From: Mugil cephalus
Taxonomy: Eukaryota > Chordata > Actinopteri > Mugiliformes > Mugilidae
Direction of reading: 5' to 3'
NCBI RefSeq assembly: GCF_022458985.1
Contig: NC_061776.1
Coordinates: 4,820,088-4,884,087 of the forward strand
DNA: 64,000 bases
Part shown: positions 1 through 64,000 of the stretch, in pieces
Layout: the number at the start of each line of letters is the position of its first letter
Position numbering within the stretch: the stretch's first letter is position 1
Program-made: the position numbers and the translations under genes
Notes under the pieces: generated by a model
Told to the model about the DNA's origin: nothing
Databases searched by the model: none
What the model saw: only the letters and a program-made list of their open reading frames with translations

Positions 1-1789
1 TCATACATCTTGGTTCCTGCTAATCCCGAATACCTTGGAGAAATTAAAAATGTATCACAAATAAATCAACCCTCATTACGTAATCTCCTGCAACAGAATA
101 GAATAATCCCAGGTGTCTTGAAAGGTTTTTTGTGTTGACCTGGCCTCCAGATTCACTTGATCTGTTCTATCCGAATGATTTCATTTGATTTCACTGGTGC
201 ACCTCATGAAGTGAGATTGTAGTTCCTTATTTTAAGGCAGATTTAGACGTTTAAAGCGTGAAGATTTATTTCCATCTATACGTAGAGATGAGGTGCACTG
301 TGTTTTCTAGTATTTGTAAATGTCCTCAAAGCCGCCTTAAGTGATATCAAAAGTCATGTTCGGTTGAGGAAAACTCGGTCGTCGTCTGTTTGGAGACGAC
401 TCAAGGTGAAAAAGAGAAACATTCGCTGAGGTTTTGAAGCTTTTAAATTACTTTGGTGATGGTGAACGTCCACGCAGACAGAGTGGAGCTCACGTCGGAT
501 GCAATAAAAATCCATTTCGGGGTCACGTTTAGGGGAGAGAACAACACAGTAGAGACAGTAGAGTAGAGTCACAACACATTCCATCTTCATGTACAGGATT
601 TAAAAAAAAAAAATAATAATAATCACAACCGTGTCAAATCTCATCGCTTCTTAAACTGCCGTTTGGTTTCTGTCCGTCGCCACAAACCGAGAGGATGAAA
701 GTTTAGATTTAGACGCGTCCCCTTTTAGCCATGGGGACTATTTGTCACGGCGGATGTTGTTTTGTCGCCAAAGTGTGTGCTTTTATATAGTTAATTGTGC
801 TTTGGATACATAATACTTGTCAGAGAGATGTTTATGGGAATTCTTGACTGTAAGACTCTTGACACGTGGTCACATTCAAAGGTTTGAAAAACAAGAAAAA
901 TGCTGAGATGGGCCAACACACAGGAACGTTCCTAGCATGTAGCTGCAGCCGAAACAACAAAAACTGGAATTTAGTAGTTTTCTGTACAGATGAAACGTCT
1001 CCACTTCCTCCCATCGCTCAGAGCGGAGGCTAGATTCCTGGAGACACGGGCGCCGCCATTTTTTTTCTGTACTGTCTTGACAGTAAAGCCACGTTATCTA
1101 TGACACGCCCACACTTCCTCTAGACTCACTGCTGATTGGTTTGGCCTTTTTTTTCTTCTTTTTTTTTTTTAAAGGGGAAATGAAGCACTCAATCAAGTTC
1201 CGCGCTTAGCAACAATATATAACACTACTGACAAATGTTAGCATATAATGTGCTTTTGTAGGGCGCCGCCATCTTTCCGTACTGTGGCCAGTGATGTCAT
1301 GGGGTTGGTGGTTCCCATGAAAGATAGATAGCGGAAGTTTTAGTCAGATATATGTAGCGTGGACTTGTTTTATATTTGAACGTTTGGCTACAGCTAGCTT
1401 AGCTTACCTGCTACTAACTTTCCGTGAAAGCATCGCCACTTGCAACATGTCCACGTCCCGGTGTATAATATAATGTGGACAGTAGAGGACAGACTGTGGA
1501 TTAAATGGAGTCTGAAACAACTCCCTAAACCACGGCTCAAAATCATAACCAATAGGATTTATACTGGACTCAGTATGTCTTTCCATTTCATCCTCGTCCA
1601 TTTTCAACAGCGTGCAGAGGGATCCAGCCAACTCTGTGACGTATTTTGTTATGTCATTTCAAAATGGTGACTCCCTAGGTGGAAATGACGAAAAAAAATA
1701 AACATCTTAAATTTTATTTCGGGTATAGTTTGCGGTACAAGGACCAACAAATATAAAGTTGTGACTCGTCAATAAAACTGCAAAGGTCC
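1..1789. other. Non-coding AT-rich stretch, no gene seen
   Basis: No open frame here resembles a known protein and none has convincing splice context. The stretch holds poly-A and poly-T runs (for example near 601 and 1150) and two short GC-richer patches near 1040 and 1260 that both contain a gcgccgccat core and look like pieces of an old repeat. It lies downstream of stard3nl in that gene's direction. Confidence 0.6.
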
Positions 1790-1880
1790 CTCATGGAAGG
1801 GGCGGGGCTTATATGACATACTGCAGCCAGCAGCCACCAGGGGGAGCTCTACTTGCTTTGGCTTCACTTTAGAGGAGATG
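1790..1880 (+). repeat. Dispersed repeat R2, copy 1
   Basis: This segment, with a core reading ccaccagggggagctc followed by ggcttcactttagaggag, recurs as its reverse complement at about 8,150-8,234 inside stard3nl intron 5. The two copies in opposite orientation mark it as an old interspersed repeat. The family is not recognised. Confidence 0.65.
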
Positions 1881-2819
1881 TCATGACGTTTTTCTTTTTA
1901 ATTTTTTTTTTTTTTTTTAGTCTATGGCACTGACGACTCACAGCGAGAAGGTTTTGCTTGAGTTTTTACCACATTTTCCAAAGCATTCAACGAGCCTCCC
2001 CTCAAAAGACCCATACAGGTTTTATTACCTGCTAAGCTAATGCACTAAATTCAGTCAATTTAACCTTAAAGAAATATCAGGATTTCTGGATATTTGTTTT
2101 TTTCACAGGTCTGAAGAAGTATTTTAGACAAGAGTGCATAACAGAAATGGAGAAATAAATAAATATTTCATCCTCCTGTTTGTGATTCCTGCCGTTCATC
2201 GCTTTATGTCCTCCTCTGCTCCTTGTCCCGTGGACGGAGGCTGGTTTCTGGTTTCACCAAGTCCAGACTGACCACAGACTTGATTGTGGATCTGTATGAG
2301 CTCCTTGAGGCAGATGTAGGTTAGCGGTTTTATCACCTTCTCTTCTTTCATTCTTTTTTTTTTTTTTTTTAAAGCAGTATTGTATTTATTTTAAATCAAC
2401 AGTGTTTCCGACGGACTGATGAGAGGCAACATGTAGATTTGTGGACACACTGTTTACAGATGCCTTGGATACTTGACTTCTGACAGTAAAAATGTGAAAA
2501 AAAATAAAATAAAATAAAACTTACAGAAACTGTGGTTTGTGGGTCGTACCTGTCACATGTTTGCAGAAAAAAAATATTTGGTTTTGAGGATGAAAATTAT
2601 CATCGTTTTCATTTAACTGTACAAGCAGCTGGTTGTCTAAGTCTGAATATGAAGCAGTGAGGATATAATAATATAAATGTGTATGCAGTGATTAAATACA
2701 CTAGTTTCTGCTTCTAATTTGTTTTAAATTAGACGCTTTCATGCACCTATAGCCTTTTTGAAACTGGTCAAGATTACCGACTTAATGGATTAGTGGATTA
2801 AACGGTCATCCAACGGGTT

Positions 2820-3190
2820 TCCAGACGAGCGGCTTTGAAGCTCAGCGTGGCGTCTCTGGCCGCCACCATCTTGGCAGAGCCTGACTCAAGACTCTTGACT
2901 CCTGGCTAAATCAAAAGTAGTCAAAGAGATGAAGGGCGAATGCAGTGGTAGCCTTTAATTATGCATAACTTTCAGCCTTGGTACAATTTAAATTCTATTC
3001 GTGCTGTAAAGCAGGACAGCTTTTTTTATATGTTTTATGTTTATTTTTAGTCTTTAGTCCACCAATATGTTCACTTTCTGCATTGTGGGATGAATAAAGG
3101 CATATTTTATCTTATAACATAGAAGTCTATGGGCGTTGAGCCACTGCCTCAAGTGGACATTAGAGGAACTGCAGATTTTGGCACTTTTGT
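2820..3190 (+). repeat. Composite interspersed repeat R1, copy 1
   Basis: Three sub-blocks occur in the same order as in the copies at 3,866-4,236 and, inverted, 14,709-15,385. They are a GC-rich block containing gccgccaccatcttgg, a middle block containing attatgcataacttt, and an end block containing agtggacattagaggaac. The shared order with unique spacers says one element family inserted three times. No coding capacity is visible, and the family name is not known to me. Confidence 0.65.
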
Positions 3191-3865
3191 TTAATTGTCT
3201 TTTACTGCAACTAATAATTATTATTTTCACAGCTGATACAATTCTTGAAACTATTGACCCTTTATAGGGCACTCATTGTGAATTCATTTGTAAATTTAAC
3301 ATTTTTTATTTTAGGACATTAGAAGACTTTATTATTTGTTTATTTATGTTTTATTTTCATGAAGAAAATCAACATTAATGAATTTACCACATATGGTTCC
3401 TTGCTCTTAAGTGGCAAACAAATGTAAACATGTGTTTAGATCATTAGAACATAAGAGCTGATTCAGACCCTTGTCAGCATTATCACATTGGACATCAGGA
3501 CACTTGTTCTTTGTGGTTCGTAATAAATCAGTTCAGCTCAGAGTTCATTCAGAGGTAGACCTTGTAGACCACATTAGACCCTGATTAGACCTGAGAATGT
3601 TTCCTTTATCTTCTTGGATGAATGAAAACCACATGTAGGCACACAATTTAAAATATATGCTGAAGTTACCAAATATGGTTCCTTGCCCCATTAAGGGTTA
3701 AATGAAAAGGAAAGTCAACTAATGATTACATTTACTCAAATCATTATCAACTCCTTAGCATTTGTAGTTTGATCTAAATGGTTTGTATAGAAATATTGTC
3801 ATTTTGTGAAGGAATAGAAGCCGACACATGAAGATATAAACATGAACCCTGTGCGGCGTCCACCA

Positions 3866-4236
3866 TGTTTCCTCAAGGCCGGTTTTGCATCTCAGTGTGA
3901 CGTCCCTGGCGGCCACCATCTTGGCGGTACCCGAGTACAGTTAAATCACACCCATTTCAAAGATTGTAAAAAAGGTGGTGAGGACCCCCATCTGTAACTC
4001 AGCGAGACCACACCCTTGATTATATATAACTTTAAACTTTGAAATAAATTAAAACAGATGAATTATATTAAAATTTTCCAATGTACAGTTGTTCTAAAAG
4101 ACGAAATCAAAATCACCAAAAGAAATGTAAACGTGTTTATTTCTGCTGTAAAATTGATAATTAAATGGGGATCGACTCAGTTTTGGAGTCAGCCTCTAGT
4201 GGCCATTTGAGGAACGGCAGCACATTTGATAAACAT
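3866..4236 (+). repeat. Composite interspersed repeat R1, copy 2
   Basis: Same three sub-blocks as copy 1: a GC-rich block with gcggccaccatcttggcgg, a middle attatatataacttt block and an end block with cctctagtggccatttgagg. It lies in the same orientation as copy 1. Confidence 0.65.
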
Positions 4237-4394
4237 TTGTCCTTTTATGCGTATATTCCAAAAAAATAAATTTAGATTTTTATCACAGACTTCACACTTT
4301 TTGTATAGTAGTTCACGATTTAATAGCAATGAGACAGATTTGAATTGTTTCAGTTCATCCAGTAAATACTTTAATTAATTTCCAATTGATTTAA

Positions 4395-4820
4395 CCTCCC
4401 GAGACCTAAACATTTGTTTGAAATGCGTCTTAATTTCTTTAAAATAAGATCAAAATCTTTAGGCATTTGGGATTAGTAGGACCTAAGATGTATAAAAAAA
4501 ATTAAGCACAATATCTGAACTGGGTGCAGGTTTTGAAAATAATTAAGTGAACACAGGGATCGTTTCACTGTATATTACAATTTTACATTTATTTTAATTC
4601 AAAAGCAGAATTTGAAACAATGAAATCCCAACGTCCTCAAACGAGAACTTGTGAATTTGTCAAATTTTCATGTCATATCAAACTATAAAAGTTACTAAGC
4701 ATAAACAAACAAGTGTATTGACCCTTCACTACCAGTAGATGGCAGAAAAAAAAGTGTCTCCTTATGAGGACAACAGCACAATAATAATGTCCCCTCATGA
4801 GGACGCCGGGTCTCAGGAGG
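4395..4820. mobile_element. MITE of TTAA (piggyBac-like) type, copy 1
   Basis: A 426-bp non-coding element with inverted ends: it opens cctcccgagacc and closes ggtctcaggagg. It is flanked by TTAA at 4,391-4,394 and, after one extra t, TTAA at 4,822-4,825. The interior is highly similar to the element at 12,887-13,330. TTAA target duplication with CC...GG ends is the signature of piggyBac-superfamily elements; no transposase is present, so it is non-autonomous. Confidence 0.85.
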
Positions 4821-4825
4821 TTTAA

Positions 4826-6420
4826 TATTAACCCCTTTAGGTCTGAGCAGAATTTAGACGACATGAACTAAACTAAAAGAGAATAAAAGACACATAAAAG
4901 TTTCACATTTCATTTTAATGTTTCTATTTTACAGACGGGCATCCCATAAAAACAGAAGCACTGGATGCACAGCATGCGTTAAGATATGTACACTTACATT
5001 TCAACTTTTTTCTCCTAGTCACAGCAGCTTTATTCAGTTTCCATCTCACTCAGTGCAGTAAACCTTCACATGTCGACGCTGCAGATTAATGGATCGCCTT
5101 ATTTGTTTGTTTGTTTTTTTTTTTGGAAGCAGACATAATTGTTTTTATATTTCTACATTTTTTTCCATGCAAGGTGTTGTAGTGATATTTTAAGACTTGT
5201 CTCCTTTGCTACACACTGGTCCATACGGTCGATACTGGCCGGAAAAATAACCAAACACTTTTTACTTTTCTTTCTTAATGAGGAGTCTACGGAGCTTATT
5301 ATTATTAATATTATTATTATCATTTTACTTTACAGTGACTTCAAACCCAAGTATATGCAAATGATCAACAATTAAAAAAATAGTAAACATGGTGGACATA
5401 TAACACATTAACACCCTGGAAAAAGACTGAAACAGAAGTGTGTGTGTGAAACTTGGCCGGATACTGAAAAGGGCTCCAACTATTACACATCAGAGAGTTC
5501 AAGTGATTTGTTTTTTCTTCTACACATAATTAAAAAAAAACAAAAAACAACAATGAACATGAATTCTCTTAAAAGGTTCATCCAGAGTTATTTAAATGTA
5601 GAAAAACAAAACTCCTAAAATCATGACACTGATATTGCTTTTTAAGAAGCGGCACTTAAATCCAGACTGGAGGCTGATTTTCGACAGAAGAGGTTTCATT
5701 TGTGGATGTGAAAGTACAAATACTTCATTTGGACAAATTAAAACAAACAAACAAACAAAAAAAAAAAAATACAAAAACTAAAATGGCAGAAAGTGTAAGG
5801 CAGAATTTTTCTTCGGTAGCACAGGAGCAAATATTCAGCTTTAGATGTGGAGACACTGAGAAGAAGAAGAACAAAAAAGAAGAAAAAAAAGGTTAAATTA
5901 GGCTTTTAATTAGAGTACAGGCCCTGATCCAACCTGGGGTTTAGCACCAAATCAAAAATCAAAATCAGACCCCATACGAAACTTCTTTTTAAAACAGGAG
6001 AGGAACTGTGGGACATATCTTGCATACGTTTTTATTCAAAGTAAAAAAAATAATGTTTTTATGTTACTTATGATGATTTGTCTTTAAAAAAATTACTTAT
6101 TATAGAATCAATCACTCATTAATAGAAAATGACTAGATATCATTAAAAAATATCAATTTAATAACAACCACCTTCTAATTAGTTTAAACAATAATAAAAT
6201 GAGCTCATTCAAAATTTGTTCCAATTGTGTCTTTTTTGTTAAGTTGAGGCAACATAGCAAATTTTATGTGGAAAAAAACAAATTATTTATTTATGTGTAA
6301 CCTAGAAATCACTTTCAGCTAAGTTACTCATAACAAACACATTAATTCCACCTCTCAAGGAAGTGTGTTAAATCCAGATCACATGACTGAGGTTTGTTCT
6401 TCCTCCTCTTCCTTAGTTAT
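4826..6420. other. Non-coding AT-rich stretch
   Basis: No gene is visible. Poly-A and AT-rich simple sequence (att repeats near 5,290-5,320) dominate. Open frames here are short, AT-driven and lack family resemblance. Confidence 0.6.
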
Positions 6421-6424
6421 TTAA

Positions 6425-6963
6425 CCCTCAGGCAACCTGACGGACATTTTTGTGCATTTGGGCAAAATTTTCCTCTTCATTTTGGCTGTGTTAGTGCATA
6501 TGGCACTTTTTTTTTTTTTTTTTTTTTTTTTCTTGCAACAAAGTCAGAAATGATGGTATAAATTTAGAAAGTCACAGCTGAGAGATTAAAAAAAATGTGG
6601 TTATAATGGAAGTAAATGGGACATTTTTGTCCACTAGGGTTAAAAGAAAAAACTAATAATCCAATCAGGACAATATTTTAGAGAATCTTGGTCATATCCA
6701 AGACTGATCTTAAAAAAAAAATGCCCCAGCCACCGAACATTAGTTTTATTGAATATATATATATATGTATATATATTTTCATAAAAACACTGATTTCAAA
6801 TAATCAAACTGACATTAAGAGGGTTAAAATCCCTCAAAATGATTGAATGTTTAGTAGTTTTGTAAAGTGATGAAGTGGTTTAAGAGATTTATGCAGTTTT
6901 TTTGGACATGGACGTTTTTGTCCACTAAGGTTTACAAGAGTAAATTAAAAAGATGCCGGAGGG
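6425..6963. mobile_element. Second TTAA-type MITE
   Basis: A 539-bp element flanked by TTAA at 6,421-6,424 and 6,964-6,967. The left end reads ccctcaggcaacc and the right end, reverse complemented, reads ccctccggcatc, so the ends are imperfect inverted repeats. Motifs such as gggacatttttgtccac repeat inside it. The stretch 11,560-12,116, ending in gagggttaa, contains related sequence in the opposite orientation. Confidence 0.75.
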
Positions 6964-7460
6964 TTAATATAAAATAGTGTGTGAGTCAAGTGTCAATTTA
7001 TCACATGTCAACACTACAATATATTTATAAATAACTTTCAATTGACTCAGTTATTTAGAAGAATCGGAAAAATTCGTAAAAATGCCACGTGGTGATTGGT
7101 TTCAAAAAGTCCCGCATGTATATATTGACCCAGCTACGATCTGAGAGGTTGGTGCAAATTTGTTGTAAAAAAAAAAAAAAAAAATTGATGGAAAAATAGA
7201 CGTGTAAATTTAAAAATGTGCATCTCATTTTGTTTATAAACGAATGGTTTGTGAAGCTATTTATCGAGAGCTACAAATGTGGTAGGTTAGACATTTATAA
7301 GGATTATTTGCTTCTACCTGAGCCTGTTCAGTCTCTGTAATTTACATATTTATACTGAATATCTGTACTTATTGTACTACAGTTGAATAAAAATACTAAT
7401 ATTACTACAAAGTGGCTCTGCTGCTATGGAGCCGTGGATCTGCAGGAAACAGAACAGAAC

Positions 7461-7704
7461 AAGAAGAGGTTTTTATTGACGACGCTGAATTGATTGAGAA
7501 GACGACCGAGACGTCTCCATCGTCGTCGTCCCTCCTGGAAACTCCTCACCTGATGTTTTTAGTGGAGCAGATACGCTCCAGAGTTTACGAGACAAGACGA
7601 AACCTCTCTCTGATCGGCTCAGTCTGTCCTGACCTGATGGTGCGATGACCTGATCACTAGAGGAAGTGCGTCTCCATGGAAACACATCCAGCCAGTCTCA
7701 CCTG
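7461..7704 (-). other. stard3nl: Probable 3' UTR of stard3nl
   Basis: This GC-richer stretch directly follows the stop codon. A minus-strand AATAAA hexamer (tttatt on the plus strand) lies at about 7,469-7,474, roughly 235 nt past the stop, and is a candidate polyadenylation signal. Open frames on both strands here do not resemble known proteins. The alternative is that the transcript splices after coding exon 7, since possible donors (cag then gtgact or gtgaga) sit next to the stop. Confidence 0.45.
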
Positions 7705-7769
7705 TTAAGTCACCTGCTGAATGAGGCCTTTCTCAGGATCGTGTTTGTCGTCCAGTTCCTCGTCAGAGT
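7705..7769 (-). CDS. stard3nl: stard3nl coding exon 7 and stop
   Basis: Encodes an acidic tail ([19 protein letters not shown], then VT) and a TAA stop at 7,707-7,705. The acceptor is gtgttcag. The acidic tail ending soon after EKGLI resembles the human C-terminus in composition and position. The last two residues depend on no splice being taken just before the stop. Confidence 0.8.
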
Positions 7770-8416
7770 CTGAACACGAGAGACAGAGAGAGAGAAATAA
7801 ATCCGTGTGAAGAGTTGGAGGTGGTTAGCATTAGCTTAGCGTTACAACTTAGTGACTTAGCATACATGTAAATGTTAACAGGAGCTCAGTGGAGCTGGAT
7901 GAGTCACATCTAGAGTCAAACGTTTTTTATGTGCCCCCCCCCCAGGAAACTGACTGACCCGCCAAAGACTCCGGTGGAGAGTAGAACGGTCCGTCAGATA
8001 AAGGACCCGGACCCACCAGAGGAGCTCGCTCTGTGGCGTCCATGATGGACTGATATCCTGAAACACACAACGTTAAAAATTATTTCTATGAGCAGCTCCC
8101 TTCAGTGTCTCTAGAACCTGAAACATAGAAGGAATAAAGAGGAACAGCTCCTCTAAAGTGAAGCCAAAACAAGTACAGCTCCCCCTGGTGGCTGGAGGCT
8201 GCAGAACAGGTCATAAGCTCCACCCCCTCCATGTTAGTGGGCGGGACTTGTAAAATAAAACACTAAAATACACATAATTTTTCTCCAAGGATGATTAATA
8301 CAATGTTGATGAATGTTAAAATTATTTTGGATAGTTTCGTGTTAGTTATGCAACGCTATAGAAACAGGATGTGATATTCCGATCACCACAAGTTGCCATG
8401 CCAACGGCTCAGTGAA

Positions 8417-8447
<31 letters not shown>

Positions 8448-9255
8448 GAACAGCGTATAATTTAACATTTCCTCATAAATGGTAGAGCAGATTATTAATG
8501 AAATAAAAAAATGAGGACCCATTGTCCATATTTATATACAGTCTATGCACTGGACCCATGAGAGGAGGAGGGGGGACTGGCGGCCTCTAGTGGACATTAG
8601 AGGATCTGCAGTTTCAAGTAATTTAACTTGTTTAACGCCTTAAAACGTGGATATCTGAAATAGACTTAACAATATAATAATTATAAATCATATTTCAACA
8701 GAACTTTTAATTAAATGTTGTGCAATATACATAAAATAAGGCTTAAAAAAAATATTACATAAATAGATTTTGATCTCGACTTTAAAGATCTGAGGCAAGT
8801 TTGACCGATTTAAGATGAGTCTCCATCTCAACCAAGTAAAACCACCATTTTCCTTTTAACATCTGTGACATACAGATATTACTTATCATAATAATAAACC
8901 AGATTTTTTTCGTTGTACTCACTATTTTCGTCTACGGCCTCCTGAGGCAGGACCTTGAAGTCCAGCAGCCACGTTTCTATCCAGGCCAACAGGAAGGAGA
9001 TGATGGGCAGCAGGTACCCGAAGGCCCCCTGAGACAGCAGCTACACACACACAGACACACACACACAGACACACACACACAGACACACACAGACACACAC
9101 AGAAACACACACAGAGACACACACACACACAGACACACAGAAACACACACAGAAACACACAGACACACACAGACACACACACAGACACACATAGACACAC
9201 ACAGAGACACACACACACACAGAAACACACAGACACACACACACAGACACACACA

Positions 9256-9293
<38 letters not shown>

Positions 9294-12200
9294 CACACAG
9301 ACACACACAGACACACACAGACACACACAGACACACACACAGACACACACACAGACACACAGACACAGTTTAGGCTGGGATTAGATCTCGTACTCAGACA
9401 AATGTTCAGTGATTCAACTGAAGGATGGAGTTTGTGGTTAACACTGAACAGATTATTATTATCATTTTACCCCTATTTCTGCTTTTTTTTAAAAAAAATT
9501 ATTTATTCCTCACTCCTTTTGGGACATGTAGAGGACAGAATATTTAGTTCGTAATTTATTTATTTTCTCATTTACTGTTATGTATGTTTCTTGTGTCCAT
9601 TCCTATGTGGTTATTTTTGTTTGTTTTGGTTTGTTTTTTTTATACATTTGAAACAAACTAAACCAATGAAAAACTAAAAAACTATTTTTTACGTATTTAT
9701 TTATCCAGCTGTGAAGCATTTTATTTGGTTAACAATTTGTCTTCATATAAAACGACTCAAATCTTCTATATTTCTACTTACAGCCTCGTTATAATAACAA
9801 TTTATATTTCTTTTATTTTGTCATTTTCCCTCCCTCATTGGTGGCGATCGTAGTGTTGCAATAAAATGAGGATAATAAAAAAAATAAAATAAAATTGTTT
9901 CCTTCTTTAAAACCACTCTTACCTTAGACAAAATGACTTTGGCTATCAGGAACGCACAACTGACTGCAGTGGTGATCTGGACAAACACAAAACACATCAT
10001 CATCATCATCATCATCACAGACTCTGATCAGCCACAACATTAAAACCACCAACCAGTTGAGGATCTTACACTGATGTCTTAGTGTCTGAAGTGGATGTTA
10101 CTTTAAATAAGTGTTCTTTAAATAGAATAGAATAGACATTATTTGTCCCTCAGTTTGCAACAGTAAACATTGTGCAGAGAAGTAGCAAAAATAAAGAGCA
10201 GACTGTAAAAAGATTAAAAACAGAAACAGAAACAGAATAAACAATATACAAGTATTGGCACATATATATACGAAGTAGTGAAATTGCAACAGAAATTGTA
10301 ACACAAAGTATTGCACGACAAACCGTTAGCGTTCAATTGCAAAACAGATACTTCAGCCGAATATTGTGCAATAAGTAAGCAGCAATGAACTGCAACAAAA
10401 AGCAGCAGGAGTGTAACATAAAGTATGTTCTAGACTTACCGCGATGGCCCACCAGTGACGGAGCTTACAGACGGCGTAGGCCAGGATGAGGGCGGCGAAC
10501 CTGAAAACAGCCAGGAGCTGAGGGAGGAGAGGATGTCATTTACAGAACAACTAAGATAGAATAATACAACAATAACAATAACAATAATAATAATAATAAC
10601 GTGACGTACAAAGATGTCGAAGAAGGAGGCGTGGTAGTCATAATGCAGGACTTCTTTTTCCAGCTGATTCTGAATGCCACCGTTCACCTGCCCGACACAA
10701 ACAAGTCAAACAAGATCATTAATTACCTCATCAGCAGACGAATTTAAATTACTTAACTTTACGTACGGTAAACTGTGGATCATATTCTAACTCTAAATTA
10801 CAGAATTTACATCCTAACATTTATTATTAGTTATTATTATTATTTTTGCTACGACTTTCAGTCCTTTGTTTGTAGTTAGGAGACATTCTTCCAGCTTCAT
10901 ACATTTACTCTCCATCTTAGATGATGCGTTCATGAAATCTCGGAAATTCTATAATGCAACTCGGAAATTTCAGACTCGACATCTCAGAGGAGAAAAAATA
11001 AGTTTGGCTCATTGTCACCGTTTGCTGAAAATTAAAATATGTGCAGCAGATTTTATATTTTTGGAAGCAGTAATTTCTGAGTTTGACAACTCAGAGCTCA
11101 TTTTTCCCCAAGTTGTCCTGAAGGCAGCATCAGCTGGATCTCAGCTTTCCAAGACCCACCCCCACCTCCACTCCCACCCTACTACTGATTGGTTAGTGAT
11201 GTTAGTTTGGGAGGAAGCGCTGAGTTTTATTGGTAACTGAACTCAACTGACTGCTTGATCCTGACAACATCTCACATCAGCAAGTGTTTTTGATCCTCAT
11301 CTTAATCCCCAAAAATTGCTATATAAAAAAAAAAAAGCGGATTAATATTTTTTTCTGTTTTTTTTTTTTTCTGCATAAAATCTCTTAAACCACTTTACAC
11401 TTTACAAAACTAAGCTTTGTTACTTGAAGTCACTGTTGTTTTTACAAAAAAAAAAAATGAGCTATCGTCCATAAAACTAATATTGGGTGACTGGGACATC
11501 ATCATTATTATTATTATTATTATTGTTATTTTTAGATTAGTTTTGGGTATGACCAAGATTATCTAAAATATTGACTTTATTGCATTATTAGTTTTTGTGT
11601 AGCGTCAGATTTAAAATTTAAAAGTGTCCCATTGACTTCCATTATATTTACATTTTTTTAATCTCTCAGCCAAGACACAATAAAATCATTCATTCTGCAA
11701 TATTAGGGTTTTATTTAGGACAAAACTGGCCAAATTTGCCATGTTTAGTGTTCAACACTAAAATCCGCCATTTCCACATTATAGGGCCTATAAATAAAAT
11801 ATTCATTCGTTATTGAGCTATTATGAGGTGTTTTCTCTCAGCCATGACACAGTAAAAATCATTCATTCTCATTCATATTAGGGTTTCACTTATTTTCTGG
11901 GATTTTCATTATGACCCTTTTTCCATTGAGCAGAAACATCTTCATCTGGCCCCTCGATTGTCAAAGGAATGAAATGACCAGACAACCAAGCTTCAAACAG
12001 TTTGTGACAGGACTCCAACCAGGTGCGTAAACTCACTAACTGCTGGGTTTTTCACACAGTCAAATCAACAGGAAAATTTTGGCACAAATGAACAAAAATG
12101 TGCCTAAAGTTGAGGGTTAATCGCGGTGAAACGCCACATGCCGGATATCCCGAATACTGTCAGATCACTTTAAGCCCTGTATCCAGGTACAAAGTCGATC

Positions 12201-12547
12201 CACTCCTCCCCCCTGACCCACATCTGTCCGGCCTCGTGAGGCACTTTGTCACCGTGGTTAATGGTTAGCAGAACCTGAACTTGTGACTAAACCGATAAAC
12301 TAATTAAAAAAACTCATAAAAAACCTCGAAGACGGACGCGACTTACGTTGAGCTCTATGATCCAGAGCAAGGTGATGAACAAGAGGTCGAAGGTGACGAA
12401 GAGGCAGAAGGTCCTCCTCACGTCTGAGATGCACTTCTTCTCTCCGGCTTCGTACGACTCCACCCTCACGGAGACCGCCGCGGCGTTGATGGGCCCGGAC
12501 CCCCTGGCCGCCCGCGAGTCGACGCTGCCGCTGCACGCGCTGTCCAT
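7705..12547 (-). CDS. stard3nl: STARD3NL (MENTHO), MENTAL-domain late-endosome protein, 7 coding exons
   Basis: Exons join(12547-12347, 10687-10610, 10517-10440, 9976-9923, 9040-8923, 8057-7959, 7769-7705) splice in frame to 230 residues; human STARD3NL has a similar length. Residues 41-170 form the MENTAL domain with four membrane segments at about 47-65, 94-109, 115-134 and 144-163; signatures include [14 protein letters not shown] and [20 protein letters not shown]-like motif (FYSPPE, 201-206) should bind VAP proteins of the ER. The protein ends soon after the FFAT region, so it is STARD3NL rather than STARD3, which would continue into a START domain. By family knowledge it is a cholesterol-binding late-endosomal membrane protein that tethers endosomes to ER. 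The ATG at 12,547 has a good context (A at -3, G at +4). Every intron begins GT and ends AG. Confidence 0.95.
7959..8057 (-). CDS. stard3nl: stard3nl coding exon 6 with FFAT-like motif
   Basis: A 99-nt exon encoding residues 177-209, including [10 protein letters not shown] and GPFYSPPES. The FYSPPES segment matches the FFAT-like VAP-binding site of STARD3/STARD3NL. The acceptor is gtttcag and the donor GTCAGT. Confidence 0.9.
8150..8234 (-). repeat. Dispersed repeat R2, copy 2
   Basis: Reverse-complement relative of 1,790-1,880, with the core gagctccccctggtggctg-like segment read here as cagctccccctggtggctg. It lies within intron 5 of stard3nl. Confidence 0.6.
8412..8447. repeat. (AAAT)n microsatellite
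   Basis: About eight perfect aaat units within stard3nl intron 5. Confidence 0.95.
8923..9040 (-). CDS. stard3nl: stard3nl coding exon 5
   Basis: A 118-nt exon encoding [20 protein letters not shown] and [15 protein letters not shown] (residues 138-176), the fourth membrane segment and the end of the MENTAL domain. Its acceptor reads gtgtgtag and is the end of a long TG-type microsatellite, with no ordinary pyrimidine tract. The donor is GTGAGT. Its length is not a multiple of three, so skipping would shift the frame. Confidence 0.93.
9041..9366. repeat. (CA)n / (ACAGAC) compound microsatellite at the exon 5 acceptor
   Basis: About 325 bp of CA dinucleotides broken by cagaca and cagaaaca variants. 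On the sense strand of stard3nl it reads TG and TGTCTG repeats and runs directly into the gtag acceptor of coding exon 5 at 9,041. Cys-Val-rich open frames across it are translation artefacts of the repeat. Confidence 0.97.
9367..9922 (-). other. stard3nl: Remainder of stard3nl intron 4
   Basis: AT-rich intron sequence with t-runs and att-rich segments between the microsatellite and coding exon 4. No RNA gene or exon is seen. Confidence 0.7.
9923..9976 (-). CDS. stard3nl: stard3nl coding exon 4
   Basis: A 54-nt exon encoding [18 protein letters not shown] (residues 120-137), the third membrane segment. The acceptor is gtccag and the donor GTAAGA. Confidence 0.93.
9977..10439 (-). other. stard3nl: stard3nl intron 3
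   Basis: Contains a short (ATC)n run at about 9,995-10,016 next to exon 4 and otherwise AT-rich sequence. The methionine-run frame here is that repeat read through, not a gene. Confidence 0.75.
10440..10517 (-). CDS. stard3nl: stard3nl coding exon 3
   Basis: Also exactly 78 nt and phase 0. It encodes [16 protein letters not shown] and KLRHWWAIA (residues 94-119), the second membrane segment and the conserved RHWW turn. The acceptor is ccctcag and the donor GTAAGT. Confidence 0.94.
10610..10687 (-). CDS. stard3nl: stard3nl coding exon 2
   Basis: A 78-nt exon in phase 0 that encodes [13 protein letters not shown] and on to FFDIF (residues 68-93). It is preceded by an AG at 10,689-10,688 and followed by GTACGT. 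Confidence 0.93.
10688..12346 (-). other. stard3nl: stard3nl intron 1 of the coding region
   Basis: A 1.66-kb intron. It contains (ATT)n near 11,500-11,525 and, from about 11,560 to 12,116, sequence related to the MITE at 6,425-6,963 in the opposite orientation, ending gagggttaa. The open frame at 10,866-11,240 on the plus strand does not resemble a protein family. Confidence 0.7.
12347..12547 (-). CDS. stard3nl: stard3nl coding exon 1
   Basis: Encodes residues 1-67: a cytosolic, low-similarity N-terminus, then the conserved [17 protein letters not shown] start of the MENTAL domain and the first membrane segment. The exon ends after IIELN with donor GTAAGT (12,346-12,341). The exon is very GC-rich. 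An in-frame GTG upstream at 12,616 is not an ATG and was not used. Confidence 0.92.
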
Positions 12548-12737
12548 CGTTGGCCACGCTCGCCGCTCGCCGCCCGCCCCCTCCCAACCCCACAGGACGG
12601 GACTGGCCCGGCCCACTGGTCAGTGTTCGGAAGGTGGACTTTGAAAGTCAAAGGCGGTGGGACATGGGAGCAGGAAGCCCGGGCTGGTCTGGTTCGACTC
12701 AGGCTGTGTGGACGAACTGCATCACTGCACCTGGATG
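12548..12737 (-). other. stard3nl: Probable 5' UTR of stard3nl
   Basis: GC-rich sequence upstream of the ATG. On the minus strand a ccttcatccag acceptor lies just above 12,737, suggesting that the exon begins there with a spliced 5' UTR. A short upstream ATG frame (starting ATGCAGTTCG) ends in TGA before the main start. Confidence 0.5.
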
Positions 12738-12886
12738 AAGGAAACGTCCAGATCTGCATTAATTTAGATTATCTTTGACGTCCTTCTTTAAAGTTGGGAT
12801 GTGCCAATCGATGCTAAATTTATAAAAACGATCCGAGTCAGAATCAGGCTTAAGCCAAGTCTGATCTTCTGTAGTTATTTATTTAA

Positions 12887-13330
12887 CCTCCTGAGACCCA
12901 AGCACTTTAAGATTAAGATTTTAAGATTAAGAGTAGGACTTAAGAAGTATAAAAAAAATAAGCATCGTATTTGAACTGGATGTAGGTTTATGGACACAGG
13001 GATTATTTCACTGTATATTACAATTTAAATCACCAATTTAAGTCCCCAAAATATAAAACTGTTTTTTATTTTAATGCAAAAACAGACTTGGAAACGATGA
13101 AATCCCAACGTCCTCAAACGAGTACTTGTGAATTTGTTAAATTTTCATGTCATATCAAACAATAAAAGTTAATAAGAATAAATAAACAAGTGTACTGACT
13201 CTTTCGTTACCAGTACATGCAGACAACAGTGTCTCCTTATGAGGACGACAGCTCTAAATGAAGCAGAATAAGAAGCTGCAACAAACCTAAAACTTAATGT
13301 CCCCACGTGAGGACACCGGGTCTCAGGAGG
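12887..13330. mobile_element. MITE of TTAA (piggyBac-like) type, copy 2
   Basis: A 444-bp element with ends cctcctgagaccc and gggtctcaggagg, perfectly flanked by TTAA at 12,883-12,886 and 13,331-13,334. It shares long interior stretches (for example aaatcccaacgtcctcaaac) with 4,395-4,820 in the same orientation. It lies in the probable first intron of stard3nl and has no coding capacity. Confidence 0.88.
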
Positions 13331-13334
13331 TTAA

Positions 13335-14700
13335 GGTCTGCAATAAACCAAAAAAAAACCATGTAACTTCAGGACAAGGACTTCACTCTGGAAAACGTCA
13401 GTCAGAAATTTCATGGATGTTTGGTGAGGTGGTTGGAGATCAGGATTCAATATCAACAACGATAAATTCACCAAACAAAATCCATGGAGTCCTGCTCAGG
13501 TCAAAGGCTGCAGCCAAACAACAACAAACACTAAACGCTTAAAAGACGAAGAGAAAAGTTTCCTCTCTTCCACAGAGGGTTGGGGAGTTTATGACCAGAA
13601 CATTTCTGGAATAGAGAACCCAAGAGAAGAGCTCCCTTCTCCACACTACGTTAACTTTGACTTCGACTCGAGGAGAAGACAAGGAAAGACTTTAGGAAGC
13701 TACAGGGGAGCAAAGTTTGTTTATTTGATATGGAATAAGGCAAAAAAACTTGATCAGGACAACACTACTTTAAAGTTTATAGAAGAAAACACTTTTGATT
13801 TATGTGTCCAGTTTTTGTTTCCCTAAACGCACAGATAAAGATTTAAAGAAGAAGAAGAAGAAAGCCACATAACAACATCTGCATACAAGTGGACGGTCCT
13901 ACAACCAATTAGAGCCATTTACTTCCATAAATTAATTCACATGTTTATTTAATTTAGTCAAATTATTGAACCTGTTCATTAGTTAAAAGGTTAAAATGAT
14001 ACATTCTGGGGTACACTGAGTGAAAGGAAGACTCATAGTTAGAACCCCTTTATTTGTCCCACGATGGGGAAATTGCAGAACACTTGCGGTGTATTTGGTG
14101 CAGAGAGAGAAAGAGAAGAGATAGAGAGGATTTTGCAAAAGTGGTTTGAGGAGTTCTGAACTTTTGAACTCAAACATCAGACTGAAGGTGGAAACATTTT
14201 GTACGTTTGGAAGACGGAACAACAGAGAATAAACCAGGAAGAGATCATTTTCAAAGCACAAACATCTAGAACAACGTTTGCTGTAACCTAGAACGTGTTT
14301 TCACACTTGACCTAATTTAACACTGACTCTTCACACCCTCTGTATTTCAGGAAGGGAAACCAGTCTCCGAGCAACTGAATATACTCTTTTTTTTTTTTAG
14401 TTTAGATCAATCTTGCATTTTGTAAGTAATTACTGACAAAAACACAATGCAAATTGAGGAAAGCAGATTTACAGCCCCCCCCCCTCCAAGTACTGTAGTT
14501 TCCCCTGAAACCAAAATTGTCAGCTTCCTCTTCACATACCACACAGTTTTCACAGCAACAGCAGGACCTGTTGTTTAAATTCACTTAACCCTTCGATGCG
14601 CGGCAAACTGTCAGAGGCAAAGGCTTCTCAGCGTTTCATTCGTCTCAAATGCACACACCTGAAATACACACTGAAAGATGAGCTAAAAAACAAAAACAAA
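13335..14700. other. Non-coding stretch in probable stard3nl 5' intron
   Basis: No gene is seen. A segment near 13,930-14,040 resembles one near 16,610-16,730 (both contain gtgaaaggaagact), probably two old copies of one repeat. Confidence 0.55.
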
Positions 14701-14708
14701 AAAAAGCC

Positions 14709-15385
14709 TGCAGTTCTTCAAATGGCCACTAGAGGCTTCCTACGAAAAACGAGTGAATCTTCACTGACCTCCAATGTTAAAATGTCCAACTTCAGAGCAG
14801 AAATAACCATGTTTACAACCGGGTTTGGTCTCTACAGCTAATTTCTTCATTCATAACCAATGTACAGGGGGAGAATTGTTATACAAGTCACTGATATTTA
14901 AACTATATTGAAGCTTAAAGTTATGCATAATTAAGCACGTGGTTGCTATGAGTGAGAGGTGAGTGTCCTCAGAGGTCTCAGCTCAACCTCTTTGACTATT
15001 ACCCATTATTATTATTATCTAGGAGTTAATGGTCATTTAAGGTACTGAGGGACATATATTATAATTTTTGTTTCTACTTCCTGCTTCAACAATGGAGACT
15101 GAAACTTTAGCCGAAGATGAGTCGCACAGTTGTTTGTATCTCTGAACCTCAACCTTTACTCCATGACACGGCGTTACTAAGACAACCATGACGTGGTCGC
15201 GGTGCGTAGTTAGATTTCTGGTGAGATGCACGTCAGGCGTTCGTCGTTAGGGTCCTCGTAGGGTCTAGACTGATGCTCTAGCTATGCCGTCAAATTGATG
15301 CAGAAGCCTAAACCGGCTATTAGGTGGATTCAAGATGGCGGCGGCCTGAGACGCCACACTGAGCTTCAAAAACGTCTCTTTGGGG
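14709..15385 (-). repeat. Composite interspersed repeat R1, copy 3 (inverted)
   Basis: Reverse-complement relative of the copies at 2,820 and 3,866: the caaatggccactagaggc block comes first, then aagttatgcataattaagc, then caagatggcggcggcc followed by cacactgagcttcaaaaacg. It is longer than the other copies because of internal insertions. Confidence 0.65.
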
Positions 15386-17868
15386 AAACATGCTGGAGGG
15401 TTCGTTCATCTTTACACACCGTCACCGACGAGCTGAATGTTACAAAAGTACAATTTCTTCTTCCGTGTCTTCAATTGATCCCAATACCAAGAAATAAACA
15501 ATATCATTTTTTTTTAAACAAATAAATCTAAGCTACAGTCGTAGACATCAATCTCTAAATGCATTTTTAACCTGTTTGTGAAAGAGGTAAAATAATGTCC
15601 CATTGACACAAAGACAAAACTCACGAAACGAATGCTGGAAAAAAGAGGCTGATGGAAACGCAGGTCGGGCTGGTTTGAGTGAGCAGGAACTCAAATGAAT
15701 AACTAACGATTACTTGCTTAATCAAAATAGTCAAATGTTGTGCTACAGCGTCTCAGAATCAGAAGACATAGTAGTTTCTCTTGCTTCCTAATCCTACACC
15801 ACTTCAACATTCGGTTTAACCATTAACAACTCCGTCTACAGCCTGACCTCCGACTGTACACGACCATCACTTCCTCATGCTGATCAAAACTGAAGTGGGA
15901 GAAAAAAAGTAAAACAAAAAATAGTTGCTGACCCAGTGACGTCGGCTGCAACCAGAGTCTGCACAGAGGTAACCCAGAGGTGGCAGTGAAGCCAGTGTGA
16001 ACAGAGTCTCGTGATTAAATAAAAAGGAAACTGTTATGGTGACATACACCAGGGATCTAGAGAGACTAGTCTGAGTAATGAACAAGAGTTTATTGGTCCC
16101 TGATTACAGTAAACAGCCAATTCATAATATATAATACTAATATAATGTATTTCATCAATCATTTTCGTCATTTTTGTCTTTTAACTATTGGTCTCCAACA
16201 AGTTGCAACAGAAATGTGTAATTAATTCCCCAACTAATTTCTGACTGGCTACAATTACAAAGGATTTATTTGACAGAAAATTTTATCTTCAAAGTGGTTC
16301 GGCCCTCGGTGGAGGGTCAGAGCTGCAGGAAATAAAACAGGATAAGAACTAAATCTATTCAATACGAGAAGGTGTCTATATGTTTTTATAATAAATGAAT
16401 CAAACGTAAAAAAAAAATAACATTCGACAAAATCAAACAAATAAATGACGGATGGAGTTGCAGCTCTAGTTTCATCAATAAAAATATCCAAATTCTTGTA
16501 TTAAATTTATTCCAAAAATAAGGAAAAATCTCATCTTTTACATCTGTGCCATTGTGCATAAAAACAAAACACAAACAATGGACCAAATTAATTTCTACAA
16601 ATACATTCATCTGTTTATTTCATGTTAAGTTTGTCAGGTTATTGAGCTTTTTATTAGTTCGAATGCACTCAAATTATTCGTTTTTCAGAGCATAAGGGGG
16701 CATCCGGTGAAAGGAAGACTTAGGTTAGGTTTTTGGGACAAACCCTCGAGGATTTTACAACCTAGATCACCCAGAAATCTACTTAAACATTTTTATTTAT
16801 AAATGTATTTATGTTTAACTTTGCTTTTACACACTGACTCCAGCTTGGTTCACCTTTCAAACACTTTAACTACTGGTTGGGTTGGTAACATCTGCTCTGA
16901 ACTCCACTGCACTACAGTATTTATTTTCTCACTTAGCGTATGCTATTAATTGAGGGTTTTGTTTTAAACTGTGTCTGTGTCCTTTAACTTGTATTAACTG
17001 TATTATTTTATCATTCTTAGGGCCGTTTATACATAAGACTTGTCTTGTAGACTGCTGGTCCTGAGTTCAAATTTCATTTTCATGCAAGCAAACGACAGTA
17101 AAGTAACCTTAACGTCCATCAGAAACTATGAATTTATTCCAAACCAGAGAGAAACCAGCTCATCGAGAATTAGCATAGTTATTATGACCTGATATTTTCC
17201 TACTAAACACAATATTATCATCAAATGTTCACAAACCACCGATAACTCAGTCTTTTTTTTATTCTGTAATTACATGTGGACTGAGTGTGATAGTGACACC
17301 TGGACCAGTCATAAACGTGGATGATGTTGGAGTAAGGATCTGTCAGTGTGCATGTAGCCAAGCTCCTACGTAGAAAAACACGGTGAATGAAAAAGAAAAT
17401 AAAAAATATATTAAAATAAATATAAAATAAACAAAATAATAACAGTGAATAATAAATAAAAAAATAAAAATAGAGAATGAAATAAAAAAGAGAATAAAAA
17501 TATAAAAAATATAAAATAAATAAAAATAATAATAACAACACAGTGAAAAAAATACAAAAGAATATATATATATATATATAGAAAAAAAATAAAAATAAAT
17601 AAATAAATAACACCGTGAGGCCCCAGATGATAGCTCTGAAGCCTGACTAGGGCTACTGTTTTCCCTGAACAGCTCTGGAGAGGAGTTCCCCAGAATAATA
17701 ACACAAATAATAATAATAATAACAACAACAACAATAATAAAATAACCCGGATAACACGGAAGAAGTCCTTTAGCTCAGGGCTAAGTGTGCCAGCAAACAG
17801 GCTTAGCTCAACGTCACGTATTAAATACGCTTCTTTCTCCCTTTTAAAGTCGCCGTCGTGCCTCTTAC
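15386..17868. other. Non-coding stretch in probable stard3nl 5' intron
   Basis: No gene is seen. From 17,394 to 17,610 it is almost pure A-rich low-complexity sequence with a (TA)n run near 17,562-17,580, and (AAT)n occurs near 17,705-17,740. Long hydrophobic frames across this are artefacts of AT-richness. Confidence 0.6.
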
Positions 17869-17990
17869 CTGTTAAACTCGAACACTTTCGTGCGTTTTAA
17901 TTTCCCAAATTGACTCTGGAATGACTTGTGTTATCAGATATGAGCCTCCTCGAACCAGACGAGCAGTCACCTGTTTCCTCCTTCTCTTCC
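17869..17990 (-). other. stard3nl: Candidate non-coding first exon and promoter of stard3nl
   Basis: On the minus strand the sequence reads into a good donor, AACAG then GTAAGAGG, at 17,868-17,861, in a locally CpG-containing patch (cgccgtcgtg, acgtcacg) that stands out from AT-rich surroundings. A 5' UTR exon about 5 kb above the coding start would suit this gene. Transcript evidence is lacking, so this is inference. Confidence 0.3.
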
Positions 17991-19085
17991 TCCTCCTCCT
18001 TCTTCTTCTACTGTTTTTATTTATTTATTTTTTTTATTGGCGGTTGCCAAGGTGAAGGTGCATTACCGCCACCTACTGGACTGGTGTGGTGCAGTACACT
18101 GCAGACAAAAAAAACAAAAAACAAAAAACGAACAAATCCTGTCACACAATCACGTTTCCTTTAAACACACAATGACTTGTGAGGCTTCCTATATTGAACT
18201 TCTGCTTTCAAACTGAACATACAGAATCAGATGTATCACAATGAGCACACCATCCATCTGTGTTTTAATATTTTACGTAGTGTTTCATTTAACCCAGTAT
18301 CTAATCTGGCCTATTAAGCCCATTAAGGGTTAAGAGGTTGTTCAACCCAATTTGATACAGTCAACAAAAAAAAAAGTTGTGGATTTCAAAAAATACAATC
18401 TAATCTACAAGACTTCGTTGTTTTTATGTTCGTAAGTGCTGCCCTGCAACCTGATGGTATGATTATTGTTTTCCTAAATCCATTCTAATGTGAGTAAAAT
18501 AGCTATGAGCTCAGCTGTATATACACTACCAGGTGATCTGTGGTTCTTTTCTCAATATTTACATTATTGTATGGGATAATGTCTTGGTTGTTCAGGTGTT
18601 ATAAATAATCATGGCGGGATTTCAGGTGCTCTGCCGCCACCTTCTGGACAACAGTGAGACAACAAGAAGCGCAGCTTCAACCTGCATAAGGGGTGTGGAA
18701 TAAACAAAAGAAATCAGGAAAAATAAATAAATAAATAAATAAATAAATTAAACATTTAGTCGCTGTCAAAAATGAAATCTCAAAAGAAAACCCTACATCG
18801 TAAACCAAAATAAAAACACACCAATAAATAACATCGCAAACCTAATACAAAAAAAGATCAAGCTTGTGTGACCAAAAAGGTACAAATGAAGCTCTTTGGC
18901 AAATAATGAAACAAACAAACAAATAAACAAAAAACAAGTTCTCAATTAACAAAATTTTCACAGATTAACGACTTTGGAAGTAATCCAAAAGAACAATAAC
19001 CACAGATTCGCAGTCAGTGTCGGGCAAACCAGGTCCGTGTATGTTTTGGTCAGTAGATTTTCCGTACAAAAAATAATTAACAAAG
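17991..19085. other. Intergenic stretch, no gene seen
   Basis: Contains two short segments with gccgccacct / gccgccacctt cores (near 18,067 and 18,630) that look like a dispersed repeat, and (AAAT)n at about 18,723-18,749. Confidence 0.6.
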
Positions 19086-19740
19086 AATGGACAAAGAAAT
19101 ATCAAGAATGGAACCGTTAGAAGCCAGAAACAAAAAAACGCCCGTTTTTTTTTTTTTTTTTTGGTTTTTTTTTTGTTTTTTTTTTGTTGTTTTTTTTTAT
19201 ATTGTGCGACCGGAAGTTGTCGTTTTCAAAGTAAGAGCACGTATGAGGACGGCGCTGTTTAACAGAAGTTGATGAACGTGGATCTCTCCAGTAAACAGTA
19301 AATGAAGGAAGACTGCAGAAAATCTAAGCGGTATATTTCAGGTAAAAATTAAATAAATGCATAAATACATAAAATAAAAACAACTACGTACAATCAGGAA
19401 ATAGTTAGCTACTAGCTAATGTTACTCTGATATATGCGTGCAGAGATTTCTGCAGATAATTGTTTTTTTGCCATCACGTCAAAAAAATCCCATCAGAGTA
19501 AGGTTCTATAAACATTTTAGCCTGGGCTAGCTAGGGAAATCACAGATAGAAGTCATGTATTTGGACGCTCTTGCCATGAACACAGTCCCGTCCTCATACA
19601 CTCTTACTCTTACTTTGAAAACGGCCACTTCCAATGGCAAAATATGAAAAAATGGGCGTTTTTTTGTTTCTGTCTTCTAACGATTTTATTTTTAGAAACA
19701 AAAAATGGAAATACACCCGTCTGTAAAGTTTGTCCATCTC
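19086..19740. repeat. Long imperfect inverted repeat (foldback)
   Basis: The left arm (about 19,086-19,262) and right arm (about 19,575-19,740) are imperfect reverse complements. Both contain gttagaag, agaaacaaaaaaacgccc, gttttcaaagtaagag and tatgaggacgg in mirrored order. The loop is about 310 bp. A poly-T expansion (19,147-19,198) interrupts the left arm. It is either a foldback transposon or two copies of a repeat in opposite orientation. Confidence 0.75.
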
Positions 19741-20869
19741 TTTTCGACCCTTTTCTATCACGAAAAATGCCTTGAATTCGAATTTTAAAATGATAATCAA
19801 ATAACTGCTAATTTATTGGTTTGTTTGTTTGTTTGTTTAATTTTCTGAATTTTCTTGAAGTCTCCAGAGGAAAAATCTGCTTCACATGGGGACTCAGAAA
19901 GAGCAGCGGCCTTAACAGCCAGCAAATCCCAGCCAGTCGAAAGGGTGTGACTGCCACGTTCAAGTCTGTTTGAGGAGAACTATAAATTGTTTCTTAAGTT
20001 CTGGTGAGTAAAATTAATTATATTTACATCTTTTATGTATATTGTTGGCATTGGATTTGATGTAGCACTACTGCTGCAGTGAATGAGAGGAGACTTTTTG
20101 AATTGTTCTTGCTTCAGTAATGACATTCATCTCACCCTGCCATGCAATGTCCTCTTTTATTGTATGTCTGTATGATGTTGATGGCTTATAAAGAAGTGTA
20201 GTTCTGATTAAAGTTGGAGGTCACTGGAAGCGGAAAATACACTGCATAATAAATATAGGAAACTCCAAATGTTTTCCTTTGTTGTACATTCTGATTATTA
20301 TTATTTTTTTCTTTAAAGCTGAACTCGTAGAGGTTCTTGAAGACGTTTCACTACCGGCATCTTCAGTTCACGGGGATAGATCCTAACATCTTCTGCTTAA
20401 CATTCGAAGGAGAACGTAGACAGAGGTGAAAACAATTTATGTGCTCTTGAGGAAAAAAAATAACTTTATTGATTATCAAGTTCTTAAAACATTTCAACTT
20501 TGTTCTTTTGTTTGTTTGTTTTTTAAAAAAGAAGAAAAAATCCTGAGTTACAAGTTTAGTTCAATGACTTCATGAATGGGTTCAAACTTCATCAACATAA
20601 TAACTCTTGTTTATCTGAGTAAAATGTAAAAGTATTTTAATTTTCAATTTATTTTACAAATGCCGTCCTCATCCACAAAGATCATAATGACCAGAGTAAC
20701 ATAATCTGCATATTAATTTCAACAGCAATAATCAAACAAAGAGATGCAACTGTGATTCGAGATGTCATTTTTACAGAGAGTGAAAAAAAGGACAAATCAA
20801 TCAGTACGAATATTCAAAGCCAGCACATTTACAGTGCAGAAGGGTTTACAATTTTATGTTAAAAATATT
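19741..20869. other. Intergenic stretch, no gene seen
   Basis: AT-rich, with no recognised repeat except t and gttt runs. It precedes the TRIM array. Confidence 0.55.
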
Positions 20870-21416
20870 CATGGAAATAAAAGGCATCATGGGCAGTGAT
20901 ATCCTCCATGGCTAAACTGGTGAAACATCAAGAGAACAACCATAAACCTCTTACCATTCTAGCCTTTTTGCAAAAAACTGCTGTTCGGGGAGTAAATTGA
21001 ACACTGTTGTTGAACATTTTGGAGCTCATTCATGGTCTTGGTCTCTTTTGAAAGCCAAGACTCTGAAGTTTCTATCACAAAGAATCAGAATCACTCTAAG
21101 TGATATTGTTTTTGAAAATCAAAGTTGGCACACAGTTAAAAAATTAGAAGTTTTGGGTTCGCCTGAATTTATTTATTTTTTGATATCTGATGTCAACTGT
21201 GTTGGTTGAATCCTATAATGGCTTTTATCAATGAAATGAGAAGAAAAATAGCTATCCAACAGCAAATTACACGCAGCATTTACCAAACACAACTTGTGTA
21301 CAGAGCTCTGATTTGTTCAAAAAGCTGCTGCTGTCCCATATACGACCCAGGAGAATGTTAAAAGGTTAAACATGTCCAGGTAGCAGCCAACAAAATACCT
21401 CTGAAGTTATCTCTGT
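20870..21416 (-). other. 3' UTR region of TRIM gene T1, split by a TTAA element
   Basis: The segments 20,870-20,946 and 21,366-21,416 match the 3' UTR shared by T3, T4 and T6 (cagtgatatcctcca, aaacatgtcaaggtagcagcc). Between them lies a mobile element listed separately. In the other genes the two parts join at ctattaaacatg, which supplies the TTAA target. Confidence 0.75.
20947..21365 (-). mobile_element. TTAA-type element in the T1 3' UTR
   Basis: About 419 bp, with inverted ends: cctcttaccattct at the left and, reverse complemented, ccttttaacattct at the right. The right flank is TTAA (21,366-21,369); the left flank is a mutated TAAA (20,943-20,946). The insert splits a 3' UTR that is continuous in sister genes. 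Its interior matches 28,375-28,927 and 32,421-32,765, including the marker ctgtcccatatacgaccc. Non-coding, piggyBac-like by its target site. Confidence 0.75.
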
Positions 21417-23072
21417 CTACATCACTTTTATCAACTCAGCTCTTGATCCGAAACCAATCCAGATTCCAGCATAGAGCGGCTGAGTGAATGTGGTCTGGAC
21501 TCTGTGGAGGAGAGTCATGGTTTCAGAGACGCTGTAGAAGGATAGAATACCTGCCCTGTGATCCAGGTACACTCCTACTCTGAGAGAACCACGACCTGAG
21601 ACGGGAGTTTGGATGTTGTTGTTCACAAATGTAGAACTGAAACAATCTAATGTCCAAGATGTGTCATTATTTCCAAACCTACTTTCCCTCCCTGATCTGC
21701 TGATATTCTTGTATGTGACTGCTACATCAACTCTTCTTCTCCACTTCACCTCCCAGTAACAACGTCCAGTCAGACTCTCTCTACTCAGGACCTGCCAACA
21801 ATCAGTGAATCTCTCTGGATGATCAGGATAAGACTGTTGTTGATTCACTGATGTTACTCTTCTGTTTCCCTCAGTCAGTACCAGTCGTCTGTGTGCTGTG
21901 TTTGGATCCAGTGTGATTTCACATGAATACTTTAAGAATTCATCTCTGGTCTTTGGCTCTGGTTGTGGCAGTAAAACATCCACTTCAGCCACTGTCAGTG
22001 AGATGTTAGTCCATGTCTCTCTCAGAATGTCCTGTAGTTTTTTTCTGAGCTCTGTCACAGCTACTTTCACGTCATCAAAGTTCCTCCGAGGACGGATATT
22101 GATGCTGGATGAGTGTGTAGATTGACTGAGTGGTGACAGTGAGGGGTAGTTGCGTAGAAACTGGTTGTGATCCTCTGTGTCTGAGAGCTGCTTCAGCTCA
22201 GCGTCTTCCCTCTTCAGCTCAGTGATCTCTTGCTCCAGCTTCTCCTGAACCTCTTTGACTCGACTCTCTTCAGTTTCCTGCTGGGATCTGACCTGCTGCT
22301 CCACATCAGAGCTTCTTTCCTGGAGGAGACAGATCATCTCAGTGAACATCTCCCGACTGTCCTTCACTGTTTTATCAGCAGAGTGAGCGATGGCCTTCAG
22401 CTCCTGTTGTAACAGCTTCACATCTTTCTCTTTGTCCTGGATCATCTGCTGGATGTTTTGTCGTCTCACCTCCACCTCTCTCTGCCTCTCAGTCCTTTCT
22501 GCTGCAGCTGAGACTGTGTCGTGGCCTTTATGTTCCTCCACAGAGCAGAGATAACAGATACTCTGCTGATCAGTACGACAGAACATCTTTATCACCTCAT
22601 TATGACGAGAGCAGATGTTCTCCTGGAGCTTCTTGGAGGGATCCACCAGCTTGTGTTTCTTTAAAGGAGGTGCATCATAATGAGGTTGAAGGTGTTTCTC
22701 ACAGTAAGATGCCAGACAGAATAAACAGGACTTGAAGGCTTTCAGTTTTCTTCCAGTGCAGAAATCACAGGCCACATCTTCAGGTCCAGCATAGCAGTGA
22801 TCAGCAGGAGCAGCTTGGAGTCCAGTCTTCTTCAGCTGCTCCACTAAAACTGCTAACTTGGTGCTTTTCACCAGGACAGGCCTCGATGTGAAGAGTTGTC
22901 TGCACTCAGGACATCTGTGGATTTGTTTCTTGTCCTCTTCATCAAAGTGGCTTTTAATACAGTTCATACAGTAGCTGTGTCCACAGGGAATAGTCACCGG
23001 ATCCTTCAGTAAATCCAGACAGATGGAACAGCTGATTGTTTCTTCATCTAACTCAACTCCCTTGTCAGCCAT
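21417..23072 (-). CDS. TRIM gene T1, finTRIM/TRIM16-like E3 ubiquitin ligase
   Basis: 551 residues in one open exon. RING C3HC4 (C15, C18, C30, H32, C35, C38, C54, C57); B-box 1 (C102, C105, C116, C119, C124, with H127/H131); B-box 2 (C154, H157, C165, D168, C173, C176, H181, H184); coiled coil about 187-305; PRY about 375-430 (ITLDPNTAHRRLVL); SPRY 431-551 (CYWEVKW, VGVYLDHRAGILSFYS). All zinc ligands are present, so it should be an active RING E3. The start MADKGVELDEE is fixed by homology with T6. The family is fish-specific or fish-expanded and linked to antiviral immunity; substrates are unknown. The stop codon is displaced by one codon change (VKVM end instead of VKVK). The upstream block is type A. 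Confidence 0.93.
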   Translation of the reverse strand: MADKGVELDEETISCSICLDLLKDPVTIPCGHSYCMNCIKSHFDEEDKKQIHRCPECRQLFTSRPVLVKSTKLAVLVEQLKKTGLQAAPADHCYAGPEDVACDFCTGRKLKAFKSCLFCLASYCEKHLQPHYDAPPLKKHKLVDPSKKLQENICSRHNEVIKMFCRTDQQSICYLCSVEEHKGHDTVSAAAERTERQREVEVRRQNIQQMIQDKEKDVKLLQQELKAIAHSADKTVKDSREMFTEMICLLQERSSDVEQQVRSQQETEESRVKEVQEKLEQEITELKREDAELKQLSDTEDHNQFLRNYPSLSPLSQSTHSSSINIRPRRNFDDVKVAVTELRKKLQDILRETWTNISLTVAEVDVLLPQPEPKTRDEFLKYSCEITLDPNTAHRRLVLTEGNRRVTSVNQQQSYPDHPERFTDCWQVLSRESLTGRCYWEVKWRRRVDVAVTYKNISRSGRESRFGNNDTSWTLDCFSSTFVNNNIQTPVSGRGSLRVGVYLDHRAGILSFYSVSETMTLLHRVQTTFTQPLYAGIWIGFGSRAELIKVM

Positions 23073-23207
23073 GTCTGCTCTCAGCGTCAGTGATTCAGTG
23101 TGTTTCTCTTTCTTAGATCTTAAACTCGTTTGAGCTGGGATTTAATGAGGCCTTTCAGCTGCTACACTTCACCACATGTTGATCACACCCATCGTCAATT
23201 TGCAGAT
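23073..23207 (-). promoter_or_regulatory. 5' UTR of T1 within the coding exon, with upstream splice acceptor
   Basis: The minus strand reads tttcctacag then ATCTGCAAATTG at 23,207, a good acceptor that is conserved in T6 at 61,311. A matching donor (TTCCA then GTAAGT) lies at 23,438-23,432, also conserved in T6. The 5' UTR is therefore probably spliced although the coding region is not. Confidence 0.55.
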
Positions 23208-25010
23208 CTGTAGGAAAGACAACACAGAAATATGTGGACAGAGTGGATGTAGAGGAATGTGGTTTATCAGGGTTTGATTCTTTCCAAGACAACAAGTAAC
23301 AATGTGAATTAAAGTTCGTTTCATTATTGACAATGGAGTCTAATGTTAGAGTGTAGTCCAAAAGAGGATTCAAATGTAAGAAACAAAGAAACTATTGCAT
23401 GATGAGTAACTGAAAAGTCAACATTAATAAAACTTACTGGAAGTGGGACACAGAAGGCTCCACTGTTATCGCACAGGTTAATCCAAGAATTAGTCCAACA
23501 AAAGATAATCCATTTGAAGAAAACAGTCACCAGAAGAATCCAAGAAAACTAGAAGAGAAAAGATGCACATGAGGCAAGGAGACCGTGGGAGATTTACAGA
23601 GATGTTGGAAACACAGACGAGTAACAGGAAGGAAAACAGGTGGTAAAGCAAACTGACAAAGACAGAGGAAGAGACTATAGGTATCTACAAGGCTGATGAG
23701 CAGGAAATACAAAAGACTGAAATACAAAGAGACTACACATTACAAAATAAAACAGGAAGACAAACTCAAATGTCCGAAAACTACAAAGCCTGAGTGAAGC
23801 CCTGCTCCCCATTGTTATATATTTATTCATTCAGTTATGAAATAATTGTCCATAGCTGCAGATTTGGTTTCTTCCTCAAATTCATTTGTTTCCTTTATTA
23901 GTTCAATAGCTGAGGAATTACAACAGAGTCATAAAATACAGAATTATATTTTGTTGATATTCCCTTCATTCATGTTCATCTTTTTATCGGAAGTGACTGG
24001 TGAAAGTATAAATACAGTATTCAAGATATCCATCTTCCTAGTAATGCAGAGAACAATCCACTGTTTTTCCTACCAAGCACCATTGGTCTGAGAGGTGACT
24101 TTCATAACCAGCCACTTTACGCTCTGCAAACCATTTCAGTGTGTTCTGATGAAGCCAACAGAAGAGATACAGTTTGGACTGATGCTGGAAACTCTCGTCA
24201 CCCAGCTGCACCTTAAGACTCTGTCTGTTAATGTGGTAAACTGTGCCAGAGACCAGGGTTGGCCTTGGTGGAATTCAATCCACTGGAAACTTGGGAAAAA
24301 CTCACTCGTAGCTTATACAAGAACCGGATGGCTCCCAGCAATGGCTGTACATCCATACTCCAACCTCCCTGAGTAACATACACACAGTTCACTGGGCACC
24401 ACAGTTGTAAGACTCCTCCAAGTCCAAAAAACACATCCAGACTGGATCATCAAACTCCCTTGATTCTCTCATCAACTATGCAAGGGTAAATAGCCGACCC
24501 ATTGTTCTGTGTCCAGGACAGAAAACTCTCCTTAGTTAGTCAGTGTCTCCTTTCCAGAGCCCCAAAATAAACTTACTGTGTATTCTTAGCAGAGAAGTAC
24601 CCCAATAATCAGAGCACATGCACCACCCCCACCACCTAATTAGTCTCACCGCCAGGTGGTGCTAAGATGACAGTTCTGCTCCTCTCTTCACCAGAGTGCC
24701 CAAGACATGAGTGCAGATTTGATGATTGGATGAACCCTGAAGTCAAACATCCAATCTTCACTTAAGGTACAGTATGAGCTGCCTGATGTCCCACGAGGTG
24801 TTCATTATGGACAATCCAGATCTAGCTCAAACATTCAACAACAAACCACCACACTGGTTCAGATCAGGCAGGCCGTTATTCCTAATCAGTTTCTCCAAGA
24901 CTTTACAAATCAGAAACAAAGTCTCTCAAAAGAACTGAGGCATCCCCAGCCTAGATCTTTTGCAGAACTCCACCCAGAGTCTGGAAGAGACTCATCAAGG
25001 GCTCGACGAG
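23208..25010 (-). repeat. Type A upstream block of T1, duplicated upstream of T6
   Basis: About 1.8 kb upstream of T1 that aligns, with gaps, to 61,312-63,100 upstream of T6: shared markers include gttcagatcaggcaggcc and gaagagactcatcaaggg / gaagagactcgtcaaggg. It holds no intact gene. The small frame at 24,095-24,376 is not conserved as protein. At its far end the T1 copy leads into telomere-like repeats while the T6 copy leads into a Penelope-like element. Confidence 0.7.
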
Positions 25011-25017
25011 ATTTCTA

Positions 25018-25050
25018 ACCCTAACCGTAACCCCAACCCTAACCCTAGCA
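25018..25050. repeat. Short telomere-like (TAACCC)n tract
   Basis: About five degenerate copies of taaccc, including taaccctaaccgtaacccc. Shorter counterparts lie at about 47,757-47,775 and 53,155-53,176 in duplicated flanks, each followed by ctagca. Confidence 0.8.
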
Positions 25051-25854
25051 CAACAAATATTCTAATGTATTTACTGCAGAAAGCATAGGTTAGATGCAAC
25101 TCTCTTGTCTTTTGGCATTATGTTTTGCTTATTTACACATGTAGCATATACAGAATATAGTTAGAGAATCATTTGAAGTTTTGTGTCACGTCACAAAATA
25201 CTAGTTTCAATCTTTTTGTCTGTTGCAGTTGCACCTGAGCTGCAGATTCAGGTTCAACACTGTGATTGGGCAATTCCACTGTGATTTAGTCTGTTGTTAT
25301 CATAAAAATACAGATTACAGCTGTGTTAGCCTGCTGTGGTGTTCAGTAAAGGAAGACGTGAAACAATAACTGGCAATATAACTAAACAGGTTGTTTCCTC
25401 ATTTCTCAGTGTCAGTAATGTGATATTTTTGCTTTTCCAGGTTTCATTTTTTTGAAACAGTGCAGTTGATCTCCTTCTAGTTCTGTCATTGATCTTTAGT
25501 GAATGAGGCTTCTTGTTTGCTCATCTTCTACCTTTCAGATGTGTGAAGGGAAGAGATCAGATGTGTTTGAAAGCAGAGAGAAGAATGAGAGTTATGAGGG
25601 TTTGCCACATTCCAGAACGTAGAGCAGCAATTTATTAAAACTGATTTAGATTCCAGGAAGAGACGGAGGTACTTTCAGGTGCTTCTGTTAAAGGTGTACA
25701 GAAAAGAAAAAATAATTTGATTCCATTATGGTTCATAAAATTAGTGTAATAACTCATTTAACAGGCGATGTAGGCCAAACCTTGTGCAAAATTCCAGTTT
25801 TGAGTAAATCCCGGGTGAAAGTGTAATATTTTTTTTTTTTTTCCGCATTTGATA
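25051..25854. other. Duplicated TRIM flank, no gene
   Basis: The part 25,050-25,420 aligns with 47,775-48,130 upstream of T4 (shared atttactgcag, gttttgtgtcac and gagctgcagattcag segments). The rest, to the hAT element, shows no gene. Confidence 0.6.
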
Positions 25855-25862
25855 GTGCAGGT

Positions 25863-26546
25863 TAGGGTGATATAGCAAAAATATCATATCACGATTTTTA
25901 AAAAATAAAATCATGATTTCGATTTTATCATGATCTTAAATTGAAAAATGAAAAACAGACAATATTTTCTTTGCATTCAGAGTAGAGATGTAACATGGCA
26001 GTGTTGGAGAAGTATTTTGGTCTGGGCAGCTCAAACCGCGGGTCTACTACTTGAAGCAGGTGTTTGAACCCCTCGTTTTCTACCGTCTTGAAAGGTACTA
26101 TATCTTTTGCAAGATAAAAGGTAACTGGTTCTGTTACCTCTTTCCATCGCTTGCTTCACTTGTCGTACGGAGTGCCTTTGTTAAATACCTGTGTTAATGT
26201 TGACTGTTTTGGTCTTACACTAGCTGCTTCCTCCGCCTGTGGTGCCACTGGGCCCCTCCCTGTTTTTTTAGTGACCAACTCCATTTGGCTTTCAGCCATG
26301 GCTCTCCATGCGGCTACCGCTACACACATAAACAAGTAGGCGGGAAAGAAAGTGCGTCACTGCCCGTAATTCGCTATGATTGGTCGGTCAGGTTGACGAC
26401 GTAATATGTCTGCTGTGACGGTGCATCAGCATAGAACTGCAATTCATAGAATGCGCCCTCGACGATCCCACGATCTCTGCAGTTTGACAGATCGTCTTCA
26501 CGTTGTAATCGTTCACGATTTAATATCGTCATATCGCCCACCCCTA
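25863..26546 (-). mobile_element. hAT transposon remnant with 8-bp target duplication
   Basis: 684 bp, flanked on both sides by GTGCAGGT (25,855-25,862 and 26,547-26,554). Ends are TAGGG and CCCTA, with imperfect inverted repeats extending inward (ggtgatatagc against gggcgatatgacg). An 8-bp duplication and TAGGG-type ends define the hAT superfamily. The minus strand carries part of a transposase, so the element's 5' end is at 26,546. Confidence 0.88.
25993..26300 (-). pseudogene. hAT transposase N-terminal fragment, broken
   Basis: On the minus strand the frame reads MAESQMELVTKKTGRG and later RWKEVTEPVTFYLAKDIVPF then ENEGFKHLL and PRPKYFS. These match the region after the BED finger in Ac-like hAT transposases (the LAKDxxPxxxVExEGF motif). 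An in-frame TGA precedes the RWKEV segment and the catalytic DDE part and dimerisation domain are absent, so it is inactive. Confidence 0.75.
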
Positions 26547-26749
26547 GTGCAGGTGCACACATTTTACGTCAGCCTGTGCACGATTCATCAGGATCCGTCC
26601 TCTGTCAATCAAAATAGTGGGAAGCTGTACACCTAGAGCCCCTGGCTGAACTTCCTTGTGCTCATCATCTTCCTCAAAATCCTGGAATTCGGGACCAGAC
26701 AACTAAAACAAATGGAAAAGATAAGAGGCAGGCAGATTCAAAAAAGCAG

Positions 26750-27510
26750 ACAAAAGTCGATCCAAGATTACCTGGTTGGATAATCATTGCTAAGACACAG
26801 ACTGTACATGGAACATGCACTTCTCCGCCTTAACAAAGAGCTCGTTCTCCAGAAGGTGGCAGAATACTCAGGGTCCTTGGAAAAGATGAGGGTGTCATCA
26901 AGATGGACAAATACAAAGCGAGGATTGGAGATCTGAGGGTGGGTCGCGGGCAGCTAGCTGGTCTTGAAGCTGGTCGTTGAGTCCTTTGACAAACACTACT
27001 TGCAGAGCCTCCTCATTCCAGCCCACATCCACACTCAAGGTCCAAAACTCCACAGAATAGTCCACCACCAACCAGGGCCCTTGCCGCTGTCCCAGTAAAT
27101 GGCTAGAGGCGTTGCCGGCAAAAGATTAAAAATGTTCCACAAAATCTTTAAATGGGAATGAACTCAGAGCGCGACTGGGGTTTACTGCCTCAGCCTGTGC
27201 TAGTGCCCTGCACTGGAGAAGTCATATAAACGATCTTAGCATCATGAGCGAAGATCTGGGCTTTTTGCTGAAAAACCAAATCCCAATGAAGCAAAAAACC
27301 ACAGCACTTGTCCAGCTAACTGTGAAAAATCTGGATCTGGAATTCAAACATCCGTACAGTGAGGGACGCCCATTCAGCCAGCCGCCAAGACGTCTCTGTT
27401 GCCGGGCGAGTTAAATTCAGATTATCATACAATGTTCTGATTATTTGATCGTGTTGGCCAAGGAGTGTGCCCTGGCCAGGGCGTGGCTCACTGGGTCTGC
27501 TTGGTCCATG
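26750..27510 (-). pseudogene. Degraded Ty3/Gypsy-type gag with fused RT scrap
   Basis: Starting at an ATG near 27,510 the minus strand reads a gag-like N-terminus (MDQADPVSHALARAH) and further down, in shifting frames, gag-like segments (WNEEALQVVFVKGLNDQL near 26,990). This runs almost directly into an RT motif near 26,900 (FVHLDDTLIFSKD, the catalytic LDD motif). Stops, frameshifts and a large internal deletion between gag and RT make it a dead retroelement. The sequence 27,511-27,760 upstream may be its leader. Confidence 0.65.
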
Positions 27511-27760
27511 TTGGCCAGATCGTTCTGTTCAGGAGGTGGATGCCGAACGTGGCATACAGATTCAAACAGACAAAAGGTTGATCAAGCAAATGTCAAAGAG
27601 ACAAGTGTTACAATGGTGTGATCTACAATCGGGTGAAGAGTGGATGGGGAACCCGGTCCTTTATGCTCCACAGGCGCACTTGGTTGGGATGAGCTGCAGG
27701 TGTGTGAGACTGTAGTTCAGGAAGTAGGTCAGCTCCGCCTGCCTAAGATTGACAGAGAAA

Positions 27761-28190
27761 AAGGCAAAAACACAAACACAAACTGTATAGCCTAGAGTTT
27801 CAGGACAAAAATTGTATCACATACACTCTCATATTATTTTGCCATTTTTTCCATCGGCATTTGGAGAAATTACGGAAAGGAAAACCAAAGAAAATAATCG
27901 TTAATGAAAAACCGTTTTATTTAATATTTTAATCAACAAATTGTTCACACATCCAACAATTTCATGTACACATTCACTTAAGCCATACAATCTACCTGTT
28001 TATCATGATAAATAAAATTTTAATAACCCTCATGGTACCTCATGTATATGTAGATGTTAATATATAGTCTAAAAAACTAATAGATGTAAATGTAATCATA
28101 GATTTCTTTAACATATCGGTGAGAAAGGAAGGTCTGCTGATTCCTCCTATGAACTGCAAGAACACAGAAATTTATCAGTACAAATATTCA
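27761..28190. other. Non-coding stretch, partly TRIM 3' flank
   Basis: From about 27,955 onward it matches the T3 distal 3' flank near 37,090-37,280 (acctcatgta, aaactaata). No gene is seen. Confidence 0.5.
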
Positions 28191-28194
28191 GCAG

Positions 28195-28374
28195 ACATTT
28201 AGAGCTCAGAAAATTTTAGAAAACAAAAGCCATCATGAGCAGTGATATCCTCCATGGCTAAACAGACACAGGAAAGAGCTCCACCTAAAGAAAGTGATGA
28301 AACATCCAGAGAACAACTATTAAACATGTCAAGGTAGCAGCCATGATGTTTGACTGACAGCTGATCATTCTCTA
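28195..28374 (-). other. T2 3' UTR remnant
   Basis: Matches the 3' UTR of T3, T4 and T6 (catttagagctcag, gtgatatcctcca, gtcaaggtagcagccatgat) up to gacagctgatc. It is then cut off by the TTAA-type element, so the last stretch of normal 3' UTR and stop codon is missing. Confidence 0.7.
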
Positions 28375-28927
28375 TGGGACAACAGTACCTTTTTGAGTCA
28401 ATCGGAGCTTTGTACACAACTTGTGTTGGAGTAAATGTTGCATGCAATACGTAATTTTATTCTGATTTAATTGACAAAAGTCATTATAGGATTCAACCAA
28501 GACATTCTTTAAAAACAAACATACAAACAAAAAATAAGCCAAACCCACCACCTTCTTGTTATTTTAAATGTGGGCCAACTTTGATTGCTCAAAAACAATA
28601 CAACCTACACTGCTTCTGACTTTTGTAACACAAACTTCAGAGTCTTGGCTTTCAAAGAATACCAAGGCCATGCATGAGATCCAAAATGTCCATGAACACC
28701 ATTCAATGTCATTTTCTTCTGATTTCATTGATAAAAGTCATTACAGGATTCAACCAACACATTTTTTCAAAACAACAACAACAACAAAAAAAAAATCAGC
28801 CAAACCCACCAACTTCTTATTTCAAAGACTGTGCATGAGATCCAAAATGTTCATGACCAGTATTCAATTTACTTTGGGTATGTCCTAAATAGACGTTTTT
28901 TTGGAAAAAGACTTGAGTGATGAGATG
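28375..28927 (+). mobile_element. TTAA-type element at the 3' end of T2
   Basis: Shares long segments with 32,421-32,765 and, inverted, with 20,947-21,365 (gggacaacagtaccttttt, caaacttcagagtcttggct). Its interior includes a partial tandem duplication (catgagatccaaaatgt at 28,673 and 28,837). The right side abuts TTAA at 28,928-28,931, which lies inside the final codons of T2. The left end is truncated and the right terminal inverted repeat is not clear, so boundaries are approximate. Confidence 0.6.
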
Positions 28928-30594
28928 TTAATCAACTCAGCACTTGATCCATTAAAGCAATCACCAATCCTGAGTCCAGCATAGAGCGGCTGAGTGAATG
29001 TGGTCTGGACTCTGTGGAGGAGAGTCATGGTTTCAGAGACGCTGTAGAAGGACAGAATACCTGCTCTGTGATCCAGGAACACTCCTACTCTGGAGGAAGG
29101 AGGAGCAGAGACGGGAGTTTGGATGTTGTTGTACCAAAATGTAGAGCTGTCATTTGAACGATATAATGTCCAAGATTTGTCATTACGTCCAAATCTACTT
29201 TCATTCCCTGCTCTTCTGATATTCTTGTATGTGACTGCTACACCAACTAATCCTCTCCACTCCACCTCCCAGTAACAACGTCCAGTCAGACTCTCTCTAC
29301 TCAGGACCTGAAGACGATCAGTGAATCTGTCTGGATGATCAGGATAAGACTGCTGTTGTCGATTCCCTGGTGTTATTTTTCTGTTCCTCTCAAACAATAC
29401 CAGACGTTTGTGTATTGTGTTTGGATCCAGTGTGATTTCACGTGAATACTTTAAGAATTCATCTCTGGTCTTTGGCTCTGGTTGTGGCAGTAAAACATCC
29501 ACTTCAGTCACTGTCAGTGAGATGTTTGTCCTTGTCTCTCTCAGAATGTCCTCCACTTTCTTTCTGAGCTCTGTCACAGCTATTTTCACGTCTTCAAAGT
29601 TCCTCCGAGGACAGATATTGATGCTGGATGAGTGTGTAGATTGACTGGGTGGTGGCAGTGAGGGGTAGTTGTGTAGAAACTGGTTGTGATCCTCTGTGTC
29701 TGAGAGCTGCTTCAGCTCAGCGTCTTCCCTCTTCAGCTCAGTGATCTCCTGCTCCATCTTCTCCTCAACCTCTTTGACTCGACTCTCTTCAGTTTCCTGC
29801 TGGGATCTGACCTGCTGCTCCACATCAAGGCTTCTTTCCTGGAGGAGATGGATCATCTCAGTGAACATCTCCCGACTGTCCTTCACTGTTTTATCAGCAG
29901 AGTGAGCGATGGCCTTCAGCTCCTGTTGAAGCAGCTCCACATCTTTCTCTTTGTCCTGGATCATCTGCTGGATGTTTTGTCGTCTCACCTCCACCTCTCT
30001 CTGCCTCTCAGTCCTTTCTGCTGCAGCTGAGACTGTGTCGTGGCCTTTATGTTCATCCACAGGGCAGAGATAACAGATACTCTGCTGATCAGTACGACAG
30101 AACATCTTCATCACCTCTTCATGACGAGAGCAGATGTTCTCCTGGAGCTTCTCAGAGGGATCCACCAGCTTGTGTTTCTTTAAAGGAGCTGCATCATAAT
30201 GAGGCTGAAGGTGTTTCTCACAGTAAGATGCCAGACAGACTAAACAGGACTTGAAGGCTTTCAGTTTTCTTCCAGTGCAGACATCACAGGCCACATCTTC
30301 AGGTCCAGCATAGCACTGATCTGCAGGAGCAGCTTGAAGTCCAGTCTTCTTCAGCTGCTCCACTAAAACTGCTAACTTGGTGCTTTTCACCAGGACAGGC
30401 CTCGATGGGAAAAGTTGTTTGCACTCAGGACAGCTGTGGGTTTGTTTCTTCTTGTCCTCTCCATCAAAGTGTCTTTTAATACAGTTCATGCAGTAGCTGT
30501 GTCCACAGGGAATAGTCACCGGATCCTTCAGTAGGTCCAGACAGATGGAACAGCTGATTGTTTCTCGATCCAGTTCAACTCCTTTCTGAGCCAT
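28885..30594 (-). CDS. TRIM gene T2, finTRIM/TRIM16-like, with altered C-terminus
   Basis: 569 residues in one open exon, the longest of the array. RING C3HC4 from C15 to C58 (one extra Lys/Gln residue in the loop, CPECKQLF), B-boxes about 100-187, coiled coil about 188-307, PRY about 378-435 (ITLDPNTIHKRLVL), SPRY to about 556. It reads normally to AELI, but instead of KVK and a stop it continues for 14 different residues ending KKTSI. The change occurs exactly at a TTAA, next to mobile-element sequence, so the tail is probably element-derived. All zinc ligands are intact. The start MAQKGVELDRE has a good context (gcagagATGg). The upstream block is type B. Function by family: RING E3 ligase, probably immune. 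Confidence 0.92.
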   Translation of the reverse strand: MAQKGVELDRETISCSICLDLLKDPVTIPCGHSYCMNCIKRHFDGEDKKKQTHSCPECKQLFPSRPVLVKSTKLAVLVEQLKKTGLQAAPADQCYAGPEDVACDVCTGRKLKAFKSCLVCLASYCEKHLQPHYDAAPLKKHKLVDPSEKLQENICSRHEEVMKMFCRTDQQSICYLCPVDEHKGHDTVSAAAERTERQREVEVRRQNIQQMIQDKEKDVELLQQELKAIAHSADKTVKDSREMFTEMIHLLQERSLDVEQQVRSQQETEESRVKEVEEKMEQEITELKREDAELKQLSDTEDHNQFLHNYPSLPPPSQSTHSSSINICPRRNFEDVKIAVTELRKKVEDILRETRTNISLTVTEVDVLLPQPEPKTRDEFLKYSREITLDPNTIHKRLVLFERNRKITPGNRQQQSYPDHPDRFTDRLQVLSRESLTGRCYWEVEWRGLVGVAVTYKNIRRAGNESRFGRNDKSWTLYRSNDSSTFWYNNIQTPVSAPPSSRVGVFLDHRAGILSFYSVSETMTLLHRVQTTFTQPLYAGLRIGDCFNGSSAELINISSLKSFSKKTSI

Positions 30595-30720
30595 CTCTGC
30601 TCTCCAAACAGTGTCAGTGACAAGAACTTGTGTCCTTTGAAGAACTTACAGTTGAACAATGTGTGTTTGAGGAAGAAGTGAGAGGCGTCACCAGACTCTT
30701 TTTCTCTTAAGAGGAGTGAC
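30595..30720 (-). promoter_or_regulatory. 5' UTR of T2 with upstream acceptor
   Basis: The minus strand reads gattatttcag then GTCACTCC at 30,720, an acceptor conserved in T3 (39,445) and T5 (55,631). This suggests a spliced 5' UTR in all type B genes. Confidence 0.5.
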
Positions 30721-31140
30721 CTGAAATAATCTGAGTAATAAACTATAAAACAATGAAACATAACGACTTTGAAATCCATTTTATTAAAGTTACAGAGATA
30801 ATAACAGTACAAAGTACAAATCATTAAACTTACAACTTAACAACTTGATAGACTTTGACTAAGAGTCTGATGTGTTAGTTGTTTAAAAGGCCTCTGTTGA
30901 GCTTTCTCAAGAGTAGTGTCAGCACTGAGACAACTTCAGTAACTCTCTAAGTGTGGAATGTTTCTTTTGAAAAAAAAAAGAAATCAGTGTCTGACATTCA
31001 TCTCCTAGTTTTGTGTTGTGTGAATCTGAAAATGAATCTGAATTCACTGGTTCTTTAAAACATTACATTATAGAATGAGATTAACTGTGTTAAGGCGTAT
31101 GAAAGGTGAACTGTAGTGCAGAAAACAGACAAACTATTAA
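30721..31140 (-). other. T2 upstream flank
   Basis: Non-coding. The segment 30,855-31,010 matches 41,700-41,850 (gtcagcactga, ggatgtttcttttga), and 31,060-31,130 matches 32,775-32,845 in the ghost unit. Confidence 0.55.
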
Positions 31141-31620
31141 ACTGAGTTGACTTTTCAAAAGGACAGTGGAGTCCCTTCAAAGTGGTTTGCCAGAATAAAC
31201 CCAACTGGATGGATGAGTGAGGTCAAGAGGAAGGACAAGTGGCCTGATGACCAAAGAGCTGCAGTTCACAAGGAGGTCAAGAAGCAAGATGAAGTTTTTC
31301 ATGTTATCAATCTGGACATAACCCAGACTAACAACCAGTATCAGGATCAGCTGAATCTGGACCAAGGTTGTTGCTACTTGACAGACGAAGGATCATGGGT
31401 TTGTTGACGTCCAGAGGAATTGTGCTGGGAGGAAGAATCAGACAAGAAACTGTTGTCTACTGAGTGAGAAGACAGGTTAAGGGACTGAGGACTAGCAGTC
31501 TGAGAGGTGACTGACTCTAGGGTAGGTCTAATGGGAACAAGAACCACCCCACTCCTGTAATCAATCAAACACACCAGAGAGAGAGAGGCTGTGGGCAAAG
31601 AGGAAGGTAGAAGCAGAGGG
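31141..31620 (+). repeat. Repeated module M, copy 1, with an 86-codon open frame
   Basis: The open frame 31,147-31,407 begins MTFQKDSGVPSKWF and includes a charged stretch (KRKDKWPDDQRAAVHKEVKK). Related sequence occurs at 32,845-33,230 and, more diverged, at 41,850-42,290, where frames are broken. I do not recognise a protein family. All three copies lie upstream of TRIM units, so the simplest reading is a piece of duplicated flank, perhaps once an exon or element. Confidence 0.5.
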
Positions 31621-32340
31621 AATGAAATCTGGAGGTGTTCCTATCCAGTAACCTTGTCTACTGGATTTTATGACCACATGAATGACTCTTCCTTAGTGTC
31701 TCATGTCTCCAATAGGCTCCAGTTACCTGTCTTACAAGATAATCAATGTTGTTAATGTTTATAAGCTGTGCTGCAACTTTTTATTCATATATCCAACATT
31801 GTTTTCAAGATTCAAATGATTTCTCACATTTGTTCAGCTGCTCAGGATCTCTCATGAACCATTTCACTGGTCGATACATAACAATGGAATTAGTGAAGAT
31901 ATAAACTGTCTTATCAGATATTGAATATGAGCTAAACATTAACCACAGACACTACAAAGTCCTCTCGGTCTTTCATAAACAAATGTTTTCCTCTCATGTC
32001 TCACGAATAAGAGGCATCACATGATTGAGTTAAGAAGTCACATTGTACATTGCTGTGTTTCTTTATATTCAAAACTATGTGTTTAAAAGCACAGGTCATG
32101 TTACTGAAACTGTTCATGTGTAGTTGGTGAATCCACAGCTGACTCTTTATGCAGCTGACTTCTCTATGCAGGTGCAAGTGCTCATTAATGTGTAAATCGA
32201 ATTACCCCATCATGACCCCAGGATGTTGGAAGTGTAAAACAGACTTCTACAAGTTCTTTAAAATGCCTTTATTAACTAATTACAAATCAAAATCTGACAA
32301 AATCAACACAATCATTCAGCTTAACCAAGAAAATGATGAA
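31621..32340. other. Non-coding duplicated flank
   Basis: 31,660-32,150 aligns with 42,340-42,820 upstream of T3 (shared gttcagctgctcagg / gttcagctgttcagg, ctgctgtgtttcttt-like segments and ggtgaatccacagctga). No gene is seen. Confidence 0.6.
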
Positions 32341-32420
32341 TGAATGAAAACAAGTTGATGAAGAGAAACATAGGATTTAACTCTCTGGTCCTGAAGTTAC
32401 CTCTGTCTACTTCACTTTAA
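32341..32420 (-). pseudogene. Ghost TRIM unit: 3' end only
   Basis: Matches the end of the TRIM transcript unit (aacaagttgatgaagagaaa, ctctggtcctgaagttacc, then the last codons ctacttcacttta read in reverse). It stops at TTAA (32,417-32,420), the same place where T2 is interrupted. No coding body follows; the next sequence is element and then TRIM upstream flank. Confidence 0.7.
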
Positions 32421-32765
32421 CCCTTTCCGCTGGGTCGTATATGGGACAGCAGTAACTTTTTGAGCCAATCAGAGCTTTGAATACAACTTGTGATTGAGTA
32501 AATGTTGCATGCAATACATAATTTTCTTCTGATTTCATTGATAATGATAGTCAATAATTGATAGTCATTATAGGATTCAACCAAGACATTCTTTCAAAAC
32601 TAAGAAAAAACAAAAAAAATAAGCCCAACCCACCGACTTAATATTATTTTAAATGTGTGCCAACTTTGATTGCTCAAAAACAATACCACTTACACTGCTT
32701 CTGACTTTTGTAACACAAACTTCAGAGTCTTGGCTTTCAAAAAATACCAAGACCATGCAAGAGAC
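32421..32765 (+). mobile_element. TTAA-type element in the ghost TRIM unit
   Basis: Begins ccctttccgctgggtcgtat directly after TTAA and shares its body with 28,375-28,860 and 20,947-21,365. The right end is lost at the deletion junction near 32,765. Confidence 0.65.
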
Positions 32766-33230
32766 ACGGTATTATAGGATGAGATTAACTGTGTTATGGT
32801 GTAGGAGAGGTGAAAAGTAGTGCAAACAACAGATTAACTGATTTGACTTTTCTAAAGGACAGAGTTCCTTCAAAGTAGTTTACCAGAATAAACCCAGCTT
32901 GATGGGTGAATGAAGTGAAGAGGAGGGACTGGTGGCCTGATGACCGAAGGGCTAAGGTTGACAAGGAGGTCAAGAAGCCAGGTGGAGCCATTCAGGCGGT
33001 CAATCTGGAGATAACCCAGCTACTTACGACAAGGCTCAGGATCATCTGACTCTGGGCCAAAGTTGAGATTGAGGAAGGACCATGGGTTTGATAAAGTCCT
33101 GAGGAATTGTGCCATGAGGAACAATCAGACAAGAAACTGTCTACTGAATGAGATGGCGAGTTAAGGTCTGATGACTAGCAGTCTGAGATGTGACTGACTC
33201 CAAGGTAGGTCTAATGAGAACAAGACCAGG
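32766..33230 (+). repeat. Ghost TRIM unit upstream flank with module M, copy 2
   Basis: Matches 31,062-31,560 (gagattaactgtgtta, accagaataaacccagct, gactagcagtctgagatgtg), the sequence that lies upstream of T2. Frames homologous to the 86-codon frame are broken. Confidence 0.65.
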
Positions 33231-33299
33231 ACCCTGGTAGAAATGAGGAGGTGAGGCAGTCAAGAGCCACGGAGAGGCTAGCCTTGACCAGCAGAGTAC

Positions 33300-34130
33300 A
33301 GAGCCCGAGTTGTTGGTGGAGGCATCAGATGAGGCTCTTTCCAGCCTGGGACATGGAGTTCAGTCACTCTCTAACCATCTACAAGCCTTGGCTGCTCAGA
33401 TTAACCAGATCATGACTCGCCTTGACTCCATGACTCCAGCAGCACCTGGTCCCACTGACGTAGCTCCTTCAGCTCCTAATCCAGCATACCTAGCACCTCC
33501 TCTTCCTGATTCAGATCCCAGGGTATCCTGCATTGAGAGGTATGATTGCTGGGACAAATCACACTTTTTCAACTCGGTGTCCTTTGACTTTTGAGCTACA
33601 AACTGCAACCTTTGCAATAGAATTCTCCAGGATGGTGTATATGGATGCTAACCTCACAGGCAGAGCATGAGAATAGACTCAGAGCACTCATAAAACTGTT
33701 ACTCTGTGGCAGCTTTTTCTGCTGCTTTGACCAGTGTCTTTGGGCAATTGACCACAAGCCATGAGGCTGCACATGTACTTGGTAGTCTCAGTCAAGGCAG
33801 AAACCACATTTTTGACCACGCCACCTGTTTCTGCACACTAGCAGCCGAGAGTTGATGGAACAATGAGGCTCTGGCCAATATGTTTTACTTCAGGCTTTCA
33901 GAGACCATAAAGGATTGTTTTGTCAACATTGATCTACCCAGGGGTTTTGTGGCCTTGGTGGAACTTGCTATCAAGTTCGACAACCGGCCTTTGGAACCTA
34001 GGATCATCATCGCTGGAGGCAGTTTTGCACTGCTGAGCCAATTTTGGTCAGAACCCCTCTTAGATCCCAATTGCCTAACCCAGGGTTGTTTCCTTCATCA
34101 TCTGAGGTCAACCTGCAGAGTTGAGACACA
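33300..34130 (+). pseudogene. Degraded Ty3/Gypsy-type gag
   Basis: Opens with ASDEALSSLGHGVQSLSNHL and a proline/alanine-rich stretch leading to DPRVSCIERYD (33,322-33,545), then after stops and shifts shows SLSQGRNH near 33,790 and MFYFRLSETIKDC and GFVALVELAIKFDNR (33,880-33,995). These are in the order expected of fish Gypsy gag proteins. Several stops and at least one frameshift make it inactive. No zinc knuckle or pol follows; the next recognisable sequence is a LINE. Confidence 0.65.
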
Positions 34131-34309
34131 CTGAAAAATCCAAACCGCTTGTCTCTGATGTATCTGTCCCTTGCAGTGACTGGCCATCGCTCTTGTTTCA
34201 TATCAGCGACTGCTCACAAGTGCGATTTCAGTGCCTGCATGTCCGCGCCTCGGGTCCGTCCTTGCTACCTGTGGCTCATTTCCTGAGCCCTTGCCTTTGG
34301 TAAAGCTGG

Positions 34310-36660
34310 ATCAGTTTTGGATTGCTAAACACAAGATCCATAGCCAATAAATATTTCCTTCCTGAACGATTTCCCCCCTTTCCAAGGAGTTGGACTACAT
34401 GCTGATCTCGGAAACCTGGTAGAAAGCAAACATTTCACCCCCCCCCCAACCAAACTCTACCTGTGGAACTGTGCCTATTCTTGTGCCCCGAGTTCCCCAG
34501 GGCAATGATTTCTCAAAACTGCTTCTCCTCACGAGTGGCAAGCTCTGGATCTTTCTCAATTTCTCAATAAAATCGGATGCATAATCCTTTACACTGGGTG
34601 CTAGTCTACTGTCCACCTGTGAAAAACAGCTCGTTCCTTGCTGAGTTTTGTGACTTCTTAGCCTCCATCATCAGCTTGGATAGAATCTTGTTGACAGGCC
34701 ACCTTGGCATCCACATGAATAAGAGATCGGACAACTTTGCCACTGAATTCCTTAATGTTACAGACTCATTTCATTTTATCCAACACGTCTCTGGTCTGGC
34801 TCACAATAAACTGAATTGCGCATTATAAACAGCACATAGTTAGAGAACTTCAGCTCCAACTTTGACAGCAATGTTTTGGTGGCCACTAATACACTGATGT
34901 TGACGTCAACTGTTTGTTTCAAAGTTTCAACACACACTGTGCAGCCATTTCAGCTGGTGTAGCGCTCTTATCAACTCATAGCGTCTGATCTGGCAACCCT
35001 GCGCCCTGGCTAGACAACAGCATCTGTGAGCTTAGTCGCAAATTTCGTAAAATTGTGCTAGGGCTGCTTATTTTAACAACATTATCTCAGCCACCTTTTA
35101 AAACCATAAACACATCATACCCTCACCCTTTTCATTCCCTCCTCTTCTTGTCATCCAATCATCACTCAGTATTTTCTCACCCATGTCTCTTGATGATCTA
35201 ACTGACTTAGCTCCATGGTAGTCCTCTTCAAGCCCTGTTGGTGTTCTGCCCACTTCCATGCTAAAGAAGGGTTTTAACTCTGTTGGCCCCAGCCTTGTCA
35301 CCATCATAAATGATCCCTCATCCTCTGGTTCTGTCCTGTTTCCTTAAGAAACCTGTTCTTGATCCCACCATCCATAACAATTACAGACCTATTTTCAGAT
35401 TGCCATTCCTGTCGAAGGTATTAGAGAAAATCATGACTAACAAACAACATCTTTGACAAATTATGGTCTTAAAAAAAAAACAAAAACAAAAAAACACTCC
35501 TCTGAAACAGCCCTTCTTAGAGTGTCAAATGACCTCTTGATGTCCCCTAATGCTGGCAAGTGCTCTGACCTTGTTCTACTAGACCTTAGAGCAGTATTTG
35601 ACAATGTCAATCATGTCATCATGCTTGACAGGCCCAGGTTGGCAGCTCTGGGAAAGCCCTTGAATGGTTTGTGTCAAGTTTCCATGTCTGTCTGTGTCTT
35701 GATGTGTATTCTGTTTTATTTTAAGTTCCGGATTTCCTGTCTTGTGCCTCTTTGTCTCTTGATTGTTAATATATCTCACCTGTGTTGATTTCCCTCATGT
35801 GTCTCACCTGTGTATTGTCGTCCCTCAGTCCTCATGTGTATATAAAGCCCTGCCTTTCCCTTTGTTCCTTGTCGCGTCGTTAATGTTACTTTAACGTCTC
35901 CACACTATGGTCCATGTTTCCTCGTCCTTGTTCCACGTCTTGTTCCATGTTACCTTGCCATGTTTGGTGATTCCTTTGTATTTTTGGTTTTCCTGCCGTG
36001 CGCAGCGCTTTTTGTGAATTATTAAAAAGCCGTTTCCCTGGATTCCCTACCTCGTCATTTGTCCTGCATCTGGGTCCTCACCTCAACAACCCCATCCCTC
36101 CTTGACAGTTTGCCTCCTACCTGGATGTGATAAGCTTCTCTGTTGCTGTGGGTTCCTTTAAATCTGAGACCTCATTACTCCATTGTGGTCTACCACAGGG
36201 TTCCATGATGGCTCACCTCCTTTTTACCATTTATATGGTTCCTCTGGGCCTCCTCATCAGTAAATTCGACGGCATTTCCCACCACTGCTACGCTGGCGAC
36301 ATTGAACTTCAATTAATTAATTCTCCTTCAACCTGGAGAACCTTAGTATCCTTCAGGACTGATTGACTGCTGTCAAAGGTTGGATGGGCTCTAGCTTCCT
36401 TCAACTAAACACAGCCAAAACAGCAGCAGAGAGGATTGCCTCCAGAGTAATTACCCACATGGGCTCTCTGAGACGATGTCCATCCCCACCTGATAAACCC
36501 ACGATCAGCCCATGCACCTGGAGTTTCATGTCAAGTTCCTCATCTGTACCTGCTTCTTCCACCTCAGAATTATACCTGATATCTCACTCTGAACTACAAA
36601 TGTGTGTCACACATTCATCTCCTCCAGGTTGGACTGTTGTAATTCACTTTTCACCTTCTT
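34310..36660 (+). pseudogene. L2-like LINE ORF2 remnant, interrupted by an LTR
   Basis: Ordered blocks of a non-LTR ORF2: endonuclease (GLLNTRSIANK near 34,320; VLVYCPPVKNSSFLAEF 34,598-34,650; NFATEFLNVTDSFHFIQHVS 34,732-34,790), then reverse transcriptase (NNYRPIF near 35,370; SETALLRVSNDLL 35,500-35,540; LVLLDLRAVFDNVNHV 35,572-35,620; after the LTR, LLHCGLPQGSM 36,175-36,210). The catalytic YADD motif is mutated to YAGD near 36,290. Stops, shifts and the LTR insertion make it dead. L2/CR1-clade is my best reading from motif spacing. Confidence 0.75.
35672..36107 (+). mobile_element. Solo LTR with 5-bp target duplication inside the LINE
   Basis: 436 bp starting TGTCAAG and ending CTTGACA, flanked by GTTTG at 35,667-35,671 and 36,108-36,112. 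It contains a TATA box (tatataaa, 35,839-35,846) and an att-aaaaa polyadenylation-like site near 36,020. TG...CA ends, a 5-bp duplication and no internal region fit a solo LTR of a Ty3/Gypsy-type element. Relatives lie at 40,257-40,672, 56,347-56,870 and 57,129-57,440. Confidence 0.85.
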
Positions 36661-37289
36661 AAATAAGTCATGTTTATTATTAATAATAGTAAATGACTGT
36701 AAAACATTTGTTAAAAGAAAAACATCACACCTGTTAAACTTTTATTTATTTATATTTTTTGCTGAAAGTGTGTATCCAGACAGATTCAGATTGAAGCCGC
36801 ATTTTATTTTCATTTGATAGTTGTAAAGGTGTTTACACTGACATGAAATCAAATTCACTGTCATCAACATGAACTCCCTGCTAACAATCAGTTTAGATAA
36901 AAGAGTTAAAGCTGCCGGGGGAGCTACAGAAGAGTAAAAACCACAGAAAATGTCCACAGCAAGTCCTTCTAGAAATTTGATATTTGCTCCTTTCACATTC
37001 ATTCATTCTCTCCACTACGTCCCTGTCAGCAGGACGGAGGCGCCCTCTTGTGTTAACGATCAGTTTTCATCCCTCTGATATGAAGTCCAATCAACTTGTT
37101 AAATCCAGGAAATAAATGATCAATCGTCATGTTGATTACAATTTTAATAAACCTCACAGTACCTCATGTATAAGTAGTGGTTAATATATAGTCTGAAAAA
37201 CTAATACATGCAAATGGAATCATAGATTTCATTCTGTGCAAAGTCATCAACAGCATGTCAGTGATAGAGGAAGGTCAGCTGATTCCTCT
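36661..37289. other. Non-coding stretch leading to T3
   Basis: No gene is seen. From about 37,090 it becomes TRIM distal 3' flank shared with 27,955-28,190. Confidence 0.55.
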
Positions 37290-37638
37290 GATAAGAAGTG
37301 GAAGAGAAACAACAACAACACAAATACATCAATACAAATATTCATCAGACATTTAGAGCTCAGACAAGTTTAGTTGTCATGGAAATAAAAATCATCATGA
37401 GCAGTGATATCCTCCACGGCTAAACAGACTCAAGAATGAGCTCCACCTGAAGACAGTGATGAAACATCCAGAGAACAACTATTAAACATGTCAAGGTAGC
37501 AGCCATGATGTTTGACTGACAGCTGATCTCTGAGCAGAAACACCACAACAATGATCATTCAGCAACAAACATGGAGAGAAAACAAGTTGATGAAGAGAAA
37601 CACAGGATTTAACTCTCTGGTCCTGAAGTTACCTCTGT
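37290..37638 (-). other. 3' UTR of T3
   Basis: Shared with T4 (44,610-44,905), the SPRY pseudogene (51,740-51,971) and T6 (59,220-59,520). Markers are gtgatatcctccacgg, tgatgaaacatccagag, gtcaaggtagcagccatgat and gcagaaacaccacaacaatg. Its conservation across paralogues reflects recent duplication. Confidence 0.7.
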
Positions 37639-39324
37639 CTACTTCACTTTAATCAACTCAGCACTTGAACCAATAAAGTATATATCATTAAACCAATCAC
37701 TAATCCTAAGTCCAGCATGGAGCGGCTGAGTGAATGTGGTCTGGACTCTGTGGAGGAGAGTCATGGTTTCAGAGACGCTGTAGAAGGATAGAATACCTGC
37801 TCCGTGATCCAGGTACACTCCTACTCTGGAGGAAGGACGACCTGAGATGGGAGTTTGGATCTTGTTGCTCACACATTTATATTTGACTTTGCAACAATCC
37901 AGTGCCCAGGATTTGTCATTGCGTCCAAATCTACTTCCATTGCCTACTCTGCTGATATCCTTGTATGTGACTGCTACACCAACTCCTCGTCCTCTCCACT
38001 CCACCTCCCAGTAACAACGTCCAGTCAGACTCTCTCTACTCAGGACCTGAGGACAATCAGTGAATCTGTCTGGATGATCAGGATAAGACTGTTGTTTCAC
38101 TAATGTTACTTTTCTGTTTCCCTCAGTCAGTACCAGATTTCTGTGTGCTGTGTTTGGATCCAATGTGATTTGACATGAATATTTCAAGAATTCATCTCTG
38201 GTCTTTGGCTCTGGTTGTGACAGTAAAACATCCACTTCAGTCACTGTCAGTGAGATGTCTGTCCTTGTCTCTCTCAGAATGTCCTGTAATATTGCTCTGA
38301 GCTCTGTCACAGCTGCTTTCACATCTTTAAAGATCCTCAGAGGACGGATATTGATGCTGGATGAGTGTGTAGATTGATTGAGTGGTGACAGTGAGGGGTA
38401 GTTGTGTTGAAACTGGTTGTGATCCTCTATGTCTGAGAGCTGCTTCAGCTCAGCATCTTCCCTCTTCAGCTCAGTGATCTCCTGCTGCAGCTTCTCCTGA
38501 ACCTCTTTGACTTGACTCTCTTCAGTTTCCTGCTGGGATCTGACCTGCTGCTCCACATCAGAGCTTCTTTCCTGGAGGAGACGGATCATCTCAGTGAACA
38601 TCTCCTGACTGTCCTTCACTGTTTTATCAGCAGAGTGAGCGATGGCCTTCAGCTCCTGTTGAAGCAGCTTCACATCTTTCTCTTTGTCCTGGATCATCTG
38701 CTGGATGTTTTGTCGTCTCACCTCCACCTCTCTCTGCGTCTCAGTTCTTTCTGCTGCAGCTGAGACTGTGTCGTGGCCTTTATGTTCATCCACAGAGCAG
38801 AGATAACAGATACTCTGCTGATCAGTACGACAGAACATCTTCATCACCTCATCATGACGAGAGCAGATGTTCTCCTGGAGCTTCTTGGAGGGATCCATCA
38901 GCTTGTGTTTCTTTAAAGGAGCTGCATCATAATGAGGCTGAAGGTGTTTCTTACAGTAAGATGCCAGACAAAATGAACAGGACTTGAAGGCTTTCAGTTT
39001 TCTTCCAGAGCAGACATCACAGGCCACATCTTCAGGTCCAGCATAGCAGTGATCAGCAGGAGCAGCTTGGAGTCCAGTCTTCTTCAGCTGCTCCACTAAA
39101 ACTGCTAACATGGTGCTTTTCACCAGGACAGGCCTCAATGGGAAGAGTTGTCTGCATGTAGGACAGCTGAAGATTTTCTTCTTTTCAACTTCATCAAAGT
39201 GTCTTTTAATACAGTTCATGCAGTAGCTGTGTCCACAGGGAATAGTCACTGGATCCTTAAGTAGATCCAGACAGATGGAACAAGAAAAGGTTTCTCGATC
39301 CAGTTCAATTACTTTCTGAGCCAT
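37639..39324 (-). CDS. TRIM gene T3, finTRIM/TRIM16-like E3 ubiquitin ligase
   Basis: 561 residues, single coding exon. RING C3HC4 C15-C57 with a distinct loop (DEVEKKKIFSCPTC), B-boxes about 100-187 with all ligands, coiled coil about 187-305, PRY about 376-430 (ITLDPNTAHRNLVL), SPRY to 561 (CYWEVEW, VGVYLDHGAGILSFYS). It differs from its sisters by an insertion in the last SPRY strand (DWFNDIYFIGSS) and by a variable loop (CCKVKYKCVSNKIQ) richer in Cys/Lys. Start context gagATGg; MAQKVIELDRETFSC aligns with T5. The upstream block is type B and nearly identical to that of T5. Confidence 0.93.
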   Translation of the reverse strand: MAQKVIELDRETFSCSICLDLLKDPVTIPCGHSYCMNCIKRHFDEVEKKKIFSCPTCRQLFPLRPVLVKSTMLAVLVEQLKKTGLQAAPADHCYAGPEDVACDVCSGRKLKAFKSCSFCLASYCKKHLQPHYDAAPLKKHKLMDPSKKLQENICSRHDEVMKMFCRTDQQSICYLCSVDEHKGHDTVSAAAERTETQREVEVRRQNIQQMIQDKEKDVKLLQQELKAIAHSADKTVKDSQEMFTEMIRLLQERSSDVEQQVRSQQETEESQVKEVQEKLQQEITELKREDAELKQLSDIEDHNQFQHNYPSLSPLNQSTHSSSINIRPLRIFKDVKAAVTELRAILQDILRETRTDISLTVTEVDVLLSQPEPKTRDEFLKYSCQITLDPNTAHRNLVLTEGNRKVTLVKQQSYPDHPDRFTDCPQVLSRESLTGRCYWEVEWRGRGVGVAVTYKDISRVGNGSRFGRNDKSWALDCCKVKYKCVSNKIQTPISGRPSSRVGVYLDHGAGILSFYSVSETMTLLHRVQTTFTQPLHAGLRISDWFNDIYFIGSSAELIKVK

Positions 39325-40190
39325 CTCTGCTCTCTGTCAGTAATGTACAGCTCGTATCCTTTGAAGAATTTACAGATAAACAATGTGTTTTTGAGGAAGA
39401 AGCGAGCGATGTCACCAGACTGGCTTTTCTTGGAAGTGGAGTGACCTGAAAACAGAGTCATAAACTATAAAACAATAAAACACAATGACTTGGAAAGACA
39501 TTCTATTTACCTTACAGAGATAAAAAAAAGAAAAAAAAAACAGTACAAGTACAAATAAACTGACAATTAAACATGCACATTTACTTGATAACAACAAATT
39601 AGTACGAGGCTAACAATATATTTAGCTCAGCTCACCAATTCAAGTTGTCAACAGATTTCAGACTCAGTATAGACCCCTTCATGGCCTATGTCCATGTGAC
39701 ATCACAGCGTTGGCAGGAGGCAAAACAGCTTCAATAACGATTTTAGCAGGAACTTCTGACAGCTGGTGGATATCTGCAGTCAGTAAGAAAGTGACTGTTA
39801 ACCTTCATACTGGTCATTAACTTAAGTATCTGCCAGCAAATTTGTTACTAACCTGCAGCTGCTCTGCTCTGCTCCGTGCATCAGCCCCCATTTATCTTAC
39901 CAAGAGCATGTCTGCTTCCTGTAAATACCGGAGTGATTCAGGTGATTGGCTATGTGCTAGTCACATGGTTTACCTCAGGTTTGTCAGACCAATGCCCACT
40001 GCCATATTGTACCTGATTATTTTTCTATGTTGACGTCATCTGTATAATTACGGAGAGACAGTGATACATGGAAACAACCTCAATTATTGGTTGTGTCCAT
40101 GTTTACTACCTTCAACTTTATATTGCCCCTTAAAATCCACAAAGCATCAGCCCCAGCTTATTTGGCCCGACATTTACATTTGATGAGACT
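39325..40190 (-). repeat. Type B upstream block of T3 (near-identical to that of T5)
   Basis: Aligns with 55,510-56,345 over about 850 bp with few differences. On the minus strand it contains an acceptor (tctgttttcag then GTCACTCC at 39,445) and a donor (GCAG then GTTAGTAAC at 39,853-39,844), so a non-coding first exon above 39,853 is likely, placing the promoter near 39,900-40,000. The near identity points to a recent duplication that carried gene and promoter together. Confidence 0.75.
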
Positions 40191-40256
40191 AGTTTTGGAA
40201 ATTTTTAATAATCACTGCGGTTGTCCGTGATCTTAATCCCATGCGGATTGGCTATG

Positions 40257-40672
40257 TGTCAAGATGAATGGTGTTGAGGTGAGGACCCAAAATGCAGGAC
40301 AACAAATGAGGCAGGGACCCCAAGGAAAAGGGTTATTTAATGGAAAGAAACAGGAACACAAAGCGCTGCAAAAGGAAGGTGAATACAAAATAATCAAAAC
40401 TACGGTGAAAGCACAAAAAATCACAGGAACACATCACATAGGGAAATAACATCAATCACACGACAGGGAACAAAGGGAAGGCAGGGCTGTATATACACAA
40501 GAGGGCAGAGGGATGACAAGACAGCAGTGAATCTAATGATGGCAATCAAACCAGGAGAAACCAATAAGCAATCAACACACAAGGAGGCACAAGAGACGGG
40601 AAATCCAGAAACAAAATAAAACAGGAAAAAACAAAACATGACACGAAATAAGATATACACAGAATCATGACA
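40257..40672 (-). mobile_element. Solo LTR copy (inverted)
   Basis: Begins tgtcaagatg and ends atcatgaca; reverse complement relative of 35,672-36,107 (gaggacccaaaatgcaggac, gggaaggcagggctgtatat with the TATA box in reverse). Flanks ctatg and ccatg are near-matching 5-bp target sites. Confidence 0.75.
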
Positions 40673-41165
40673 CCATGTATGTAATTTGTAAAGTAACTAA
40701 TCCAGTGTGAATCGACATATCCATGATTTAGGAGTGAGTTTTTTCTTTTCAAGACTTTTGTTTTATTGACAAGGATGTGCTATGATTCAAAGTCTGGACA
40801 GATGTTTGGGAGCAAAGTGAACAACCGTTTACACGATAGATTAAATCAACCATGAATGTGTTCATCTGTAAAGATGCAACTGAGTTAAATACTGACATTT
40901 TGTTGATAATTTATTCCCTGGGATAACGAACATTTTTATTATCCATTATGATTTGCAAAGTAATTAAAACTGTCTCTGTAACGCAGTGGAGTGAGGCAGA
41001 AAGTGCAAATCACAACATGAAACAGAGATAGGGGCTAATTTCTTCCCCATACACTACAGATATATATGTTAGCTAGTGTTTAAAATGCACCACTACCACA
41101 CCACTTCACTTAGCATACCGATATGTACAATTTTGTTCACAGTTGCAGTTTTAGGGAGTTAAATT
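40673..41165. other. Intergenic stretch, no gene seen
   Basis: AT-rich sequence between an LTR and a common repeat. No family recognised. Confidence 0.5.
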
Positions 41166-41470
41166 TTTTCTTCCATATTCTCATCTCATCTTCTACTACC
41201 GCTTAATCCTCAATAGGGTCGTGGGGGTTGCTGGAGCCTATCCCAGCTGATAGATTGACAGGTTGTCAATCTATCTCAGGGCTAACACAGAGACAAACAA
41301 CCATTCACACTCACACCTCGGGTCAATTTAGAGTCACCAATCAGCCTAACGAGCATGTCTTTGGAAGTGGGAGGAAACCCAAGCAGACACAGGGAGAACA
41401 TACAAACTCCATCCAGAAAGGCCTGAGCTGGACTCAAACCTGGACCTTCTCGCTGGGAGGTTGTTCTGAA
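41166..41470 (+). repeat. Common teleost interspersed repeat
   Basis: Contains ggagcctatcccagctga, aacaaccattcacactcaca, gtcaatttagagtcaccaat and gggagaacatacaaactcc, a combination found very widely in fish genomes. The exact family (LINE tail or SINE) is not certain to me. The apparent open frame across it is not a gene. Confidence 0.7.
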
Positions 41471-43740
41471 TTCTGTTTTCTAATAATAAAAATAATGTAG
41501 CCTTTCTCAAAAGTTCTGTAGGCTGTTGATTTTTTTTACTGACAGGTCTAAGTTAATTCACTTCTTCCTTTATGTTCTCTGTTAACACTGTGGGGCACTT
41601 TGGTCATTTTGGACACAAAGGTGACGGTGCTTAAACGCAGTGACATCACATGGTCTCCATAAATATTACTTCTACTAGTATTTACTCATCTGAACCCTGG
41701 ATCACACTTTGTATGGGAGTTTGATGGTGTGAGTTGTTTAAAAATCCTAATGAGCTTTCTTGAGAGCAGTGTCAGCACTGATACGACTTTAACTTCCTAA
41801 GTGCAGGATGTTTCTTTTGAAAAAGATCAGTGTCTGACATTTGTCTCCTCCTTGAGTTGACTTATCAAGGGGGAATGGAGTCCCTTCAATGTGGTTTACC
41901 AGAATAAACCCAGCTGGATGGATGAATGGGGTCAAGAGGTGTTCAGGAGGCCAATCCAGAGATAACCCAGACTAACAAACGGACTCAGGATCAGCTGACT
42001 CTCGGTCAAGGTTGATACTAAGGAAGGACCATGTGTTTGTTGACGTCCAGAGGAACTGAACTTGCAATCAGATAAGAAACTGGTTTCTACTGGGTCAGAT
42101 GCCAGGTTAATGTGACTGACTCCAAGGCTAGGTCTAATGAGAACGAGAACTGGCTCTTTATGGGAGCTGTTAGGGTTCTTATCTATATGAGCTGATCTCA
42201 ACAATGCTGTCTGGAAACGTGATGTCTGCCATATACTGTCCCCACTCCTGTAATCAATCAAACACCAGAGAGAGAGGCTGCAGGCAAAGAGGGAGGTAGA
42301 AGCAGAGGGAATCTGGAGACGATCCTGTCCAGTGACCTTGTCTGCTGGACTTTATATTGTCTTTTTTTCTCCCACATGAATGACTCTCACTTGCTGTCTC
42401 ATGTCTCCAGACATCAGCAATCACCTGTCTTAACAGATGAACAATGTTGTAAATGTTCATAAACTTTGTTGCAACTTTTTATTTGTATACCCAACATCAT
42501 TTTGGACAAGATTCAAAGGAGTTTTCACATTTGTTCAGCTGTTCAGGATCTCTCATGAACCATTTCACATTGAAATTATCTCGACTGTCATTCATCAGTT
42601 ATTGAATATGAGCTAAACATTAACCACATATACTACAAAGTCCTCTCAGTCTCTTGTAAACAAATGTTTCTACTGTCATTACTCACTAACAAAAGGAATC
42701 ACATGATTCACTTAAGAGGTCACGTCCTACATTTGTGTGTATCTTTATAATCAAACACAGGTCATGTTATTGAAACTGTTAATGTGCAGTTGGTGAATCC
42801 ACAGCTGATTCTTTATGCACCAACATCATGAGGTCAGGGTTGTTCAGAGCAATGAGACACCTGACTGACTGACCGACTGGCTCTGGATCGGGATCTATCT
42901 GGAGGCCAACAGGCCCTGGTCTGGAACAGTTTGGACATCAGCCGACCCAACCTCTCGAGCGGTCCTCCCACAACCCGTCCCCTTTGACCCTTTTCATCCC
43001 ACCCCTTTAAACCTGCGGCCATTGTTATCCCATTCCATCCTATCTAATTCTTTTCAACTCACTTTCAATATCAAATTGACATCTTACTCTATGCCAAGTG
43101 ACATAGTAGTCTGCTGACATACTGTCATACTGACTGTCAGCTTAATGACAAAACTTGATGACAACTGAAATGGTTATTTTTCACACTCGTTTTGGGGCTT
43201 TATACAAGGTTTCTGAAATTGTGGTGGAAGTAACCACTAAAATAAGGTCTTTTAAATCCTGTTTTATGATGATGATTTTACGTCATCTCTGCAATGCTAT
43301 CTGCTGGTAATGTCAGTAACATGTTTAGATTGGCGTTTCCATTATACAGTCACTAGTTTCATTAGAAAAAATATGCTTTTGATATGTTAATTAATTAAGG
43401 AAAGAAAAGAAAAGTAGCCAAGCCTTTGCTAAAGTATCAAAAAGTTAGCATTTATGTTACTGCAATTTACTGTATTGCAGTAAATTGCAGCATTTGCAGC
43501 ATTTGCAGCATGACAAGTTGTTTTGTTGGTTTGTGGTTGTTTTCATGAGGTAGTGAATTGTTGGAAATGTATGGAGTGAAGAGGTTAGTTTAGGGAAGAG
43601 TTACCAGGGGTCTCCAGTGCTGCACAGAAGCTTATCTGAGCTGGAATTCTGGTCTAGTCCATCACCCACTTGGTAGGACCAGGATATAGTTGCATGTCCC
43701 TGAGTATTTGCACATATACATGTGGCTGTACGGTATTGAA
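41471..43740. other. Duplicated flank with module M, copy 3; no intact gene
   Basis: 41,700-42,290 matches 30,855-31,560 and 42,340-42,820 matches 31,660-32,150, so this is a third copy of the T2-type upstream flank. From 42,830 to 43,740 no gene or repeat is recognised. Confidence 0.55.
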
Positions 43741-43870
43741 TGTAATAAATTCCCAATAATGTAATAAGGTATTACATTATCGGTAAAAATGTTATTACCA
43801 TATCAGTCAGGATAATTTATTACATTGTTGGTGAAGTTATTACATTATTGGCTTTTATTACATTTTCAAT
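43741..43870. repeat. Tandem/palindromic (attacattat)-type repeat
   Basis: Five or more copies of aatgtaataa or its reverse complement ttattacatt within 130 bp, alternating in orientation (for example cccaataatgtaataagg, gtattacattatcgg, gttattacattattggc). Similar arrays are common in fish genomes. It may form hairpins. Confidence 0.7.
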
Positions 43871-44905
43871 CGAGTTAAGTGCAAATTTGTATTAGTATTA
43901 GTGTTAGTAGACCTGTTTATTTAGCATTTTTGAGCAACACGTAGTTTATGAAATGGTTCATCACACACTACAGTTTAGTTGAAAGCAGATATGAAGACAT
44001 TTGATTAAAGGTTTGGTTTTGGAATTTAAAAATGTAAAATAAGACTTTTTGTAATTACTACACTTACAGCTAGTTTATTATTTTGATTCTTTTTAAATAC
44101 AATAAACTGGACTTTGTTCATTACAACAATTCCATGTAATTGTCTCACAACACCCAAGAAGAACATCCTCGTCTACTATCCACATGTCATTTGTAAACCA
44201 CCCCCCACCCCCACCCATGCTGAAGTTTTCATCAATCACTGGCATCTTGGAGAAGGAGGAGTACATAAACTCTCTACGTGTTTCAGGAAATAAGACAGTG
44301 TCTCAGTTATACTCTCATTAACTTCACTGTATTTTCTCCATCAGATTCTAGTGAGATCCTGGAATGAAGACACAAGTCAATATTTTATTTCCTCTTGGTG
44401 AAAACCCTTTATTCATTATTTAAACCTTCAGGTTGTTCACACATTAAACTGGTTAAACATCAGCACAAGAAGAAAAAACAATTCATCTGATCAATAGTCA
44501 CCATGATGATTCCAGTTGTTATGAATTAGTACAAATCTCTACTGCAACTTAACAACAACAAAATGCATTAATGTAAATGTATTCATAGATTTCTTTCTGT
44601 ACAAAGTGATCAACTCATTTAGAGCTCAGACAAGTTTAGATTGTCATGGAAATAAAAGTCATCATGAGCAGTGATATCCTCCACGGCTAAACAGACACAG
44701 GAAAGAGCTCCACCTAAAGAAAGTGATGAAACAACCAGAGAACAACTATTAAACATGTCAAGGTAGCAGCCATGATGTTTGACTGACAGCTGATCTCTGA
44801 GCAGAAACACCACAACAATGAACTCTCAGCAACAAACATGGAGAGAAAACAAGTTGATGAAGAGAAACACAGGATTTAACTCTCTGGTCCTGAAGTTTCC
44901 TCTGT
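43871..44905 (-). other. T4 3' UTR and distal flank with polyadenylation signal
   Basis: The near part (44,610-44,905) is the 3' UTR shared across the array. A minus-strand AATAAA lies at about 44,408-44,413 within gaataaagggttttcacc, a candidate poly(A) signal also present in the pseudogene, T5 and T6 flanks. The far part (43,915-44,500) recurs at 50,935-51,490, 53,285-53,530 and 58,700-58,980. Confidence 0.6.
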
Positions 44906-46576
44906 CTACTTCACTTTAATCAACTCAGCACTGGATCCAACAAACCAACCACCAATCCTGAGTCCAGCATAGAGCGGCTGAGTGAATGTGGTCTGGACTC
45001 TGTGAAGGAGAGTCATGGTTTCAGAGACGCTGTAGAAGGACAGAATACCTGCTCTGTGATCCAGGTACACTCCTACTCGGGAGGAAGGACGACCTGAGAC
45101 AGAAGTTTGGATGTTGTTGTACCAAAATTTAGAACTGTCATTTGAACGGTATAATGTCCAAGATTTGTCATTACGTCCAAAACCACTTTCATTCCCTGCT
45201 CTGTTGATATTCTTGTATGTGACTGCTACACCAACTCCTCCACTCCACTCCACCTCCCAGTAACAACGTCGAGTCAGACTCTCTCTACTCAGGACCTGAA
45301 GACAATCAGTGAATCTGTCTGGATGATCAGGATAAGACTGAGGTTGATTCACTAGTGTTATTTTACTGTTCCCCTCAGACAGTACCAGATCTCTTTTTGC
45401 TGTGTTTGGATCCAGTGTGATTTCACATGAATACCTTAAGAATTCATCTCTGGTCTTTGGCTCTGCTGGGGGCAGTAAAACATCCACTTCAGTCACTGTC
45501 AGTGAGATGTTTGTCCTCGTCTTTCTCAGAATGTCCTCTAGTTTCTTTCTGAGCTCTGTCACAGCTGCTTTGACGTCCTCAAAGTACCTCAGAGGACGGA
45601 TATGAATGCTGGATGAGTGTGTAGATTGACTGAGTGGTGACAGTGAGGGGTAGTTGTGTAGAAACTGGTTATGATCCTCTATGTCTGAGAGCTGCTTCAG
45701 CTCAGCGTCTTCCCTCTTCAGCTCAGTGATCTCCTGCTCCAGCTTCTCCTGAACCTCTTTGACTCGACTCTCTTCAGTTTCCTGCTGGGATCTGACCTGC
45801 TGCTCCACATCAGAGCTTCTTTCCTGGAGGAGACGGATCATCTCAGTGAACATCTCCTGACTGTCCTTCACTGTTTTATCAGCAGAGTGAGCGATGGCCT
45901 TCAGCTCCTGTTGAAACAGCTTCACATCTTTCTCTTTGTCCAGCATCATCTGCTGGATGTTTTGTCGTCTCACCTCCACCTCTCTCTGCCTCTCAGTCCT
46001 TTCTGCTGCAGCTGAGACTGTGTTGTGGCCTTTATGTTCATCCACAGGGCAGAGATAACAGATACTCTGCTGATCAGTACGACAGAACATCTTCATCACC
46101 TCATCATGACGAGAGCAGATGTTCTCCTGGAGCTTCTTGGAGGGATCCACCAGCTTGTGTTTCTTTAAAGCAGCTACATCATAATGAGGTTCAAGGTGTT
46201 TCTCACAGTAAGATGCCAGACAGACTAAACAGGACTTGAAGGCTTTCAGTTTTCTTCCAGTGCAGAAATCACAGGTCACATCTTCAGGTCCAGCATAGCA
46301 GTGATCAGCAGGAGCAGCTTGGAGTCCAGTCTTCTTCAGCTGCTCCACTAAAACTGCTAACATGGTGCTTTTCACCAGGACAGGCCTCGATGGGAAGAGT
46401 TGTCTGCACTCAGGACAGCTGTGGGTTTTCTTCTTGTCCTCTCCATCCAAGTGGCTTTTAATACAGTTCATGCAGTAGCTGTGTCCACAGGGAATAGTCA
46501 CCGGATCCTTCAGTAAATCCAGACAGACGGAACAAGAAAAGGTTTCTCGATCCAGTTCAACTCCTTTCTGTGCCAT
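44906..46576 (-). CDS. TRIM gene T4, finTRIM/TRIM16-like E3 ubiquitin ligase
   Basis: 556 residues, single coding exon. RING C15-C57 (CSVCLDLL), B-boxes about 100-187, coiled coil about 187-305, PRY about 376-430 (ITLDPNTAKRDLVL), SPRY to 556 (WEVEWSGGVGVAVTYKNIN; SSKFWYNNIQTSVS). All metal ligands are kept. It combines a type A upstream block with an N-terminus (LDRETFSC) like the type B genes T3 and T5, a hint of recombination near the start. It shares the SPRY loop (YRSNDSSxFWYNN) with T2. Expected role: RING E3 of the antiviral finTRIM-like class. Confidence 0.93.
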   Translation of the reverse strand: MAQKGVELDRETFSCSVCLDLLKDPVTIPCGHSYCMNCIKSHLDGEDKKKTHSCPECRQLFPSRPVLVKSTMLAVLVEQLKKTGLQAAPADHCYAGPEDVTCDFCTGRKLKAFKSCLVCLASYCEKHLEPHYDVAALKKHKLVDPSKKLQENICSRHDEVMKMFCRTDQQSICYLCPVDEHKGHNTVSAAAERTERQREVEVRRQNIQQMMLDKEKDVKLFQQELKAIAHSADKTVKDSQEMFTEMIRLLQERSSDVEQQVRSQQETEESRVKEVQEKLEQEITELKREDAELKQLSDIEDHNQFLHNYPSLSPLSQSTHSSSIHIRPLRYFEDVKAAVTELRKKLEDILRKTRTNISLTVTEVDVLLPPAEPKTRDEFLRYSCEITLDPNTAKRDLVLSEGNSKITLVNQPQSYPDHPDRFTDCLQVLSRESLTRRCYWEVEWSGGVGVAVTYKNINRAGNESGFGRNDKSWTLYRSNDSSKFWYNNIQTSVSGRPSSRVGVYLDHRAGILSFYSVSETMTLLHRVQTTFTQPLYAGLRIGGWFVGSSAELIKVK

Positions 46577-46985
46577 CTCTGCTCTCGTTTTCAGCGACTC
46601 TGTGAGTTTCTCTTTCTTAGAAGTGAAACTATTCTGAGGTCTGATCTAAAAGTCATGTGTTCGTACAGTGAATGGGGCCAGTCACCTCTTACACTTCTCC
46701 ACATGTTATACAGATCTAAAGGGGAGGGAACCAGGAAGTACATGAATCAAGTGGAGCTTCTGTGTCTGAGAGCAGGAAGTAGAATGAGGGCGTTCACACT
46801 CTGAGGAGGAATTCTTCATTAACCATTTATGTTTAGAGATTGTGTTTCCAGTTTCTTGTTCTCTATAAATCTGATATAATAAAAATAGACCATGTTTTTT
46901 TTTCATTATTATTTTTTTTCTATTATTATTACATTTCATAAACAGTGACTTAAGCTGTGATCTGCCCTAAAACTGTGTCAGGAAG
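46577..46985 (-). promoter_or_regulatory. Type A 5' region of T4
   Basis: The first about 150 bp match T1 and T6 upstream sequence (gtgagtttctctttcttaga, cacttctccacatgtt). No clear acceptor or TATA box can be fixed here. The rest is AT-rich. Confidence 0.45.
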
Positions 46986-46990
46986 AGCGC

Positions 46991-47123
<133 letters not shown>

Positions 47124-48480
47124 ATCAGGAAGACAGGTTGTCATGAACTGTACAACGACTAGGAGGCGAAAGAGCTCCACAAAAACGTTATGAACCTTTG
47201 GAAACATGAATGATATAGATTTAACTTAATTTAAAGAAGCTTAATAATGATAGAACATGTGTACGAGAAGCTTCTTAAATGTTTATTCTAAATTAAATTC
47301 AGATGGATCCATGCTATCTTCTTCTTCCTTTAATGAATGCCTGAACATGTTGGTGTATTAAAGTGTTTAATTGTCTCGTCAGATTGTCTCAGCTTGAGAG
47401 TCTTCCTCCACACCAAACCCATCCAGGTCTCCACTGCCCTTTCATTCCTCATCACCTACTCACCATCTACATGAAATTACTAAGAGCATTTAAAAACTAT
47501 TTTCAGTCTATTATGGGATCAAACCAACCCCATGATGACCTCACAAGAATTGCTGCATGTAGGAAAAATAAAAACCTGACATCAAGATGACCTGGTCACA
47601 TCGAGGGTCAAACCTGGAGCTGACCTGAAAGCTGGTGCACACAGTGGTTATTTCAAACAATGAAGATGGATTTATGACACAAACAAGCAAAGGGTGTTTG
47701 GATAATATGGGAGCAGGCTGGATGCCTCGTGCACTGACTCTACCCAAAACCCCTTCTCCTAACCTTAACCCTAGCACAACAGGTCTCATCATGCATTTAC
47801 TGCAGGAATATAGAGGATAGATTGGATGCAACTCTCTTGTCTTCAGGTGTTGTGTTTTGCTTATTTCCACATCCAGCAGTCAGAGAAAAACTTGATCATT
47901 CATTTGAAGTTTTGTGTCACATCACAAAAATACTAGTTTCATTCTTTTTGTCTCTTGCAGTTGTAACTGAGCTGCAGATTCAGATTCATACTGTGACTGA
48001 GCTTTTCCACTGTTCCACTGGTATTTAGTCTGTTGTTATCATAGAAATACAGATTCTTAACGTGTTAACCTTCTGTGGTGTTCAGGAAAGGAAGACATGA
48101 AACAATAACTGACGACATTAAGGACTAAACAGGTCGTCTTCTCATTTCTCAGTGGCAGTGATGGTGATGTTTTCACTTTTCCACATTTCATCGTTTAAAA
48201 CAGCGCTGTTTATTTCCTCCTTGTTCTCACAGTGATTTGCAGTGAATGAGGCTTCAGACATGTGACGGGAAGAGATCAATTTCTGTGTATGATTCGTAAC
48301 AGTGGAGTTGGTTTCCTCATTTTTCTGTTGTTCAACTGCTGTGAATCTACCTTCAACATGAAATATTACAAGAACCAAATCGACTGACAATTAAAAGATT
48401 TAAATTATTAAATTAAATAAATAATTAAAATAAACTAAAATTAGTAACTTGAAACACTCGTTATCCAGTATAAATATATT
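47124..48480. repeat. T4 distal upstream flank, duplicated in T1 and pseudogene units
   Basis: 47,400-47,530 matches 52,535-52,690; 47,585-47,815 matches 52,990-53,225; and 47,760-48,130 matches 25,035-25,400. It contains the short telomere-like cctaaccttaaccctagc. The open frames in it are not conserved in the other copies. Confidence 0.65.
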
Positions 48481-48489
48481 ATAAAAGTA

Positions 48490-48790
48490 CTTAGATTTTA
48501 GAATAATTTAGAGCAGTGGAATAAAAGTATGGAAGACAAATGAGTAGGCCCAAGACTGTTAACACATTTAAAAACAACTAAAAGAAGCTTAAAATCTCTC
48601 CTGAAACACATGGGGAGCCGATGCAGATATTTAAAACTGTTGTAATGTGTTCCCGCCCTCTGGTCCTCGTCAGCACTCATGCGGCTGAATTTTGTAACAA
48701 TTGTAAGTTGGAAATGGTCTTTTTTGTGAAGACCAGAGGGTAGAGCATCACAATAGTCCAGACGTCAAAAGATAAAAGCATCAGCAGCCT
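48490..48790 (-). pseudogene. LINE ORF2 C-terminal fragment (L2/CR1-like)
   Basis: The minus strand reads LHRLPMCFRRDFKLLLVVFK and CVNSLGPTHLSSIL at about 48,540-48,625, which matches the conserved LHWLPV...RIDFK...LNGLGPxYL segment at the end of L2/CR1-like ORF2 proteins. Only this fragment is left. Confidence 0.65.
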
Positions 48791-49119
48791 CGACAAAGTC
48801 CTCTCGATCTCTGATAAATATTTCTACCATTGTCTCTCGGTAACAAAAGGCATCACGTGATTCAGTCAAGAGGTCACATTGTACATTGCTGTGTGTCTTT
48901 ATAATAAATCCATGTGTTTAAATGTCCAGGTCATGTGATAGAAACAGTCCAGTCTTCATGTGTAGTAAGTGAATCCTCGGTGATTCTTGACTCAGTAGAC
49001 TTCTCTAGGGTTTTGTTGAATCATCATTCCAATAGAAATACAGTGTCTTAGACCATTTTACACCCAGTGTCCTGAAACTACATTTGGCTTTATTTTGAGT
49101 CTAGTTTCAGATCTTAATG

Positions 49120-49525
49120 GGTTGACTGGGATCCAACTGAGACCAGAGTCTAAACCAGATCAGGTAGGATCCTGTTCTGATGCTGCAGGTCTGCTCTACA
49201 AACAGAACAGGACTTTCAGCTCTGGTCACATGCATCTTCATGACAGGAGGAAGGAGGGTGAGAACTTTAAAGTGCAGATAAAATCCCCTGCACTGTATTG
49301 ATGCTGTTTGTGAGCTTCTCACTGCTTTTAGGACTGGCTCAGGCTGCTGGAGTTTCATTTGTAGTCTGCGCTGTTTGTTGGACTGCATGTCTCTGCATCA
49401 AAGGCCCAGTCTGGAGGAGTCAGACGTCTTTAAGGTCACACCAAGAAAATAGATGTATGTAACTGGACAGAGCTGCAACCAAACAGAGCAACGAGTCGTG
49501 TGACACGTGCCTCTGGACAAACATT
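49120..49525 (+). repeat. Segmental duplicate D1, copy 1
   Basis: About 400 bp nearly identical to 57,430-57,830. Both copies keep a 55-codon open stretch (RPESKPDQVGSCSDAAGLLY) ending in TGA-type stops, and then an ATG that opens a hydrophobic leader-like frame (MLFVSFSLLLGLAQAAG); in this copy the second frame is soon closed. I do not recognise a protein. Identity alone is explained by recent duplication. Confidence 0.6.
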
Positions 49526-50930
49526 CCTCCTTGTGGAAGGAGGAAGTTCTGGCTTCCAGGTGATCAGAGGCCTCCACTGGACCACTAACAGGTGCTGCTG
49601 AGATTTATTCAGGAAAGTAAAGATTACACAAGCAGGTGGATCAAATCTTTGATGAAACTCCAGATTATTTGAATATTTAGTTGAAGATGAGGAACATAAG
49701 TCTGACAGTAGATACTCAAAGGTTCATCATTTGAACTGGAGGCTACGATTCAACGTGGGTCTGTCAAAGGAGAAGAACAGTAGAAGACGAGAAGAGAAAA
49801 TCAGCACTTAAAATCCTCATCACTGAAGGATTTAGTTCTTTACGTTTGTTTCCATTTATCTGAAGGAGACAAACACATTCTTATCTGAGCCAAGGTCCGA
49901 CTGTACTGCTCCTGCTTCTACCAGAAACTTGAAGCAGCCTGAACAGACTCATCATTTTAATGTTCATCAGTCAGTCAGAGAAAGCCCATGTGTTTCTCTG
50001 ACTGTGTGCAGATGCAGTGAGTTGAAGATTGGCCCATTTCTGCCCTCTGCTGTTCAAACACTATTTACTGCAGCTTTAATTGGATCATTTACCACTTGAC
50101 ATGGTGATGAGGTTAGAAAACAGTAGTTAAACGTTTACTATTTGAGGCCACTGAGCTCCCTGTTTCACCACCACCTCTGAGAAGTGTCTTTTTTCAGGAA
50201 TGTAAAATTTTCCTAGGGAGACCAGAACCTAGAATATAGACTGTGACCATCAGCTGAAACCTGAGCCAGTCCCTCCATGAGTCCTGGAGTTGTTTTTACA
50301 TGACGACACCAATGAACACATTTCAAACACAAACATGTAAACTTTTATTCTCAGTTAATATTAGAGGATTCATCAGATTTATCTCCAGGCCGTTCCAAGA
50401 AATCCTCGAATCGAAGCTCTGGAAGTAAGTTTTATGTTTAAATGTGTTTTGGGCTCAAAATGACATTTCCATGCATAGTATTTGGAGACAGGCTGCATTT
50501 AGTTATAAAATAAATACGTCCCTGGGCGTAAAAAGGACATATAAAATTAAAAACTAAAATAACTTTATCAAATGAAACACTGGTTTCTTCCTTCCTTCTC
50601 TAAACCTTTATAGTCAACCATCCAAACATAAACAGTGATTTGATCCTTGTGATTATCTTTGTCTCTGATCTGATTTCTGTTGAATTGTGGGTAATGGAGT
50701 CAAAGCTATTTGTTCATTTATTATTTGTAACATGTGAAATGAAACAAAAATATAGATTTTGCTGCAGTGTTTAAGAATCAGTTTAGATTACGATCTAAAA
50801 ACGTTTCTTTTTAAGATGATTTTTTTTTTTAGTTTTCATCTTACTTAGAGGTTGGTGAAAAATCAATTCCACCTCTGAATATTTGGTGTCCAGTGTAGAA
50901 GGATGTTCTGGGTTATTTTATCAGTATTTG
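49526..50930. other. Non-coding duplicated stretch
   Basis: 50,000-50,500 aligns with 58,170-58,660 (shared gagttgaagattggcccatt-like and gagaccagaacctrgaatat-like segments). No gene is seen. Confidence 0.6.
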
Positions 50931-51971
50931 ACCTGTTCATTTAGCATTGATGAGCAACATGTAGTTTATTAAATGGTTTATCACACACTACAGTTTAGTT
51001 GAAAGCAGATATGAAGACATTTGATGAGTGGTTTGGTTTTGGAATTTAAAATTGTAAAATGTGACTTTTTGTAATTACTACACTTACAGCTAGTGTATTA
51101 TTTTCATTCTTTTTAAATACAATAAACTGGGCTTTGTTCATGCCAAAAATTTCATGTTATTGTCTCTCAACACCCAAGAAGAACATCCTCGTCTACCATC
51201 CACATGTCCTTTGTAAACCACCCCCACCCCCACCCATACTGAAGTTTTCATCAATCACTGGCGTCTTGGAGAAGGAGGAGTACATAAACTCTGTACGTGT
51301 TTCAGGAAATAAGACGGTGTCTCAGTTATACTCTCATTAACTTCACTGTATTTTCTCCATCAGATTCTAGTGAGATCCTGGAATGAAGACACAAGTCAAT
51401 ATTTCATTTCCTCTTGGTGAAAACCTTTTATTCATTATTTAAACCTTCAGGTTGTTCACACATTAAACTGGTTAAACATCAGCACACGAAGAAAAAACTA
51501 TCATTTGATCAATAGTCACCATGATGATTCCAGTTTTATGAATTAGTACAAATCTCTACTGCAACGTAACAACGACAACCAAACACATTAATTTAAATGT
51601 AATCATAGATTTCTTTCTGTACAAAGTGATCAACAACATATTAGTGATAGAGGAAGGTCTGCTGGTTCCTCTGATATGAAGTACAAGAGAAACAACAACA
51701 ACACAAACACATCAATACAAATATTCATCAGACATTTAGAGCTCAGACAAGTTTACATTGTCATGGAAATAAAAGTCATCATGAGCAGTGATATCCTCCA
51801 CGGCTAAACAGACACAGGAAAGAGCTCCACCTAGAGGAAGTGATGAAACATCCTGCTGATCTCTGAGCAGAAACACCACAACAATGAACACTCAGCAACA
51901 AACATGGAGAGAAAACAAGTTGATGAAGAGAAACACAGGATTCAACTCTCTGGTCCTGAAGTTACCTCTGT
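50931..51971 (-). repeat. Distal flank and 3' UTR of the SPRY pseudogene
   Basis: Aligns with 43,915-44,905 (T4) over about 1 kb, including the shared 3' UTR with a 35-bp or longer deletion before ctgatctctgagcag. The candidate AATAAA is preserved near 51,427. Confidence 0.7.
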
Positions 51972-52393
51972 CTACTTCACTTTAACCAACTCAGCACTTG
52001 ATCTATCAAAAATCAAACCGAACCAATCACCAATCCTGAGTCCAGCATAGAGCGGCTGAGTGAATGTGGTCTGGACTCTGTGGAAGAGAGTCATGGTTTC
52101 AGAGACGCTGTAGAAGGATAGAATACCTGCTCTGTGATCCAGGTACAATCCTACTCTGGAGGAAGGAGGAGCTGAGACGGGAGTTTGGATGTTGTTGTAA
52201 CAAAATGTAGAACTGTTATTTGAACAATCTAATGTCCAAGATTTGTCATTACGTCCAAATCCACTTTCATTCCCTGCTCTGATGATATTCTTGTATGTGA
52301 TTGTTACACCAACTCTTCCTCCCCTCTCCACCTCCCAGTAACAACGTCCAGTCAGACTCTCTCTACTCAGGACCTGAAGACAATCAGTGAATC
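51972..52393 (-). pseudogene. Truncated TRIM pseudogene (SPRY only)
   Basis: The frame 51,972-52,331 encodes the SPRY domain end (VTITYKNIIRAGNESGFG, FCYNNIQTPVS, VGLYLDHRAGILSFYS, AELVKVK and stop). Homology continues upstream without its own start (CYWEVE, LQVLSRESLTG) until 52,393, where it stops abruptly within the codons for FTD. RING, B-boxes, coiled coil and PRY are absent. The sequence beyond matches the far upstream flank of T4, so about 2.1 kb has been deleted relative to T4. Confidence 0.88.
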
Positions 52394-53280
52394 AGTAATT
52401 AACCATTTCTATGATTTCACAGAATTTGTACACAACCAGAGGATTTAAAAACAAAACAAAAAAAACACCAAGTGTTATTCTCAGCTTTCTCTAGCAGAGG
52501 GTACTCCAGGACCATTCTTAGAAACAGCTTCAAAGCCTTTCTTCAGACCAAACCCATCCAGATCTCCACTGCCCTTCCGTTCGTTTTCACATACTCACCA
52601 TCTACGATGAAATTATTTAGAGCAATTAAAAACTACTTTGAGGCCATTATGAAAAACCAACCCCACAATGACCTCACAATGAATTTAACAACAGCCAGGG
52701 GCTTTCTTTGACAAAGGTCTCCTATTTGACACAACATTTATTGGCGAGCCAGCCAGGAGAGCAAAGATCGGACAGAGAATGATCATCGCCAGGAGGGACT
52801 TCACAGACTTCACTGCACACTGTGTGTGTGTGTGTGTGTGGTCTTTTTCAGGGGAAAACAGGAAATCACCCCCCCTACAGCTTGAGTAGTATTATCATTG
52901 AGTTCAGTTGGGATGACACTCTGTTGACGTGAAGCCGTAACCCTATATAAACGGAGAAGCTGTCTTACCTGTTACCTGTGGGGATCTAACACTGGTCACA
53001 TCGAGGGTCAAACCAGGAGCTGACCTGAAAGCTGGTTCACACAGTGGTTGTTTCAAACAATGAAGATGGAATAATGACGCAAACAAGCAAAGGGTGTTTG
53101 GATAATATGGGAGCAGGCTGGATGCCTCGTGCACTGATTCCACCCAAAACCCCTTCTCCTAACCCTAACACTAGCATAACAAGTTTCACCATGCATTTAC
53201 TGCAGGAATATAGAGGATAGGTTTTAGTAGTAGTTTAAGCCAAGGAACAAGAAAAAAAAGTACATGGAACATTACTTTCT
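52394..53280. repeat. Upstream flank joined to the SPRY pseudogene
   Basis: 52,535-52,690 and 52,990-53,225 align with 47,400-47,530 and 47,585-47,815. Between them, 52,700-52,985 is not in the T4 flank; it contains attggcgagccagccaggag, a (TG)n run (52,823-52,840) and a tatataaa box at about 52,944, which could be a small LTR/leader fragment of a retroelement. Confidence 0.6.
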
Positions 53281-53826
53281 CACAAAATGCAAGAAGAACA
53301 TCCTCGTCTAGCATCCACATGTCCTTTGTAAATCACCCCCCACCCCCACCCATGCTGAACTTTTCATCAATCACTGGCGTCTTGGAGAAGGAGGAGTACA
53401 TAAACTCTGTATGTTTTTCAGGAATTAAGACAGTGTATCAGTCAATATTTAATTTCCTCTTGGTGAAAACCCTTTATCCATTATTTAAACCTTCAGGTTG
53501 TTCACACATTAAACTGGTTAAACATCAGCACAAGAAGAAAAAACTATTCGTCTGATCAATAGTCACCATGATGATTCCAGTTTTATGAATTAGTACAAAT
53601 CTCTACTGCAACTTAACAACGACAGCCAAAGACATAAATGTAAATGTAATCATAGATTTCTTTCTGTACAAAGTGATCAACAACATATCAGTAATAGAGG
53701 AAGGTCTGCTGATTCCTCTGATATGAAGTGGAAGAGAAACAACAACAACACAAATACATCAATACAAATATTCATCAGACATTTGGAGCTCAGACAAGAA
53801 CTCTCTGGTCCTGAAGTTACCTCTGT
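53281..53826 (-). other. T5 3' UTR and distal flank
   Basis: Matches the flanks of T4 and T6, but the middle of the shared 3' UTR (from gtgatatcctcc to the gagaaaacaagttg segment) is missing: it jumps from gctcagacaag directly to aactctctggtcctg near 53,800. Confidence 0.65.
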
Positions 53827-55509
53827 CTACTTCACTTTAATCAACTCAGCACTTGTTCTAGCTAACCGACCACCAAGAGAAAAATAAATCCCAAGTCCAG
53901 CATAGAGCGGCTGAGTGAATGTGGTCTGGACTCTGTGGAGGAGAGTCATGGTTTCAGAGATGCTGTAGAAGGACAGAATACCTGCTCTGTGATCCAGGTA
54001 CACTCCTACTCTGGGGGAAGGAGGAGCAGAGACGGGAGTTTGGATGTTGTTGTACCAAAATGTAGAACCGTCATTTGAATGATATAATGTCCAAGATTTA
54101 TCATTACGTCCAAATGCACTTTCATTCCCTGCTCTTCTGATGTTCTTGTATGTGACTGCTACATCAACTCTTCCTCTCCGCTCCACCTCCCAGTAACAAC
54201 GTCCAGTCAGACTCTCTCTACTCAGGACCTGCCAACAACCAGTGAATCTGTCTGGATGATCAGGATAAGACTGTTGTTGAAACTTAAACATTACTTTTCT
54301 GCTCTTCTCAGACAGTACCAGATCTCTGTTTACTGTGTTTGGATCCAGTATGATTTCACATGAATACCTTAAGAATTCATCTCTGGTCTTTGGCTCTGGT
54401 TGTGGCTGTAAAACATCCACTTCAGTCACTGTCATTGAGATGTTTGTCCTTGTCTCTCTCAGAATGTCCTCTAGTTTCTTTCTGAGCTCTGTCACAGCTG
54501 CTTTCACGTCATCAAAGTACCTCAGAGGACAGGTATTGATGCTGGATGAGTGTGTAGATTGACAGAGTGGTGACAGTGAGGGGTAGTTGTGTAGAATCTG
54601 GTTGTGATCCTCTGTGTCTGAGAGCTGCTTCAGCTCAGCATCTTCCCTCTTCAGCTCAGTGATCTCCTGCTCTAGCTTCTCCTGAACCTCTTTGACTCGA
54701 CTCTCTTCAGTTTCCTGCTGGGATCTGACCTGCTGCTCCACATCAGAGCTTCTTCCCTGCAGGAGACGGATCATCTCAGTGAACATCTCCTGACAGTCTT
54801 TTACTGTTTTATCAGCAGAGTGAGCGATGGCCTTCAGCTCCTGTCGAAGCAGCTTCACATCTTTCTCTTTATCCTGGATCATCTGCTGGATGTTTTGTCG
54901 TCTCACCTCCACCTCTCTCTGCCTCTCAGTCCTTTCTGCTGCAGCTGAGACTGTGTCGTGGCCTTTATGTTCATCCACAGAGCAGAGATAACAGATACTC
55001 TGCTGATCAGTACGACAGAACATCTTCATCACCTCATCATGATGAGAGCAGATGTTCTCCTGGAGTTTCTTGGAGGGATCCACCAGCTTGTGTTTCTTTA
55101 AAGGAGCTGCATAATAATGAGGCTGAAGGTGTTTCTTACAGTAAGCTGCCAGACAAACTGAACAGTACTTGAAGGCTTTCAGTTTTCTTCCAGTGCAGAC
55201 ATCACAGGCCACATCTTCAGGTCCAGCATAGCAGTGATCAGCAGGAGCAGTTTCGAGTCCAGTCTTCTTCAGCTGCTCCACTAAAGCTGCTAACATGGTG
55301 CTTTTCACCAGGACAGGCCTCGACATGAAGAGTTGTCTGCACTCAGGACAGCTGTGGGTTTTCTTCTTGTCCTCTCCATCAAAGTGTCTTTTAATACAGT
55401 TCATGCAGTAGCTGTGTCCACAGGGAACAGTCACTGGATCCTTCAGTAGATCCAGACAGATGGAACAAGAAAAGGTTTCTCGATCCAGTTCAATTCCTTT
55501 CTGAGCCAT
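53827..55509 (-). CDS. TRIM gene T5, finTRIM/TRIM16-like E3 ubiquitin ligase
   Basis: 560 residues from the ATG at 55,509. RING C15-C57, B-boxes about 100-187 (here AAYCKKHLQPHY and ICSHHDEV), coiled coil about 187-305, PRY about 376-430 (IILDPNTVNRDLVL), SPRY to 560 (RRGRVDVAVTYKNIRRAG; SSTFWYNN-like loop with GSTFWYNN). It has a longer last loop (GIYFSLGGRLARTSAEL). The frame stays open to 55,647, but those 46 extra residues lie in what is 5' UTR in T2 and T3 and cross a conserved splice acceptor at 55,631, so the conserved MAQKGIELDRE start is preferred. The upstream block is type B, nearly identical to that of T3. Confidence 0.93.
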   Translation of the reverse strand: MAQKGIELDRETFSCSICLDLLKDPVTVPCGHSYCMNCIKRHFDGEDKKKTHSCPECRQLFMSRPVLVKSTMLAALVEQLKKTGLETAPADHCYAGPEDVACDVCTGRKLKAFKYCSVCLAAYCKKHLQPHYYAAPLKKHKLVDPSKKLQENICSHHDEVMKMFCRTDQQSICYLCSVDEHKGHDTVSAAAERTERQREVEVRRQNIQQMIQDKEKDVKLLRQELKAIAHSADKTVKDCQEMFTEMIRLLQGRSSDVEQQVRSQQETEESRVKEVQEKLEQEITELKREDAELKQLSDTEDHNQILHNYPSLSPLCQSTHSSSINTCPLRYFDDVKAAVTELRKKLEDILRETRTNISMTVTEVDVLQPQPEPKTRDEFLRYSCEIILDPNTVNRDLVLSEKSRKVMFKFQQQSYPDHPDRFTGCWQVLSRESLTGRCYWEVERRGRVDVAVTYKNIRRAGNESAFGRNDKSWTLYHSNDGSTFWYNNIQTPVSAPPSPRVGVYLDHRAGILSFYSISETMTLLHRVQTTFTQPLYAGLGIYFSLGGRLARTSAELIKVK

Positions 55510-56345
55510 CTCTGCTCTCAGTGTCAGTGATGTACAGCTCGTATCCTTTGAAGAATTTACAGATGAATAATGTGTTTTTGAGGAAGAAGCGAGCAGTGTC
55601 ACCAGACTGTCTTTCTTGGAAGTGGAGTGACCTGAAAACAGAGTCATAAACTATAAAACAATAAAACACAACGACTTGGAAAGACATTCTATTTACCTTA
55701 CAGAGAAAAAAAAAAAAAAAAAAACAGTACAAAGTACAAATAAGATGACAATTAAACCTGCACATTTCCTTGATAACAAAAAATTAGTACGAGGCTAACA
55801 ATATATTTAGCTCAACTCACCAACTTAAGTTGTGTCAACAGATTTCAGACTCAGTATAGACCCCTACATGGCCTATGTCCATGTGACATCACAGCGTTGG
55901 CAGGAGGCAAAACAGCTTCAATAACGATTTTAGCAGGAACTTCTGACAGCTGGTGGATATCTGGAGTCAGTAAGAAAGTGACTGTTAACCTTCATACTGG
56001 TCATTAACTTAAGTATCCGACAGCAAACTTGTTACTAACCTGCAGCTGCTCTGCTCTGCTCCGTGCATCAGCCCCCATTTATTTTACCAAGAGCATGTCT
56101 GCTTCCTGTAAATACCGGAGTTATCCAGGTGATTGGCTATGTGCTAGTCACATGGTTTACCTCAGGTTTGTCAGACCAATGCCCACTGCCATATTGTGCC
56201 TGATTAATTTTCTATGTTGACGACATCTGTATAAGACGGAGAGACAGTGATACATGGAAACAACTTCAATTATTGGCTGTGTCCACGTTTACTACCTTCA
56301 ACTTTATATTGCCCCTTAAAATCCACAAAGCATCTGCCCCAACTT
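55510..56345 (-). repeat. Type B upstream block of T5
   Basis: Near-identical to 39,325-40,190. It has the conserved acceptor (ctgttttcag then GTCACTCC at 55,631) and donor (GCAG then GTTAGTAAC at 56,040-56,031), with a likely non-coding first exon above 56,040. A 20-bp poly-A stretch lies at about 55,706-55,724. Confidence 0.75.
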
Positions 56346-56346
56346 G

Positions 56347-56960
56347 TGTCAAGATGAATGGTGTTGAGGTGAGGACCCAAAATGCAAGACAACAAGATGA
56401 GGCAAGGACTCCAAGGAAAAGGGGTATTTAATGGAAATAAGCGGGAACACAAAGCCCTGCAGAAGGCAGGTGAATACAAAGTACAGATTAATCAAAAACA
56501 CAGCGAAAGCGCAACACACAGGGAAATACACAGGGTAATAAGCAATGTTATAACAGCAATATGACAGGGAACAAAGGGAAGGCAGGGCTATATATACATA
56601 AGAGGGCACAGGGATGGGAAGACAGCAGTGAAACTAATGATGGCAAACAAACCAGGAGAAACCAATAAGCAATCAACACACAAGGAGGCACAAGAGACGG
56701 GAAATCCAGAAACTTAACAAAATAAAACAGGAAACACAAAACATGGCACAGACGGACATCATCACAGAAACATGAGGCACGACAGGCAGGAAGTTACAAA
56801 AGTAAACAAACTAAAACAGGAAAAACAAAACATGACAAACCAAATAAAAGATAGACACAGAACCGTGACAGTACCCCTATCTCAAGGGACGACTCCCAGA
56901 CATCCCTAAAATAAAAAAAGAGGAGGGGGCACGGAAGGAGGGATCAAAAAGAGAAACAAA
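56347..56960 (-). mobile_element. LTR copy with adjacent internal remnant
   Basis: 56,347-56,870 begins tgtcaagatg and ends ccgtgaca and is the reverse complement of the 35,672 LTR, with an extra internal segment. Directly beyond its end (56,871-56,960) the minus strand reads a purine-rich tract (gagataggggta) abutting the LTR, as a polypurine tract abuts a 3' LTR. This copy therefore keeps the end of the element's internal region. Confidence 0.65.
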
Positions 56961-57128
56961 GTTCAGGGACTCTCTGAAGTTCTCAGGAGGCAATTACATC
57001 ATTTGAACCTGCTTCAGTGGACTCCTCTTGTTTGATACATCGTGTTTCACCTGAAGGGAAATTTGATACGAACAATTTTAACATTTCTGTATGGTTAGTG
57101 AAGCTTGAAACTGCCTCGACTGTTATTT

Positions 57129-57440
57129 GTCATGATTATGTCAGTCTGTATCATGGTTTTAGTTTCCTATTTTATTTTGTTAAGTTTCTTGATTTCCTGT
57201 CTGTTGTATTTCCTCATGTTGTCTCTTGAATGATTATTGGTTTTCCCCGTGTGATTGCTCATTAGTTTCACCTGTGCCTCGTCATTCCTCTGCCCCTGAT
57301 TTTTCTCACCTTGCCATGTTTCTTGAGTTCTTTGAGTTTTGGATTACCTGCCAACCGCAGCTCCTTCACTTATTAAAAGCCTTTTGTTTGCCCCCCGGCC
57401 TCATCACCTTATTGTCCTGCACCTGTGTCCTCACTGGGTT
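57129..57440 (+). mobile_element. Truncated LTR copy (forward)
   Basis: Begins tgtcatgattatgtcag, contains ccttgccatgtttcttgag and an attaaaagcc site, and breaks off after gtcctgcacctgtgtcctcact, where segmental duplicate D1 begins. It is related to the LTR at 35,672-36,107. Confidence 0.65.
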
Positions 57441-57830
57441 CCAACTGAGACCGGAGTCTAAACCAGATCAGGTAGGATCCTGTTCTGATGCTGCAGGTCT
57501 GCTCTACAAACAGAGTAGGACTTTCAGCTCTGGTCACATGCATCTTCATGACAGGAGGAAGGAGGGTGAGAACTTTAAAGTGCAGATAAAATCCCCTGCA
57601 CTGTACTGATGCTGTTTGTGAGCTTCTCACTGCTTTTAGGACTGGCTCAGGCTGCTGGAGCTTCATTTGTAGTCCGCACTGTTTGTTGGACTGTATGTCT
57701 CTGCATCAAAGGCCCAGTCTGGAGGAGTCAGACATCTTTAAGGTCACACCAAGAAGATAGATGTCTGCATGTAACTGGACAGAGCTGCAACCAATCAGAG
57801 CAACGAGTCGTGAAACACGTGCTTCTGGAC
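57430..57830 (+). repeat. Segmental duplicate D1, copy 2
   Basis: Near-identical to 49,120-49,525. An ATG at 57,609 opens a 108-codon frame with a hydrophobic start (MLFVSFSLLLGLAQAAGASF) that looks like a signal peptide, but the rest lacks any recognisable domain and the sister copy is closed early. I treat it as non-coding unless transcripts show otherwise. Confidence 0.55.
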
Positions 57831-59219
57831 AAACGCCTTAAACGCTGTTTAAATGTTGATCCTTTGAAGTTATTTCACTGTCAGCATCGCTTAGCACAGA
57901 TTCAACAGCACAATCTAAACCTCTCACTTCTCTGATGGCAGCCACTTTGTTCTGAACCACTTTAACTCCACGTCTTTGTACGTGCGACTACAGGAAAACA
58001 TTCAGTAACATAATCAACATAATAACTCACTGTTATGTTGTCTGTAATTTAAAGTTTTTCCATGTTTCAATCTGGCCTTGTAATGTAGAAACAGATGCGT
58101 GTTGGATTTCAAATTTCCTCCAAGTGTCTCATATTCACAGAGCACAAGATTGCTTCATCAAAATAATGATGCAGTGAGTTGAAGTTTGGCCCATTTCTGC
58201 CCTCTGCTGGTCAAAGACTATTTACTGCAGCGTTAACTGGAACATTTACCACTTGACACAGTGATGAGGGTAGAAAACAGTAGTTAAACATTTACTATTG
58301 GAGGCCACTGAACTCCCTGTTTCACCACCACCTCTGAGAAGTGTCTTTTTTTCAAGAATGTAAAACTTTCCTAGGGAGACCAGAACCTGGAATATAGACT
58401 GTGACCATCAGCTGAAACTTGAACCAGTCCCTCCATGAGTCCTGGAGTTGTTTTTACATGACGACACCAATGAACACATTTCAAACACAAACATGTAAAC
58501 TTTTATTCTCAGTTAATATTAGAGGATTCATCAGATTTATCTCCAGGCCGTTCCAAGATATCCACGACTCAAAGCTCTGGAAGTAAGTTTTATGTTTAAA
58601 TGAGTTTTGGTCTCAAAATGACATTTCCATGCATAGTTATTTGAGACAGGATACGTAATAAATACATCCCTGGGCTACATAAAGGTTTCACAATTAATTG
58701 TCTCACAACACCCAAGAAGAACATCCTCGTCTACCATCCTCTTGTCCTTTGTAAACCACCCCCCACCCTCACCCATGCTGAACTTTTCATCAATCATTGG
58801 CATCTTGGAGAAGGAGGAGTACATAAACTCTGTACATTTTTCAAGATAAGACATTGTCTCAATTATACTCTCATTAACTTCACTGTATTTTCTCCATCAG
58901 ATTCTAGTGAGATCCTGGAATGAAGACAAAGGTCAATATTTCATTTCCTCTTGGTGAAATTTCCTCTTTATTCATTATTATTTAGAAAAAACAATCCATC
59001 TGATCAATAGTCACCATGATGATTCCAGTTTTATGAATTAGTACAAATCTCTACTTCAACTTAACAACAACAACAACCAAACACATTAATGTAAATGTAA
59101 TCATAGACTTCTTTCTGTACAAAGTGATCAACAACATATCAGTGATAGAGGAAGGTCTGCTGGTTCCTCTGATATGAAGTGGAAGAGAAACAACAACAAC
59201 ACAAATACATCAATACAAA
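57831..59219. other. Non-coding duplicated flank
   Basis: 58,170-58,660 aligns with 50,020-50,500, and 58,700-58,980 aligns with the distal flanks of T4, the pseudogene and T5. No gene is seen. Confidence 0.6.
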
Positions 59220-59520
59220 TATTCATCAGACATTTAGAGCTCAGATAAGTGTAGATTGTGAGGGAAATAAAAGTCATCATGAGCAGTGATATCCTCCATG
59301 GCTAAACAGACACAGGAACGAGCTCCACCTAAAGGAAGTGATGAAACATCCAGAGAACAACTATTAAACATGTCAAGGTAGCAGCCATGATGTTTGACTG
59401 ACAGCTGATCTCTGAGCAGAAACACCACAACAATGAACTCTCAGCAACAAACATGGGGAGAAAACAAGTTGATGAAGAGAAACACAGGATTTAACTCTCT
59501 GGTCATGAAGTCACCTTTGT
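59220..59520 (-). other. 3' UTR of T6
   Basis: Full-length version of the shared TRIM 3' UTR (gtgatatcctccatgg, ggtagcagccatgatgtttg, cagaaacaccacaacaatga). Confidence 0.7.
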
Positions 59521-61176
59521 CTACTTCACTTTAATCAACTCAGCACTTGAGAACAAACCAACCCAGATTCCAGCATAGAGCGGCTGAGTGAATGTGGTCT
59601 GGACTCTGTGGAGGAGAGTCATGGTTTCAGATACACTGTAGAAGGACAGAATACCTGCTCTGTGATCCAGGTACACTCCTACTCTGGAGGAAGGTGGACC
59701 TGAGACGGGAGTTTCAATGTTGCTGTACACAAATGTAGAACTGGAACAATCTAATGACCAAGATTTGTCATTACGTCCAAATCTACTTTCATTCCCTGCT
59801 CTGCTGATATTCTTGTATGTGACTGCTACATTAACTCTTCCACTCCTCTCCACCTCCCAGTAACAACGTCTAGTCAGACTCTCTCTACTCAGGACCTGAA
59901 AACAACAAATGAATCTGTCTGGATGATCAGGATAAGACTGTTGTTGTACTACCCATTTTACTTTTCTGTTCCTCTCAGTCAGTAACCGATTTCTGTGTAC
60001 TGTGTTTGGATCCAGTGTGATTTCACATGAGTACTTTAAGAATTCATCTCTGGTCTTTGGCTCTGGTTGTGGCAATAAAACATCCACTTCAGTCACTGTC
60101 ATTGAGATGTTTGTCCTCTTCTCTCTCACAATGTCCTCTAGTTTCTCTCTGAGCTCTGTCACAGCTGCTTTCACACCCTCAAAGTACCTCAGAGGACAGA
60201 TATTGATGCTGGATGAATGTGTAGATTGACTGAGTGGTGACAGTGAGGGGTAGTTGTGTAGAAACTGGTTGTGATCCTCTGTGTCTGAGAGCTGCTTCAG
60301 CTCAGCGTCTTCCCTCTTCAGCTCAGTGATCTCCTGCTTCAGCTTCTTCTGAACATCTTTGACTCGACTCTCTTCAGATTCCTGCTGGGATCTGACCTGC
60401 TGCTCCACATCAGAGCTTCTTTCCTGGAGGAGACGGATAATCTGAGTGAACATCTCCTGACTGTCCTTCACTGTTTTATCAGCAGAGTGAGCGATGGCCT
60501 TTAGCTCTTGTCGAAGCAGCTTCACATCTTTCTCTTTGTCCTGGATCATCTGCTGGATGTTTTGTCGTCTCACCTCCACCTCTCTCTGCCTCTCAGTCCT
60601 TTCTGTTGCAGCTGAGACTGTGTCGTGGCCTTTATGTTCATCCACAGAGCAGAGATAACAGATACTCTGCTGATCAGTACGACAGAACATCTTCATCACC
60701 TCATTATGACGAGAGCAGATGTTCTCCTGGAGCTTCTTGGAGGGATCCACCAGCTTGTGTTGTTTAAATGTAGATGACGTATAATGAGTTTTAAGGTGTT
60801 CCTCACAGTAAGATGCCAGACAGACTAAACAGGACTTGAAGGCTTTCACTTTTCTTCCAGTGCAGAAATCACAGGCCACATCTTCAGGTCCAGCATGGCA
60901 GTGATCGGCAGGAGTAGCTTGGAGTCCAGTCTTCTTCAGCTGCTCCACTAAAGCTGCTAACATGGTGTTTTTCACCAGGACAGGCCTTAACGTGAAGAGT
61001 TGTCTGCACTGAGGACAGCTGTGGATTTTCTTCTTGTCCTCTCCATCAAAGTGTCTTTTTATACAGTTCATGCAGTAGCTGTGTCCACAGGGAATAGTCA
61101 CCGGATCCTTCAGTAGATGTAGACAGATGGAACAGCTGATTGTTTCTTCATCTAACTCAACTCCCTTCTGAGCCAT
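59521..61176 (-). CDS. TRIM gene T6, finTRIM/TRIM16-like E3 ubiquitin ligase
   Basis: 551 residues, single coding exon, same length as T1. RING C15-C57 with CLHLL in place of CLDLL, B-box 1 to about 132 followed by a divergent linker (KTHYTSSTFKQHKLV) unlike all sisters, B-box 2 about 154-184, coiled coil about 187-305, PRY about 376-430 (ITLDPNTVHRNRLL), SPRY to 551 (WEVERSGRVNVAVTYKNIS; SSTFVYSNIETPVS). All zinc ligands are kept. The N-terminus LDEETISC and the short GLFSSAELIK end link it to T1. The upstream block is type A, with the acceptor at 61,311 and donor at 61,545-61,539 conserved with T1. Confidence 0.93.
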   Translation of the reverse strand: MAQKGVELDEETISCSICLHLLKDPVTIPCGHSYCMNCIKRHFDGEDKKKIHSCPQCRQLFTLRPVLVKNTMLAALVEQLKKTGLQATPADHCHAGPEDVACDFCTGRKVKAFKSCLVCLASYCEEHLKTHYTSSTFKQHKLVDPSKKLQENICSRHNEVMKMFCRTDQQSICYLCSVDEHKGHDTVSAATERTERQREVEVRRQNIQQMIQDKEKDVKLLRQELKAIAHSADKTVKDSQEMFTQIIRLLQERSSDVEQQVRSQQESEESRVKDVQKKLKQEITELKREDAELKQLSDTEDHNQFLHNYPSLSPLSQSTHSSSINICPLRYFEGVKAAVTELREKLEDIVREKRTNISMTVTEVDVLLPQPEPKTRDEFLKYSCEITLDPNTVHRNRLLTERNRKVKWVVQQQSYPDHPDRFICCFQVLSRESLTRRCYWEVERSGRVNVAVTYKNISRAGNESRFGRNDKSWSLDCSSSTFVYSNIETPVSGPPSSRVGVYLDHRAGILSFYSVSETMTLLHRVQTTFTQPLYAGIWVGLFSSAELIKVK

Positions 61177-63100
61177 CTCTGCTCTCAGTGTCAGTGATTC
61201 AGCGAGTTTCTTCTTTTTAGATCTTAAGCTTATTTGGGCTGTGATTTAATGCGGCCTTTCAGCTGCTACACTTCACCACATGTTGATCACACCCATCGTC
61301 AACTTGCAGATCTGAAGGAGATAGGACACAGAAATATGTGGACAGAGTGGATGAAGAGGAATGTGGTTCATCAGGCTTTGATTCATTCCAAGGCAGCAAG
61401 CAACAATGTGAATTAAAGTTTGTTTCCTCATTGACAATGAAGTCTAATGTTAGAGTGTAGTTTAAAAAAATAAGATCCAAATGTAAGAAACAAAGTAACT
61501 ACTGCATAGTGAGTAACTAAAAATTCAACATTAATAAAACTTACTGGAAGTGAGATAGAGAATGCTCCACTGTGTTTATGTAGGTTAATTCAAGAATTAG
61601 TCCAACAAAAGATAATCCATCTGAAGAAAACAGTCACCAGAATAATCCAAAAAATAAATAAATAAAGAATAAAAACTAGGGAATAAATACGCATGAGGAA
61701 AGGAGAAATGAGGAGATTTACAGCGATGTTGGAAACACAGACGAGTTACAGGACGGAAAATAGGTGGCAAAACAAACTGACAAAGACAGAGGAAGAGACG
61801 AAACTACAGGTATCCTAAAGGCTGGTGAGCAGGAAATAAAACACAAATACATAGAGAAAACACATAACAAAATAAAACAGGAAGACAAAAGTTCAAAAAC
61901 AATGAAGCCTGATATATTTATATCTGTTATAAATTTAGTCATTCAGTTATGAAATAATTATCCACAGATCCAGATTTGTTTTCATATATTTCTACGTCTT
62001 CCTCAAATTCACTTCAGTTTCTCTTTATTAGTTCACCAACTGATGAACTACAACAGAGAAATTATCTGTCATAAAATAAGTAATGACATTTTTATGATAT
62101 TTTGAAGTCGGTGTTAAAAGTCCAAGTACAGTATTTCAGATGTGTGTGTCCCTAGTAACTCATTGTAGTACCTCACAAAGAATCCCAAGTTGACCCCAGT
62201 GGATATATGGAATCCATCCAATTAATTCATAAATCAGTAGTTCATGACTATAGATGAGGGTTGAAAATTAGATCAACTAAATCCAGAGATTTCCTCTTTT
62301 GGCTATTCTCCATCTTCACCATGATGACTGGATACATTGCCTGCATTACTGCAGACTCACCCCCGACTTGGAGAGAACAATCCACTGTTTTTCCCATGGA
62401 ACACCATGGTCTGAGAGTTGGAGGTGCTGACTTTCATAACCCTCCACTTCACACTCTGCAGACCACCAGTGTTTTCTGATGAAGCTAAATGAAACACATC
62501 ATCTGGAAAAAGAGATGAAAGATGCCCTGATCGACTGTGCAAGCGTAAAGTCGATCCATTGTTCCATGTCCAGGACAGAAAACACATTTCTCCTCCTGAA
62601 CCTCGAGCGTTAGTCAGTATCTCCTTTCCAGGTCCACAGAATAAACTTTACTGGTGAGGTTTAGCAGGGTGTCACCCCAATAATTAGAGCACATGCACCA
62701 TCCCCACCACCTAATCCAAGTCAATACCAGGTGGCGATAAGATGACGGCTCTGCTCCTCTCTTCACCAGAGTGCCCAAGACATGGGTGTAGATTTGAAGA
62801 TTGGATGAATCCTGAAGTCAATCATCGAACTTTCACCTAAGGTACAGTATGAGCTGCCTAAAGCTCCAACAAGGTGTTCGTTACGGACAATCCAGATCTA
62901 GCATAAACATCCAACAACAAACCACCACACTGGTTCAGATCAGGCAGGCCATTCTTCCCAATCAGTTTCTCCATGACTTTGCAAATCAGACTCAAACAAA
63001 GTCTCCCAGGGGGACCAAGGTCCCCAGACTGGATATTTTCCAGAACTCCACCCAGAGGCTGGAAGAGACTCGTCAAGGGCTCGACGAGATTTCTTACCCT
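61177..63100 (-). repeat. Type A upstream block of T6, duplicated upstream of T1
   Basis: Aligns with 23,073-25,010 with small gaps (for example ctacacttcaccacatgttg, caccagagtgcccaagacat). The first part holds the spliced 5' UTR signals. The open frame 62,849-63,211 covers sequence that in the T1 copy has no equivalent long frame, so it is not called as a gene. Confidence 0.7.
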
Positions 63101-63382
63101 GACCATTTAACTATTACCCCGGTGTTGAATAATTATGTCACTAGAAACTGTGATTTTATTCCAGAACTCACCGGAAAAGACTTCCAAATGGAGATAGACA
63201 GGGTGAACTGAACCCACCACACGGACTCCAAAATGTTTGACCCCTGGATGCATCAGGTAAACTAGAGGTCCTGAGAGCCTGTTTTCTACAGAGGGGTTTA
63301 GAAATGTTATAATGCTAGCCAAAAGCACCACATTTACCCCGTTTCAGTTGTCTATGCTTAACAGACACTACACATTCAGAAT

Positions 63383-64000
63383 TTGATTAAATTAGATCTA
63401 TATTATTTTAAAAATTCATTCCAAATTCTCAGGACGAAATCCAATCTGACTCCTGAGGAAAATTCAGTTATAAAAGAACTAATGCAAAACAAGAAAATCA
63501 TCATTAAACTAGCTGAAAAGGACAGTGTAGTAGTGGTGATGGATGCTGAACAGTATTTAGGCTATAGACAATTGAATGACACACAATACTACTCTAAACT
63601 AAAGAACCTCATATATCTAGAAACATTAAGCCGAATTACCCAAATTCCTTGAAAAATTGGCGTTGACAGCTTTTATACAAATATTGACACACAAGAAGGC
63701 ATCCAAGCAATCAGAGATATTCTGTATAAATTGAATATCAGAAATCAATTTGACTCGAAACGATATTGAATTTGATCAAAAATACTTCTTAAAAGTTGAG
63801 GGCACAGCCATCAGTAAAAAAATCCCACCTGCATATGCTGATATTTTTAAGGCCTTGTGGGAGACTGCTGCACTCGGTGCATGTGACAAGAAGCCACTAC
63901 ATTATTAGAGATGCTTGGATGACATCTGGGGGATTTGGACCCATCTGGAGGATGATTTTTGAGGAGTTCCAAGACACCCTTAATAACCATAATAATCCCT
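63383..64000 (+). pseudogene. Penelope-like element reverse transcriptase, degraded, runs off the edge
   Basis: The frame 63,383-63,652 shows SNLTPEENSVIKEL, IIIKLAEKDSVVVVMD and QLNDTQYYSKL, the N-terminal RT signature of Penelope-like elements (related to xxIKPADKGxxVVVxD). After a stop come SFYTNIDTQEGIQAIRDIL (63,668-63,725) and, after shifts, a catalytic-type CLDDIWGIWTHLEDDF near 63,910-63,960 followed by EFQDTLNN. Order and motifs fit a PLE RT. Several stops and frameshifts make it inactive; any GIY-YIG endonuclease would lie beyond 64,000. Confidence 0.75.

Follow-up and report, generated by a model that had tools for sequence, protein, structure and literature searches.

TRIM proteins can have their C-terminal portion altered by mobile-element activity, as illustrated by the primate TRIM-cyclophilin fusions. 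In TRIMCyp, a functional binding domain stands in place of the B30.2 domain. A related event has been described in fish: an isoform of Per2 in the cavefish Phreatichthys andruzzii carries a transposon-derived C-terminal sequence and ends early, according to the available portion of that report (PMC5993827). Short elements that use TTAA sites have their own literature. The hallmarks listed for piggyBac/TTAA MITEs in the accessible part of a study of coral elements are TTAA duplications and terminal inverted repeats (TIRs) of 12-19 bp with a CC[C/T]T end (PMC2872659), and CCCTT is given as the most conserved end motif in the section seen of a second paper (PMC10813416). Here we describe a fish TRIM gene, T2, whose last predicted residues and stop codon derive from a piggyBac-like element of this kind. 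The gene lies in a 64,000-nucleotide stretch of Mugil cephalus DNA (G000:C7:4820088-4884087), called the window below; the assembly searched comprised 634.8 Mb in 24 contigs.

T2 and the ends of its paralogues

The window carries an array of six tandem TRIM genes of the antiviral type, each consisting of a single ORF and all on the minus strand. According to the ORF list, full TRIM frames are found at 21417-23072 (T1), 37639-39324 (T3), 44906-46576 (T4), 53827-55647 (T5) and 59521-61176 (T6), and T2 is an open frame of 569 aa at 28885-30594. With T2 as the reference, the coding regions of T1 and T3-T6 were 0.79-0.99 alike per 150-bp bin (21417-61176), and similarity in the 5' flanks dropped to background level within ~300 bp of the start. 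The RING (zf-C3HC4_4, residues 15-58), B-box (zf-B_box, 151-189), coiled coil (TRIM_CC, 212-352) and PRY-SPRY (PRY, 387-435; SPRY, 439-539) of T2 all scored above the Pfam cut-offs, which makes it a member of the TRIM / PRY-SPRY family. Among solved domains, its PRY-SPRY was closest to those of TRIM16-like and TRIM16, then to the stonustoxin subunits, which share the PRY-SPRY-type domain with T2, and then to TRIM25.

Some further features of the array were recorded. In T5, the first in-frame ATG lies 46 codons 5' of the family start MAQKG, and the other five genes begin MAQK or MADK; the upstream ATG is likely an annotation trap. A perfect ATCT microsatellite of 33 copies occupies 46991-47123. 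The Rfam scan of 27001-34000 gave no match at gathering thresholds, and at E 0.001 Pfam matched none of the three short plus-strand ORFs at 10866, 57226 and 62849.

The motif AELI near the C-terminus is invariant across all six TRIM proteins. After it, T3-T6 end in KVK-TAG and T1 in KVM-TAG, and T2 runs on through NISSLKSFSKKTSI to a TAG. An earlier note on this DNA, made from the sequence alone, had assigned a V-K-type tail followed by TAG to the five other genes and to a SPRY pseudogene; this description fits T3-T6 and the pseudogene, whose end reads AELVKVK-TAG, and misses T1, which has VM and not VK. The note had also placed a switch in T2 immediately after AELI, at the TTAA at 28928-28931, to 14 unrelated residues and a stop, and the comparison with the paralogues bore this out. 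In the paralogues, the equivalent of this right junction is a TTAA spanning two of the last codons, ATT AAA (Ile-Lys). It is unfilled in 5/6 of the other gene copies; T1, in which a base change to GATAAAA has abolished the TTAA, is also element-free. The SPRY pseudogene itself (51960-52400) retains a SPRY frame that is open past an upstream stop, with the KVK-TAG end and an unfilled TTAA.

The homology between T2 and T3 is interrupted on both sides of the T2 end. On the ORF side it ends at the TTAA at 28928-28931 and on the 3'-flank side at 28366, so that the 120 bp of T3 that hold the stop codon and the proximal UTR (37529-37648) are replaced in T2 by 561 bp (28367-28927). Beyond this stretch, the distal 3' flank of T2 (28003-28366, minus strand) is homologous to T3 37127-37528, with 80.1% identity over 402 aligned columns. 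The core PRY-SPRY domain of T2 is likely unaffected by the new tail, which begins at residue 556, beyond the last residue of the Pfam SPRY match (539, profile position 104 of 121). Structure prediction (AlphaFold) with T2 and the five paralogues gave a mean pLDDT of 44.6, residues 533-569 being below 50; a model of this quality was uninformative on the tail and was therefore not used for fold searches.

The TTAA element and the source of the tail

The DNA inserted in T2 is a dispersed repeat: from 1188 and 1345 first-look candidates, 40 of each were scored, and these yielded 45 and 40 matches. Our consensus was built from 29 distinct copies outside the window (38 loci, minus 3 window copies and 6 duplicates); these were picked by their likeness to the window copies, and the consensus may favour one subfamily. 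It is 417 bp long and bounded by a TTAA on each side; its two ends, TTAACCCTTTAACATTCC and TTAACCTCTTATCATTCC, are imperfect inverted repeats. The left TIR is CCCTTTAACATTCC and the right one CCTCTTATCATTCC, with 3 mismatches in 14 positions; the left fits the CC[C/T]T motif, and the right starts with CCTC, which is one base off. When the ends of the 17 copies reaching both termini were extrapolated without gaps, an exact TTAA was present on the left in 8, on the right in 12 and on both sides in 5. Duplication of a TTAA target site is supported by the consensus ends, the genomic copies and the unfilled paralogue sites.

The element is short, non-coding and present in many copies. Frames read inward from both ends stop within 20 codons, and its 417 bp would leave no room for a transposase. 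We regard it as a piggyBac-like non-autonomous MITE, the TTAA by itself being no proof of that; Kolobok elements likewise use TTAA sites. Within the available part of their description, the coral CMITEs share with this element the TTAA at both ends, the shortness and the many copies, and their short imperfect TIR with a CCCT start is matched by its left end; the element described here differs from them in its 417 bp and in the consensus right TIR, which begins with CCTC (PMC2872659). No match to the T2 protein was found at E 0.001 in the ~1500-base flanks of the 29 loci outside the window, and a text search of the papers available found no mention of the four element-end sequences.

In T2, blastn of the consensus against the window located a rearranged copy at 28373-28931, on the plus strand, with the left 29 bp missing. 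Its segments correspond to element positions 30-352 (28373-28705), 106-209 (28706-28822) and 311-417 (28825-28931). Two stretches within it, 28441-28560 and 28700-28821, are direct copies of one another and 84% alike; the simplest reading is a duplication of element positions 106-352 followed by loss of 210-310 in the second unit. At 28367-28372 lies the deletion junction, equivalent to T3 37529-37648, where T2 lost the left end of the element and, from the gene, its former stop codon with ~110 bp of the adjoining proximal 3' UTR. The right TIR in T2 had been called unclear in the earlier note. In fact the right end is present, the last 60 consensus bases aligning with T2 at 53/60 positions without gaps, and the end that is missing is the left one.

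This right terminus is what encodes the tail. The 14 codons NISSLKSFSKKTSI and the TAG stop occupy 28885-28929 on the minus strand, and the first of them, AAC, combines the AA of the TTAA with the first element base. In the T2 frame, the consensus translates to ELI-NLLSFQPFCKKTPI-stop and T2 itself to ELI-NISSLKSFSKKTSI-stop, with the same frame, length and stop. The coding end of T2 therefore lies within element sequence and uses the stop codon of the element, as a TE-derived C-terminus does. The tail itself appears to show no sign of constraint, because the seven base differences from the consensus all fall inside the 14 codons and all change residues; depending on the source copy of the T2 element, some of the seven changes may be older than the insertion. 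Nor is the length of the tail special, since the open stretch in the T2 frame spans 2 to at least 34 residues among 20 genomic right ends, the T1 copy included (at least 34 residues in 3/20, exactly 14 in 2/20). The T2 element also contains an AATAAA, 424 bases past the T2 stop. This is not distinctive, since T1 and T3-T6 carry AATAAA or ATTAAA too, the first at 240-549 bases past the stop.

The ghost unit, the T1 copy and the order of events

The earlier note had recognised that the repeat in T2 recurs in the T1 3' UTR and in a remnant called the ghost unit, and blastn with the consensus confirmed both copies (21369-20945 and 32415-32763). The T1 copy (20945-21369, minus strand) is near full length, covering element positions 1-415 at 83.6%. 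It has the opposite orientation relative to its gene and was grouped apart from the T2 and ghost copies in the element tree; it is an independent insertion.

The ghost retains a family stop codon and proximal 3' UTR (32346-32420, minus strand; 98.7% to T3 37578-37652) ending in a TTAA at 32417-32420. The left part of the MITE follows, at 32415-32763 on the plus strand (element positions 7-325, by blastn and sequence), with ~6 bp missing just within the left end, up to a junction with a 5' flank shared with T2. This flank (32771-33225, plus strand) and that of T2 (31067-31542) are homologous, with 79.3% identity when gaps are counted and 379/453 identical ungapped positions; the coding region, expected between the element and the flank, is deleted. 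The unit at 32346-33225 is a sister of T2 in which a deletion from the MITE interior to the 5' flank took the coding region. The two copies are interrupted at the same target codon, the left junction being kept in the ghost and the right one in T2.

Taken together, these observations very probably reflect the insertion of a MITE into the last codons of a gene ancestral to both T2 and the ghost, followed by a duplication and then by separate deletions. The 417-bp element would have entered the TTAA of ATT AAA, the last Ile and Lys codons. The gene frame, antisense to the element, would then have run into its right terminus and gained 14 residues and an in-frame TAG, with the loss to the protein limited to the final three residues (K-V-K) and the rest intact. 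Duplication of the locus would have produced T2 and the ghost. In the ghost, a deletion from the element interior to the 5' flank would have removed the coding region; T2 would have lost the left end of the element, the old stop codon and the proximal 3' UTR, and its element interior would have been rearranged. The earlier note had proposed that a TTAA-type element entered the last codons, and this holds on four grounds: a consensus with two TTAA ends, the unfilled TTAA of the paralogues, the left junction in the ghost and a tail encoded by the right end of the element. That T2 and the ghost share one insertion, and that T2 later lost the left end with the old stop, goes beyond the note. Some points count against this history. 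T2 itself lacks the left junction, and the target site duplication had to be assembled from two paralogous copies. The one-base misfit of the right TIR, the use of TTAA by Kolobok elements and the possible lean of the consensus towards one subfamily also weigh against it. Moreover, the neutral divergence between T2 and the ghost, computed by hand as 0.11-0.18 (element ~0.11; 5' flank, from the 379/453 positions, ~0.18 by Jukes-Cantor), is not below the dS of 0.08-0.12 between the T2 and paralogue CDS. A coding dS at or below the neutral divergence points to gene conversion, slower coding change or uneven rates, and gene conversion among the array genes is possible.

These considerations bear on what T2 has become. 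Having lost its native end to the insertion, it may be turning into a pseudogene, with a frame that is open because the loss is recent or because gene conversion refreshed it; we hold this as a tentative and somewhat doubtful possibility. In support of it, dN/dS between T2 and the five paralogues was 0.74-0.92 (NG86) or 0.88-1.24 (YN00), and the private changes of T2 (24 nonsynonymous to 7 synonymous, or 3.4) gave the highest ratio of the six genes, ahead of T1 (25:8, 3.1), T5 (24:8, 3.0), T3 (31:12, 2.6), T6 (29:16, 1.8) and T4 (16:10, 1.6). Long concordant runs also connect T2 with T5, T6 and T3 (permutation p 0.008, 0.0115 and 0.026, uncorrected); across the array 6/15 pairs gave p values of 0.0045-0.026, likewise uncorrected, a hint of gene conversion. 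On the other side, the 569 codons contain neither stop nor frameshift, all four domains are recognisable at the Pfam cut-offs given above, and the T2 ratio is near those of T1 and T5, so rapid evolution of the coding sequence may be typical of the whole family. We considered whether the open frame argues for selection on T2. In neutral simulations of the T2 frame, with substitutions only and no indels, 23% of the frames were stop-free at 0.02 substitutions/site, 6.6% at 0.04, 1.5% at 0.06 and 0.5% at 0.08; the divergence on the T2 side suggested by the element is ~0.08. The branch length left after possible conversion corresponds to d = 0.02-0.04, at which 6.6-23% of frames stay open by chance. 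This weakens the neutral-frame argument and speaks for the pseudogene reading, and we therefore make no claim that selection kept T2 open; its open frame is weak evidence of function.

A second alternative concerns the number of insertions, namely that members of the same MITE family independently entered the equivalent TTAA in T2 and in the ghost. The family is abundant, TTAA is its target and T1 has a separate insertion within the same array, all of which would make a repeated hit conceivable. The two elements are 89.4% identical over 302 ungapped columns, and three other pairs, all with the copy L013, are slightly closer. The element tree nevertheless rejects a second independent insertion: T2 and the ghost have 24 derived changes in common, against 13 for the runner-up among 496 pairs, and they group together with a support of 1.000. 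They also have the same orientation and a 5' flank common to both, and we consider two insertions highly improbable. The 24 shared derived changes argue for one insertion, older than the duplication. That the new end arose by frameshift or by a point-mutated stop in ordinary 3' UTR, with no mobile element involved, has next to no probability: a stop is soon reached in any AT-rich sequence and nothing else favours the idea, which is refuted by the breaks in T2-T3 homology, by the position of the paralogue 3' UTR elsewhere in T2 and by the ungapped alignment of the tail DNA with the end of a repeat that is dispersed in the genome.

Returning to a single insertion before duplication, we consider established, at the level of sequence, the insertion, its target site, the source of the tail and stop, the single origin and the order of insertion and duplication. 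T2 is presumably transcribed and translated, and the tail may then be a usable "exonised" product; it would be a tolerated, mostly neutral replacement and not a selected new part.

Meaning of the T2 tail and comparison with known systems

Class I PDZ ligands follow the pattern [S/T]-x-hydrophobic at the C-terminus, and roughly 1/20 C-termini fit it by chance, judging from residue frequencies. Both the T-S-I at the end of the T2 protein and the T-P-I at that of the element consensus fit this pattern. A working PDZ-type motif could bring a new partner or location in one step, and we think it very unlikely that the tail acts in this way.

In T2, a fast-evolving gene of immune type has received both its final codons and its stop from a mobile element, with no splicing involved. 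The insertion can be dated before a later duplication, and both of its junctions are recoverable from two sister copies. TRIM arrays may be able to try new C-termini cheaply, as a TTAA in the final codons and an early stop in the element spare the domain. There is also a warning for annotation: the tail of T2 and the usual end of the family are not homologous.

Compared with TRIMCyp, T2 has kept its B30.2 domain and only a short tail has changed. Among the matches listed in literature searches on fish TTAA MITEs, TE-derived C-termini, and TRIM arrays with TEs, the titles and the beginnings of abstracts held no comparable case. The teleost finTRIM and the TRIM16- and TRIM25-like genes resemble the T2 array in being tandem, quickly diverging and B30.2-bearing, and in the part of the finTRIM paper that was available no mobile-element C-terminus was found (PMC2657112). 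The cavefish Per2 isoform, like T2, is a fish protein with transposon sequence in its C-terminal part. As far as the available portion of that report goes, its insertion is intronic, acts through aberrant splicing and costs the protein its Cry-binding domain, whereas T2 is read directly through into the element at its final codons and loses about three residues (PMC5993827). TE-derived C-termini were already known, and T2 is a further instance of them, a clear but ordinary event.
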